From Ophiura sarsii (Eukaryota > Echinodermata > Ophiuroidea > Amphilepidida > Ophiuridae): DNA of 64,000 nt. Where the stretch lies: positions 10,373,109-10,437,108 of the forward strand of contig CM069452.1 of NCBI GenBank assembly GCA_035610835.1, given 5' to 3'. Positions within the stretch are counted from its first letter, which is position 1. The number at the start of each line of letters is the position of its first letter. The translations under genes and the position numbers were made by a program. Shown here piece by piece: positions 1 through 64,000 of the stretch. The notes under the pieces were generated by a model that was not told the DNA's origin, searched no databases, and worked only from the letters and a program-made list of their open reading frames with translations.

Positions 1-2503
1 TTCTAGGCTTGACCGACAAATATCAAAATTTGACAAATTAGCCCAAATACCATTATTTGGTTAAATAATTCAATGTTTTTGGGAACGTATGAGATCGATG
101 ATACAAAAAACTCAAGCCGCATTCAATTTGGCGACAAAAAAGTCATTCGCATGGAAATCATAATTTATTTTTCTAAATTCTAGGCTTGACCGACAAATAT
201 CAAAATTTGAAAAATTAGCCCAAATACCATTATTTGGATAAGTAATTCAATTTTGTTGGTTACATAATTATGAGATCGATGATACAAAAAAACTCAAGCC
301 GCATCAATTTGGCGACAAAAAAGTCATTCGCATAGAAATCATAATTTTTTTTTTAATTCTAGGCTTGACCAACAAATATCAAAATTTGACAAATTAGACC
401 AAATACCATTATTTGGTTAAATAATTCATTTTTTAGGGGTACGTATGACATCGATGATGCAAAAAAGTCAAGCCGCAATCAAGTTGGCGACAAAAAAAAA
501 AATTCGCATAGAATTTTTTTTTTTTTTAATTCTAGGCTTGATGACTGACAAATATTAAAATTTTAAAAATTAGCCCAAATACCATTATTTGGTTAAGTAA
601 TTCAATTTTTGGGGGTACATATGAGATCGATGATACAAAAAACTCAAGCTGTAATCAATTTGGCGACAAAAAAGTCATTCGCATAGAAATCATAATTTTT
701 TTTTAAATTCTAGGCTTGACCAACAAATATCAAAATTTGACAAATTAGCCCAAATACCATTATTTGGTTAAATAATTCATTTTTAGGGGTACGTATGAGA
801 TCGATGATGCAAAAAAGTCAAGCCGCAATCAATTTGGCGACAAAAAAGTTATTCGCATAGAAATCATATTTTTTTTTTTAATTCTAGGCTTGATGACTGA
901 CAAATATTAAAATTTTAAAAATGAGCCCAAATACCATTATTTGGTTAAGTAATTCAATTTTTTGGGGTACATATGAGATCGATGATACAAAAAACTCAAG
1001 CTGTAATCGATTTGGCGACAAAAAAGTCATTCGCATAGAAATCATAATCATTTATTTTGACCAACAAATATAAAAATTGGAAAAATTAGCCCAAATACCA
1101 TTATTTGGTTAAGTAATTCAATTTTTGGGGGTATAATGAGATCGATGATACAAAAAACTCAAGCCGTATTCAATTTGGCGACAAAAAAGTCATTCGCATG
1201 GAAATCATAATTTATTTTTAATTCTAGGCTTGACCAACAAATATCAAAATTTGACAAATTAGCCCAAATACCATTATTTGGTTAAATAATTCATTTTTTA
1301 GGGGTACGTATGAGATCGATGATGCCAAAAAGTCAAGCCGCAATCAATTTGGCGACAAAAAAGTTATTCGCATAGAAATCATAAAAAGAAAATTAATTCT
1401 AGGCTTGATGACTGACAAATATTAAAATTTTAAAAATTAGCCCAAATACCATTATTTGGTTAAGTAATTCAATTTTTGGGGGTACATATGAGATCGATGA
1501 TACAAAAAACTCAAGCTGTAATCAATTTGGCGACAAAAAAGTCATTCGCATAGAAATCATAATTTTTTTTTAAATTCTAGGCTTGACCAACAAATATCAA
1601 AATTTGACAAATTAGCCCAAATACCATTATTTGGTTATTAAATTCATTTTTAGGGGTACGTATGAGATCGATGATGCAAAAAAGTCAAGCCGCAATCAAT
1701 TTGGCGACAAAAAAGTTATTCGCATAGAAATCATAATTTTTTTTTTAATTCTAGGCTTGATGACTGACAAATATTAAAATTTTAAAAATGAGCCCAGATA
1801 CCATTATTTGGTTAAGTAATTCAATTTTTTGGGGTACATATGAGATCGATGATACAAAAAAACTCAAGCTGTAATCAATTTGGCGACAAAAAAGTCATTC
1901 GCATAGAAATCATAATTTTTTTTAAAATTCTAGGCTTGACCAACAAATATCAAAATTTGACAAATTAGCCCAAATACCATTATTTGGTTAAATAATTCAT
2001 TTTTAGGGGTACGTATGAGATCGATGATGCAAAAAAGTCAAGCCGCAATCAATTTGGCGACAAAAAAGTTATTCGCATAGAATTAAATCATAATTTTTTT
2101 TTTAATTCTAGGCTTGATGACTGACAAATATTAAAATTTTAAAAATGAGCCCAAATACCATTATTTGGTTAAGTAATTCAATTTTTTGGGGTACATATGA
2201 GATCGATGATACAAAAAACTCAAGCTGTAATCGATTTGGCGACAAAAAAGTCATTCGCATAGAAATCATAATCATTTATTTTGACCAACAAATATAAAAA
2301 TTGGAAAAATTAGCCCAAATACCATTATTTGGTTAAGTAATTCAATTTTTTGGGTATATTGAGATCGATGATACAAAAAAACTCAAGCCGCATTCAATTT
2401 GGCGACAAAAAAGTCATTCGCATGGAAATCATAATTTATTTTTCTAAATTCTAGTCTTGACCGACAAATATCAAAATTTGAAAAATTAGCCCAAATACCC
2501 ATT
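1..2503. repeat. Satellite array, ~177-bp unit, left edge open
   Basis: About 14 head-to-tail units start with TTCTAGGCTTGA (for example at 1, 178, 357, 530, 708 and 882), a spacing of 173-179 bp. Each carries GCCCAAATACCATTATTTGG, GAGATCGATGATAC/GC, TTGGCGACAAAAAAGT and ATTCGCATAGAAATCATAA. Two sub-types alternate: one reads TTGACCAACAAATATC, the other TTGATGACTGACAAATATT. A rarer third type (TTGACCAACAAATATAAAAATT) occurs near 1058 and again near 2278, so a higher-order period of about 1.2 kb is superimposed. The array enters from outside the window and stops abruptly in CCCAAATACC at about 2503. No coding capacity is seen. Confidence 0.95.
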
Positions 2504-3956
2504 AGGTTTACAGCCCTTAAGCAAATAAATTTAGCCTCACTTTTTCTTTTCACCTGATTTATTGGACCAATTTGATCGTTATCACCTTCTTGGTTTAACC
2601 AGTCAGGGCTATTTGACAGCGATGGAGCAATCCATGGTCATGGCTCATGACATTGGCCCAAGCAATTTGACTATACAAGAGCATGGATCTTTACTGATGT
2701 AGTACTCCACAGGGCTTTTGGTATATTATTTTAAAATAAACACATTGAGTTCCACACAATGTTCCCAGGCTAGAGTTAGAATATAGCTGGGGAAAAAAGG
2801 AAAACTATGAAATATAATTTTAAAACGAGAAATTCATGATACGACAATACTTCAACAATGGTACATTTTATAGTACACATAGACCTACATAATATAAATC
2901 ATTTTTGGACAAATAACAAATATTAAAGCCCCTCACCAAATAAAAAAGTCAGGCGAAGAAAACATATTATTTTTGTTTAAGGCCAAATAAAAAATAAAAA
3001 CTAGTTTCTTGTCCTAACTTTTGAATAAAAGGAGGGTGAAGGCACCTTTTTAAAATTATTTTAGTAAACGATGCAATATCACCATACCAGCGTGGTATTT
3101 CATGATTAATTGCGTAACTTGAAGAGGATGAGGCTTTTGTAAACTCTTTTTATTTCATTGTTCTGGGGGGTTGGTTGACACAAAACCTGATTCAAAATGC
3201 TCATTGGACTAAAGTAAATCTAGTAGTATTACCAAGATACCCACTTTTTAAATATTTAAAAAAAGTTATGGGAAAAATAAAGAAGAAAAAATATATATAT
3301 ATAGAATTCCTGTAAAATGATGCGTGGGGGGACAAGAAACAGTTGTATTATTTTACTTTCTAAAATACATGTACTTTGCCTTAATATAATATTACCAGAT
3401 TACTAAAAATTGCAATTTCAAAAGTTTGTTAAACAATTCCTGTTTCCCATGGAAATGGCCTGATGAATAAAACATACAGTTTTTTGGTAAGCTTATGAAA
3501 CTACACTAAATACCCTGAGACATGAGGCATGTCTACAATTTGGTAGAACCATGTGGACCCATGGTCAGGGCTAATTATATAATTGTGACCAAAGTTGTTG
3601 TTGTATAAATGTCATTCAACTGTACTACAAAACCTGTTTTACAGACTAAACAATGAAATTAATATAATTTTTCAAAACAGGTTTATCTATTTTCATTTTG
3701 ATATATCTGATGATATTAAAAATTGTCTCAACTGCTCTGAGATTCAATTACAAATGATCTTTATTAATACATAGATATAAAATAAAAAATTGATGATAAT
3801 GAATTCAGTTTATGTTGTTGTGTTCAAATGTACACATTGATAATACATTTATAATCTAAGACATTGTCATCACAAGCTGTTATAAAGCAGAATTGGGGCC
3901 TAGATGATACATGTATATGAATGCATCTGTATGTAATTACAGTCTTTATCAGGCAC
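2504..3956. other. AT-rich unique spacer between two satellites
   Basis: No tandem structure, RNA gene or credible coding frame was seen. There are only short A/T runs and a small (TA)n tract near 3291-3302. The sequence passes from the end of the 177-bp satellite directly into DNA that abuts the 212-bp satellite. Confidence 0.6.
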
Positions 3957-6900
3957 GGGGTATGACATGTAGTATGTAGTCTGCATTTTCTCCCAATGTG
4001 TTATTCGAGGCCCATATGAACAAAATGATGCAAAAGCACAAATTGAGGTTTCATGCTGATCATATTTACAAAATAAACAATAAAAACAAACAACAAAAAC
4101 TCTCACAACAACAATTTATTACTTCCACGACACCTTATCAAATCATATCATAACTAACATAATGGGGTATGACATGTAGTATGTAGTCTGCATTTTCTCC
4201 CATTTTCTCCCAATGTGTTATTCGAGGCCCATATGAACAAAATGATGCAAAAGCACAAATTAAGGTTTCATGCTTATCATATTTACAAAATAAACAACAA
4301 AAACAAACAACAAAAACACTCACAACAACAATTTATTACTTCCACGACACCTTATCAAATCATATCATAATCATATCTAACATAATGGGGTATGACATGT
4401 AGTATGTAGTCTGCATTTTCTCCCAATGTGTTATTCGAGGCCCATATGAACAAAATGATGCAAAAGCACAAATTGAGGTTTCATGCTGATCATATTTACA
4501 AAATAAACAACAAAAACAAACAACAAAAACTCTCACAACAACAATTTATTACTTCCACGACACCTTATCAAATCATATCATAATCATATCTAACATAATG
4601 GGGTATGACATGTAGTATGTAGTCTGCATTTTCTCCCAATGTGTTATTCGAGGCCCATATGAACAACATGATGCAAAAGCACAAATTGAGGTTTCATGCT
4701 GATCATATTTACAAAATAAACAATAAAAACAAACAACAAAAACTCTCACAACAATTTATTACTTCCACGACACCTTATCAAATCATATCATAATCATATC
4801 TAACATAATGGGGTATGACATGTAGTATGTAGTCTGCATTTTCTCCCAATGTGTTATTCGAGGCCCATATGAACAAAATGATGCAAAAGCACAAATTGAG
4901 GTTTCATGCTGATCATAATACAAAATAAACAATAAAAACAAACAACAAAAACTCTCACAACAACAATTTATTACTTCCACGACACCTTATCAAATCATAT
5001 CATAATCATATCTAACATGGGGTATGACATGTAGTATGTAGTCTGCATTTTCTCCCAATGTGTTATTCGAGGCCCATGTGAACAAAATGATGCAAAAGCA
5101 CAAATTGAGGTTTCATGCTGATCATATTTACAAAATAAACAATAAAAACAAACAACAAAAACTCTCACAACAATTTATTACTTCCACGACACCTTATCAA
5201 ATCATATCATAATCATATCTAACATAATGGGGTATGACATGTAGTATGTAGTCTGCATTTTCTCCCAATGTGTTATTCGAGGCCCATATGAACAAAATGA
5301 TGCAAAAGCACAAATTGAGGTTTCATGCTGATCATAGTACAAAATAAACAATAAAAACAAACAACAAAAACTCTCACAACAACAATTTATTACTTCCACG
5401 ACACCTTATCAAATCATATCATAATCATATCTAACATAATGGGGTATGACATGTAGTATGTAGTCTGCATTTTCTCCCAATGTGTTATTCGATGCCCATA
5501 TGAACAAAATGATGCAAAAGCACAAATTGAGGTTTCATGCTGATCATATTTACAAAATAAACAACAAAAACAAACAACAAAAACTCTCACAACAACAATT
5601 TATTACTTCCACGACACCTTATCAAATCATATCATAATCATATCTAACATAATGGGGTATGACATGTAGTACGTAGTCTGCATTTTCTCCCAATGTGTTA
5701 TCCGAGGCCCATATGAACAACATGATGCAAAAGCACAAATTGAGGTTTCATGCTGATCATATTTACAAAATAAACAATAAAAACAAACAACAAAAACTCT
5801 CACAACAACAATTTATTACTTCCACGACACCTTATCAAATCATATCATAATCATATCTAACATGGGGTATGACATGTAGTATGTAGTCTGCATTTTCTCC
5901 CAATGTGTTATTCGAGGCCCATATGAACAAAATGATGCAAAAGCTCAAATTGAGGTTTCATGCTGATCATAATACAAAATAAACAATAAAAACAAACAAC
6001 AAAAACTCTCACAACAACAATTTATTACTTCCACGACACCTTATCAAATCATATCATAACTAACATAATGGGGTATGACATGTAGTATGTAGTCTGCATT
6101 TTCTCCCATTTTCTCCCAATGTGTTATTCGAGGCCCATATGAACAAAATGATGCAAAAGCACAAATTAAGGTTTCATGCTTATCATATTTACAAAATAAA
6201 CAACAAAAACAAACAACAAAAACACTCACAACAACAATTTATTACTTCCACGACACCTTATCAAATCATATCATAATCATATCTAACATAATGGGGTATG
6301 ACATGTAGTATGTAGTCTGCATTTTCTCCCAATGTGTTATTCGAGGCCCATATGAACAAAATGATGCAAAAGCACAAATTGAGGTTTCATGCTGATCATA
6401 TTTACAAAATAAACAACAAAAACAAACAACAAAAACTCTCACAACAACAATTTATTACTTCCACGACACCTTATCAAATCATATCATAATCATATCTAAC
6501 ATAATGGGGTATGACATGTAGTATGTAGTCTGCATTTTCTCCCAATATGTTATTCGAGGCCCATATGAACAAAATGATGCAAAAGCACAAATTGAGGTTT
6601 CATGCTGATCATATTTACAAAATAAACAATAAAAACAAACAACAAAAACTCTCACAACAACAATTTATTACTTCCACGACACCTTATCAAATCATATCAT
6701 AATCATATCTAACATAATGGGGTATGACATGTAGTATGTAGTCTGCATTTTCTCCCAATGTGTTATTCGAGGCCCATATGAACAAAATGATGCAAAAGCA
6801 CAAATTGAGGTTTCATGCTGATCATATTTACAAAATAAACAATAAAAACAAACAACCAAAACTCTCACAACAACAATTAATTACTTCCACGACACCTTAT

Positions 6901-7640
6901 CAAATCATATCATAATCATATCTAACATAATGGGGTATGACATGTAGTATGTAGTCTGCATTTTCTCCCAATGTGTTATTCGAGGCCCATATGAACAAAA
7001 TGATGCAAAAGCACAAATTGAGGTTTCATGCTGATCATATTTACAAAATAAACAACAAAAACAAACAACAAAAACTCTCACAACAACAATTTATTACTTC
7101 CACGACACCTTATCAAATCATATCATAATCATATCTAACATAATGGGGTATGACATGTAGCATGTAATCTGCGTTTTCTCCCAATGTGTTATTCGAGGCC
7201 CATGAACAAAATGATGCAAAAGCACAAATTGAGGTTTCATGCTGATCATATTTACAAAATAAACAATAAAAACAAACAACAAAAACTCTCACAACAACAA
7301 TTTATTACTTCCACGACACCTTATCAAATCATATCATAATCATATCTAACATGGGGTATGACATGTAGTATGTAGTCTGCATTTTCTCCCAATGTGTTAT
7401 TCGAGGCCCATATGAACAAAATGATGCAAAAGCTCAAATTGAGGTTTCATGCTGATCATAATACAAAATAAACAATAAAAACAAACAACAAAAACTCTCA
7501 CAACAACAATTTATTACTTCCACGACACCTTATCAAATCATATCATAATCATATCTAACATAATGGGGTATGACATGTAGTATGTAGTCTGCATTTTCTC
7601 CCAATGTGTTATTCGAGGCCCATATGAACAAAATGATTAA
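3957..7640. repeat. Satellite array, ~212-bp unit, ~17 copies
   Basis: GGGGTATGACATGTAG recurs at 3957, 4164, 4387, 4600, 4810, 5019, 5229, 5441, 5654, 5864, 6070, 6293, 6506, 6719, 6932, 7145, 7353 and 7565, a spacing of 206-223 bp. Units share TCTGCATTTTCTCCCAATGT, CGAGGCCCATATGAACAAAA, an A/C-rich tract of CAAAAACAAACAAC type and ACTTCCACGACACCTTATC. A 223-bp variant with a duplicated TTCTCCCATT occurs at 4164 and 6070, giving a larger period of about 1.9 kb. Short minus-strand frames of about 61-68 codons repeat with the unit and are by-products of the repeat, not genes. The last unit breaks off at about 7640. Confidence 0.95.
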
Positions 7641-9036
7641 ATAGCATATACATTGAGGTTTGATGATGATAATTTTTACAGCTCAGTTTGTTCAAGTAAT
7701 TAGCAAATTAATATGTTTTAAAAAAGTGATATTTTACCACTAAATATATGAAAAATATCAAACTCTTGGGAACAATATTCTAAATGTCGCATTTTTATAC
7801 CATTAAAATATGAAAAAACCGACCTACATTTAAATAACTATTCCTGGTATTTGAACATATCTACATATAGATTTTGCTGTAATTAGTTTTCCTGAGTAGT
7901 CCGGGGACAACTCAGTATAAAGGCAATAAAATGTTCGTGTATTATATTTGTTTAAACATTGATTAATGTTTGGGATAAAAACGTAATGAAATTTGCCATA
8001 AAGTTGTTTTGTCTGATTTCAACAGACGACGCTGGACGGGCGTATTTACGAATATTCAGGCAAAAATATGCGAACGAGGTTACGTGATCAAGTGAATGGG
8101 ACGAAAGCTTAACAACGGTTTTAATTCAAAAAATGATACTGACAATGCGGATGGTTAGCCATCCTCAGTGGTTTTAGGATGAAATAATTGAGTTCCAACG
8201 TGTGATGAATTTCATTGGGTCATATAATCAAAATTCACTGTTACATTGAAACCAACGGAAATTCAAAATTAACGGCTGTTCGTATCCACCGTCGTCTGGA
8301 TTTCAATGGAATCGTTACTACGCCCTCTAGAGTGCACTCGAGTGTTTCGTGTTTATGCAAAGTCCAATCACGTACCTTTATACTCATTCAGGACTCTACC
8401 AGGACTGCCGTACGTAAAATGCTCGTCCCCTGTACGAGCATTTTTGAATCGACGTTTTCTTGTACAAAGAGGGCTGATTTTTCTTTATCCTTATAGGTGT
8501 AGTTTCAAACCCGTCGGTCAAATAATTATTAAGTAGTATGACAAATCAACGTTGTAAGGGGTTTATATTGAATTCGATTTATTCGTCTCTTCTTTCCCAG
8601 ACCCATAATGTTGCAATAGGCCTACAACCAAGGACTTATCATACTTAACATTAATATAATAACTCCTTGCTACAACAATAATATAGTTGTAATTTATCAA
8701 TCAAGGTTAATAAATACGGTAATCGCTATCAGTCGAAAAATACTCATAAATACCGATTAAAACAACTAGTGAATCAATTAAACACACCTAGTTACACGCT
8801 AATAATATAACCAAAACTTTGTATCTTCATCTTTCGAAATTAAGACAAATTGCCAATCAAAACCTGGGACTAGTTTTTCATACTTTTATTCTGAGATTTT
8901 AGTTTTACTACTCATATCAAAACTATTTTATTTTGCATGATGTCAGTGGTAAGTGCAGTCAACAATTCAGTTTAATTTGTAAACCACTTTTCAAGACTAT
9001 AAACCAGGCCATGTTTAAATCAGCATTTTGTGTATG
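7641..9036. other. Unique AT-rich intergenic sequence
   Basis: Mostly A/T-rich with no repeat structure. Two overlapping plus-strand frames at 8215-8536 have no recognisable motif, and two open frames over the same DNA argue against either being coding. No RNA gene is seen. Confidence 0.5.
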
Positions 9037-9044
9037 CCGGTATA

Positions 9045-9185
9045 CAGTGGTAATCAATTTCGCCGCTAATGAGACCAATCGGTGTGGGTGTGGAATGGAG
9101 CCTCCCCCCTGTTTCAAGTCAGTGCCCCCTTCTTGCCCCCCCCCCCCCCCCCCCCTCCCAAATGAAAAACCTATTTACGCCACTG
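9045..9185. mobile_element. Miniature hAT-type element with 8-bp target-site duplication
   Basis: The segment opens with CAGTGG and closes with CCACTG, and is flanked on both sides by the identical octamer CCGGTATA (9037-9044 and 9186-9193). An 8-bp duplication and CAG...CTG termini are the hallmark of hAT superfamily insertions. At 141 bp with a poly-C run inside (about 9137-9155), it encodes nothing and must be non-autonomous. The inner right end reads TTTACGCCACTG, the same terminus as other elements in this window (23767, 21079, 60663). Confidence 0.8.
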
Positions 9186-9522
9186 CCGGTATATTAACAC
9201 ACTTTGCACACATTGCAAGAGAACACACTCCATCTGTAGGCTCATCTGTAATATTTATTCATCATTCATATACCAGATCATACAATGAATATTACAAATA
9301 ATCATGTGACTTAATATTTTAGTGTACATATTCACAGATATCACTCTTATTTCTTATATTGAGACCAAGTAAAATAATAACGTGTTTCTCGTTACCACCC
9401 TCACCAATTTGTTGAGATGGTCAAATATTTTTGTTATTTCCTCTTTAACTTTGTTTCATTCATTACTTCATGAATAATCGCTCTAGCTGCGCACCAAGTC
9501 TGTTCCAATCAAATGAATTCAT

Positions 9523-10370
9523 ACACTCTTAGTGGTGTCGAACAAGAAGCAAGAAACTAAAATACGCAGCGTGCATTGAAAGTGTCTAATGCACTCCGGG
9601 TGGGCGCCGTTCACTGCATGGATCACACAGGAATCGTGGGTTCGCCGATTTTCACTGCGGATGTTAGCAAATTGTTAACATGTTTTTATTCGTTTTTACA
9701 TAGATCAATAAATTATGCTCAAATTGTGAATTTTGATTTGTAAGTGTCGTGGATGAATTAGGTCATTACATTCGTTTACATGTTTTGTTTCTCGAAAAAT
9801 GAAAATGCACTTGCGGAAATGTTGATATGCTCGCAATAGCACTCCACCTTCAGGGTCGTGCCATTATTCACACATCAACATCAGTGTGCGTGCATTGATT
9901 TGTCTAACTTCTCTTGAAACAACAGATAGGCCTACGCATTTATTGACCTATAATTCATATACTCTAAAGTAGTGTCGAACCAATCAGAAAGCAAGAAACT
10001 AAAATACCCGGAGAGCCTTGAAAGTGTCTAATGCACTCAGGTTGTTTTGATTCGTTGTTCAGGAATCGCGGGATGCATGTGTAGCCTTTATGTTTTGTTT
10101 CTCGAAAAATTGGAAAAATCAATGCACCTGCGCAAAGTTAGATATGCTCACAATAGCACTCCCCTGCGGGGTCGTGCCATTATTCACACATCAACGTGCA
10201 TGCATTGATTTGTCTAATTTCTCTCGAAACAACACATACGCATTTATTGACCTATAATCAAATCGCATAACGTGCACATTGAATGGTGCACGCGTGGAGT
10301 GCATTAGACACTTAGTTTCTTGCTTTCTGATTGGTTTGGCGCTACTAAGAAAGAGTGCATGATTTAAAGG
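9523..10370. repeat. Diverged direct duplication with an inverted third fragment
   Basis: The stretch from about 9523 to 9947 recurs in diverged form from about 9956 to 10262. Shared pieces include TAGTGTCGAAC, AAGCAAGAAACTAAAATAC, GAAAGTGTCTAATGCACTC, TTTCTCGAAAAAT and GTCGTGCCATTATTCACACA. A third, inverted piece at about 10302-10338 (GTGCATTAGACACTTAGTTT, then CTTGCTTTCTGATTGG) faces the first two. The arrangement suggests an old dispersed repeat inserted or duplicated in tandem with an inverted end. No coding content is seen. Confidence 0.7.
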
Positions 10371-10895
10371 ATATGATTGACTGTGTATCAGTTGTTAGAG
10401 GTAATTGTGAAGAATCAAAACATTTGCACTTTGTACCGAGGAATTTCACAAGGGAAATTCCAAGGTGTCAGGTAAAATCATCAACACTGCTTCAACTACA
10501 TACTACAATCTTGTTAATCCTAAATTAAACTATGCAAAAATGTTGGCTTTTATCGTAAATTGAACACTTCAATAAGTATTATTATTTATTTTTGTATTTT
10601 TGGGATGGGGCTTAAACTGAATGGGAGCAAGCTTGTGGACACCCCCCCCCCCCCCCCCCCCCCCGACAAATCAAACTACCATGCATTTGATGGAATTTAT
10701 TCTGGATTTCGTCGGTTTTATAATGGGGGAAATTTGTTGTTGTTTAAATGAAATAAATCTAACAAAATGATGAAAGATAAAAAATAACCAATATACTAAA
10801 ATAAGAATGGAGTGATTTTTTTTTACAATTATAGTTCCCAAATTTTTCTTTTGAGATGTTAGTACTTGAATTACAAGAAAAAAGCTTTTTTTATA
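10371..10895. other. Non-coding stretch with a poly-C tract
   Basis: Unique AT-rich DNA with a homopolymer C run at about 10641-10664. A frame of about 63 codons spans the poly-C tract and is a composition artefact. Nothing else is recognised. Confidence 0.5.
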
Positions 10896-11040
10896 CAGTG
10901 GAACCTTGTTAACACAAAATCTGATAGCACCAAGTTTTATTCAAGTCCCAAGCTGGATAACACAAATTCCTGTTAACACAAACTAAAATATGAGGCCCAG
11001 AGCAAATTTGTGTTAACATTTAACAAACAAGGTTCCCCTT
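10896..11040. mobile_element. pogo/Tigger-like MITE, TA target site
   Basis: The left end reads CAGTGGAACCTTGTTAACAC directly after TA (10894-10895). The right end is AACAAGGTTCCCCTT directly before TA (11041-11042), so the termini are imperfect inverted repeats (12 of 15). TA target duplication plus a CAGTGGAACCT-type end is typical of pogo/Tigger members of the Tc1/mariner superfamily. At 145 bp it has no transposase. Confidence 0.7.
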
Positions 11041-11059
11041 TATTAAATGGAAACATTAA

Positions 11060-11448
11060 AGGGGCATTGAGAGATGTATCAATATACTAAATGAGCAAAT
11101 AACGTAAAGATAATCATCAACATAGCCCAAATCCAAAATGCCATACAATTCCGACATCGCCTTCATGCCAAACTAAGCAAATAACGGCACCTCCAGGGTT
11201 GAGATTTGCCGCGAAAGTCTGTGAGTAAAACGATGCATAACTTCCGAATTCAGCACCTTAGTTTCGATATGATCATATCGAAACTATCGAAACATATCGA
11301 AACTAAGAAAATCATGACATTTTATATGATAAACGGAGAATGTTAGTCAGATGGTAGTTAGCATATGCCTAAGTATTAATTTGATGCAAAAAAACTGATT
11401 TCCAGGATAATTGAGGGCGCACTCCCATACGTATCTCTCAATGCCCCT
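11060..11448. mobile_element. TTAA-flanked MITE (piggyBac-type target site)
   Basis: A perfect 16-bp terminal inverted repeat, AGGGGCATTGAGAGAT on the left and its complement on the right, is flanked on both sides by TTAA (11056-11059 and 11449-11452). TTAA duplication is the signature of piggyBac-type transposition, so the element is probably a non-autonomous piggyBac derivative. A 24-bp perfect palindrome lies inside at 11261-11284. No coding sequence is present. Confidence 0.65.
11261..11284. repeat. 24-bp perfect palindrome
   Basis: The left half GTTTCGATATGA is followed immediately by its exact reverse complement. A further CATATCGAAAC follows just downstream. It lies inside the TTAA-flanked MITE and could form a cruciform or act as a symmetrical protein-binding site. 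Confidence 0.85.
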
Positions 11449-11552
11449 TTAACTAAAATAATGAAGTGGTATTCTCAGTTCAATTGTAACATTTTGGGGT
11501 GTCTGCTGGGCCATTTGCAGCAGATAATTTGTCTAGCAGAGGGACCATTCTA

Positions 11553-12225
11553 CAGGGCGAGTTAAAAAACATTGTGCACGATTTGAAACGGCCATTTCAC
11601 CTTGATGCGTGCATTGAACCGTGAATTTATTGTTGTCAGTGTAAAGCGGTGTTAATCTAGTTTATTCTCCAAAAAAATTAAAGTAATCGACTTAAGAATG
11701 CGCAAACTGTGGCAAGTTTTGTAAACTGACCGCATTTTTTCGCCATTCCTATGGGATTTACACACAGTAAAATTGGTTTTGCTAAATGGTCATTATCACT
11801 CACATTAATCATGTTAATTGTCAAAATGTTCCTGAAAAATCATTCTTTCACTCTGGGATAAGTAGTTAATCATCTGATACCGAGTTGTCAAATGAAAAGG
11901 CAAATCTGAATCACCTGTTACAGAGCACTTTGGATGCCAAATCCTCTTTTTTTTAGGATGGTGCTTTCTCACTCTCACTCCATACCATCATGCTGCAGTA
12001 ATGTTCATGTCTTAACTGTGTAATTCCCATAGGAATGGCGAAAAACACTCAGTTTTCAAAACTTGCCACAGTTTGCTTATTCGTCAGCCGATTACTTTCA
12101 TTTTTTGGGAGGATAAACTAGATTAACACTGCTTTACATTGACAACAATAAATCCACGGTTCAATGCACGTATCAAGGTTAAATGGCCGTTTCAAATCGT
12201 GCACAATGTTTTTTGACTCACCCTG
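11553..12225. mobile_element. Long-arm palindromic MITE (Tc1/mariner-type), 673 bp
   Basis: The left end CAGGGCGAGTTAAAAAACAT follows TA (11551-11552) and the right end ATGTTTTTTGACTCACCCTG precedes TA (12226-12227). The inverted similarity runs inward for more than 200 bp per arm: CAAACTGTGGCAAGTTTTG near 11704 faces AAAACTTGCCACAGTTTG near 12058, and ATTCCTATGGGA near 11745 faces its complement near 12026. Only a short central spacer is unique. TA sites plus CAGGGTGAGT-type ends fit the IS630/Tc1/mariner group. No transposase is encoded. Confidence 0.8.
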
Positions 12226-12261
12226 TATACTCTAACTCTATGTGATGTACTTGTTCATTAC

Positions 12262-12500
12262 GCATCAACTATACAATATTTTGTAATCATTGCTACTATT
12301 GCTATCTTCAGTAGATTTCGCATTAACAATACAATATTTTGTAATCATTGCTACTATCGCTATCTTCAGTAGATTGCGCATTAACCAATCATAGCTACTA
12401 TTGCTATCTTCAGTAGATTGCGCATTAAATATACAATATTTTATTGTAAATATTCCTATCTTTAGTAGATTGCGCGTTAACTGTAAAATATTTTGACATC
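12262..12500. repeat. Minisatellite 'TGCTATCTTCAGTAGATT', block 1
   Basis: About four units of 50-65 bp are built on TGCTATCTTCAGTAGATTGC, then GCATTAACTATACAATATTT, then ATCATTGCTACTA. The array continues at 13238-13735 and 15540-15692, so it was evidently one locus that later insertions split. Confidence 0.85.
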
Positions 12501-12512
12501 ATTATTATTTAT

Positions 12513-12788
12513 TAACCCTAACCCACCCGGTGGATTTTCCAACGAAATTTTTTTCAAGCGAAAAAAGCACACACAACAAGAGGTGCCACGCCCCGGGGTT
12601 TGAACCCACGGCCTCTCGGTTGGCGGGCGGACACTCTACCAACTGCGCCACGGGGGAAGCTGTGCTGGGCGAGTGTATTCGCCCAGCTATATAGCCCGGG
12701 GCCATTATTTCACACAAAAACCTCAGCGCCACACGGAACCAGGATGCTGGGAAATGGGATTTCATGGGATCTGGGGCTGTAAGGGTTA
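12513..12788 (-). mobile_element. tRNA-cored repeat with TAACCCTAAC ends, copy 1
   Basis: Read on the minus strand, the element starts TTAACCCTTACAGCCC and ends GTGGGTTAGGGTTA, so the ends are inverted TAACCCT/AGGGTTA. In the middle lies a tRNA-like stretch with an A-box match (TGGCGCAGTTGG, 12639-12650) and a B-box match (GGGTTTGAACCC, about 12597-12607 on plus), spaced as in a tRNA. About 140 nt precede the A box, unlike an ordinary tRNA-derived SINE, where the tRNA is at the 5' end. The 5' module (CCCATGAAATCCCATTT) is shared with the copy at 16337. It is not a functional tRNA gene because the stems are imperfect and the element is embedded in repeat sequence. Confidence 0.65.
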
Positions 12789-12789
12789 A

Positions 12790-13237
12790 TCAATACTTAT
12801 ATGGCGCTCTTCAAAGTGCACAACACTTTACAAAATTACAGGCAAAAATGATGCAAAAAGACAAGAAACCACAAACACCTAACATTTATACAAATGCGTT
12901 TTCAACAAATGTTTGAAAACAGGCACAGACACCACCTCCCTCAACTGAATTGGCAACTTATTCCAGAGCTGTGTAGCGGCAACAACATATACGGATGATT
13001 ACCAGCTCTATTTCTTGAGCGTGGAACCGAGAGCCATTTATGGTATCCGATGAGAAGCGGAGTCTATGCGAGACAGGACTCTAACGGCATGATGTGCTCT
13101 AACGGCATAATGACATGCTTCTGGGGTGATGAAACGGCGTATCCGCCACAAATTACGAATGTGAAAATTTCACCAAATATATTGGCCTCCATCTCAAAAC
13201 TGTGTTTGCTGACAACATGTCTATTTTGACGTGACGG
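12790..13237. repeat. Old dispersed repeat fragment
   Basis: The sequence contains ATATGGCGCTCTTCAAAGTG, a TTCCAGAGCTGTGTAGCGGC segment and a GATGAGAAGCGGAGTC segment. These resemble a dispersed repeat I associate with marine deuterostome genomes (GCGCT...TTTACAAA start, TTCCAGAG core), but I cannot confirm the family. Frames over it are short and interrupted. It splits the surrounding minisatellite. Confidence 0.35.
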
Positions 13238-13735
13238 GTCACATATTGCTATCTTCAGTAGATTAGGCATTAACTATACAATATCATTGCTACTACGTTC
13301 ATATTGCTATCTTTAGTAGATTGAGCATTAACGATACTATAGTTTGCAAGTAGTCTTCAGTAGATTGTACAATATTTTCTCATTGCTATTTAGTGCATAT
13401 TGCTATCTTCAGTAGATTGCCCATTAATTATACAACATTTTGGCATCATTACAACTTACTACGTTCATATTGCTATCTTTAGTAGATTGCGCATTAACTA
13501 TACACTATTTTGACTTTGCTACTACCTTAATATTGCTATCTTCAGTAGATACCAAAGTGCATTTTGCTATCTTCAGTAGATTGTGCATTAACTGTCAAAT
13601 ATTTTGGCATCATTGCTAAGTGATTATTGCTATCTTCAGTAGATTTTGTATTAATTATACTATAGCTTGACATAATTATTACTACATTCATACTGCTATC
13701 TTCAGTATATTGCGCACTAGTTATGCAAAAAGAAA
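13238..13735. repeat. Minisatellite 'TGCTATCTTCAGTAGATT', block 2
   Basis: About eight degenerate units carry TGCTATCTT(C/T)AGTAGATT followed by GCATTAACTATAC and ATTTTGNCATCATT. The period varies between about 45 and 75 bp through internal deletions. The array is more eroded than block 1. Confidence 0.85.
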
Positions 13736-14207
13736 ATTCAGTTTCCTCATATGTTCAATGCAAAATATAATATACATTTCATATCACAGTTTTTTCATAA
13801 TATTATTAGTACAATACAGACGATAATTTGCATTAAATAAATGTTATTACACGGTCCTTTGCTGATACATTACTACCAAGGGCTTAGACAGCCAGCCGTG
13901 TAGGGAGTGTTTTACACACCCACTTTTATAAATTCACAGTTTTTGCACACCCAGCTTTTTATCACATGGCCTATACTTTGTACACAAATCCTTAAATTTA
14001 GACACCCATTTTTTTTAAATTTATACACATTTACACACATCTTCAAATCCTGCCTAAGACCTTGATTACTACACATTCCATTTTTTGTTGTTAAAACTCG
14101 CAATGTTTCCATTTTTTACGGCGATATATTTTTCAAGGGGGAAGGACCAATTTGCTTCCTTCCGGAACAAATGGTAGCACTTCTTTAATTTTGATCTTGT
14201 ATATATA
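13736..14207. other. Non-coding spacer with ACACCCA-rich tract
   Basis: AT-rich DNA. At about 13910-14050 there is an irregular run of ACACCCAnTTTT-like segments, probably a decayed short repeat. No gene is recognised. Confidence 0.45.
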
Positions 14208-15262
14208 CAGGCTGTCCCAAAATGATAAGTACCCATCGATGTTCAAAGTTCAATCAACCGATGGGTTTAGGTCCATTGTTTTTACATCATCTTTGTCATA
14301 CTGTACTATTTCATTAGAATTTTAGATCATGAATATCGGATTTATCAAGATACACTCCATTATGTAAAACATGGTGATTTCACCTTTTTGACAAAGTGCT
14401 AACAAAATGTGTGTGCTATTAAAGCTTGTTAGAAAGAAACTTGTGTATTATCATAATCTCTTGTTTATTCAATATAATCTTGTGAGTCTTTCTTTTGTAA
14501 CTGTTATTAGTTATGGGTGTTCAAATCATTACTAATTCTTCTCCTTACATCAATTTAACGGGTAAAAGAAGTTTGTCACACTTGAGTGACCCCATGCATT
14601 GTTTGATTTGACAGGTGTTTAGGGACCTCTATTAAATGAAGTGGTATTTGGTGAATCACCAGTGGCTTAGATTTAATTTTCACATTGAAGAATGAATTTC
14701 GTGAGGTTAAACACTAATTAAGGGACTATACCATTTTTAGCAAGTTTGTAGGAAATTGCATCCCCAATATGAAAAAGAAATCTAAGCTACTGCTAATTAC
14801 CCATGACCACATCTTTACCTGTTTTTAAATGTCCTTCAAGTTTAGCCTCACAACTAGCTCATTATAGAAACAAAGATTGGGGTTGCTCATGCGTGACGAT
14901 CCATTTTTACTCTTCAAATTGAATCAAAATGAAGAATTAATGGTTTAAACAACAAAATGATACAACAGCAGTTTAAAATTGAAAGGAACCAAAGATGTAA
15001 GCAGACAAGAGATTAAGAGACTGTATTAGTTGCTTTCAAACAAGGTTGTTTAAAAACACATTTTTTTGCACTTTGCCAAAAAGGTGAAATCACTATGTCT
15101 TACACAATGGAGTGTAACTTCATTAAAATAAGTCTGATATTCCTGATATGAAATTCTACAGTATAGCAAATATGATAGAAAAACAACGGATCTAATTTAA
15201 TTGATTTTGATGATGAAAACATTTATTGAACTTTGGGCATCGAATCATTTTTGGACAGCCTG
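14208..15262. mobile_element. Tc1/mariner-type long inverted-repeat element, ~1.06 kb
   Basis: The left terminus CAGGCTGTCCCAAAATGAT follows TA (14206-14207). The right terminus ATCATTTTTGGACAGCCTG precedes TA (15263-15264). Inverted similarity extends inward for about 200 bp: GTGATTTCACCTTTTTGACA near 14370 faces TGCCAAAAAGGTGAAATCAC near 15070. Weaker matches run deeper, so the element may be two old copies head-to-head. No transposase frame or DD(E/D) motif is seen; it is non-autonomous. Confidence 0.75.
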
Positions 15263-15539
15263 TATAAAAGCGACATGGTAGAAAAATTATATTCTTTACC
15301 CAATGACGGTAATATATTGGGGTTTTTTGCAAACCTGAATATTATCGTTATACCATAAGACACTTTCCATGAGTTCAATGTTGTTTGCAGCTTTTGACAA
15401 ACCTTACTCCATGCCATAACAACATCTTTCCAAACATTTGGGATTTTTGACTGTATAAAGAAATTTAATATATCAGAAGAACCCCCTCCAATATCTAGTA
15501 GATGATTAATTTTTGCCAATTTGTAAAAAGGTTAATCCA

Positions 15540-15692
15540 CTGTAATTATGCAATATTTTGTTATCATTGCTACTACGCTTATATTGCTATCTTCTGTAGA
15601 TTGATCATTACTTATTTTGATGGCTTTACTACTACGTTAACATTGCTATCTTCAGTAGATTGTGCATTAATTATACAATATTTTGTCATCAT
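15540..15692. repeat. Minisatellite 'TGCTATCTTCAGTAGATT', block 3
   Basis: Two or three units (CTATCTTCTGTAGATTGATC, then TGCTATCTTCAGTAGATT) continue the array after the interruption at 13736-15539. They end in TTATACAATATTTTGTCATC. Confidence 0.75.
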
Positions 15693-16336
15693 TTTAGCAT
15701 TTTAAACCCAAAGCAACATAGTAAGCAGACAAAAGTACATGTATACAAACATTTATCACAAAAGTGGTAAGAATACATTCATGAGTTAAAATACATGTAC
15801 AATTATACATTAAGCCTATTTTCTAACCTGAAATTGAATGTTTTCCCATCCATTTCCCATTACATAAATGAGTAAATATAATATAGGTCTATATTCTAAT
15901 CTGAAAGGGTTTCTCGTCATTGCCCAAGCTATAACCCATGATTAAAGAAACCAGTTTATTTCATAAACACAATTTAGTATACTTTAATCTCGATATCAGG
16001 ACTCTTGGTGGAAGCTAATACCACATACAATATCAAATCCCACATCTGACACCATGTTACATGATTTAAAATTCACTATACCATGTTTCATATTTCAGAA
16101 ACCACATTATTTCATTACCTCATGATTCTCGGTTTCAATCCATTTCAATAGCCACGGCCCCTACCTCCCATTCCCAAACCATATTACTTCATTACAACCT
16201 TCCCCAGCTTATTTCAACCCATTTATTATCTCGCCAAGGAGTTGTCACCATATGGTGAGTTATATTAATTATCTTGCCAAGTCGACTTTACAAAAAGTAG
16301 ACATACAAAATATCCAGTGATATAAACCAAATTCAT
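15693..16336. other. Unique AT-rich spacer
   Basis: No tandem structure or coding frame stands out. CATTT and CCCAT runs around 16000-16220 are irregular. I see nothing to annotate. Confidence 0.5.
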
Positions 16337-16631
16337 TAACCCTAACACTTTTGGAATGGAAAATGTTGAAAAAAATATCCGAGGGTGGAAATGGGCGAAA
16401 TTTACAGAGAAAAACCGGACTTGCCGACGACAGGATTCGATCCCAGGTCCTCCAGCATGGATAACGGGGTCTTAGTCCACTCGGCCAGGGAGTCACTCGC
16501 CCGCAATTAACAATTCCGTGCGCATTTATCACCTGGTGTCAGTGCCCGGCAAGATAGACTGAGGTGACACGTGCCTCCAGCATAGTTTTCAAATGGGATT
16601 TCATGGGGTTCAGGGCTGTAATAAAGGGTTA
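16337..16631 (-). mobile_element. tRNA-cored repeat with TAACCCTAAC ends, copy 2
   Basis: On the minus strand it starts ATAACCCTTTATTACAGCCC and ends GTGTTAGGGTTA. The 5' module CCCATGAAATCCCATTT matches copy 1. The core has an A-box match TGGCCGAGTGG (plus 16477-16487) and a B-box GGGATCGAATCC (plus 16433-16444), a Leu/Ser-type tRNA arrangement with a long variable region. The tRNA identity differs from copy 1 although the outer modules are shared. A fragment of another copy's end (ATAACCCTAACATTTTTGG) lies at about 16659-16700. Confidence 0.65.
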
Positions 16632-16639
16632 TGGTAATA

Positions 16640-17340
16640 CTAGAAAAAAAAGGTGTAATAACCCTAACATTTTTGGAATGGAAATGTTGAAAACAATGTC
16701 TTCTACTGACATGAACTTAATCGTCCACACAGAGAGTCTTGATTTCAAATAGGGCTATCTGCATGGGTGACTCCAATACATGAAAACCCTCAATTAGGGT
16801 TATATGATGACCAAGTATTCCCCTCCGGAATAAAGTGACCACTCTGATAGTGAGGGTCATGCAGCCTTGAATCCCAGACTCCTCTTTGCTGACTTTCTCT
16901 TTACCTCTTCGATCTCAGGTGGTGGCTTATACGTGGCCTTGCTAGTTTAGGTCTAGTTCTAATTCTGTAAGCATGCCTGCCTTTGCCCTAAAAGAGGTCT
17001 TTAATCCAGCAGAAGGAATGCAAAGTCATGTTGGCACTGAAACCTTGGTTGAAATACAGCCTTGCCATTTCAATTGCCAAGATGTTTTCCCTAGCTGAGC
17101 TTAACTTCTCTTTATGGGCAACACTCCATAACAGGGCATAGAACGATTCATTGGTATTCTGCGTCAAACGGCGTGGCAACTCTGACTACCAGGGTCCTGT
17201 ACGTATAGGGGAAAATTAAAAATCAGGATGCAATAGTGAGTGAATTTGGTATTTTTATAATAAATATGATTCATGCAAGGAAACTTGGGAAATAGATTGT
17301 AGAAAAAATGATCACATACAAGTTCCCTTGCCCAACTCGA
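16640..17340. other. Non-coding stretch with tRNA-element remnants
   Basis: It begins with a partial right end of the TAACCCTAAC family near 16659, and an AATTAGGGTTATA piece lies near 16792. The rest is unique. The minus-strand frame 16988-17179 shows no domain and is not supported as a gene. Confidence 0.45.
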
Positions 17341-17660
17341 ATGCTATAACAGCCCTCACAAAGCATTCATAGAGTGGTCGAGGGCTATTATAGTGGTTTT
17401 TACAGGTGTCTCAGCACTCGAGCACTTTTAGCGGTTCGCCGAGTGCTAAAATGGGTATCTAATAGTGGTTTACTTTAGCTGAAATAGCATTCGAGAGCTG
17501 ATAGTGGTTGCTCAAAGTGGTTGCATTGAGTGCTATTGATATAGATGGTGGTTGGAAGATGGATAGTGGTTCTATTATAGATCAATAGTGGTTCACTAAT
17601 TTGCATACATGTCACATGATCAAATGCCATTTCAAATTTGTTATTGTTGGAGTAGATTGG
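17341..17660. repeat. ATAGTGGT / CTCGAG motif cluster 1
   Basis: ATAGTGGTT occurs many times here at irregular spacing, mixed with CGAGGGCTATTATAG, GCACTCGAGCAC and AGCATTCGAGAGC. There is no fixed period; the block looks like scrambled short modules. The same modules reappear at 19250-19640. Confidence 0.7.
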
Positions 17661-18320
17661 ATAGTGGTTCTATTATAGATAACAATAGTGTGTTCTCTAA
17701 TTTTCATACATGTTACATAATCACCAACTGCCATTTCAAATTTGTTATTGTTGTAGTATCTGTGATCATGGCAGTAGGTTTGTGGAGCATAATTATGATG
17801 GATATTTTGGTTTCTTTCAGAGGTATTTATTATATATATATATGTGAATTGTGAATCACTATTGTCTGCAGAGCAGGTGTGTGGATATACTGCACTTACA
17901 TTCAGATAGCTGGAAATGTGTAAAATATAGTAAGCTTAGTAACTTGTACTTTTAGTCAAGTCCATTAGCTTATAATGTATAGTTAGTATAAGCTTATAAA
18001 GACCATTTGTTTGCAAACCTTTAAATGTTGCACACACATCATATTAGGCTTATCCAGTAATGCAGGCCTGTATGCTGCGGATGCAAATTGGGGTGAGGGG
18101 GGGGGGGGGGGGGGGGGGGGGGGGTGCATGCATGTTGTACCAGATGAGCACTGTCTCTGATTTATATTTTGATCAGCTACAATGTATGTGTGCCACATTG
18201 TACGCCTAAAATGCTCATTGGTCATTTACGGCCGGGGTTCGTATCACATAACCAAAAGTTCATGTAAATTATTATTTTTCAAGCCTATTAAGGGTATACA
18301 AATTTTGAGCTTGCCTGGCA
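17661..18320. other. Spacer with poly-G tract
   Basis: AT-rich DNA with a homopolymer G run at about 18098-18124. Frames across the G run are artefacts. No gene, RNA or clear element boundary was found. Confidence 0.45.
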
Positions 18321-18539
18321 GTGCGTGAAAATTAATGTAGTGTGAAAATTTCCAATTTTACAGCATAAATCACAATTTTGGGGGGGACAAAAAATGTATG
18401 CGCGCGCATTTTTTGTTTACATTTTACGCTAAAATTGTCAAATTTGATCCAATACTAACTAATTTTGCGAAAAAATGTGCGCACAACGCGGAAAAAAATT
18501 GCCTTTTATCAATATTTACTTTTTTTATAATTTTAACTA

Positions 18540-18591
18540 ATTTTTTTGAGGGGGGGGGGGGAAACCCCCTTGACCCTCTGTAGCGCGCCAC
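18540..18591. mobile_element. hAT-like right-end fragment
   Basis: A poly-G tract followed by CCTCTGTAGCGCGCCACTG resembles the right ends (ACGCCACTG) of the hAT-type MITEs elsewhere in the window. No matching left terminus or target duplication was found, so this is at best a truncated copy. Confidence 0.35.
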
Positions 18592-18635
18592 TGTATGGAA
18601 CTCTGGTATGTCCATTAGAAAGAAAGAGTTGGATA

Positions 18636-18915
18636 TAACCCTAACCCCCGAGGCACAATTTTCCAATTATTTTGTTTTCGCTGCCAAAAAGCAGGGGGAA
18701 AAAGGGCCTCCATGCCCCCGGGGCTCGAACCTTGGACCTCTTGTGTTCAGAGGCAGACAATCTATCACTCGGCCAGGGGGGGTCAACCATACTTGGCTCA
18801 GTATACTTCACCAAGTAAATTGTCCGGGCCATTGTTTCATTAAAAAACTGCCACGCCGGGTGACACAAGCACACCGCATCGCAGTTATTTGTAGTACTCA
18901 AGAGTGTTAGGGTTA
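18636..18915 (-). mobile_element. tRNA-cored repeat with TAACCCTAAC ends, copy 3
   Basis: The minus-strand start TAACCCTAACACTCTTGAG and end GGGGGTTAGGGTTA form inverted termini. The core contains A-box TGGCCGAGTGA (plus 18765-18775) and B-box GGTTCGAGCCC (plus 18721-18731). Upstream of the A box is a module with CAATGGCCCGGACAATTTAC that resembles the copy 1 module. It lies 60 bp from copy 4. Confidence 0.65.
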
Positions 18916-18974
18916 AAATGAGACAAAAATTAGAGAAATTCTGAAAAATGAAAAATTGAGAAAAAAATCACTCC

Positions 18975-19148
18975 TAAACCTTTACCCCCGAGGCACCTTT
19001 GCTAAAGAATTTTTTTCGCGTCAAAAAAGCAAGAGGAAAAAGGGCCCCCACGCCGCCGGGGCTCGAACCCGAACCTCTGTATTTGCAGGGTGACACAAGC
19101 ACACCGCATCATAGTAATTAGTAGTACTAAGAGTGTTAATTATAGGGT
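18975..19148 (-). mobile_element. tRNA-cored repeat, internally deleted copy 4
   Basis: It shares CCCCCGAGGCAC, a GGGGCTCGAACC B-box region, GGGTGACACAAGCACACCGC and TAGTAGTACTA-AGAGTGTTA with copy 3. The A-box half and the module upstream of it are missing. It ends in TATAGGGTT. Confidence 0.6.
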
Positions 19149-19249
19149 TCAACATAATCTTGAAAGCATGTAACCAAATGGTACCTAAACCATGCAACAT
19201 TGCGTAACCTCAATATACAGCGCAACGAACATTTCAGCAAGTGCATGCT

Positions 19250-19640
19250 ATACAATAGTGGTCGAGGGCTATACAATAGTGGTCGAGTGCTATACAATAG
19301 TGGTTGAGGGCTATATAGCGAGGGGGTTTGTGAATGCTATTAAAGCCCTCGAATGGTATTAATGTTTCAACCACTAATCAGCATTCGCATTCAATAGTGG
19401 TCAAAAGCATTCGAGAGCTAAGCTCATTTACATTTTTCGGCTCTGAGGAGGGCTATTCGAGGGCTTTGCGAATGCAATAAAAGCACTCGAGGGTTATTTA
19501 AAGCAACTCGAGGGTTATTTAGCGGTTTTTCTGATACACGAAAGCATATGAAGGCAGACCTATTATAGTGGTTGTATATAGTGGTTAATATAAGCATTCG
19601 CTCGAGGGCTTTTGACACAACAATACGAGTGCTTTGCGAA
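19250..19640. repeat. ATAGTGGT / CTCGAG motif cluster 2
   Basis: Three near-tandem copies of ATACAATAGTGGTCGAGGGC (about 19253-19310, period about 23 bp) are followed by scattered GCATTCGAGAGC, AAAGCCCTCGA, GCACTCGAGGGTTATTTA and TATTATAGTGGTTG. Modules occur in both orientations. The content is the same as cluster 1 at 17341. Confidence 0.7.
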
Positions 19641-20072
19641 TGCTTTAATTTTAGATAAGGGTTATCACATAAGGCCAAGAAGAGAAAAAATGTGTCTCAC
19701 ATACCCTGCATGCATAAGCATGTGGAGTCACTAAATGCATAACCCTACGTGATGAGCCCATATTTTTGCCCATTTTTTAAAGTTATCAAGAAAAAATGGA
19801 TCTGAAAGGGAAAGAAAGGGGTGATTGGGCCAAAAACACAATGAAATGAGAGAAGAAATTCTGCACTTAGTATTAGCCTTTTTTATAAGAAAGCATTTTG
19901 CATACATGTACTGTAAAATGTAAATGTTAGTATGTGTACATTTTCACGCTTCACATATTTTGAACAATTTTGCTTGTTTTTATTTATGCAATTTTGAGCT
20001 TCCTTATATTATAGACCTACATACAAAAGGAAAATATTTGTGCATTTATATTTTTGCGCTTGCTGATTTTAG

Positions 20073-20520
20073 AGCGGAAAGTGCAGAAAAAATGTAGCGA
20101 AAACAAAATGAACAACAAAAGGCAAAACATTCTTCTTAACCTGTTATCATTTCTCCCTGACCAGAAGCTAGAGGAGCTGACATCCAGAATTGTGTTATTT
20201 GGTCACACATACATAGAGCAGATCAAACTCAGGTGGGTCACCAAGCCTTCCTTTCCTTCCACCACCACATGTCTCTCATGTATGTATGCCACACTTAGCG
20301 AGTTGTTTCAAGTTAATCTGTTAATTATGACATTTCCTGACTTTCCAAGGTGGCATTTTGATGTTGATGTGGTGCATTCCTTATCTGAAAAATATAATGA
20401 GCAAAATGAGTTTAAATAACAATTCTAGAAATTCGAGATCAGGAATTGAGCTCGGTAACCAAAAGCACGCTATTATTTATATTTTGGTTTATTTTCAGGC
20501 AGTTTTCCAAAAAATTCTAA
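20073..20520 (+). CDS. Possible 3'-terminal exons of an unknown gene
   Basis: The stretch 20073-20232 is open in one frame and is bounded by a plausible acceptor (GCTGATTTTAG before 20073) and donor (CTCAG|GTGGGT after 20232). It would encode about 53 residues, including LPDQKLEELTSRIVLFGHTY, which looks more protein-like than surrounding frames. A second acceptor (TTATTTTCAG, ending 20498) joins in phase to a short terminal exon reading RQFSKKF and a stop at 20518-20520. I do not recognise the protein. No upstream exons were identified, and it could be chance; transcript evidence is needed to accept it. Confidence 0.25.
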
Positions 20521-20993
20521 ACCAAAAATTGGGTCTGTCAGGCACTTGCACATGTTTTTTAGGTGGTGGTGGCCTTACACGTAATTAGGTTATTATACAG
20601 GGTGAATAAAACAAATAGGACTCTCCTTCAGCATGGATTATATCCATGACCAATTTGATTTCATTGTTAACCCTAACTCCACTTTTTTTTCCAGAATATA
20701 TTTGCCAATGTGGAAAATTGACCAACACTTATTTTGACAAAGAATGAGGTACATTTTGGCTCGAAACAAGCTTGTACCTATGAAAGTGAACCGACAAGAT
20801 TGTTGTGACTAAATAAATGTGCGCATACAATGAAGCGTGTGACAATTTTCGACTTTACACTTATTTTGGCTATGATTAAGGTACATTTTGGCTCTAAACA
20901 AGCTTGTACCCAATATTTGGGACACATTTTCATCTGTGTACTTTTGACCATTAGACCATCATAATTCCATGATTCCTCTTGACAAATAAACTG

Positions 20994-21091
20994 ACAGTGC
21001 CAATCTCAACATCAATATGGGGGGGGGGGGGGGGGGGTGGGGGGGGGGCAGCAATCATCCCCCGCCCCTCCCCCTCTGGTTACGCCACTGT
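20994..21091. mobile_element. hAT-like MITE remnant with poly-G core
   Basis: The right end GGTTACGCCACTG (21079-21091) matches the hAT-type ends of 9045-9185 and 23767-24317. A possible left end CAGTGCCAATC lies at 20994, with a G-homopolymer interior. Flanking octamers do not match, so the element is either truncated or its boundaries are misjudged. Confidence 0.4.
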
Positions 21092-21495
21092 TAGGGGGCT
21101 TGAAATCCCTTCAGCTGTTTCCACAACTGTAAGCTGTTTCCACAACTGTATTAAATGTGACATGGTTATTTGTTACAATTATTGTAAACAGCTAGATTGA
21201 GATTGGTAGTGATTTCAGTAAGTATACCAAGTGCAAATACATAGTGGAGAACATACCTTTCTCTCAGAGACAGATTTTCGGTTCTCGTTCTCACACCATT
21301 CATTGGCTTTTTGTTATGGCTTGATCATGGCATTCTGAAAATAAAAATAAACCATAACATTTATTATTCCTGTACTTGAGAAAATCAACATTATTAGGCG
21401 AGACACAAAAAAGAAACCCTGTTCTATGGGCCCCCAAATCTGTGAAAATGTTTTCATGTGGCGTCAAAATCGATTCTATAATGACATTTAAGAGG

Positions 21496-21548
21496 GGGTC
21501 TTAGGTTAGTAGTTTATGGTCCCCTCTCAAACTACTAACCTAAGACCC
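21496..21548. repeat. Perfect 20-bp hairpin arms, 13-nt loop
   Basis: GGGTCTTAGGTTAGTAGTTT at 21496-21515 is exactly complementary to 21529-21548, with ATGGTCCCCTCTC between. Neighbouring DNA (21460-21710) repeats TGACATTTAAGA and CCCCTCTCAA-CTACTAACCT in degenerate tandem form. The hairpin may have arisen from inversion of one such unit. Confidence 0.85.
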
Positions 21549-21872
21549 AGGGCTTTTGGGGGCCAAAATAGATTCTAATGACATTTAACAGGATAGTAGT
21601 TTACCCCCTCTCAATTACTTACCAAAAGAACCCCACTTTTTGTGCCGAAATTGATTTTAATGACATTTAAGAGTAGTTTACCCCTCTCAACTACTAACCT
21701 TTTTTGGCGCCACTATCTATTTTAATATCATTTGATACTAAAAATAGATTCGCAGACTCATTTCATTACAAAAAAATCTACTTTCAGGTACATCACATTT
21801 ATAGTTTAAAAGTTACAATGCTTGATAAATTTGGCCAAAAACAGTTGACACTTCCCTATAACCCTAACTATA

Positions 21873-22090
21873 CTACACCACACGGCAACTAGGCTACAAA
21901 ACGGACCCATGCTATAACGAGGCGAATATACTGCGCCAAGTGTGACTGACATCCGTGATGTAGTGGCTAGGATCTGGGCCCTGGTGCTGGAAGTCTGTGG
22001 TTCAAATCCGAGAGGGGGGGAGGGGGTCAGGGTGACCTTTCTGGTGAATTTTGGGGGGTCAGAAAACAAATCTGTTGCCGTGTGGTGTAG
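21873..22090 (+). mobile_element. TIR element with tRNA-Glu-like core, 218 bp
   Basis: The 17-bp perfect inverted termini CTACACCACACGGCAAC (21873-21889) and its complement (22074-22090) enclose a tRNA-like stretch. The core has A-box TGTAGTGGCTAGG (21959-21971) and B-box GGTTCAAATCC (21999-22009), and the spacing and sequence resemble tRNA-Glu. A TAACCCTAAC motif sits just outside the left end (21859-21868), linking it to the other tRNA-cored repeats. About 85 nt lie before the A box and 80 nt after the B box. Confidence 0.6.
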
Positions 22091-22130
22091 AGTAAAACGT
22101 TAAAAAGTAATTTTAACTGTTACACTGTCA

Positions 22131-22272
22131 TACTGCGAATAAGCTGGCAATCCCTTCTTATCCGCAGTATCGTACTGCAAATAAGCTGGCAACCCCTTCT
22201 TATCCGGAGTATCGTACTGTGAATAAGCTGGCAACTCCTTCTTATCCGCAGTATCGTACTGTGAATAGACCC
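22131..22272. repeat. Minisatellite, 42-bp unit, ~3.3 copies, self-complementary
   Basis: Units read TACTGCGAATAAGCTGGCAA, CCCTTCTTATCCGCAGTATC with small changes. Each unit contains inverted halves (ACTGCGAATAAG versus CTTATCCGCAGT), so single units and the whole array can fold. Confidence 0.85.
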
Positions 22273-22289
22273 TGCTAAAGGTATACTGT

Positions 22290-23758
22290 AAAAGCCAATA
22301 TTTTCGCGCACTTCGATATCATAGACAATTGGGTTTTTTCGCGGGCGACCTTCTGGATGCACTGCATGAATGTTAAAAACAATAATTTTGTGTGTTATAA
22401 TTTTCGCCGAAAAATACTTTATAAAACCACCACGAAAATTTCAGCTTTATATACAGTATTATGTGAAACCCCCTCAATCCTCAATAAAATTGAAAGCAGA
22501 TTTTCTTGCAGATTTACATTTTGGATCATAAATCGTAATACATTCCAAGTTACAGGGCGATACAACTCTTAATTACTTCAAAATCATGGTTTTAGAGTGA
22601 AAATAAGGGGTCACACTACTAAATAGAGCTCCATAGGGATATATATTGTACAAAAAACGCTGATATGAAACTCTGTATAAGACCACTAAATTACAAAATT
22701 TGACCTTGTTGAGTGATTTTTTCTGAAAGATGTTCACATTTTCTCACCAAAAAGGGGAAAAAATAGATAGGTGAACTTGCTCGGTTTTTTCAAAATACGC
22801 CCACGGAGTTGACTACCTCTCTGATAAGCTTGGAAATGCTGCCGTAATCGTCGATGTTTCCAGTGAAAAACACAAATTTGAAAGATCTCTCAAAATGTAT
22901 CTAGATGATATTCACAGTTTATTTTAGTCAGGGTGCATGTAGGTGATGTCCCATTAATCATAATTAATCAAAAATCATTTTTTTAAAACTTGAACACCGC
23001 CCTTAAGGGTAGGGGATACCCGATTTAGTGTAGTGCACCCTTAAACTGTCGAAGTCTGCACCGACAACTTATTTTTACTCTAAATTCTCTCTAAAACCAT
23101 GATTTTGAGGTAATTAGGAATTGTATTTATGTGTGTTTGTTTAGTTACAAGGTCGGTCCGTACGGACACACGCTTGGGTCCTGACGGGACCAGACTCGAG
23201 CAAAATTCTCAGGCCATGATTTAAAGCCTGTATAAGCATGATGGCTAAATGAAATGATAGTAAGAACAGATGTTATACTAAAAAAATCTTTTGTCTCAAA
23301 GCTCTTTTTTTAAGGGTTTTTTTAAAAATAAAATATTGAAATCATTGTAAAGTGGTCACCTTTTTAGTATTTAAAATGATGTGATGAATGAAAATCTGAA
23401 AAATCTGTGAAATTTTGAGATTAAAAAAAAAAAAAAAGATGCGGGAGCTTTGAGACAATTTTTTTTTAATAGCCTTATCCAATATTGTCCTTTAGGTCCC
23501 AAGCATGTATGATCAAGTAAACAGATACAAATCAGAACAAACCATTATACAATTATACCTAATACCTACCATTTTGGTCAAAAACCTCAATACCAGTCCG
23601 AGGATTTGATTTTGCACAATCATGATCAGGCCGGCTAAACTGCATCCATATACAATTCCCTGTATGCATTTTCAGCAACCTGTATTATTTAAATACAAAA
23701 GAGTACATAATTATTTTTTATACACTGGACCAAAAACACCATAAATTACAAAACAGTA
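22290..23758. other. Non-coding AT-rich region
   Basis: Contains a 16-nt A run near 23424 and several T runs. There is no gene, tandem array or paired termini that I could establish. Short open frames show no domain. Confidence 0.45.
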
Positions 23759-24001
23759 TACTGCCCCAGTGGCGTAACAGCTGAGGGGCAGGGGGCACAG
23801 TGCCCCCACCCTGAAGGTGCTCAGCAGGAAATTCAAACCTACCCACCAGGACAAATGGGGGGAAGGGAAAAGAGGAAAAGGGGGAAAGGGAAAGAAAAGA
23901 GAGAGAGAAAGGAAAAAGGAAGGAAAAAGAAAAAGGTAAAGGAGGAAAAAAGGGGAAAGAAAGAAAAGAAGGGAAAGAAAGAAAAACGAAAATTTCGCAG
24001 T

Positions 24002-24050
24002 TACAAAAAGCACAACAGTCAACAAATTGTTGACTGTTGTGCTGTTTGTA
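24002..24050. repeat. Cruciform-capable hairpin inside the hAT-type element
   Basis: The 17-bp arms AGCACAACAGTCAACAA (24009-24025) and its complement (24027-24043) are separated by one base. With one mismatch they extend to 24 bp, and after a one-base bulge they continue into TTTCGCAG/CTGCAAAA. Confidence 0.9.
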
Positions 24051-24060
24051 CTGCAAAATT

Positions 24061-24145
24061 GTGTGACCGTGCCAAATTTTGGTGACCATGCGAAATTTGT
24101 GACCTTGCGTAATTTTGTGACCGTGCGAAATTTTGTGACCGTGCA
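24061..24145. repeat. Short tandem repeat GTGACCGTGCGAAATTTT
   Basis: About five degenerate 16-19-bp units (GTGACC + TGCGAAATTTT) lie just downstream of the hairpin inside the hAT-type element. Sub-terminal repeats of this kind are common transposase-binding candidates in hAT elements; that role is inferred. Confidence 0.8.
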
Positions 24146-24317
24146 CATTTTTTGGACCCTACCCCTACCCCCCCCCCCCCCCCCCCCACTTCACGAGGTG
24201 ACTGACTGGGAAAAAATTTGGGGCAACCTTTTACAAAAAAAATCCGGGACGGAATTATTCTAACCAGGAATTTTGTTGGCTATGCCCCCCTAACAACCAA
24301 CCTCTGTTACGCCCCTG

Positions 24318-25319
24318 TACTGCCCCAAGTATGTAGGATGGGGCCAGAATTTCTATGCCCATGCCCTTATAAGCACACACCCTCGTGCTTTTGTCAACAA
24401 ACAATCCTTTATAAGCGCCCACCTTTTCAATTACTGTAGCACTGTACAACAATATTTTTCGCAATGGCGGCCCACCTTTTCAATTACTGTAGCACTGTGC
24501 AACAATATTTTTCGCCACGCCGTCCTTCAGTAAAGCAGTACCAGTAAGCCTGGTTCCATCACTGCCGCCCGCTCTCCCCAATGCGAGCCACCATTTTTGG
24601 TTGTTTTTATTCATGGCTTAAATACAACGTTGTGCATGCTCAAAACTACTGGGAATAAAGGAAGATTTCGGAAGGGCACTTGAAGCTTGTCGGAACATTA
24701 AGGTCATGTAATGTGGCCATAGTGAGACCACTGCGACGCTGGAATGTTGATTTTCCCCCCACATTTTAAACAGTTTAGTTCACTTTTCGATCGCACATGC
24801 TTTTCCGCTAAGTGCAACCTTGCTGAATTTGACAGTGTTTACGATAAATGTGTTTAAAAAGGTACCGTATTATCCCTATTAAGCGCCCATGCCCTTATAA
24901 GCGCCCACCCAAATTTTTCCCAATGACTACCAAAAATAATCCCTTATAAGCGCCCATCTTTTCAATTACCCACCGTGTATGCATTAACATATATTTTGGA
25001 GTAATTCTGTTATACCATTCACAATACCATTCACAGGGGTATTCATATTGCGTGATTTTTAAGAACGACGCATACTAACTGATGTTGGTGTGAAGGGTAT
25101 AACAGAATTATGCCAATATTTCAGCGATAAGTAACAGTAATGTTTATAAGCTGGTGCAAGCCGCCATCTTTGTTTTTTATTCATGGCTTAAATACAACAT
25201 CGCGCCTGCTCAAAAATACCGAGAATAAACAAAGTTTTTGGAAGAGCACTTGAAGCTTGTCGTAACATTGACGACGACGCAATGTCAATTTTTTTTCGAC
25301 ATTACAGTTTACAACTTAC
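24318..25319. mobile_element. Degraded DNA-transposon-like sequence with TTATAAGCGCCCA repeats
   Basis: CCCTTATAAGCGCCCACC and close variants occur near 24364-24424, 24892-24908 and 24943-24960. TTTTCAATTACTGTAGCACT is repeated at about 24424 and 24479. A TTTTTATTCATGGCTTAAAT segment is repeated at about 24605 and 25176. This looks like duplicated terminal regions of a DNA transposon next to the broken coding fragment downstream. I could not define its ends. Confidence 0.4.
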
Positions 25320-25742
25320 CTCCCATTGCATACATTTATGGAATGGATTTAAACACCATTTATGGTGTTTCAGGCAGCATGTCTGATTGCCATAAAATGC
25401 ATCCAGACCACAATACTGGCACTTGGTATGGTTTTTGTTCAGTTTTATCTGTGCATGGCATGCAGCACAATAGGACCCTGGAAGGTAAAATGAACTGCCA
25501 GTAATTTGTCTCTGAGTGATGCCCATTCATTGTCATTGCATGGTGTGTGTTCCGACGCAGTGGGATATTGTCCAGGTAGTTGTTCTTCTTCCTCTATAAC
25601 AGGTAGCTGATGGTCAGGTAGCGGCACGGGAACAGGAAGCTGCTCTGATAGATCTACACTTCGAAGTGGTATCAACAAGGCCATTGGCTTGCACTGTTCT
25701 TATTGAAAAGCGCGGGAGTTTTGGTCGCCTTGACATTATTGC
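25320..25742 (-). pseudogene. Cys/His-rich exon fragment, possibly transposase C-terminus
   Basis: On the minus strand an acceptor-like TTGTCTACAG ends at 25743 and a consensus donor (GGGAG|GTAAGT) follows 25320. Within this, one frame gives an acidic, proline-rich stretch (LPVPVPLPDHQLPVIEEEEQ). Another frame gives a Cys/His cluster with CxxC (CAAC), CxxC (CQYC), then CC and HH spaced like a zinc-binding domain. The two frames overlap around 25450-25530, so a frameshift appears to separate them. piggyBac transposases and their domesticated relatives end in such a Cys/His domain, and this is my best guess; a host zinc-finger exon is the alternative. Confidence 0.35.
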
Positions 25743-27124
25743 CTGTAGACAAGAATCATGAAAACAAGCAGTTATTACGAAAGATTGATACACCCCTAAC
25801 TAAACAACACACAAATTGTTGTGTCCACCTATACAAAGAAATATAGACTTGTTGTACAGCAGAATCAACAAAAGGATAATTAAAACATGACATCAAAATG
25901 TATCTGTGTCATGAATATTAAATTTGCTTTGCCTTAACTCATTAAAAGGTCTCTACATTATGTAATACATAAAGTCCCAACCTGAAACAGGGTAAGAAAT
26001 TTATAAGTTGTAATGATCAATTCATGAAGAAAAAAAGTATAAATAAATTAATTATCCCTAAGGACAACAAAAATAAATGGTTGTGTTGCCATCAGCGACC
26101 AACCCTTAAATTGTATAAACTACATGTAGGGTCACATTTTCTTTTTTCTTTCAACTTTTTTTTAAATTATTATTATTTTTTTAAATTTAAATTTGATCTT
26201 TAAATTAATGTCTAAATGTTACTATTTCTTGCGTGAAATGAATTTAAAGTAAGCTTAAATAAATGGTTTTAGACTATTATCACACTAGAAACATTAGTTA
26301 AATTGACTTAGGGCCTACATGTACACCAATTTTGTCTCAATTTATGCATAAACCATTTATTTTTAGCCAAGAAAAAAAAAATTCTGACTGACCGACCCAA
26401 CTTTAATTTTTTAGCATTTTGAGGGCAACACACAACTGGGTTTTTAGGCCTAATTTGGCAATGAATTTTGCCATGTATTTTTAGGCATTATGGATTCTTG
26501 GATACCTTCATACTAAGACAAAAAAGTGATATTGATGGGTTGATGGATCTTGCTGGCTTCTGTTAAAAATGACACTTTTGTTATTTTGTTATGTTTAATA
26601 TTAAATGTTATTCTATACCCAATTCTATTGATTTTGGTGTCAAATTGTGTTATTTTGAAATCAATATTTGTAAGAAATGGATGGGTTTTTTTAATATATA
26701 TTAAAGTGTGAGGGCGCTTTCTTTAGCCATACACCTACTCGATATAATCTTTCATTTTTTTTTCTTTAGCTAATCAGCTCAAAGACGGCATTCACAAAAG
26801 TTTATTCTGAAAATCTGAGCTCATAATTAACACCTTTTCGTTTTGACTGTGACCCATTTATTTTAGTATTTTCATGCTCAGGGTATGAACAGGGCTGTCA
26901 ACTTTTGGGATTTGCTGGGAGGGAGCAAGGCATAAGATAAGCAGGCGCTGGGCGATTTTTACCCCTTGGTCCTTTTGCCATAGCGCCTGGTAATGCTGAA
27001 AAACCGAGCGCTGATATTTTGTCCAAACCAGCGCCCGTTGACGATTGCGAAGCTTGCCCAAGACTATCTAAAGTGACGGGAAAGTTCTTTTATAGCGCAA
27101 ATTCCATCCAAAATGGCCGCCATA
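25743..27124. other. AT-rich non-coding region
   Basis: Contains T-rich and A-rich runs (about 26140-26200) and nothing periodic. At 26930-27050 GCGCTGG/CAGCGCCC words occur in both orientations, possibly an old element edge. No gene is supported. Confidence 0.45.
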
Positions 27125-27712
27125 CAGGGGCCCAAAAATTCAAATGACTTTAATTAAGCTAAAAAGCACACCAAATTTTTCGGCTGAGCACAAGGATTCC
27201 GAAAAAGTATGTTTGGTTAACGAGTTATGGGGTAAAACGTAAAAAGGTCGTTGACCTTTGCATATGGGGTCAAAATTTAAACTTGCTCGGATTTTGAAAA
27301 ACAATATCTCAAATTGTTCGTCTGATTGCAAGGATTCCAGAAATGATAGCTTTTACCACCTAGAGTGTCTGTTGTACCTTATAAAGGGGTCAAAAGGTCA
27401 GATTCTATATAGGGCAGTGTACCTTGACCTTTTGACCTGCACAAAATATTCCCGGTGGTAAAAAAACACCTATTTCTGGAATCCTTGTGATCATACGAAC
27501 AATATGAGATATTGTTTTTCCAAATCGGAGCAAGTTTAAATTTTGACCCCATATATGCAAAGGTCAACGACCTTTTTACGTTTTACCCGATAACTTGTTA
27601 ACCAAACATTGGAAGTAGGGCAAACTATACTTTTTCGGAATCCTTGTGCTCAGCCGAACAATTTGGTGTGCTTTTCAGCTTAATTAAAGTCATTTAAAAT
27701 TTTGGGCCCCTG
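27125..27712. mobile_element. Near-complete palindromic MITE, 588 bp, TA target site
   Basis: The left end CAGGGGCCCAAAAATT follows TA (27123-27124) and the right end AATTTTGGGCCCCTG precedes TA (27713-27714). Inverted similarity runs almost to the centre (about 27418), with arms of nearly 290 bp: GTCAAAATTTAAACTTGCTC near 27270 faces GAGCAAGTTTAAATTTTGAC near 27528, and GGATTCCAGAAATGATAG near 27331 faces the complement near 27470. Opposite-strand frames of about 62-67 codons are mirror images through the palindrome and are not genes. TA sites and CAGGGG ends fit a Tc1/mariner-type fold-back element. Confidence 0.85.
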
Positions 27713-27752
27713 TATGGCCAATTCACTATATTGTAGGGAGTTGATATTATAT

Positions 27753-27852
27753 NNNNNNNNNNNNNNNNNNNNNNNNNNNNNNNNNNNNNNNNNNNNNNNN
27801 NNNNNNNNNNNNNNNNNNNNNNNNNNNNNNNNNNNNNNNNNNNNNNNNNNNN
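27753..27852. other. 100-base assembly gap (N)
   Basis: Exactly 100 N characters, the usual placeholder for a gap of unknown length. It lies 40 bp beyond the 588-bp palindrome, where read assembly probably failed. Continuity across this point is not proven. Confidence 1.
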
Positions 27853-28076
27853 TATTGACTAGTATTAGAGTGTATTTTCAATTTGCTATACAGAGTATCA
27901 CAGTATTTAAACTATCGCTAACATCAATTATATACATGTTAATCGTATAATTATCAACATAGGGTAATCACACAAGATCCGTGTTGATCTCCTGCCTCGG
28001 GTATGTCTAGTTCTAAATTCGTTTAAATATCAGGTCGTGTGAAAGAATACGTCATGCTTTTATCCATGGTAAATGA

Positions 28077-28820
28077 GATACCTCTGACACGGGAACGTAA
28101 AAAAGACGAACGTAAAAATACAAACCTTTAAAGAAGAGCTGTTATATTTTAGACATAAAATGAACCGTTTGTAGTAGTGAAATAAAGCGAAACTTAGATG
28201 ACCGGTAATTAAGACTAAGGACTGCTTTTGCTACTTGCTTTTAATTCGACTAGTCAGGTTTACTGTATACTGCACTAACAATAACAACGAATCCCGTAGT
28301 TTCTTCTTACAAGATCTATGCAACTTTAAATGTAGTGTATTTCAATACTAATGAACATCCGAGTTCTGGGTATAATTAACTCTGTTGGCGAACATTGTGC
28401 GTTAGGCTTTCATCACATGCACAGGATAGGACTTATCTAAACAAAATTAATCACGATGATCGCCTACAGTTAAACCTTGGTGTGTGAGAAGGACACTAAG
28501 CTAAATGAAAGTAAATAAAAATACCCGCGCTAATACCCACACATTTATTAGACATCTCAAATAGTCACGACCACCTTCAAGATTGCTTTATCGAACCTGC
28601 TTACCGATTAAAAGAGTTCCTGACTAAAACATGAGTTAATCGGCCGAGTGCACCAAACTGGCGTAACTTACGAGCGATGGAAGCGTCCTCGCTAGTACGT
28701 ATGCCCTAACTACAGCATAAATAAAATCGTCCCTTCAAACTTTTTTACGTTCCCGTGTCAGAGGTATCACTTCAAAAAAAGTCCCTTCAAACTTTTTTAC
28801 GTTCCCGTGTCAGAGGTATC
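28077..28820. mobile_element. TIR element with duplicated right terminus
   Basis: A 29-bp sequence starting GATACCTCTGACACGGGAAC at 28077-28105 is found inverted at 28740-28768, and again at 28792-28820 because a 52-bp segment holding the right terminus is tandemly duplicated. The interior (about 630 bp) is non-coding. I could not identify a target duplication or assign a superfamily. Confidence 0.6.
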
Positions 28821-29168
28821 ACTTCAAAAACAAGTTGTCGCAAGCAATCAGAGGAATCAGTCCAGCGTAACACAGTGATTGCAGATTACGATAAAGATTG
28901 TATAAACATGTTTAACAACTCAGATATTGCAATGCGCTCCCCATTGATTGGAAATTAGTACAGACTCCTGATGACAATGCCACGACTCCTGACAACAACG
29001 GAGAAGACGTTTGTTTTAATTCAGTCTCTATTGATACTTGTACAAACAACATTTTAGAAAAGCCATGATAAACAATTTGTGTGTTCCTCCTCTGTGCAGG
29101 CGCGGATACAGGGGCACGACGGGCCCCCCCCCCCCCCCTCTACCAAAAAAAAAGAGAGGAAGAAGCTA

Positions 29169-29280
<112 letters not shown>

Positions 29281-29289
29281 AGGGGGGCA

Positions 29290-29757
29290 CTTCACCCCTC
29301 AGACTCACCCTGTTCGAGCTTTTAAATCATCTATACTTAAATCAAAATTATATCAGTATAATATGCTCAACTTCTTCCGTGCATTGATAAAAAACAAAAT
29401 ATTTATTGGAAATGAAGAGGTGGCTTTTCGATAAAATGTTGGTCAAAAGTATACACCAGATCGTACCAAATGAGTTCGAAAGTTGAAAATTTTTCTCTAC
29501 TTCTGAGGGCACGTCCCCCCTCAGACTCCCCCTGTTTGAGCTTTCAAATCATCTATACTTAAATCAAAAATATATTGGTATATAATATGCTCAACTTCTT
29601 TCATGCATTGATAAAAATAAAAAAATATTTATTGGAAATGAAGAGGTGGCTTTTTGATAAAATGTTGGTCAAAAGTATACACCAGATCGCACCAAATGAG
29701 TTCGAAAAAAATGCTACTTCTGAGGGGGCCACATCCCCCCTCAGACACCCCCCTGTC
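29290..29757. repeat. Two tandem ~225-bp units plus partial third
   Basis: CCCCTCAGACTCCCCCTGTT, ATCATCTATACTTAAATCAA, TATGCTCAACTTCTT, GGAAATGAAGAGGTGGC and GTCAAAAGTATACACCAGAT occur in both units (about 29295-29518 and 29519-29740). A third CCCCTCAGAC start lies at about 29738. Divergence between units is modest. Confidence 0.85.
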
Positions 29758-29839
29758 AGAGCATAGCTCGGAGGGCGGTGCTCGGAGGGCGGTTCATTTT
29801 TTGGGCCCCCCCCCTAAAATTTTCCTGGATCCGCCAAAC

Positions 29840-31742
29840 TTCTGGTCACTGAGGTTCCCCGATCAGCCAATTACTTTTTTAATGGGACCAACATTTGGCT
29901 CGCCACTCCACTGCACAGTGCAACGAAGCGAGGTTGATCTCATTAAATGTGAAAATCCTTCACAACATTTGTCCCACCAAAGTACTTTTATGTAAGATAG
30001 GTAAAGTAGATAATAATAATATTTGACACAAATGCAATGTAGTCAAGTCATTTCGCGTTAACTGTCTACATGTTTTGTATTAACCACTGAAATTGTTATA
30101 TTCAACTATTAACAATAATATTTTTGACGATAATGATTAAAAAATGTATTAACTACATCATCGCCGTTGGGAAACTGTGCATAAGCAATCTTTGAAAAAG
30201 AACTCTAGTCTCCGTAGACTTATTTCAATGTAATAACTATGTCATGTATAGCAATTATGTCGTGATATTACATGGTTGTATGATATTTGACCTATAATTG
30301 ATCTTAAATATATTATAACTCAGTGTTTTTAATCGATTGTCACATTGTACACACTTTTTATTATTAATATTATCATTACCTACATTTTGTAAATATTGAT
30401 GTTATTGTATAATTATGTATAATTGAATAAAGAATTAATAGCAATGAATATAATAAAAAACGTTATGCTCCAACTTACTCTTTGCTCTGGTACAGATATA
30501 TAAGATTTAGCGTAAATTAACCGGTGTTTACTAGCCAAGTAGCTTACTCCGGTTTGGCGCTCTCACAATTATGACATACCTCTCACTTACTAGCGAGGTA
30601 GCGCTGTTCTTCAATTACTCGCCATTGGTGCACTCGGTTGATAGTTCGAGATAACCGTAACTGCGTCATTCATTAATTGCAATAAATAAACAATATCAAT
30701 GATTTGCTGTCAGTTAAGCTCCTCTTTCCATTAACACCAAGCCAGGTATCGATAATCCATATATGACGTCACTATGAAGTCATAATGACTCAACAGGTCC
30801 AACACTTACACCAGCGCCGTCATTTAACCAAAAATACCACCAAAAAAAGTGATGCTAAATACATTTGAACACCTGATTTTAATATTATGAAGTTGCTCAA
30901 ATAACCCCTTATGCCCTAACTTTGACAAGCTTCCCTACCCATACTATCTGAGACGCATACTATACCCGAGATCAGTGGTTTTGTCATTTAATTAACCGCA
31001 CAAAGTTGGTTGAAACCATTTTGCCAAACAAATCCGGTTTAAAATACCGTTAAAACATCATCTTCGCGGTGAGCTATTGCGTTGATACGCACCCACATAT
31101 ATACCTCTGTATTAATCCGCTGGCATAAAGATGGCTCGACAATGTAGAGCTGATTTAATTATAGATGCGTGTGTTCAAGAATATGTTTACACAACGGAAA
31201 GGCCACCTGTTTGTTGATACACTATGGATGCGGTTTTGTTCTGCTTATGTAGTAGAGATTTAAGTCTTGATATTGATGAAGACATCAAATGTTTCTGTTA
31301 AAACTTATATCCTTGTAGCATAATTATCTGGGGAAATATATAGAGAAACAGCGTGGAGTTCCTTGATCCAACAAATGATTCTGAGTAGCAATGCTTGCTA
31401 TTAATGTTAGCGCAGGTTAGCAACTCCCACACGGTACACTCATGTAGACAAAAAACCCGGATTCTCAAAACGTTCATTAATAATTAAACCTGATTTATGT
31501 GCTGTTGGACACTTGATGCCGATGTAAATGACAACGTTACTAGTACATTTTAAATTGAGCATTAGATGAAACCCCATTGTAAAGTCTTCTTTACAGAGAT
31601 ACCTAGTACATCCAGAGACTGATAGTGTTTACAGAAATCCAATTTCAGTAAACCAACATTAAGAAACGACTTTACTGTAATAAGTGAGTGGCTATTTTTA
31701 TCTCGGGCAAAACCGGGTCTTGATTTGAAATTTGCATCTCGT
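29840..31742. other. Unique non-coding region
   Basis: AT-rich, low-repeat sequence. I saw no tandem structure, RNA gene, splice-bounded frame or transposon termini that could be paired. The minus-strand frame at 31562-31756 has no recognised domain. Confidence 0.5.
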
Positions 31743-32225
31743 ATATGATACCACACCAGTAATTAATATTACGACATCAGCTTTTTCTCATAAGGTTTCA
31801 GCACTGTGGACCACTAATAATAAAATGTAATCAGGAAAGGTACTTATTGCTCCCATATGATTAAAGTTGTCATTGAATCCTAATTTAAGAACTACATGTA
31901 GTATCTAATACAACAGTGCAAAACAAAACAAAACGTTTTCGATGCATTTTCTAGATTTTGTAGGTAATTTTGATTGTAAATGTTCTGGCCACATATCTGT
32001 TGATTGAGGGCGATACAACAGCTCTCCAAATTCAAGGGCGAAATTCTCGGAACTTTCAGGGTCATCGCATATAATTTTTGTGATTAAATGATCAGAAATA
32101 TCATAAACTTTCAGGAAAATGTCAAATTGAAAAATCCAGCATCTTTATAAGCGAGGAAATTGGTTTGTGTTACCCCTTTTACATGTAATTCAATAGCCAA
32201 TTGAATTACTGGTGTGGTATCATAT
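31743..32225. repeat. 22-bp perfect inverted repeat ~440 bp apart
   Basis: ATATGATACCACACCAGTAA (31743-31762, match continues to 31764) is exactly inverted at 32204-32225. The enclosed DNA is non-coding. It may be a small TIR element, but no target duplication could be defined. Confidence 0.6.
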
Positions 32226-32430
32226 GGGCTCGTAGTACGCATGTGTGCGTTCTATAGCGAAATAAGCGCACACTTAGAGTGATTCGAGCTATGGTCAAGA
32301 ATATTTAAATCACTTTTAAAATGTTAAACTTTTTTTTACTTTCTCTTCAATTGTATACCTGTTTCAGATATCGACCCATAAATCATAGGGGGAAAGAGTA
32401 CTTTTGGTTCAAGCCAGTGAGTGGCCATAG

Positions 32431-32843
32431 TATAAACAAAACGTGTAAGTACGTCTAAGTTTACACGTATAACGTGTAAGGTTAAACGTCTAATATAACA
32501 TCTTACACGTCGAAGATGAGCAAATACAGTTAACAAAATTAATAAGGTTTATTCCGTAAATAGCATAAGCTTGTAAGATATCCAATATGGTTTTGTCCTT
32601 GTTTTTCCATCCTCCCACAACCTCCACTCCCCGGGTTTCTTTGATTAATACTTGTTTGCAAATATTCAATCCAAAGTGTCACAATTGTTAACGGAATAAA
32701 GCGAGAATGTTATCTTAGCCGTCTAAGATACATCTTAGACGTCTAACCTTACACGTTCTACGTGTAACCTTACACGTACTACGTGGTTCCTTACGCGTAC
32801 TACGTGTTACCATAGACGTATTATCTTACACGTTTTGTTTATA
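32431..32843. mobile_element. TIR element packed with ACGTGTAAG motifs, 413 bp
   Basis: The 19-bp perfect terminal inverted repeat TATAAACAAAACGTGTAAG occurs at 32431-32449 and, inverted, at 32825-32843. Just inside each end is a cluster of ACGTGTAAG, TTACACGT, ACGTCTAA and TAGACGT words in both orientations (32440-32520 and 32716-32835). The central ~190 bp lack them. Motifs pair into many small palindromes. The superfamily is unknown; sub-terminal motif arrays are typical transposase-binding regions. Confidence 0.65.
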
Positions 32844-34046
32844 TAGGATGTATCAACAAAATTAAGACTCTGTTTCATGACGGTGTAATTCTTATTATAA
32901 TCATTGGAGCATAACCAATTCGATATTGGGGTTCGTTGTCAGTGCCAATCATCAACTTCAGGTCGAAACCAAATTTACGTAATAATGATTAACTCGGCAT
33001 GTTTTTACTAACACCTGTGCAATTATACTGTTAACTTTGTTGTCAGCTCGATTAGCCTATCATATCTACTTATAGATGACTAATCATGACACGCTACAGG
33101 TTGGGTTATAGTCATATCTTATCGTGCGTTTCCAACTGATGTACCAACACGAACAGTCCTAAAGAGGACACTCTTCCCGTATAGGTTTTAGCATGGTGAC
33201 AAGTAATTGGACAAAAAGTGCACCCTTTCTTCTCAAACTTGAGTCTTATATTCTTACATTATCTCATCTATATAAATCTACACAATAACATCACTTTTCA
33301 GTGTTTAGGATAAATCTCTCCATCGTCGTTACCCTATATCTTTTTCAAATTGTTCAACAGATCAACAGTTTTTAACTGTGTTAACAAGATGTCCGTGCAA
33401 TACATGTCGGGCGTAACTTATTGTGATCAATTCATAATACAGAAATGAGGCTTTTAGGTAATCAGCGGAATTTGTTTTTCTAATTTTTTGACAACCTGTA
33501 TAATATAATCGGGCAATTTGAATGAATTGTTCCTTTCTACCAGGAAGGTATGTTTATAAACTTCAGTATTTATTGTGAACAAATACAACATTTAAATAGT
33601 TGTCTTAAATGGACACAGAATACATAGTTATTGACACATTTTGATCACCCTGTATTTTTGTTTGACAAATAATTAACCAGTTTGAATTATATTTGACTGG
33701 ACGGCCTTACTTTTGGCTTCTCAAACCCGGAGTTCAATTCTTATTTAAATACACTACGTATAAATAAACTACGAAGCATACAGTAAATTTCATTTCATTG
33801 TAATATTTCTTTTGCTACACCCTATATATTTCATAAGTCACCCAGTATACTGGAACAAAATTTGATATTTCTAAGCTTTGATATCTTAACTTTCTAACAA
33901 TGTATTCTTTTACACACTTGGTTATCTTGTTAACAATTAGATTTATTGACTTGAACTTGGTATCGCTAAAAAGACCAGGTCAATAGGTTGTGTGAAATAT
34001 GCTATTAGAAACTGCATTGAAACCAATACATTGAGTGGTGCACTGC
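32844..34046. other. Unique flank left of the duplicated segment
   Basis: AT-rich DNA. ATCACCCTGTATTTTTG near 33646 and ACAACCTGTATAATATAATC near 33491 resemble single Tc1/mariner-type ends without partners. No gene is seen. The last bases, GAGTGGTGCACTG, abut the left copy of the 1,951-bp duplicate. Confidence 0.5.
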
Positions 34047-35997
34047 TAAACAATTTATACTCAAAGTTACCATGCATTTCCTTTTCTGATTCATAAGATG
34101 TAACCATTCAGCATGGGTAAAAGGAAATATATGGACAGCAGAACACATGGTTCACTCCCAAAATTGAGAGATTCTGTGGTATGTGATGACGGACTGTTTG
34201 AGTTTGACAATGATTTAATATCATGAATATGTGAATTATTTGCCACTGCGTAGTGCATTATATTTCACCGTGTGTATGGATAAATATGGGGATACCAATT
34301 ATGTTTGCAGCTGTGATTGGCTGACAGCGTTGTGTGTGATAAACATGGTCTCTATGAACCAACTGAATCAAAGTTTACTTCTAGCCTTATCACACGCTAT
34401 TTTTAGTTGGCACAGTTTCAAATGCACGCTGTATCCCTGAAGTGACCTTGCTAGCAATTCAGTTAGATTACAAACCATAATCTCTAGAAGGCATCGGCAC
34501 TGGGGATAGTCAATGAATGGCGTAGTCAAATGTACTTGTGAATGAATAAGTGCTCAAAGTGGTATTATACTTCCCTCGCGGGATGTAAAAGATGTGACCT
34601 GTAGCATTGACTAATCAGACACGTTTTTCATGATGCACGGTTAAGCAAAACCCCATCTTCAGTTGACATCTGGCTGCCTCATTTGCAGGTTAATAATTTG
34701 ACAAAACGCGGGAATCATCATTTATAATTGGACAGGTGGTAGGTATCTGGGCAATTAATTCAGTCTTCGTGCTAGACATGGAGACTCGACAGGTAGTTAG
34801 TCAGGAAATAATATTAAGTAAGGCTGGAATATATGTAACCGATGCATGACTTATAAATTACCGTTACAACCTTTTGTATACACCTTCTTGAATGAGAAAA
34901 TTGCAAAAAACTCATATTTTTCAAACGGTATGAATAAAAGTGGGCTTAATTGTATATGATTGCACCACGTCTCTTACTTAACAATGCAATTATTTGATAT
35001 GTGTTGCAGCTTTATAATCACACTTATATAAAATGAAACAAATTCTATACATTATATGACATCGTTATGAATTATTGTGATAACAGGATTCGAAGGCTGG
35101 TTAGAGGTTACTTGAATATAATGGTGTAATAATCAAAGATACTGAACACGCGAATTAACCAGGGAATGCGCCGGCCTGTGCTAAGTTTATTAGTATCGTC
35201 AGTTTCAAAGGATAAAGATAGCCTTTTCAACAATTCGAATCTGCGCTAAGGGTAAAATAAACCGATAGACCCTCTTTTCTGGGTAAAAATTGAAAAGACA
35301 TTAAGCATAACGATTTTAAGGCATTCAATCACAGGTTCGTCATTAAGCGATCTTAATAAGATAAGCACCGGGACATGTACATCTTTGGTGTGATTTTTGG
35401 GATGGGATGCTGGGAAAGTACGTCTTGGTAAAGAAAATGTAAAGTAAAGAGAGCGCTGGAACAGGGATACGTACGTCTTCATGTGGTCTAGGAAGAGAAC
35501 GCCGGAACGGGGAAAGGTACGCCTTGGTGTGATCTTTCAAAGGAACGCTAAAAACAGGGAATCGTGTCTTTGAGCAATTAGCAAAGGAAGCACTGAAACA
35601 GGGAAATGTACGTCTTGATGTAATCTTTCAAGGGAGCGCTGGAACAGGGGAGCGCTGGAACAGCTAACCGTGCGTTATCGGAAAATGTTTAAAGGGCATA
35701 ATGGAAAAAGTAAACTAATTAAGTAAGGTGATTTATCCATGACCGGCAAGTTCATCACGAGTTCATAGCTCGCGTAGTATTTCATGTTACGCGTCATCAA
35801 ATTTATAACAACCTATACAATTCCGGGAAGATGCCATTTCTTCTTAATGTTTGTCAATTTTAATACGATTCTTCTCCTTTTTTTAATTGGACTAAACTAC
35901 ATCCACCATCGAGTTTGATGGTCATTGGTCATTGTCACAATATATAAAGCCCTTATGATGATCGTTACCTATTTTATCAGTCTTTTATGAATTAGAA
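34047..35997. repeat. 1,951-bp direct repeat, left copy
   Basis: Recurs at 56841-58791 with a constant offset of 22,794 and no difference in the stretches compared. It begins TAAACAATTTATACTCAAAG and ends TTTTATGAATTAGAA. Its ends are not TG...CA, and no reverse transcriptase, integrase or primer-binding site is nearby, so it is not an ordinary LTR. It is not coding as far as I can tell. The left flank of this copy and the right flank of the other copy look like the original unduplicated context, with the 1,475-bp array in between. Confidence 0.95.
35383..35670. repeat. Degenerate ~60-70-bp minisatellite in the duplicate (left)
   Basis: Irregular repeats of GGGAAAGGTACGTCTTG, GTGTGATCTTTCAAGGGA and GCGCTGGAACAGGG, about four units. 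The exact counterpart is at 58177-58464. Minus-strand frames reading it are rejected as genes. Confidence 0.7.
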
Positions 35998-36513
35998 TCA
36001 AGGCCTACCACTATCTATTTTGATGATGCATGCATTATGATCAACATATCAACCCTTTATTGCATATCCACATAATTTTACTCTGATAATGTGCATTATC
36101 CACAGCTTATCGGTTTTTCATGCTGTTTTGGGCGGACCACACTAGATGCTAGCGAGTCACCATTACTCAATAGTCCTAGTGATCCTATACTTTGTTTTAT
36201 CACCCAGCTCATCGTTTTTATCTAAAAATGTTCGAGTTTGGGAGTCTGCTACGCAATAGAAGCCATGCTTCCGTGCCTAACCGATTATCTAGTATTCAAA
36301 ATACTATTACCCGATACTACATTATCAGCCATATTTACTAATTACAATACCCATGCAATGTACCGATATGTTATTATTATTTAATGATCTAGTATTCCAA
36401 TATACTATTAACCCGATAATGCATCATCATCATCATAGATATTATACTATCATAAACTGGGGCCTACCAGTGTAGAATTACTGATATCGGCAATTTACTA
36501 CATAAAACAGATT

Positions 36514-36524
36514 GCTTCGAGTCC
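36514..36524 (+). promoter_or_regulatory. B-box-like motif in the 1,475-bp unit
   Basis: GCTTCGAGTCC differs from the pol III B-box consensus GGTTCGANTCC at one position. The upstream A-box candidate is weak. Listed as a low-confidence alternative promoter element. Confidence 0.2.
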
Positions 36525-37107
36525 CTCCTCGTCATAAACCTAACAGCTGAATATCATCAACATATTCAATATTTTAAGACTATTTAACCACGGCATTCTA
36601 CCAAGGCCTATCCATATCTATATCATAAATAATATTTATTATTATATTACATTGTAAAGGATGGCCTATATCCATTTGCCTGGTTATAGTTACGTACTGT
36701 TTGTTCTGACATACTATCTGCAGATAACCTGCGTAAAGTCACGGCATTTTATCAATATGCTAATTGAATTCATATCATAACAACTTCAACTCGAAGTCTA
36801 CGCAAATACATCATAATATCTTGTTCTGTATCAACATCAATACGAACAATTGCTTGTTTTACGTCAGTATTTAACTTTATTTACCAACGGTCTTTACCCA
36901 CCCATGATTACTTGCTATATCGTCATTCAGACTTCTATACCTAACAAGGCCCGCCATGTTTGGTAGGCCTAGTCTGAAGACGTATATGACAAACAATCAC
37001 TTAGACCGGTTTTACTTGACCACTCAAGCAATACAATAGAATAACGATTTGTTTATGCGTCGTCATAGTACCAGTTGTAACTGGAATTCTCTGTTGCCAC
37101 GGCCTAA

Positions 37108-37115
37108 TATAAAAG
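37108..37115 (+). promoter_or_regulatory. TATA box in the 1,475-bp unit (first copy)
   Basis: TATAAAAG, a full TATA-box match, is followed within 25 bp by a CACGTG E-box (ACCACGTGAC) and lies about 240 bp before the ribozyme on the same strand. It repeats every 1,475 bp in all full units. A pol II start near 37140 would be expected if it works. This is the best promoter candidate for transcription of the array. Confidence 0.45.
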
Positions 37116-37350
37116 CCACGCACGCACCACGTGACAACATGCTGGCTATCTTGTAGATAGTCTATAGATATCATTCACATCAGTCCGAGCATTCATTTAA
37201 ATAACATCATAATTTGAAAGCTAAGCAGCATGCAACATTATGCCTACATCAGTAGGCCTATATCCAATATAATGTTGTTGCTTTGCCTGCTTTTAAACGA
37301 CAAATTAGTCATGTCATTGCTCTATCTGTTAAATATCTACTTCCTCTACC

Positions 37351-37403
37351 GCCTCTGATGAGGATCTCACTCTAACTATCAGAAGATCCGAAACTAGTCA
37401 GGC
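37351..37403 (+). ncRNA. Type I hammerhead ribozyme, unit 1
   Basis: In order: stem I 3' strand GCCT (37351-37354), core CTGATGA (37355-37361), stem II GGATCT (37362-37367), 16-nt loop, AGATCC (37384-37389), GAA, then A15.1-C15.2, TA, G16.2-T16.1, C17 (37399), and stem I 5' strand AGGC (37400-37403). Every invariant core base is present, and the G10.1-C11.1 and C15.2-G16.2 pairs are intact. Cleavage is predicted between C37399 and A37400. Helix III is only 2 bp with a TA loop, but ACTAGT is self-complementary, so two transcripts (or two units of one transcript) could pair over 6 bp as a dimeric hammerhead. CTAC (37346-37349) and GTAG (37417-37420) could extend stem I beyond an internal loop. 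Type I hammerheads with tiny helix III are known in Penelope-like elements and metazoan retrozymes. Confidence 0.85.
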
Positions 37404-38825
37404 TATTTTATCCGACGTAGCTTAATCTATACTTATGTACCACCATGCGCACGTGTAATTCTACAGGTTTAATCAAGGCCTACCACTATCTATTTTGATG
37501 ATGCATGCATTATGATCAACATATCAACCCTTTATTGCATATCCACATAATTTTACTCTGATAATGTGCATTATCCACAGCTTATCGGTTTTTCATGCTG
37601 TTTTGGGCGGACCACACTAGATGCTAGCGAGTCACCATTACTCAATAGTCCTAGTGATCCTATACTTTGTTTTATCACCCAGCTCATCGTTTTTATCTAA
37701 AAATGTTCGAGTTTGGGAGTCTGTTACGCAATAGAAGCCATGCTTCCGTGCCTAACCGATTATCTAGTATTCAAAATACTATTACCCGATACTACATTAT
37801 CAGCCATATTTACTAATTACAATACCCATGCAATGTACCGATATGTTATTATTATTTAATGATCTAGTATTCCAATATACTATTAACCCGATAATGCATC
37901 ATCATCATCATAGATATTATACTATCATAAACTGGGGCCTACCAGTGTAGAATTACTGATATCGGCAATTTACTACATAAAACAGATTGCTTCGAGTCCC
38001 TCCTCGTCATAAACCTAACAGCTGAATATCATCAACATATTCAATATTTTAAGACTATTTAACCACGGCATTCTACCAAGGCCTATCCATATCTATATCA
38101 TAAATAATATTTATTATTATATTACATTGTAAAGGATGGCCTATATCCATTTGCCTGGTTATAGTTACGTACTGTTTGTTCTGACATACTATCTGCAGAT
38201 AACCTGCGTAAAGTCACGGCATTTTATCAATATGCTAATTGAATTCATATCATAACAACTTCAACTCGAAGTCTACGCAAATACATCATAATATCTTGTT
38301 CTGTATCAACATCAATACGAACAATTGCTTGTTTTACGTCAGTATTTAACTTTATTTACCAACGGTCTTTACCCACCCATGATTACTTGCTATATCGTCA
38401 TTCAGACTTCTATACCTAACAAGGCCCGCCATGTTTGGTAGGCCTAGTCTGAAGACGTATATGACAAACAATCACTTAGACCGGTTTTACTTGACCACTC
38501 AAGCAATACAATAGAATAACGATTTGTTTATGCGTCGTCATAGTACCAGTTGTAACTGGAATTCTCTGTTGCCACGGCCTAATATAAAAGCCACGCACGC
38601 ACCACGTGACAACATGCTGGCTATCTTGTAGATAGTCTATAGATATCATTCACATCAGTCCGAGCATTCATTTAAATAACATCATAATTTGAAAGCTAAG
38701 CAGCATGCAACATTATGCCTACATCAGTAGGCCTATATCCAATATAATGTTGTTGCTTTGCCTGCTTTTAAACGACAAATTAGTCATGTCATTGCTCTAT
38801 CTGTTAAATATCTACTTCCTCTACC

Positions 38826-38878
38826 GCCTCTGATGAGGATCTCACTCTAACTATCAGAAGATCCGAAACTAGTCAGGC
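38826..38878 (+). ncRNA. Type I hammerhead ribozyme, unit 2
   Basis: Same sequence as unit 1, shifted by 1,475. Predicted cleavage is after C38874. This is the unit that carries the neighbouring C-to-T change at 37724, outside the ribozyme. Confidence 0.85.
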
Positions 38879-40300
38879 TATTTTATCCGACGTAGCTTAA
38901 TCTATACTTATGTACCACCATGCGCACGTGTAATTCTACAGGTTTAATCAAGGCCTACCACTATCTATTTTGATGATGCATGCATTATGATCAACATATC
39001 AACCCTTTATTGCATATCCACATAATTTTACTCTGATAATGTGCATTATCCACAGCTTATCGGTTTTTCATGCTGTTTTGGGCGGACCACACTAGATGCT
39101 AGCGAGTCACCATTACTCAATAGTCCTAGTGATCCTATACTTTGTTTTATCACCCAGCTCATCGTTTTTATCTAAAAATGTTCGAGTTTGGGAGTCTGCT
39201 ACGCAATAGAAGCCATGCTTCCGTGCCTAACCGATTATCTAGTATTCAAAATACTATTACCCGATACTACATTATCAGCCATATTTACTAATTACAATAC
39301 CCATGCAATGTACCGATATGTTATTATTATTTAATGATCTAGTATTCCAATATACTATTAACCCGATAATGCATCATCATCATCATAGATATTATACTAT
39401 CATAAACTGGGGCCTACCAGTGTAGAATTACTGATATCGGCAATTTACTACATAAAACAGATTGCTTCGAGTCCCTCCTCGTCATAAACCTAACAGCTGA
39501 ATATCATCAACATATTCAATATTTTAAGACTATTTAACCACGGCATTCTACCAAGGCCTATCCATATCTATATCATAAATAATATTTATTATTATATTAC
39601 ATTGTAAAGGATGGCCTATATCCATTTGCCTGGTTATAGTTACGTACTGTTTGTTCTGACATACTATCTGCAGATAACCTGCGTAAAGTCACGGCATTTT
39701 ATCAATATGCTAATTGAATTCATATCATAACAACTTCAACTCGAAGTCTACGCAAATACATCATAATATCTTGTTCTGTATCAACATCAATACGAACAAT
39801 TGCTTGTTTTACGTCAGTATTTAACTTTATTTACCAACGGTCTTTACCCACCCATGATTACTTGCTATATCGTCATTCAGACTTCTATACCTAACAAGGC
39901 CCGCCATGTTTGGTAGGCCTAGTCTGAAGACGTATATGACAAACAATCACTTAGACCGGTTTTACTTGACCACTCAAGCAATACAATAGAATAACGATTT
40001 GTTTATGCGTCGTCATAGTACCAGTTGTAACTGGAATTCTCTGTTGCCACGGCCTAATATAAAAGCCACGCACGCACCACGTGACAACATGCTGGCTATC
40101 TTGTAGATAGTCTATAGATATCATTCACATCAGTCCGAGCATTCATTTAAATAACATCATAATTTGAAAGCTAAGCAGCATGCAACATTATGCCTACATC
40201 AGTAGGCCTATATCCAATATAATGTTGTTGCTTTGCCTGCTTTTAAACGACAAATTAGTCATGTCATTGCTCTATCTGTTAAATATCTACTTCCTCTACC

Positions 40301-40353
40301 GCCTCTGATGAGGATCTCACTCTAACTATCAGAAGATCCGAAACTAGTCAGGC
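40301..40353 (+). ncRNA. Type I hammerhead ribozyme, unit 3
   Basis: Identical core and stems; predicted cleavage after C40349. Confidence 0.85.
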
Positions 40354-41775
40354 TATTTTATCCGACGTAGCTTAATCTATACTTATGTACCACCATGCGC
40401 ACGTGTAATTCTACAGGTTTAATCAAGGCCTACCACTATCTATTTTGATGATGCATGCATTATGATCAACATATCAACCCTTTATTGCATATCCACATAA
40501 TTTTACTCTGATAATGTGCATTATCCACAGCTTATCGGTTTTTCATGCTGTTTTGGGCGGACCACACTAGATGCTAGCGAGTCACCATTACTCAATAGTC
40601 CTAGTGATCCTATACTTTGTTTTATCACCCAGCTCATCGTTTTTATCTAAAAATGTTCGAGTTTGGGAGTCTGCTACGCAATAGAAGCCATGCTTCCGTG
40701 CCTAACCGATTATCTAGTATTCAAAATACTATTACCCGATACTACATTATCAGCCATATTTACTAATTACAATACCCATGCAATGTACCGATATGTTATT
40801 ATTATTTAATGATCTAGTATTCCAATATACTATTAACCCGATAATGCATCATCATCATCATAGATATTATACTATCATAAACTGGGGCCTACCAGTGTAG
40901 AATTACTGATATCGGCAATTTACTACATAAAACAGATTGCTTCGAGTCCCTCCTCGTCATAAACCTAACAGCTGAATATCATCAACATATTCAATATTTT
41001 AAGACTATTTAACCACGGCATTCTACCAAGGCCTATCCATATCTATATCATAAATAATATTTATTATTATATTACATTGTAAAGGATGGCCTATATCCAT
41101 TTGCCTGGTTATAGTTACGTACTGTTTGTTCTGACATACTATCTGCAGATAACCTGCGTAAAGTCACGGCATTTTATCAATATGCTAATTGAATTCATAT
41201 CATAACAACTTCAACTCGAAGTCTACGCAAATACATCATAATATCTTGTTCTGTATCAACATCAATACGAACAATTGCTTGTTTTACGTCAGTATTTAAC
41301 TTTATTTACCAACGGTCTTTACCCACCCATGATTACTTGCTATATCGTCATTCAGACTTCTATACCTAACAAGGCCCGCCATGTTTGGTAGGCCTAGTCT
41401 GAAGACGTATATGACAAACAATCACTTAGACCGGTTTTACTTGACCACTCAAGCAATACAATAGAATAACGATTTGTTTATGCGTCGTCATAGTACCAGT
41501 TGTAACTGGAATTCTCTGTTGCCACGGCCTAATATAAAAGCCACGCACGCACCACGTGACAACATGCTGGCTATCTTGTAGATAGTCTATAGATATCATT
41601 CACATCAGTCCGAGCATTCATTTAAATAACATCATAATTTGAAAGCTAAGCAGCATGCAACATTATGCCTACATCAGTAGGCCTATATCCAATATAATGT
41701 TGTTGCTTTGCCTGCTTTTAAACGACAAATTAGTCATGTCATTGCTCTATCTGTTAAATATCTACTTCCTCTACC

Positions 41776-41828
41776 GCCTCTGATGAGGATCTCACTCTAA
41801 CTATCAGAAGATCCGAAACTAGTCAGGC
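41776..41828 (+). ncRNA. Type I hammerhead ribozyme, unit 4
   Basis: Identical core and stems; predicted cleavage after C41824. Confidence 0.85.
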
Positions 41829-43250
41829 TATTTTATCCGACGTAGCTTAATCTATACTTATGTACCACCATGCGCACGTGTAATTCTACAGGTTTAATCA
41901 AGGCCTACCACTATCTATTTTGATGATGCATGCATTATGATCAACATATCAACCCTTTATTGCATATCCACATAATTTTACTCTGATAATGTGCATTATC
42001 CACAGCTTATCGGTTTTTCATGCTGTTTTGGGCGGACCACACTAGATGCTAGCGAGTCACCATTACTCAATAGTCCTAGTGATCCTATACTTTGTTTTAT
42101 CACCCAGCTCATCGTTTTTATCTAAAAATGTTCGAGTTTGGGAGTCTGCTACGCAATAGAAGCCATGCTTCCGTGCCTAACCGATTATCTAGTATTCAAA
42201 ATACTATTACCCGATACTACATTATCAGCCATATTTACTAATTACAATACCCATGCAATGTACCGATATGTTATTATTATTTAATGATCTAGTATTCCAA
42301 TATACTATTAACCCGATAATGCATCATCATCATCATAGATATTATACTATCATAAACTGGGGCCTACCAGTGTAGAATTACTGATATCGGCAATTTACTA
42401 CATAAAACAGATTGCTTCGAGTCCCTCCTCGTCATAAACCTAACAGCTGAATATCATCAACATATTCAATATTTTAAGACTATTTAACCACGGCATTCTA
42501 CCAAGGCCTATCCATATCTATATCATAAATAATATTTATTATTATATTACATTGTAAAGGATGGCCTATATCCATTTGCCTGGTTATAGTTACGTACTGT
42601 TTGTTCTGACATACTATCTGCAGATAACCTGCGTAAAGTCACGGCATTTTATCAATATGCTAATTGAATTCATATCATAACAACTTCAACTCGAAGTCTA
42701 CGCAAATACATCATAATATCTTGTTCTGTATCAACATCAATACGAACAATTGCTTGTTTTACGTCAGTATTTAACTTTATTTACCAACGGTCTTTACCCA
42801 CCCATGATTACTTGCTATATCGTCATTCAGACTTCTATACCTAACAAGGCCCGCCATGTTTGGTAGGCCTAGTCTGAAGACGTATATGACAAACAATCAC
42901 TTAGACCGGTTTTACTTGACCACTCAAGCAATACAATAGAATAACGATTTGTTTATGCGTCGTCATAGTACCAGTTGTAACTGGAATTCTCTGTTGCCAC
43001 GGCCTAATATAAAAGCCACGCACGCACCACGTGACAACATGCTGGCTATCTTGTAGATAGTCTATAGATATCATTCACATCAGTCCGAGCATTCATTTAA
43101 ATAACATCATAATTTGAAAGCTAAGCAGCATGCAACATTATGCCTACATCAGTAGGCCTATATCCAATATAATGTTGTTGCTTTGCCTGCTTTTAAACGA
43201 CAAATTAGTCATGTCATTGCTCTATCTGTTAAATATCTACTTCCTCTACC

Positions 43251-43303
43251 GCCTCTGATGAGGATCTCACTCTAACTATCAGAAGATCCGAAACTAGTCA
43301 GGC
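43251..43303 (+). ncRNA. Type I hammerhead ribozyme, unit 5
   Basis: Identical core and stems; predicted cleavage after C43299. Confidence 0.85.
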
Positions 43304-44725
43304 TATTTTATCCGACGTAGCTTAATCTATACTTATGTACCACCATGCGCACGTGTAATTCTACAGGTTTAATCAAGGCCTACCACTATCTATTTTGATG
43401 ATGCATGCATTATGATCAACATATCAACCCTTTATTGCATATCCACATAATTTTACTCTGATAATGTGCATTATCCACAGCTTATCGGTTTTTCATGCTG
43501 TTTTGGGCGGACCACACTAGATGCTAGCGAGTCACCATTACTCAATAGTCCTAGTGATCCTATACTTTGTTTTATCACCCAGCTCATCGTTTTTATCTAA
43601 AAATGTTCGAGTTTGGGAGTCTGCTACGCAATAGAAGCCATGCTTCCGTGCCTAACCGATTATCTAGTATTCAAAATACTATTACCCGATACTACATTAT
43701 CAGCCATATTTACTAATTACAATACCCATGCAATGTACCGATATGTTATTATTATTTAATGATCTAGTATTCCAATATACTATTAACCCGATAATGCATC
43801 ATCATCATCATAGATATTATACTATCATAAACTGGGGCCTACCAGTGTAGAATTACTGATATCGGCAATTTACTACATAAAACAGATTGCTTCGAGTCCC
43901 TCCTCGTCATAAACCTAACAGCTGAATATCATCAACATATTCAATATTTTAAGACTATTTAACCACGGCATTCTACCAAGGCCTATCCATATCTATATCA
44001 TAAATAATATTTATTATTATATTACATTGTAAAGGATGGCCTATATCCATTTGCCTGGTTATAGTTACGTACTGTTTGTTCTGACATACTATCTGCAGAT
44101 AACCTGCGTAAAGTCACGGCATTTTATCAATATGCTAATTGAATTCATATCATAACAACTTCAACTCGAAGTCTACGCAAATACATCATAATATCTTGTT
44201 CTGTATCAACATCAATACGAACAATTGCTTGTTTTACGTCAGTATTTAACTTTATTTACCAACGGTCTTTACCCACCCATGATTACTTGCTATATCGTCA
44301 TTCAGACTTCTATACCTAACAAGGCCCGCCATGTTTGGTAGGCCTAGTCTGAAGACGTATATGACAAACAATCACTTAGACCGGTTTTACTTGACCACTC
44401 AAGCAATACAATAGAATAACGATTTGTTTATGCGTCGTCATAGTACCAGTTGTAACTGGAATTCTCTGTTGCCACGGCCTAATATAAAAGCCACGCACGC
44501 ACCACGTGACAACATGCTGGCTATCTTGTAGATAGTCTATAGATATCATTCACATCAGTCCGAGCATTCATTTAAATAACATCATAATTTGAAAGCTAAG
44601 CAGCATGCAACATTATGCCTACATCAGTAGGCCTATATCCAATATAATGTTGTTGCTTTGCCTGCTTTTAAACGACAAATTAGTCATGTCATTGCTCTAT
44701 CTGTTAAATATCTACTTCCTCTACC

Positions 44726-44778
44726 GCCTCTGATGAGGATCTCACTCTAACTATCAGAAGATCCGAAACTAGTCAGGC
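44726..44778 (+). ncRNA. Type I hammerhead ribozyme, unit 6
   Basis: Identical core and stems; predicted cleavage after C44774. Confidence 0.85.
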
Positions 44779-46200
44779 TATTTTATCCGACGTAGCTTAA
44801 TCTATACTTATGTACCACCATGCGCACGTGTAATTCTACAGGTTTAATCAAGGCCTACCACTATCTATTTTGATGATGCATGCATTATGATCAACATATC
44901 AACCCTTTATTGCATATCCACATAATTTTACTCTGATAATGTGCATTATCCACAGCTTATCGGTTTTTCATGCTGTTTTGGGCGGACCACACTAGATGCT
45001 AGCGAGTCACCATTACTCAATAGTCCTAGTGATCCTATACTTTGTTTTATCACCCAGCTCATCGTTTTTATCTAAAAATGTTCGAGTTTGGGAGTCTGCT
45101 ACGCAATAGAAGCCATGCTTCCGTGCCTAACCGATTATCTAGTATTCAAAATACTATTACCCGATACTACATTATCAGCCATATTTACTAATTACAATAC
45201 CCATGCAATGTACCGATATGTTATTATTATTTAATGATCTAGTATTCCAATATACTATTAACCCGATAATGCATCATCATCATCATAGATATTATACTAT
45301 CATAAACTGGGGCCTACCAGTGTAGAATTACTGATATCGGCAATTTACTACATAAAACAGATTGCTTCGAGTCCCTCCTCGTCATAAACCTAACAGCTGA
45401 ATATCATCAACATATTCAATATTTTAAGACTATTTAACCACGGCATTCTACCAAGGCCTATCCATATCTATATCATAAATAATATTTATTATTATATTAC
45501 ATTGTAAAGGATGGCCTATATCCATTTGCCTGGTTATAGTTACGTACTGTTTGTTCTGACATACTATCTGCAGATAACCTGCGTAAAGTCACGGCATTTT
45601 ATCAATATGCTAATTGAATTCATATCATAACAACTTCAACTCGAAGTCTACGCAAATACATCATAATATCTTGTTCTGTATCAACATCAATACGAACAAT
45701 TGCTTGTTTTACGTCAGTATTTAACTTTATTTACCAACGGTCTTTACCCACCCATGATTACTTGCTATATCGTCATTCAGACTTCTATACCTAACAAGGC
45801 CCGCCATGTTTGGTAGGCCTAGTCTGAAGACGTATATGACAAACAATCACTTAGACCGGTTTTACTTGACCACTCAAGCAATACAATAGAATAACGATTT
45901 GTTTATGCGTCGTCATAGTACCAGTTGTAACTGGAATTCTCTGTTGCCACGGCCTAATATAAAAGCCACGCACGCACCACGTGACAACATGCTGGCTATC
46001 TTGTAGATAGTCTATAGATATCATTCACATCAGTCCGAGCATTCATTTAAATAACATCATAATTTGAAAGCTAAGCAGCATGCAACATTATGCCTACATC
46101 AGTAGGCCTATATCCAATATAATGTTGTTGCTTTGCCTGCTTTTAAACGACAAATTAGTCATGTCATTGCTCTATCTGTTAAATATCTACTTCCTCTACC

Positions 46201-46253
46201 GCCTCTGATGAGGATCTCACTCTAACTATCAGAAGATCCGAAACTAGTCAGGC
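46201..46253 (+). ncRNA. Type I hammerhead ribozyme, unit 7
   Basis: Identical core and stems; predicted cleavage after C46249. Confidence 0.85.
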
Positions 46254-47675
46254 TATTTTATCCGACGTAGCTTAATCTATACTTATGTACCACCATGCGC
46301 ACGTGTAATTCTACAGGTTTAATCAAGGCCTACCACTATCTATTTTGATGATGCATGCATTATGATCAACATATCAACCCTTTATTGCATATCCACATAA
46401 TTTTACTCTGATAATGTGCATTATCCACAGCTTATCGGTTTTTCATGCTGTTTTGGGCGGACCACACTAGATGCTAGCGAGTCACCATTACTCAATAGTC
46501 CTAGTGATCCTATACTTTGTTTTATCACCCAGCTCATCGTTTTTATCTAAAAATGTTCGAGTTTGGGAGTCTGCTACGCAATAGAAGCCATGCTTCCGTG
46601 CCTAACCGATTATCTAGTATTCAAAATACTATTACCCGATACTACATTATCAGCCATATTTACTAATTACAATACCCATGCAATGTACCGATATGTTATT
46701 ATTATTTAATGATCTAGTATTCCAATATACTATTAACCCGATAATGCATCATCATCATCATAGATATTATACTATCATAAACTGGGGCCTACCAGTGTAG
46801 AATTACTGATATCGGCAATTTACTACATAAAACAGATTGCTTCGAGTCCCTCCTCGTCATAAACCTAACAGCTGAATATCATCAACATATTCAATATTTT
46901 AAGACTATTTAACCACGGCATTCTACCAAGGCCTATCCATATCTATATCATAAATAATATTTATTATTATATTACATTGTAAAGGATGGCCTATATCCAT
47001 TTGCCTGGTTATAGTTACGTACTGTTTGTTCTGACATACTATCTGCAGATAACCTGCGTAAAGTCACGGCATTTTATCAATATGCTAATTGAATTCATAT
47101 CATAACAACTTCAACTCGAAGTCTACGCAAATACATCATAATATCTTGTTCTGTATCAACATCAATACGAACAATTGCTTGTTTTACGTCAGTATTTAAC
47201 TTTATTTACCAACGGTCTTTACCCACCCATGATTACTTGCTATATCGTCATTCAGACTTCTATACCTAACAAGGCCCGCCATGTTTGGTAGGCCTAGTCT
47301 GAAGACGTATATGACAAACAATCACTTAGACCGGTTTTACTTGACCACTCAAGCAATACAATAGAATAACGATTTGTTTATGCGTCGTCATAGTACCAGT
47401 TGTAACTGGAATTCTCTGTTGCCACGGCCTAATATAAAAGCCACGCACGCACCACGTGACAACATGCTGGCTATCTTGTAGATAGTCTATAGATATCATT
47501 CACATCAGTCCGAGCATTCATTTAAATAACATCATAATTTGAAAGCTAAGCAGCATGCAACATTATGCCTACATCAGTAGGCCTATATCCAATATAATGT
47601 TGTTGCTTTGCCTGCTTTTAAACGACAAATTAGTCATGTCATTGCTCTATCTGTTAAATATCTACTTCCTCTACC

Positions 47676-47728
47676 GCCTCTGATGAGGATCTCACTCTAA
47701 CTATCAGAAGATCCGAAACTAGTCAGGC
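47676..47728 (+). ncRNA. Type I hammerhead ribozyme, unit 8
   Basis: Identical core and stems; predicted cleavage after C47724. Confidence 0.85.
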
Positions 47729-49150
47729 TATTTTATCCGACGTAGCTTAATCTATACTTATGTACCACCATGCGCACGTGTAATTCTACAGGTTTAATCA
47801 AGGCCTACCACTATCTATTTTGATGATGCATGCATTATGATCAACATATCAACCCTTTATTGCATATCCACATAATTTTACTCTGATAATGTGCATTATC
47901 CACAGCTTATCGGTTTTTCATGCTGTTTTGGGCGGACCACACTAGATGCTAGCGAGTCACCATTACTCAATAGTCCTAGTGATCCTATACTTTGTTTTAT
48001 CACCCAGCTCATCGTTTTTATCTAAAAATGTTCGAGTTTGGGAGTCTGCTACGCAATAGAAGCCATGCTTCCGTGCCTAACCGATTATCTAGTATTCAAA
48101 ATACTATTACCCGATACTACATTATCAGCCATATTTACTAATTACAATACCCATGCAATGTACCGATATGTTATTATTATTTAATGATCTAGTATTCCAA
48201 TATACTATTAACCCGATAATGCATCATCATCATCATAGATATTATACTATCATAAACTGGGGCCTACCAGTGTAGAATTACTGATATCGGCAATTTACTA
48301 CATAAAACAGATTGCTTCGAGTCCCTCCTCGTCATAAACCTAACAGCTGAATATCATCAACATATTCAATATTTTAAGACTATTTAACCACGGCATTCTA
48401 CCAAGGCCTATCCATATCTATATCATAAATAATATTTATTATTATATTACATTGTAAAGGATGGCCTATATCCATTTGCCTGGTTATAGTTACGTACTGT
48501 TTGTTCTGACATACTATCTGCAGATAACCTGCGTAAAGTCACGGCATTTTATCAATATGCTAATTGAATTCATATCATAACAACTTCAACTCGAAGTCTA
48601 CGCAAATACATCATAATATCTTGTTCTGTATCAACATCAATACGAACAATTGCTTGTTTTACGTCAGTATTTAACTTTATTTACCAACGGTCTTTACCCA
48701 CCCATGATTACTTGCTATATCGTCATTCAGACTTCTATACCTAACAAGGCCCGCCATGTTTGGTAGGCCTAGTCTGAAGACGTATATGACAAACAATCAC
48801 TTAGACCGGTTTTACTTGACCACTCAAGCAATACAATAGAATAACGATTTGTTTATGCGTCGTCATAGTACCAGTTGTAACTGGAATTCTCTGTTGCCAC
48901 GGCCTAATATAAAAGCCACGCACGCACCACGTGACAACATGCTGGCTATCTTGTAGATAGTCTATAGATATCATTCACATCAGTCCGAGCATTCATTTAA
49001 ATAACATCATAATTTGAAAGCTAAGCAGCATGCAACATTATGCCTACATCAGTAGGCCTATATCCAATATAATGTTGTTGCTTTGCCTGCTTTTAAACGA
49101 CAAATTAGTCATGTCATTGCTCTATCTGTTAAATATCTACTTCCTCTACC

Positions 49151-49203
49151 GCCTCTGATGAGGATCTCACTCTAACTATCAGAAGATCCGAAACTAGTCA
49201 GGC
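49151..49203 (+). ncRNA. Type I hammerhead ribozyme, unit 9
   Basis: Identical core and stems; predicted cleavage after C49199. Confidence 0.85.
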
Positions 49204-50625
49204 TATTTTATCCGACGTAGCTTAATCTATACTTATGTACCACCATGCGCACGTGTAATTCTACAGGTTTAATCAAGGCCTACCACTATCTATTTTGATG
49301 ATGCATGCATTATGATCAACATATCAACCCTTTATTGCATATCCACATAATTTTACTCTGATAATGTGCATTATCCACAGCTTATCGGTTTTTCATGCTG
49401 TTTTGGGCGGACCACACTAGATGCTAGCGAGTCACCATTACTCAATAGTCCTAGTGATCCTATACTTTGTTTTATCACCCAGCTCATCGTTTTTATCTAA
49501 AAATGTTCGAGTTTGGGAGTCTGCTACGCAATAGAAGCCATGCTTCCGTGCCTAACCGATTATCTAGTATTCAAAATACTATTACCCGATACTACATTAT
49601 CAGCCATATTTACTAATTACAATACCCATGCAATGTACCGATATGTTATTATTATTTAATGATCTAGTATTCCAATATACTATTAACCCGATAATGCATC
49701 ATCATCATCATAGATATTATACTATCATAAACTGGGGCCTACCAGTGTAGAATTACTGATATCGGCAATTTACTACATAAAACAGATTGCTTCGAGTCCC
49801 TCCTCGTCATAAACCTAACAGCTGAATATCATCAACATATTCAATATTTTAAGACTATTTAACCACGGCATTCTACCAAGGCCTATCCATATCTATATCA
49901 TAAATAATATTTATTATTATATTACATTGTAAAGGATGGCCTATATCCATTTGCCTGGTTATAGTTACGTACTGTTTGTTCTGACATACTATCTGCAGAT
50001 AACCTGCGTAAAGTCACGGCATTTTATCAATATGCTAATTGAATTCATATCATAACAACTTCAACTCGAAGTCTACGCAAATACATCATAATATCTTGTT
50101 CTGTATCAACATCAATACGAACAATTGCTTGTTTTACGTCAGTATTTAACTTTATTTACCAACGGTCTTTACCCACCCATGATTACTTGCTATATCGTCA
50201 TTCAGACTTCTATACCTAACAAGGCCCGCCATGTTTGGTAGGCCTAGTCTGAAGACGTATATGACAAACAATCACTTAGACCGGTTTTACTTGACCACTC
50301 AAGCAATACAATAGAATAACGATTTGTTTATGCGTCGTCATAGTACCAGTTGTAACTGGAATTCTCTGTTGCCACGGCCTAATATAAAAGCCACGCACGC
50401 ACCACGTGACAACATGCTGGCTATCTTGTAGATAGTCTATAGATATCATTCACATCAGTCCGAGCATTCATTTAAATAACATCATAATTTGAAAGCTAAG
50501 CAGCATGCAACATTATGCCTACATCAGTAGGCCTATATCCAATATAATGTTGTTGCTTTGCCTGCTTTTAAACGACAAATTAGTCATGTCATTGCTCTAT
50601 CTGTTAAATATCTACTTCCTCTACC

Positions 50626-50678
50626 GCCTCTGATGAGGATCTCACTCTAACTATCAGAAGATCCGAAACTAGTCAGGC
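50626..50678 (+). ncRNA. Type I hammerhead ribozyme, unit 10
   Basis: Identical core and stems; predicted cleavage after C50674. Confidence 0.85.
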
Positions 50679-52100
50679 TATTTTATCCGACGTAGCTTAA
50701 TCTATACTTATGTACCACCATGCGCACGTGTAATTCTACAGGTTTAATCAAGGCCTACCACTATCTATTTTGATGATGCATGCATTATGATCAACATATC
50801 AACCCTTTATTGCATATCCACATAATTTTACTCTGATAATGTGCATTATCCACAGCTTATCGGTTTTTCATGCTGTTTTGGGCGGACCACACTAGATGCT
50901 AGCGAGTCACCATTACTCAATAGTCCTAGTGATCCTATACTTTGTTTTATCACCCAGCTCATCGTTTTTATCTAAAAATGTTCGAGTTTGGGAGTCTGCT
51001 ACGCAATAGAAGCCATGCTTCCGTGCCTAACCGATTATCTAGTATTCAAAATACTATTACCCGATACTACATTATCAGCCATATTTACTAATTACAATAC
51101 CCATGCAATGTACCGATATGTTATTATTATTTAATGATCTAGTATTCCAATATACTATTAACCCGATAATGCATCATCATCATCATAGATATTATACTAT
51201 CATAAACTGGGGCCTACCAGTGTAGAATTACTGATATCGGCAATTTACTACATAAAACAGATTGCTTCGAGTCCCTCCTCGTCATAAACCTAACAGCTGA
51301 ATATCATCAACATATTCAATATTTTAAGACTATTTAACCACGGCATTCTACCAAGGCCTATCCATATCTATATCATAAATAATATTTATTATTATATTAC
51401 ATTGTAAAGGATGGCCTATATCCATTTGCCTGGTTATAGTTACGTACTGTTTGTTCTGACATACTATCTGCAGATAACCTGCGTAAAGTCACGGCATTTT
51501 ATCAATATGCTAATTGAATTCATATCATAACAACTTCAACTCGAAGTCTACGCAAATACATCATAATATCTTGTTCTGTATCAACATCAATACGAACAAT
51601 TGCTTGTTTTACGTCAGTATTTAACTTTATTTACCAACGGTCTTTACCCACCCATGATTACTTGCTATATCGTCATTCAGACTTCTATACCTAACAAGGC
51701 CCGCCATGTTTGGTAGGCCTAGTCTGAAGACGTATATGACAAACAATCACTTAGACCGGTTTTACTTGACCACTCAAGCAATACAATAGAATAACGATTT
51801 GTTTATGCGTCGTCATAGTACCAGTTGTAACTGGAATTCTCTGTTGCCACGGCCTAATATAAAAGCCACGCACGCACCACGTGACAACATGCTGGCTATC
51901 TTGTAGATAGTCTATAGATATCATTCACATCAGTCCGAGCATTCATTTAAATAACATCATAATTTGAAAGCTAAGCAGCATGCAACATTATGCCTACATC
52001 AGTAGGCCTATATCCAATATAATGTTGTTGCTTTGCCTGCTTTTAAACGACAAATTAGTCATGTCATTGCTCTATCTGTTAAATATCTACTTCCTCTACC

Positions 52101-52153
52101 GCCTCTGATGAGGATCTCACTCTAACTATCAGAAGATCCGAAACTAGTCAGGC
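52101..52153 (+). ncRNA. Type I hammerhead ribozyme, unit 11
   Basis: Identical core and stems; predicted cleavage after C52149. Confidence 0.85.
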
Positions 52154-53575
52154 TATTTTATCCGACGTAGCTTAATCTATACTTATGTACCACCATGCGC
52201 ACGTGTAATTCTACAGGTTTAATCAAGGCCTACCACTATCTATTTTGATGATGCATGCATTATGATCAACATATCAACCCTTTATTGCATATCCACATAA
52301 TTTTACTCTGATAATGTGCATTATCCACAGCTTATCGGTTTTTCATGCTGTTTTGGGCGGACCACACTAGATGCTAGCGAGTCACCATTACTCAATAGTC
52401 CTAGTGATCCTATACTTTGTTTTATCACCCAGCTCATCGTTTTTATCTAAAAATGTTCGAGTTTGGGAGTCTGCTACGCAATAGAAGCCATGCTTCCGTG
52501 CCTAACCGATTATCTAGTATTCAAAATACTATTACCCGATACTACATTATCAGCCATATTTACTAATTACAATACCCATGCAATGTACCGATATGTTATT
52601 ATTATTTAATGATCTAGTATTCCAATATACTATTAACCCGATAATGCATCATCATCATCATAGATATTATACTATCATAAACTGGGGCCTACCAGTGTAG
52701 AATTACTGATATCGGCAATTTACTACATAAAACAGATTGCTTCGAGTCCCTCCTCGTCATAAACCTAACAGCTGAATATCATCAACATATTCAATATTTT
52801 AAGACTATTTAACCACGGCATTCTACCAAGGCCTATCCATATCTATATCATAAATAATATTTATTATTATATTACATTGTAAAGGATGGCCTATATCCAT
52901 TTGCCTGGTTATAGTTACGTACTGTTTGTTCTGACATACTATCTGCAGATAACCTGCGTAAAGTCACGGCATTTTATCAATATGCTAATTGAATTCATAT
53001 CATAACAACTTCAACTCGAAGTCTACGCAAATACATCATAATATCTTGTTCTGTATCAACATCAATACGAACAATTGCTTGTTTTACGTCAGTATTTAAC
53101 TTTATTTACCAACGGTCTTTACCCACCCATGATTACTTGCTATATCGTCATTCAGACTTCTATACCTAACAAGGCCCGCCATGTTTGGTAGGCCTAGTCT
53201 GAAGACGTATATGACAAACAATCACTTAGACCGGTTTTACTTGACCACTCAAGCAATACAATAGAATAACGATTTGTTTATGCGTCGTCATAGTACCAGT
53301 TGTAACTGGAATTCTCTGTTGCCACGGCCTAATATAAAAGCCACGCACGCACCACGTGACAACATGCTGGCTATCTTGTAGATAGTCTATAGATATCATT
53401 CACATCAGTCCGAGCATTCATTTAAATAACATCATAATTTGAAAGCTAAGCAGCATGCAACATTATGCCTACATCAGTAGGCCTATATCCAATATAATGT
53501 TGTTGCTTTGCCTGCTTTTAAACGACAAATTAGTCATGTCATTGCTCTATCTGTTAAATATCTACTTCCTCTACC

Positions 53576-53628
53576 GCCTCTGATGAGGATCTCACTCTAA
53601 CTATCAGAAGATCCGAAACTAGTCAGGC
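53576..53628 (+). ncRNA. Type I hammerhead ribozyme, unit 12
   Basis: Identical core and stems; predicted cleavage after C53624. Confidence 0.85.
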
Positions 53629-55050
53629 TATTTTATCCGACGTAGCTTAATCTATACTTATGTACCACCATGCGCACGTGTAATTCTACAGGTTTAATCA
53701 AGGCCTACCACTATCTATTTTGATGATGCATGCATTATGATCAACATATCAACCCTTTATTGCATATCCACATAATTTTACTCTGATAATGTGCATTATC
53801 CACAGCTTATCGGTTTTTCATGCTGTTTTGGGCGGACCACACTAGATGCTAGCGAGTCACCATTACTCAATAGTCCTAGTGATCCTATACTTTGTTTTAT
53901 CACCCAGCTCATCGTTTTTATCTAAAAATGTTCGAGTTTGGGAGTCTGCTACGCAATAGAAGCCATGCTTCCGTGCCTAACCGATTATCTAGTATTCAAA
54001 ATACTATTACCCGATACTACATTATCAGCCATATTTACTAATTACAATACCCATGCAATGTACCGATATGTTATTATTATTTAATGATCTAGTATTCCAA
54101 TATACTATTAACCCGATAATGCATCATCATCATCATAGATATTATACTATCATAAACTGGGGCCTACCAGTGTAGAATTACTGATATCGGCAATTTACTA
54201 CATAAAACAGATTGCTTCGAGTCCCTCCTCGTCATAAACCTAACAGCTGAATATCATCAACATATTCAATATTTTAAGACTATTTAACCACGGCATTCTA
54301 CCAAGGCCTATCCATATCTATATCATAAATAATATTTATTATTATATTACATTGTAAAGGATGGCCTATATCCATTTGCCTGGTTATAGTTACGTACTGT
54401 TTGTTCTGACATACTATCTGCAGATAACCTGCGTAAAGTCACGGCATTTTATCAATATGCTAATTGAATTCATATCATAACAACTTCAACTCGAAGTCTA
54501 CGCAAATACATCATAATATCTTGTTCTGTATCAACATCAATACGAACAATTGCTTGTTTTACGTCAGTATTTAACTTTATTTACCAACGGTCTTTACCCA
54601 CCCATGATTACTTGCTATATCGTCATTCAGACTTCTATACCTAACAAGGCCCGCCATGTTTGGTAGGCCTAGTCTGAAGACGTATATGACAAACAATCAC
54701 TTAGACCGGTTTTACTTGACCACTCAAGCAATACAATAGAATAACGATTTGTTTATGCGTCGTCATAGTACCAGTTGTAACTGGAATTCTCTGTTGCCAC
54801 GGCCTAATATAAAAGCCACGCACGCACCACGTGACAACATGCTGGCTATCTTGTAGATAGTCTATAGATATCATTCACATCAGTCCGAGCATTCATTTAA
54901 ATAACATCATAATTTGAAAGCTAAGCAGCATGCAACATTATGCCTACATCAGTAGGCCTATATCCAATATAATGTTGTTGCTTTGCCTGCTTTTAAACGA
55001 CAAATTAGTCATGTCATTGCTCTATCTGTTAAATATCTACTTCCTCTACC

Positions 55051-55103
55051 GCCTCTGATGAGGATCTCACTCTAACTATCAGAAGATCCGAAACTAGTCA
55101 GGC
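55051..55103 (+). ncRNA. Type I hammerhead ribozyme, unit 13
   Basis: Identical core and stems; predicted cleavage after C55099. Confidence 0.85.
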
Positions 55104-56525
55104 TATTTTATCCGACGTAGCTTAATCTATACTTATGTACCACCATGCGCACGTGTAATTCTACAGGTTTAATCAAGGCCTACCACTATCTATTTTGATG
55201 ATGCATGCATTATGATCAACATATCAACCCTTTATTGCATATCCACATAATTTTACTCTGATAATGTGCATTATCCACAGCTTATCGGTTTTTCATGCTG
55301 TTTTGGGCGGACCACACTAGATGCTAGCGAGTCACCATTACTCAATAGTCCTAGTGATCCTATACTTTGTTTTATCACCCAGCTCATCGTTTTTATCTAA
55401 AAATGTTCGAGTTTGGGAGTCTGCTACGCAATAGAAGCCATGCTTCCGTGCCTAACCGATTATCTAGTATTCAAAATACTATTACCCGATACTACATTAT
55501 CAGCCATATTTACTAATTACAATACCCATGCAATGTACCGATATGTTATTATTATTTAATGATCTAGTATTCCAATATACTATTAACCCGATAATGCATC
55601 ATCATCATCATAGATATTATACTATCATAAACTGGGGCCTACCAGTGTAGAATTACTGATATCGGCAATTTACTACATAAAACAGATTGCTTCGAGTCCC
55701 TCCTCGTCATAAACCTAACAGCTGAATATCATCAACATATTCAATATTTTAAGACTATTTAACCACGGCATTCTACCAAGGCCTATCCATATCTATATCA
55801 TAAATAATATTTATTATTATATTACATTGTAAAGGATGGCCTATATCCATTTGCCTGGTTATAGTTACGTACTGTTTGTTCTGACATACTATCTGCAGAT
55901 AACCTGCGTAAAGTCACGGCATTTTATCAATATGCTAATTGAATTCATATCATAACAACTTCAACTCGAAGTCTACGCAAATACATCATAATATCTTGTT
56001 CTGTATCAACATCAATACGAACAATTGCTTGTTTTACGTCAGTATTTAACTTTATTTACCAACGGTCTTTACCCACCCATGATTACTTGCTATATCGTCA
56101 TTCAGACTTCTATACCTAACAAGGCCCGCCATGTTTGGTAGGCCTAGTCTGAAGACGTATATGACAAACAATCACTTAGACCGGTTTTACTTGACCACTC
56201 AAGCAATACAATAGAATAACGATTTGTTTATGCGTCGTCATAGTACCAGTTGTAACTGGAATTCTCTGTTGCCACGGCCTAATATAAAAGCCACGCACGC
56301 ACCACGTGACAACATGCTGGCTATCTTGTAGATAGTCTATAGATATCATTCACATCAGTCCGAGCATTCATTTAAATAACATCATAATTTGAAAGCTAAG
56401 CAGCATGCAACATTATGCCTACATCAGTAGGCCTATATCCAATATAATGTTGTTGCTTTGCCTGCTTTTAAACGACAAATTAGTCATGTCATTGCTCTAT
56501 CTGTTAAATATCTACTTCCTCTACC

Positions 56526-56578
56526 GCCTCTGATGAGGATCTCACTCTAACTATCAGAAGATCCGAAACTAGTCAGGC
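56526..56578 (+). ncRNA. Type I hammerhead ribozyme, unit 14
   Basis: Last ribozyme of the array; predicted cleavage after C56574. The partial fifteenth unit stops at 56840, far short of its ribozyme. Confidence 0.85.
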
Positions 56579-56840
56579 TATTTTATCCGACGTAGCTTAA
56601 TCTATACTTATGTACCACCATGCGCACGTGTAATTCTACAGGTTTAATCAAGGCCTACCACTATCTATTTTGATGATGCATGCATTATGATCAACATATC
56701 AACCCTTTATTGCATATCCACATAATTTTACTCTGATAATGTGCATTATCCACAGCTTATCGGTTTTTCATGCTGTTTTGGGCGGACCACACTAGATGCT
56801 AGCGAGTCACCATTACTCAATAGTCCTAGTGATCCTATAC

Positions 56841-58791
56841 TAAACAATTTATACTCAAAGTTACCATGCATTTCCTTTTCTGATTCATAAGATGTAACCA
56901 TTCAGCATGGGTAAAAGGAAATATATGGACAGCAGAACACATGGTTCACTCCCAAAATTGAGAGATTCTGTGGTATGTGATGACGGACTGTTTGAGTTTG
57001 ACAATGATTTAATATCATGAATATGTGAATTATTTGCCACTGCGTAGTGCATTATATTTCACCGTGTGTATGGATAAATATGGGGATACCAATTATGTTT
57101 GCAGCTGTGATTGGCTGACAGCGTTGTGTGTGATAAACATGGTCTCTATGAACCAACTGAATCAAAGTTTACTTCTAGCCTTATCACACGCTATTTTTAG
57201 TTGGCACAGTTTCAAATGCACGCTGTATCCCTGAAGTGACCTTGCTAGCAATTCAGTTAGATTACAAACCATAATCTCTAGAAGGCATCGGCACTGGGGA
57301 TAGTCAATGAATGGCGTAGTCAAATGTACTTGTGAATGAATAAGTGCTCAAAGTGGTATTATACTTCCCTCGCGGGATGTAAAAGATGTGACCTGTAGCA
57401 TTGACTAATCAGACACGTTTTTCATGATGCACGGTTAAGCAAAACCCCATCTTCAGTTGACATCTGGCTGCCTCATTTGCAGGTTAATAATTTGACAAAA
57501 CGCGGGAATCATCATTTATAATTGGACAGGTGGTAGGTATCTGGGCAATTAATTCAGTCTTCGTGCTAGACATGGAGACTCGACAGGTAGTTAGTCAGGA
57601 AATAATATTAAGTAAGGCTGGAATATATGTAACCGATGCATGACTTATAAATTACCGTTACAACCTTTTGTATACACCTTCTTGAATGAGAAAATTGCAA
57701 AAAACTCATATTTTTCAAACGGTATGAATAAAAGTGGGCTTAATTGTATATGATTGCACCACGTCTCTTACTTAACAATGCAATTATTTGATATGTGTTG
57801 CAGCTTTATAATCACACTTATATAAAATGAAACAAATTCTATACATTATATGACATCGTTATGAATTATTGTGATAACAGGATTCGAAGGCTGGTTAGAG
57901 GTTACTTGAATATAATGGTGTAATAATCAAAGATACTGAACACGCGAATTAACCAGGGAATGCGCCGGCCTGTGCTAAGTTTATTAGTATCGTCAGTTTC
58001 AAAGGATAAAGATAGCCTTTTCAACAATTCGAATCTGCGCTAAGGGTAAAATAAACCGATAGACCCTCTTTTCTGGGTAAAAATTGAAAAGACATTAAGC
58101 ATAACGATTTTAAGGCATTCAATCACAGGTTCGTCATTAAGCGATCTTAATAAGATAAGCACCGGGACATGTACATCTTTGGTGTGATTTTTGGGATGGG
58201 ATGCTGGGAAAGTACGTCTTGGTAAAGAAAATGTAAAGTAAAGAGAGCGCTGGAACAGGGATACGTACGTCTTCATGTGGTCTAGGAAGAGAACGCCGGA
58301 ACGGGGAAAGGTACGCCTTGGTGTGATCTTTCAAAGGAACGCTAAAAACAGGGAATCGTGTCTTTGAGCAATTAGCAAAGGAAGCACTGAAACAGGGAAA
58401 TGTACGTCTTGATGTAATCTTTCAAGGGAGCGCTGGAACAGGGGAGCGCTGGAACAGCTAACCGTGCGTTATCGGAAAATGTTTAAAGGGCATAATGGAA
58501 AAAGTAAACTAATTAAGTAAGGTGATTTATCCATGACCGGCAAGTTCATCACGAGTTCATAGCTCGCGTAGTATTTCATGTTACGCGTCATCAAATTTAT
58601 AACAACCTATACAATTCCGGGAAGATGCCATTTCTTCTTAATGTTTGTCAATTTTAATACGATTCTTCTCCTTTTTTTAATTGGACTAAACTACATCCAC
58701 CATCGAGTTTGATGGTCATTGGTCATTGTCACAATATATAAAGCCCTTATGATGATCGTTACCTATTTTATCAGTCTTTTATGAATTAGAA
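56841..58791. repeat. 1,951-bp direct repeat, right copy
   Basis: Second copy of 34047-35997. At its left edge the 1,475-bp array breaks off in GATCCTATAC and the duplicate starts TAAACAATTT. At its right edge ATTAGAA leads into unique DNA (ATAACCATTTTTTTG). Both array junctions show about 2 bp of shared sequence (AA on the left, CT on the right), as in microhomology joining. Confidence 0.95.
58177..58464. repeat. Degenerate ~60-70-bp minisatellite in the duplicate (right)
   Basis: Counterpart of 35383-35670 with the same GTACGTCTTG / GATCTTTCAA / GCGCTGGAACAGGG modules. Confidence 0.7.
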
Positions 58792-60132
58792 ATAACCATT
58801 TTTTTGTCTCCAGAACCACATGAAATGAATCAACATTATTTTCTGCTACTAGTTCCTTATTCCTGATTTATCTTGCATAACAAAATTCACAATTCCTTGA
58901 AAACGAAGACAGTATGGTTTCACCATATCAGGATGTGTAATTGTTTGAAATACGAGATGAACAGTTATAACAAATAGAGCCTTTTTGATTATAAATATAC
59001 ATCCGATATGCGATGCAGTTTTATTATTATTGTCCAAGTCTTTCAAAATATTCATTTCATTATGCGATAAATCAGATATTGTTGATTGAGATTAAGGAGT
59101 TACCGAGTAAAATGGCACGGTGACTGTCTCACGTCGCGTTATAATTGCACAAATAAATATCAAGTTGCATACCATGGTGCAATTTAACAACCTTTTTACA
59201 ATTTGATAGTGTACTTTTCCTTGGAGACACATGTGGACCACTGTTAATCAATCCAACTTTCGCATTTTATGCAGTAGCTGTTTTATAGTAATGATAATTT
59301 GATCGTATTGTATTTAGAAGGCTGAGTTCAATTTTCTCTGAATAACAATTTAAACATTAAAGATAAATGTGCCAATTATCTCGATATCAACGTAATAAAT
59401 TGAAATAGCAATGTGTTCAATAACCTTTCATTATCAGTGATTATCTCGAAATTAGTTTATTGTGGATTTGCACCATTTAAAATGTCTAATGAACAGAAAG
59501 AACAAATAGGAAGGACATTGAACACTTTTTCTTTCAAAGTGTTCCATTGTTGGCGTAATAGTCTTCGGTTCGCATAGATTTGGAGTTAAAACAGGTTGCT
59601 GACTGTCTCGTAAACTGATGACAATTTTGTCATTGTAAACGTCCATGGAATGTGTAGAATATTATTCTGACCATTTACCATCAAATTTCAGAAGAAATGA
59701 CACGAAATGTCTAATCACATTTTTTTAAATGTATGTTAACCCGGTTTCGGAGCGCACACATGGACTATGTTTCGGTGCAGTTTTGATTATTTTTTGCTAA
59801 ACTCTAAAAAAAAATTATCGTCTAAATGTTTGCCAAATTTTTATTTAGTTAGTTTTGATTAGATCATACGTTTTGGGGAACGATTACATTAACAATGAGC
59901 AATTTTCGAAAATGTGTTTAACTTTAACACGCGTATTACTCATTGAAAAGTGTTGAACTTTAAGCGCGTGTTTAATTTAAACAATACAAAACGTAAATGC
60001 AATGTTAAAATAGCCAATGTTTATTCATCTTCATAAACGGTGATCATGAACGCATATAGAGATTTCAGTCTAGTTTTATATAGTACGAGTAGGCCATGCA
60101 ATAATAAAAAAGAGTATCAAGTCAAAATTATA
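58792..60132. other. Unique AT-rich region right of the array
   Basis: No repeat array or gene is supported. Frames at 58849-59055 and 59452-59646 (minus) lack any motif. From about 59915 TTAAACGCG-like words become frequent as the next MITE approaches. Confidence 0.5.
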
Positions 60133-60574
60133 GGCCCGTATTCTCGTACTAAACACGGTTTAAGCTAAACCTGTATTAAACGCGAGTTTATCTTTTAAAC
60201 GACGTATTTAACAAACCTCGATTTTAAACTTCGCAAATCTTGTCCCCAAGGTGATCTTGCGTTCATTGTAAACAGGTATTCCATTTAGTGTGGCCCAAAT
60301 AGGTTACAATAGATATCGACCAAATTCCTCAAAACACGTGTATTTTAAAGACTATACAATCTGATTGCCCGTCAGCTTGCACCGGCGTAAAATTGATGCA
60401 CGCGCTTTAATAGTTAAACGTGCGTTAAACAACCATACCCATATTAAAGTTAGACACTTTTCAATGATTTAGAGACGTGTTCGAGTTAAAACAATATTCG
60501 AGAATTGCGTTTAGTTAAACAATGTCTTTAAAGTCAAAGCTAAACGCTTAGATTAAAACGTTTGAATACGGCCC
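60133..60574. mobile_element. Harbinger-like MITE with GGCCCGTATTC ends
   Basis: The left end GGCCCGTATTCTCGTACTAA and right end TTTGAATACGGCCC are inverted with minor mismatch. Both flanks read ATA (60130-60132 and 60575-60577), consistent with a 3-bp target duplication as in PIF/Harbinger-type elements. The interior is rich in TTAAAC/GTTTAA and ACGCG words in both orientations. No coding sequence is present. Confidence 0.5.
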
Positions 60575-60963
60575 ATAATGTTTATCTCGTCTATTCTTGA
60601 CATTTCCGAAAGTCAATTATACACAATGGTTGGATTGTTCTGACATCCACTAATTCACGGACCAGTGGCGTAGCCAGAGGGGTGGCAGAGTGCAACCCCT
60701 GACAACAATTCGAGCGATAGATTCGGGAATGCAAAGAAAAGGAAAAGTCTTTTTGGGAATGAGAAAAACGGAAAAGGGGAAAGAAGAAAAAGGGAAAAGG
60801 AGAAAATAGAAAAGGAAAATACACATAAAGAAAAGGAAACGGTAATGAAGCTGGAAGCATCTAGAACGGTGATTTTTGTTCATGCCATTAAGCCATTTCA
60901 TGCTGACCACAAGTATCGCAGACACGCAGATTAAAACGTTTGAATACGGCCCATAATGTTTAT
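60550..60963. repeat. 36-bp direct repeats flanking a ~340-bp insert
   Basis: AGATTAAAACGTTTGAATAC and the next 16 bases at 60550-60585 recur at 60928-60963, a spacing of 378 bp. The repeat spans the right end of the Harbinger-like MITE plus flank. The insert contains a hAT-type start CAGTGGCGTAGCC (60663) and a purine-rich AGGAAAAGG tract (60735-60845). This is a tandem duplication or insertion with long duplicated ends. Confidence 0.75.
60663..60850. mobile_element. hAT-like left-end fragment
   Basis: CAGTGGCGTAGCCAGAGGGG at 60663 matches the hAT-type left end of 23767. As there, a GAAAAGGGGAAAG-type purine tract follows. No right terminus is found, so it is a truncated relative of that element. 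Confidence 0.5.
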
Positions 60964-61262
60964 ATTGGGGTAGTATTGTGTTACATCTATGTGCTGGTCA
61001 CCCCGCCCGTGGTTAAGCTGCTCATTACATCCTGAGCACAAACTGTTATATAAGTCATCTTGATGTTTTCAGTTTAGACCATGTTTAGCACGTAACCCTT
61101 ACCGCATTGCTCAGATGCGCACTGGGTGTAGGGGCTAGCAACCCCTGCACCTGTAATCTTATTGCTACAAGTCTCAAAACCAAGCCTCGAAAGAAAACGG
61201 ACGGATCAAAACGGAAACGACATAAGCATGCCCATCGACTACGAGAAACGGAATTGCGAATA

Positions 61263-62006
61263 ATGGAGGTCAACATACGTGGACTTCGTTCAAACATCGA
61301 AGAACTTGCCAACATTTGCTCAATAAAGAAACCATCTATTGTCATTGTTGTTGAAACCTTCCTTGATGAGACTGTACCTGATGGAGCTGATTGCATATCT
61401 ATTCCAGGCTACTCCACGTGCTGTCGCAGAGACAGAAAGGCAACTTCTGGTGGCGGCATTGCTGTCTACTGTTTAGAAGGGATCGCCATACACCACGACC
61501 CAAGAAATGACCCAAAAGACTACGAACTCATCTGGTACACAGTAGCTCTGAAATCCCAAAAGCTACTGATTGCCGCTGTTTATAGAACACCTAGTGATAG
61601 CAGTGATGTCATCGACTACCTGGACTCAAACACTCTTCAAAAAATGAGCACACTTGGAGCCAACTCAATTATGCTTGTCGGTGATTTCAATGTCCACCAC
61701 ACTGACTGGTTAGGTAGTCACACTACTGATGCAGCTGGGCGACGCACCCTTAAACTAGCTAACACTCTAGGATTACAACAGATCGTCAAAGAACCCACTC
61801 GATTGGACCAAATCCTGGATCTTGTCATGACTGATCTGCCAGCAACATCAACCACATCTGCTAGACTGGGCACCTCAGACCACAACCCTGTGCTGGTGTG
61901 CTTAGATGTTCCAGTATACAGAGACAAACCACACAGGAGGAAAGTCTGGAGATACGATAAGGCCGATTATTGGGAATTACGAGGTCACCTTGCTTCCACA
62001 AACTAG
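61263..62006 (+). CDS. APE-type endonuclease domain of LINE ORF2
   Basis: This domain would nick target DNA to prime reverse transcription. Counting from ATG 61263: NIRGL at 4-8 (metal-binding Asn), ETFL with catalytic Glu at 31, SGGGIAVY at 62-69, AAVYRTP with Tyr at 107, VGDFN with Asp141/Asn143, LDLVMTD at 185-191, and SDHNPV with Ser205-Asp206-His207. All expected catalytic residues are present, so the fold looks intact. The start was chosen because NIRGL normally lies a few residues from the domain's beginning; the open frame extends upstream to 61089 without an ATG. The domain ends at the first in-frame stop, TAG 62004. Confidence 0.85.
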   Translation: MEVNIRGLRSNIEELANICSIKKPSIVIVVETFLDETVPDGADCISIPGYSTCCRRDRKATSGGGIAVYCLEGIAIHHDPRNDPKDYELIWYTVALKSQKLLIAAVYRTPSDSSDVIDYLDSNTLQKMSTLGANSIMLVGDFNVHHTDWLGSHTTDAAGRRTLKLANTLGLQQIVKEPTRLDQILDLVMTDLPATSTTSARLGTSDHNPVLVCLDVPVYRDKPHRRKVWRYDKADYWELRGHLASTN

Positions 62007-62606
62007 TCAAGTGTATTCCAAAAGAAAGATCCCGAAACTGCTTGCTCTAATGTCACCAATATCATCTGCGATGCTATCGACCTGTTCATCCCAAGTAAGA
62101 CAGTCACCAATAGGACCGGAGACAAGGTTTGGTTCAACGATGAATGCCGTAGGGCATCCAAAAAGAAGCATCGTCTCTTTAAGAAGGTCAAAAAGGATCA
62201 AACTGATGCCAACAAGGCAAAGTTTGCTGAAGCTAGACATTCCTACAACAAAGCTGAGAAGCAAGCTAGGAGATCTTACAACGCCAAATTGAGAAAAGAT
62301 CTCGCAGACAAAACGCTGAGCAGCAAAAAATGGTGGAGAATCATCAACACTCTCTCTGGCAGAACAGCTCGATCTGAGATCCCAGTGATCGATCATCAAA
62401 ACGTTACCCACATCACAGCAAGGGACAAGGCAGAAGCTTTTTGTCAGACATTTGCAGAAAAATGCAGACTCCAAGGTGCTAAAGATCAGGCCCCAAATGT
62501 TCATCCTTCAACAAACAAGTCTTTTGACAAGATAGTCTTCAAACCTAAGGATGTGAGAAAACTACTAAAACACCTCAATCCAGATGCCACTGGACCAGAC
62601 CTTTAA
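62007..62606 (+). pseudogene. ORF2 linker region between the two stop codons
   Basis: In the same frame as the endonuclease, this 199-codon segment links endonuclease to RT. It is Lys/Arg-rich (KKKHRLFKKVKKDQTDANKA-type) with predicted helices, then SKKWWRIINTLSG and the RT-leading FKPKDVRKLLKHLNPDATGP. Such basic linkers are typical of Jockey/CR1 ORF2. It ends at TAA 62604-62606. Overlapping opposite-strand frames are shadows. Confidence 0.8.
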
Positions 62607-64000
62607 ATCCCAACCAAGGTTCTAAAGGAATGCTGTGCTGAGCTCGCCAGCCCGCTCTGCAGGCTTTTTGACCTCTGCTTCAAGCATGGTGTGTTTCCAA
62701 ACCAATGGAAGATAGCCTCGGTCACTCCAATTCACAAGAGAGGTTCCAAGGCTGACCCAACAAAGTATCGTCCCATCTCGCTGCTAAGCAACATCAGCAA
62801 GATCATGGAAGCTGTAGTACAGAAACAACTCCAACGCTTTCTTCTAAGCAATAACCTGATTTCCAGCAGACAGTTTGGATTTAGAGCAGGCCACAGCACA
62901 GCTGATCTCCTCAACATCCTGTCACAGAAGTGGAACCACTCCCTAGACCAAAGCGATGAAGTTTGTGTCATCGCCCTTGACATTAAAGGAGCTTTCGACA
63001 AGGTATGGCATAACGGACTCTGCTCGAAACTGTTGGCTAAAGGTGTTACTGGAAGACTGCTTTCGTGGATAGACAACTATCTATCTGATAGATCCATCAA
63101 CGTCGTCATGTCAGGTCAGGTATCCAACACTGCTCCAATAAATGCTTCTGTTCCACAAGGATCTATCCTTGGCCCACTACTGTTCTCTGTTTTTATTGAT
63201 GACCTTGTAGATGTTTGCGACAACGAGCTATATCTATATGCCGACGACTCAACACTCTTTGCACCCATTAAGTCATCAACCGATCCCAACACAGTTGCTG
63301 CTAGGCTCAACAGAGATCTAAGCAACATGAAAGTATTGGCTGACGAATGGAAAGTGACCTTTGAGCCTACCAAATGCAAGACCATGGTAATCTCCAGGAA
63401 AAGATCCCCATCTGAACTTGACATCTACTTTGGAGAGTGCAAACTACCATCTACAAAAGAACTGGATATCCTGGGCGTCACCATTGACAGCAAGCTTACC
63501 TGGTCAAAGCACATCTCAGGCATTGCAACTAAAGCTGGTCAAAAGATTGGCGCTCTACGCAAAGTTGCAAATAAACTGGAGGCTAAAGGTAGATCTACTG
63601 TCTACAAGTCGCAAGTCCGCAGCATTATGGAGTATGCTTCACTAAGCTGGGCGAATGCTTCACCCACCATCCTAAGCCAGCTTGACAACATCCAAAAGAA
63701 GGCACTTAGAATCATTGGAGTTAATGAAGCTACTGCTCGTTCACAGCTCAAAATTGACAGCCTGCTTCACAGGCGACAGGTAGCAGCGGCTACGGTCTTG
63801 TACAAGATGCATACTACCAACTGCCCACAAGATCTAGCAGGGTTACTTCCCGCACCATACGTCCAACGTCGTGCTACCCGTTCGAGCGTATCAATGCCAG
63901 TCCATGCTCTTTCTCTGCCGACAGCCAGAACTCGATGCTTAGACAGAAGCTTCATTCACACTGCTGTTCCCTTATGGAATAGTCTTCCAGATGATATTGT
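62607..64000 (+). CDS. Reverse transcriptase domain of LINE ORF2, 3' partial
   Basis: Copies element RNA into DNA at the nicked target. Motifs in order: KYRPISLLSN (about 62766), QFGFRAGHST (62871), ALDIKGAFDKVWH with the first catalytic Asp of AFD (62991-62999), SVPQGSILGPLLF (about 63147-63185), LYLYADDSTLF with the YADD active site (63237-63248), then LGVTID (about 63472), and a C-terminal region with SIMEYASLSW and ALRIIG. The frame is open to the last base, 464 codons, and the protein continues beyond the window. It lacks its own start because it is the continuation of ORF2 beyond TAA 62604. Confidence 0.9.
   Translation, partial: MPTKVLKECCAELASPLCRLFDLCFKHGVFPNQWKIASVTPIHKRGSKADPTKYRPISLLSNISKIMEAVVQKQLQRFLLSNNLISSRQFGFRAGHSTADLLNILSQKWNHSLDQSDEVCVIALDIKGAFDKVWHNGLCSKLLAKGVTGRLLSWIDNYLSDRSINVVMSGQVSNTAPINASVPQGSILGPLLFSVFIDDLVDVCDNELYLYADDSTLFAPIKSSTDPNTVAARLNRDLSNMKVLADEWKVTFEPTKCKTMVISRKRSPSELDIYFGECKLPSTKELDILGVTIDSKLTWSKHISGIATKAGQKIGALRKVANKLEAKGRSTVYKSQVRSIMEYASLSWANASPTILSQLDNIQKKALRIIGVNEATARSQLKIDSLLHRRQVAAATVLYKMHTTNCPQDLAGLLPAPYVQRRATRSSVSMPVHALSLPTARTRCLDRSFIHTAVPLWNSLPDDI

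Follow-up and report, generated by a model that had tools for sequence, protein, structure and literature searches.

The window, meaning the whole 64,000-nt stretch of Ophiura sarsii DNA analysed here (assembly GCA_035610835.1, contig CM069452.1; all positions below use window numbering), contains a tandem array at 35996-56841 on the + strand, which consists of 14.13 copies of a 1,475-bp unit over 20,846 bp, with 36.3% GC. The array is enclosed by two perfect direct repeats of 1,952 bp, here called T, at 34046-35997 and 56840-58791, which the first-pass annotation of this DNA had missed; the right copy is 100% identical to the left. The first bases of the array overlap the left T by AA, and its last bases overlap the right T by CT. 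Nothing similar to the 1,475-bp unit was found in the rest of the window, and nothing similar to T elsewhere in it. Both T copies carry a 46-bp minisatellite (35447-35649 and 58241-58443). Two further satellite arrays lie at 1-2504 and 3957-7680, with units of about 174-176 bp and 213 bp, and a 66-nt inverted repeat (14341-14406 and 15061-15126, 86%, 654 nt apart) is possibly a nonautonomous transposon. A palindrome of ~600 bp at 27119-27718, with about 81% identity between it and its reverse complement, adjoins a scaffold gap of 100 N at 27753-27852. At 61089-62606 there is a LINE fragment, composed of an Exo_endo_phos open reading frame followed by a 199-aa open stretch at 62007-62606; its relatives are mostly unnamed records, and the named ones come from Branchiostoma belcheri, Leuciscus chuanchicus, and Heptranchias perlo, presumably a lancelet, a bony fish, and a shark. 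No tRNA or tmRNA was found in the window.

The 1,475-bp unit has no stop-to-stop stretch longer than 60 aa, and the ten longest of its 26 stop-to-stop fragments gave no Pfam match; judged from its sequence, the unit is noncoding. Its strands differ in composition, with 329 C against 207 G on the + strand, which is the strand that carries the hammerhead described below. The only base seen to vary among the units of the array is 37724, which is T in one unit and C at 13/13 equivalent positions (36249 to 55424).

All 14 full copies of the unit contain, on the + strand, the elements GCCT-CTGATGA-GGATCT-16 nt-AGATCC-GAAAC-TA-GTC-AGGC, the order of a type I hammerhead ribozyme. In the first complete motif, at 37351-37403, the 5' strand of stem I (GCCT, 37351-37354) pairs with AGGC at 37400-37403, the core CTGATGA occupies 37355-37361, and a 6-bp stem II (37362-37389) is formed by GGATCT at 37362-37367 and AGATCC at 37384-37389 around a 16-nt loop. 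The remaining part, at 37390-37399, consists of GAAAC (37390-37394), TA, and GTC (37397-37399) and provides the core GAA and a stem III of AC/GT. The first-pass annotation had named these elements and had counted 14 sites exactly 1,475 bp apart, and both statements are borne out: each element lies where it had been placed, and 14 identical copies occur at that spacing, with C3 positions from 37355 to 56530. These 14 identical copies count as one observation rather than fourteen, and their identity also means that covariation among array units is not measurable. A 15th match to the bare pattern, at 3460-3533, is without the stems. Stem III amounts to two pairs (A-U and C-G) closed by a 2-nt loop and is weak alone, and stem I has only 4 bp. 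Cleavage is expected after C37399, which we take from general hammerhead chemistry. No type II or III hammerhead was found in the window by descriptor; likewise, CTGANGA does not occur on the - strand of the unit, and neither strand of the unit gave a type II or III match.

How often would such a motif arise by chance? A loose descriptor (stem I of ≥4 bp, stem II of ≥4 bp, and stem III of ≥2 bp) gave 60 matches in 6,224 dinucleotide shuffles of the window collapsed to 42,579 nt, searched on both strands, and matches as strict as the observed motif (stem II of ≥6 bp, loop III of ≤6 nt) appeared 4 times in the same shuffles. Scaled to one 1,475-bp unit, these rates are about 3e-4 and 2e-5. An ordinary satellite carrying a chance hammerhead-like string would be favored by a loose match arising about once per 100 shuffled windows, by the unit being a single independent observation, and by the possibility that many other stretches of DNA had been read beforehand. 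Real sequences with the same core were used as controls. Exact-core scans with a 2-nt loop gave at least 120 viral matches, and those with the loop fixed as TA gave 39 prokaryotic matches, so that 159 were examined. Stems I and II of at least 3 bp occurred together in 0/159 (for the viral part, among the matches listed), stem II of ≥4 bp alone in 3 and stem I of ≥4 bp alone in 2. The three with stem II only (L025, L041, and L098) are in fact hammerheads whose helix III is longer, which lowers the true background from 159 to 156. The combination of both stems, absent in 159/159 other core matches listed, argues against the chance satellite. Counted from C3, the initial 18 bases of the motif have no match in viral contigs.

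Covariance models were brought to bear on the same question. At gathering score, Rfam matched nothing in the window, and over 36600-40200 it reported no family at E≤10. It also reported none at gathering score in seven control viral loci taken from pattern scans, though the descriptor shows hammerheads in L176, L191, L193, and L207; since Rfam missed these, its null result at gathering score is uninformative. Three viral contigs (L176, L192, and L237) have at least 4 hammerhead matches each, none of which is reported by Rfam at gathering score in L176. We then used two models trained on viral hammerheads, for which 391 viral-contig loci supplied 315 descriptor matches (277 distinct). R2 was built from alignment A1, comprising 66 type I hammerheads of viral contigs, and R1 from alignment A2, with 53 sequences and helix III removed. 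With filters off, R2 recovered every one of the 14 units with a score of 22.4 bits (E 2.1e-5; the E-values of both models are rough). This score carries a slight bias towards the motif, because R2 was not blind: its training sequences were picked by core, half of them through a pattern with a window-like GG/CC start of stem II. The runners-up in the window scored 12.8 bits outside the array and 12.5 bits in a 16-nt match to the - strand within the array. R1 gave 15.8 bits (E 0.013) for the motif; the next scores, all from matches of 16-20 nt, were 13.0 bits on the array's - strand and 12.0 bits elsewhere. Neither model found anything up to E 10 in the satellites at 1-2504 and 3957-7680.

The 97 exact-core control loci (821,391 bases) have the same core as the motif yet score below it with R2: their top score was 15.4 bits, away from the core match, and the best at a core match was 14.7 bits (L128), in a run with default filters, which can lose weak matches, whereas the window was run with filters off. 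The covariance-model check that the first-pass annotation had proposed therefore depends on the model, being negative with Rfam and positive with R2, and the type I architecture that it had described is recovered by the latter. With the covariance score well above the controls, we regard an ordinary satellite with a chance motif as improbable.

Folding predictions are less clear-cut. The best fold of the isolated motif keeps stems I and II and mispairs part of the core (-11.8 versus -8.7 kcal/mol). In the circular minimum-energy fold of the unit, the motif is a separate domain with all ten pairs of stems I and II, and three core bases (CUG) are mispaired in the lowest-energy folds of monomer and circle alike. 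With linear flanks of 20, 50, or 100 nt, the best fold never has both stems, and the probability of stem I falls from about 0.4 to 0.2. At flanks of 30 nt, the pairing probabilities were compared with those of 119 viral-contig hammerheads: that of stem I, 0.17, is at the median, and that of stem II, 0.31, at the lower tenth. Two motifs on one strand reach -21.5 as a double hammerhead versus -25.5 for the best fold. This mediocre folding in context is a further point for the chance satellite; overall, the predicted folds leave cleavage plausible but not assured, and it may be slow.

Is the unit as a whole unusually self-paired? Folded as a circle, the hammerhead strand has a z-score of -8.8 and the opposite strand one of -5.1 (60 shuffles), and 16 control segments (32 strands, 18 shuffles each) range from +4.1 to -13.5. 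Control values below -8.8 occur in a single segment, at 14001, on both of its strands; this segment holds the 66-nt inverted repeat. Since one control segment reached -13.5, the circular-fold z-score alone is not decisive. The value of that segment is probably owed to its inverted repeat: it is -13.5 as a circle and +0.8 with pairs limited to 80 nt. Under the same limit of 80 nt, the hammerhead strand has the lowest z-score of 34 strands, -5.3, the next being -3.7 (24 shuffles each).

Which known hammerhead repeats does this array resemble? The metazoan non-LTR retrozymes of coral, mussel, and axolotl, as portrayed in the accessible part of their description (PMC7229834), likewise carry one type I hammerhead in each unit and form tandem arrays (in coral, up to 62-mers), with a noncoding sequence of low GC (<50%, as here) and highly self-paired RNA, a property predicted here for the hammerhead strand. 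The same text reports that amphibian retrozymes have a weak helix III and are cleaved better as dimers, and the weak helix III of our motif would suit dimers in the same way; canonical retrozyme hammerheads have tertiary contacts between loops 1 and 2, but those of mussel also are without most of the conserved loop-contact bases. Metazoan retrozymes are further characterized by expression as linear and circular monomer RNA and by many dispersed copies in the genome of the host. In contrast, metazoan retrozyme units measure 150-450 bp in that text, so that the 1,475 bp found here are at least three times longer; the stem I of 4 bp and the terminal direct repeats of 1,952 bp are further differences (PMC7229834). 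Circular RNAs of 150 to over 1,000 nt are mentioned there in general terms, and tandem cDNA made from circular RNA is proposed, as an unproven route, for the spread of retrozymes. The first-pass annotation had seen in the array a retrozyme-like replicon; the type I hammerhead, the noncoding tandem arrangement, the low GC, and the self-pairing agree with this, and the unit size does not, lying outside the range in the accessible text (PMC7229834). With such a unit the array is not filed as a standard metazoan retrozyme, and from its sequence it looks like a retrozyme-like, long-unit variant.

Other hammerhead satellites show similar partial likeness. The Schistosoma mansoni W-element satellites also form tandem families, some with active type I hammerheads, but the four hammerhead families named in the part of the report available have units of 332-428 bp and do not include the families whose units measure 1.1-1.3 kb (PMC8490949). 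Newt satellite 2, in the portions of its literature consulted, is a satellite whose hammerhead is cut better in dimeric form owing to an extended helix III, and differs in its unit of about 330 bp (PMC6155905 and PMC7229834). Among literature titles and abstract openings, none was found that described a hammerhead tandem unit longer than 1 kb.

Penelope-like elements, which the first-pass annotation had offered as an alternative source, call for closer comparison. In excerpts of the relevant papers, tandem Penelope-like elements and Terminons are reported to carry minimal type I hammerheads in which helix III is almost absent (PMC6155905, PMC7761336, and PMC11167929), and our motif also has almost no helix III. 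The array might then be a deletion derivative, in which a pseudo-LTR kept the minimal hammerhead while the tandem copies lost the open reading frame. The reverse transcriptase and GIY-YIG domains of these elements are not found among the ten longest of the 26 unit fragments, however, and this origin thus receives no backing from Pfam; we consider it improbable.

The length of the unit also invites comparison with delta-like circular RNAs, which are close to 1.5 kb and bear hammerheads (PMC7936874). If a circular RNA of the delta-virus or viroid type had been copied into genomic DNA here, that would account for the hammerhead, the self-pairing, and a size near the 1,500-1,700 nt given in the accessible text for delta-like RNAs (PMC7936874). 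However, these RNAs are coding and rod-like, and those of toad and termite encode delta antigen and have type III hammerheads in both polarities (PMC7936874, as far as its available part goes), whereas the unit lacks any stretch longer than 60 aa, CTGANGA is missing from its - strand, and neither strand matches type II or III. A - strand ribozyme of a nonhammerhead kind is excluded by Rfam alone, the sensitivity of which is doubtful here. Such an origin is very hard to credit.

Another question concerns how the array came to lie between two copies of T. The bases just outside the two copies do not match, and the outer flanks differ. T was considered as a pair of LTRs and ruled out, as its ends are not TG/CA (by eye) and the outer flanks share no bases. 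No poly(A) or other tail is visible by eye at the ends of the array. The simplest reading is that a site X-T-Y became X-T-array-T-Y, in which case T is a candidate target-site duplication. A target duplication of 1,952 bp is far above the usual size for retroelements; retrozymes are recognized by target duplications of >4 bp without LTRs, and the direct repeats seen here are far longer than usual. Since the units differ at a single position and the T copies not at all, array and duplication look contemporaneous and young; the sequence suggests that a concatemer was inserted here recently and in a single event, duplicating a very long stretch of target.

Could this arrangement be a product of the assembly? 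Copy number or the duplication of T might be partly artifactual, through haplotypes or collapsed repeats, and the 100% identity of the T copies, the 100-N gap at 27753-27852, and the 20.8 kb of near-perfect repeats, a length that exceeds many sequencing reads, would be in keeping with that. Against it stand the private base at 37724 in one unit and the differing outer flanks of T, and we give an artifact little credence.

A DNA-level amplification deserves more weight, even if we think it unlikely. Here a one-unit DNA circle, or template switching onto it, would have been copied 14 times round at a break, and re-invasion upstream would have duplicated T; on this view the ribozyme, though possibly real, was not involved in the insertion. 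The two-base overlaps, the noninteger copy number, the near-perfect units, and the 1,952-bp duplication fit template switching no less than reverse transcription, and the lack of a visible tail at either array end also favors this route. This route leaves unexplained a good hammerhead in a strand-asymmetric, strongly self-paired unit. Given the two-base overlaps, the noninteger copy number, and the absence of a visible tail, RNA and DNA routes are not separable, and rolling-circle copying of DNA is about as compatible with the junctions as reverse transcription.

Taken together, the explanation that we prefer, and to which we give somewhat better than even chances, is a retrozyme-like, noncoding hammerhead repeat with a long unit, dimer-assisted cleavage, a circular form, and a single insertion event that duplicated T. 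If the + strand were transcribed by read-through, each unit of the RNA would bring its own type I hammerhead. Since its stem III has just two pairs, neighboring ribozymes would mostly act in pairs, joined through the palindrome ACUAGU (ACTAGT at 37393-37398 in the DNA), which allows a 6-bp stem III between two copies, and in this model the hammerheads probably cut as dimers. A cut after the residue equivalent to C37399 in each unit would release 1,475-nt monomers, and these could be circularized by an RNA ligase of the host. DNA copied over several rounds from one such circle would then have entered the site in one recent event, with host T duplicated. Transcription, cleavage, circularization, and the nature of the copied circle as RNA rather than DNA are steps that we infer. 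The most specific version of this explanation, in which a 1.5-kb hammerhead circular RNA replicon, exceeding known metazoan retrozymes three- to fourfold in size, inserted as a concatemer of ~20 kb by a single rolling reverse-transcription event and duplicated a target of ~2 kb, is tentative, and we think it doubtful as a whole.

If this version were true, the insertion of a ~20-kb concatemer would be a snapshot of a hammerhead satellite being seeded. The array, with both of its ends visible and a long direct repeat around it, is a candidate for a young insertion, and its junctions and the empty allele can be studied. It also bears on whether hammerhead repeats can carry more than 1 kb of passenger RNA.
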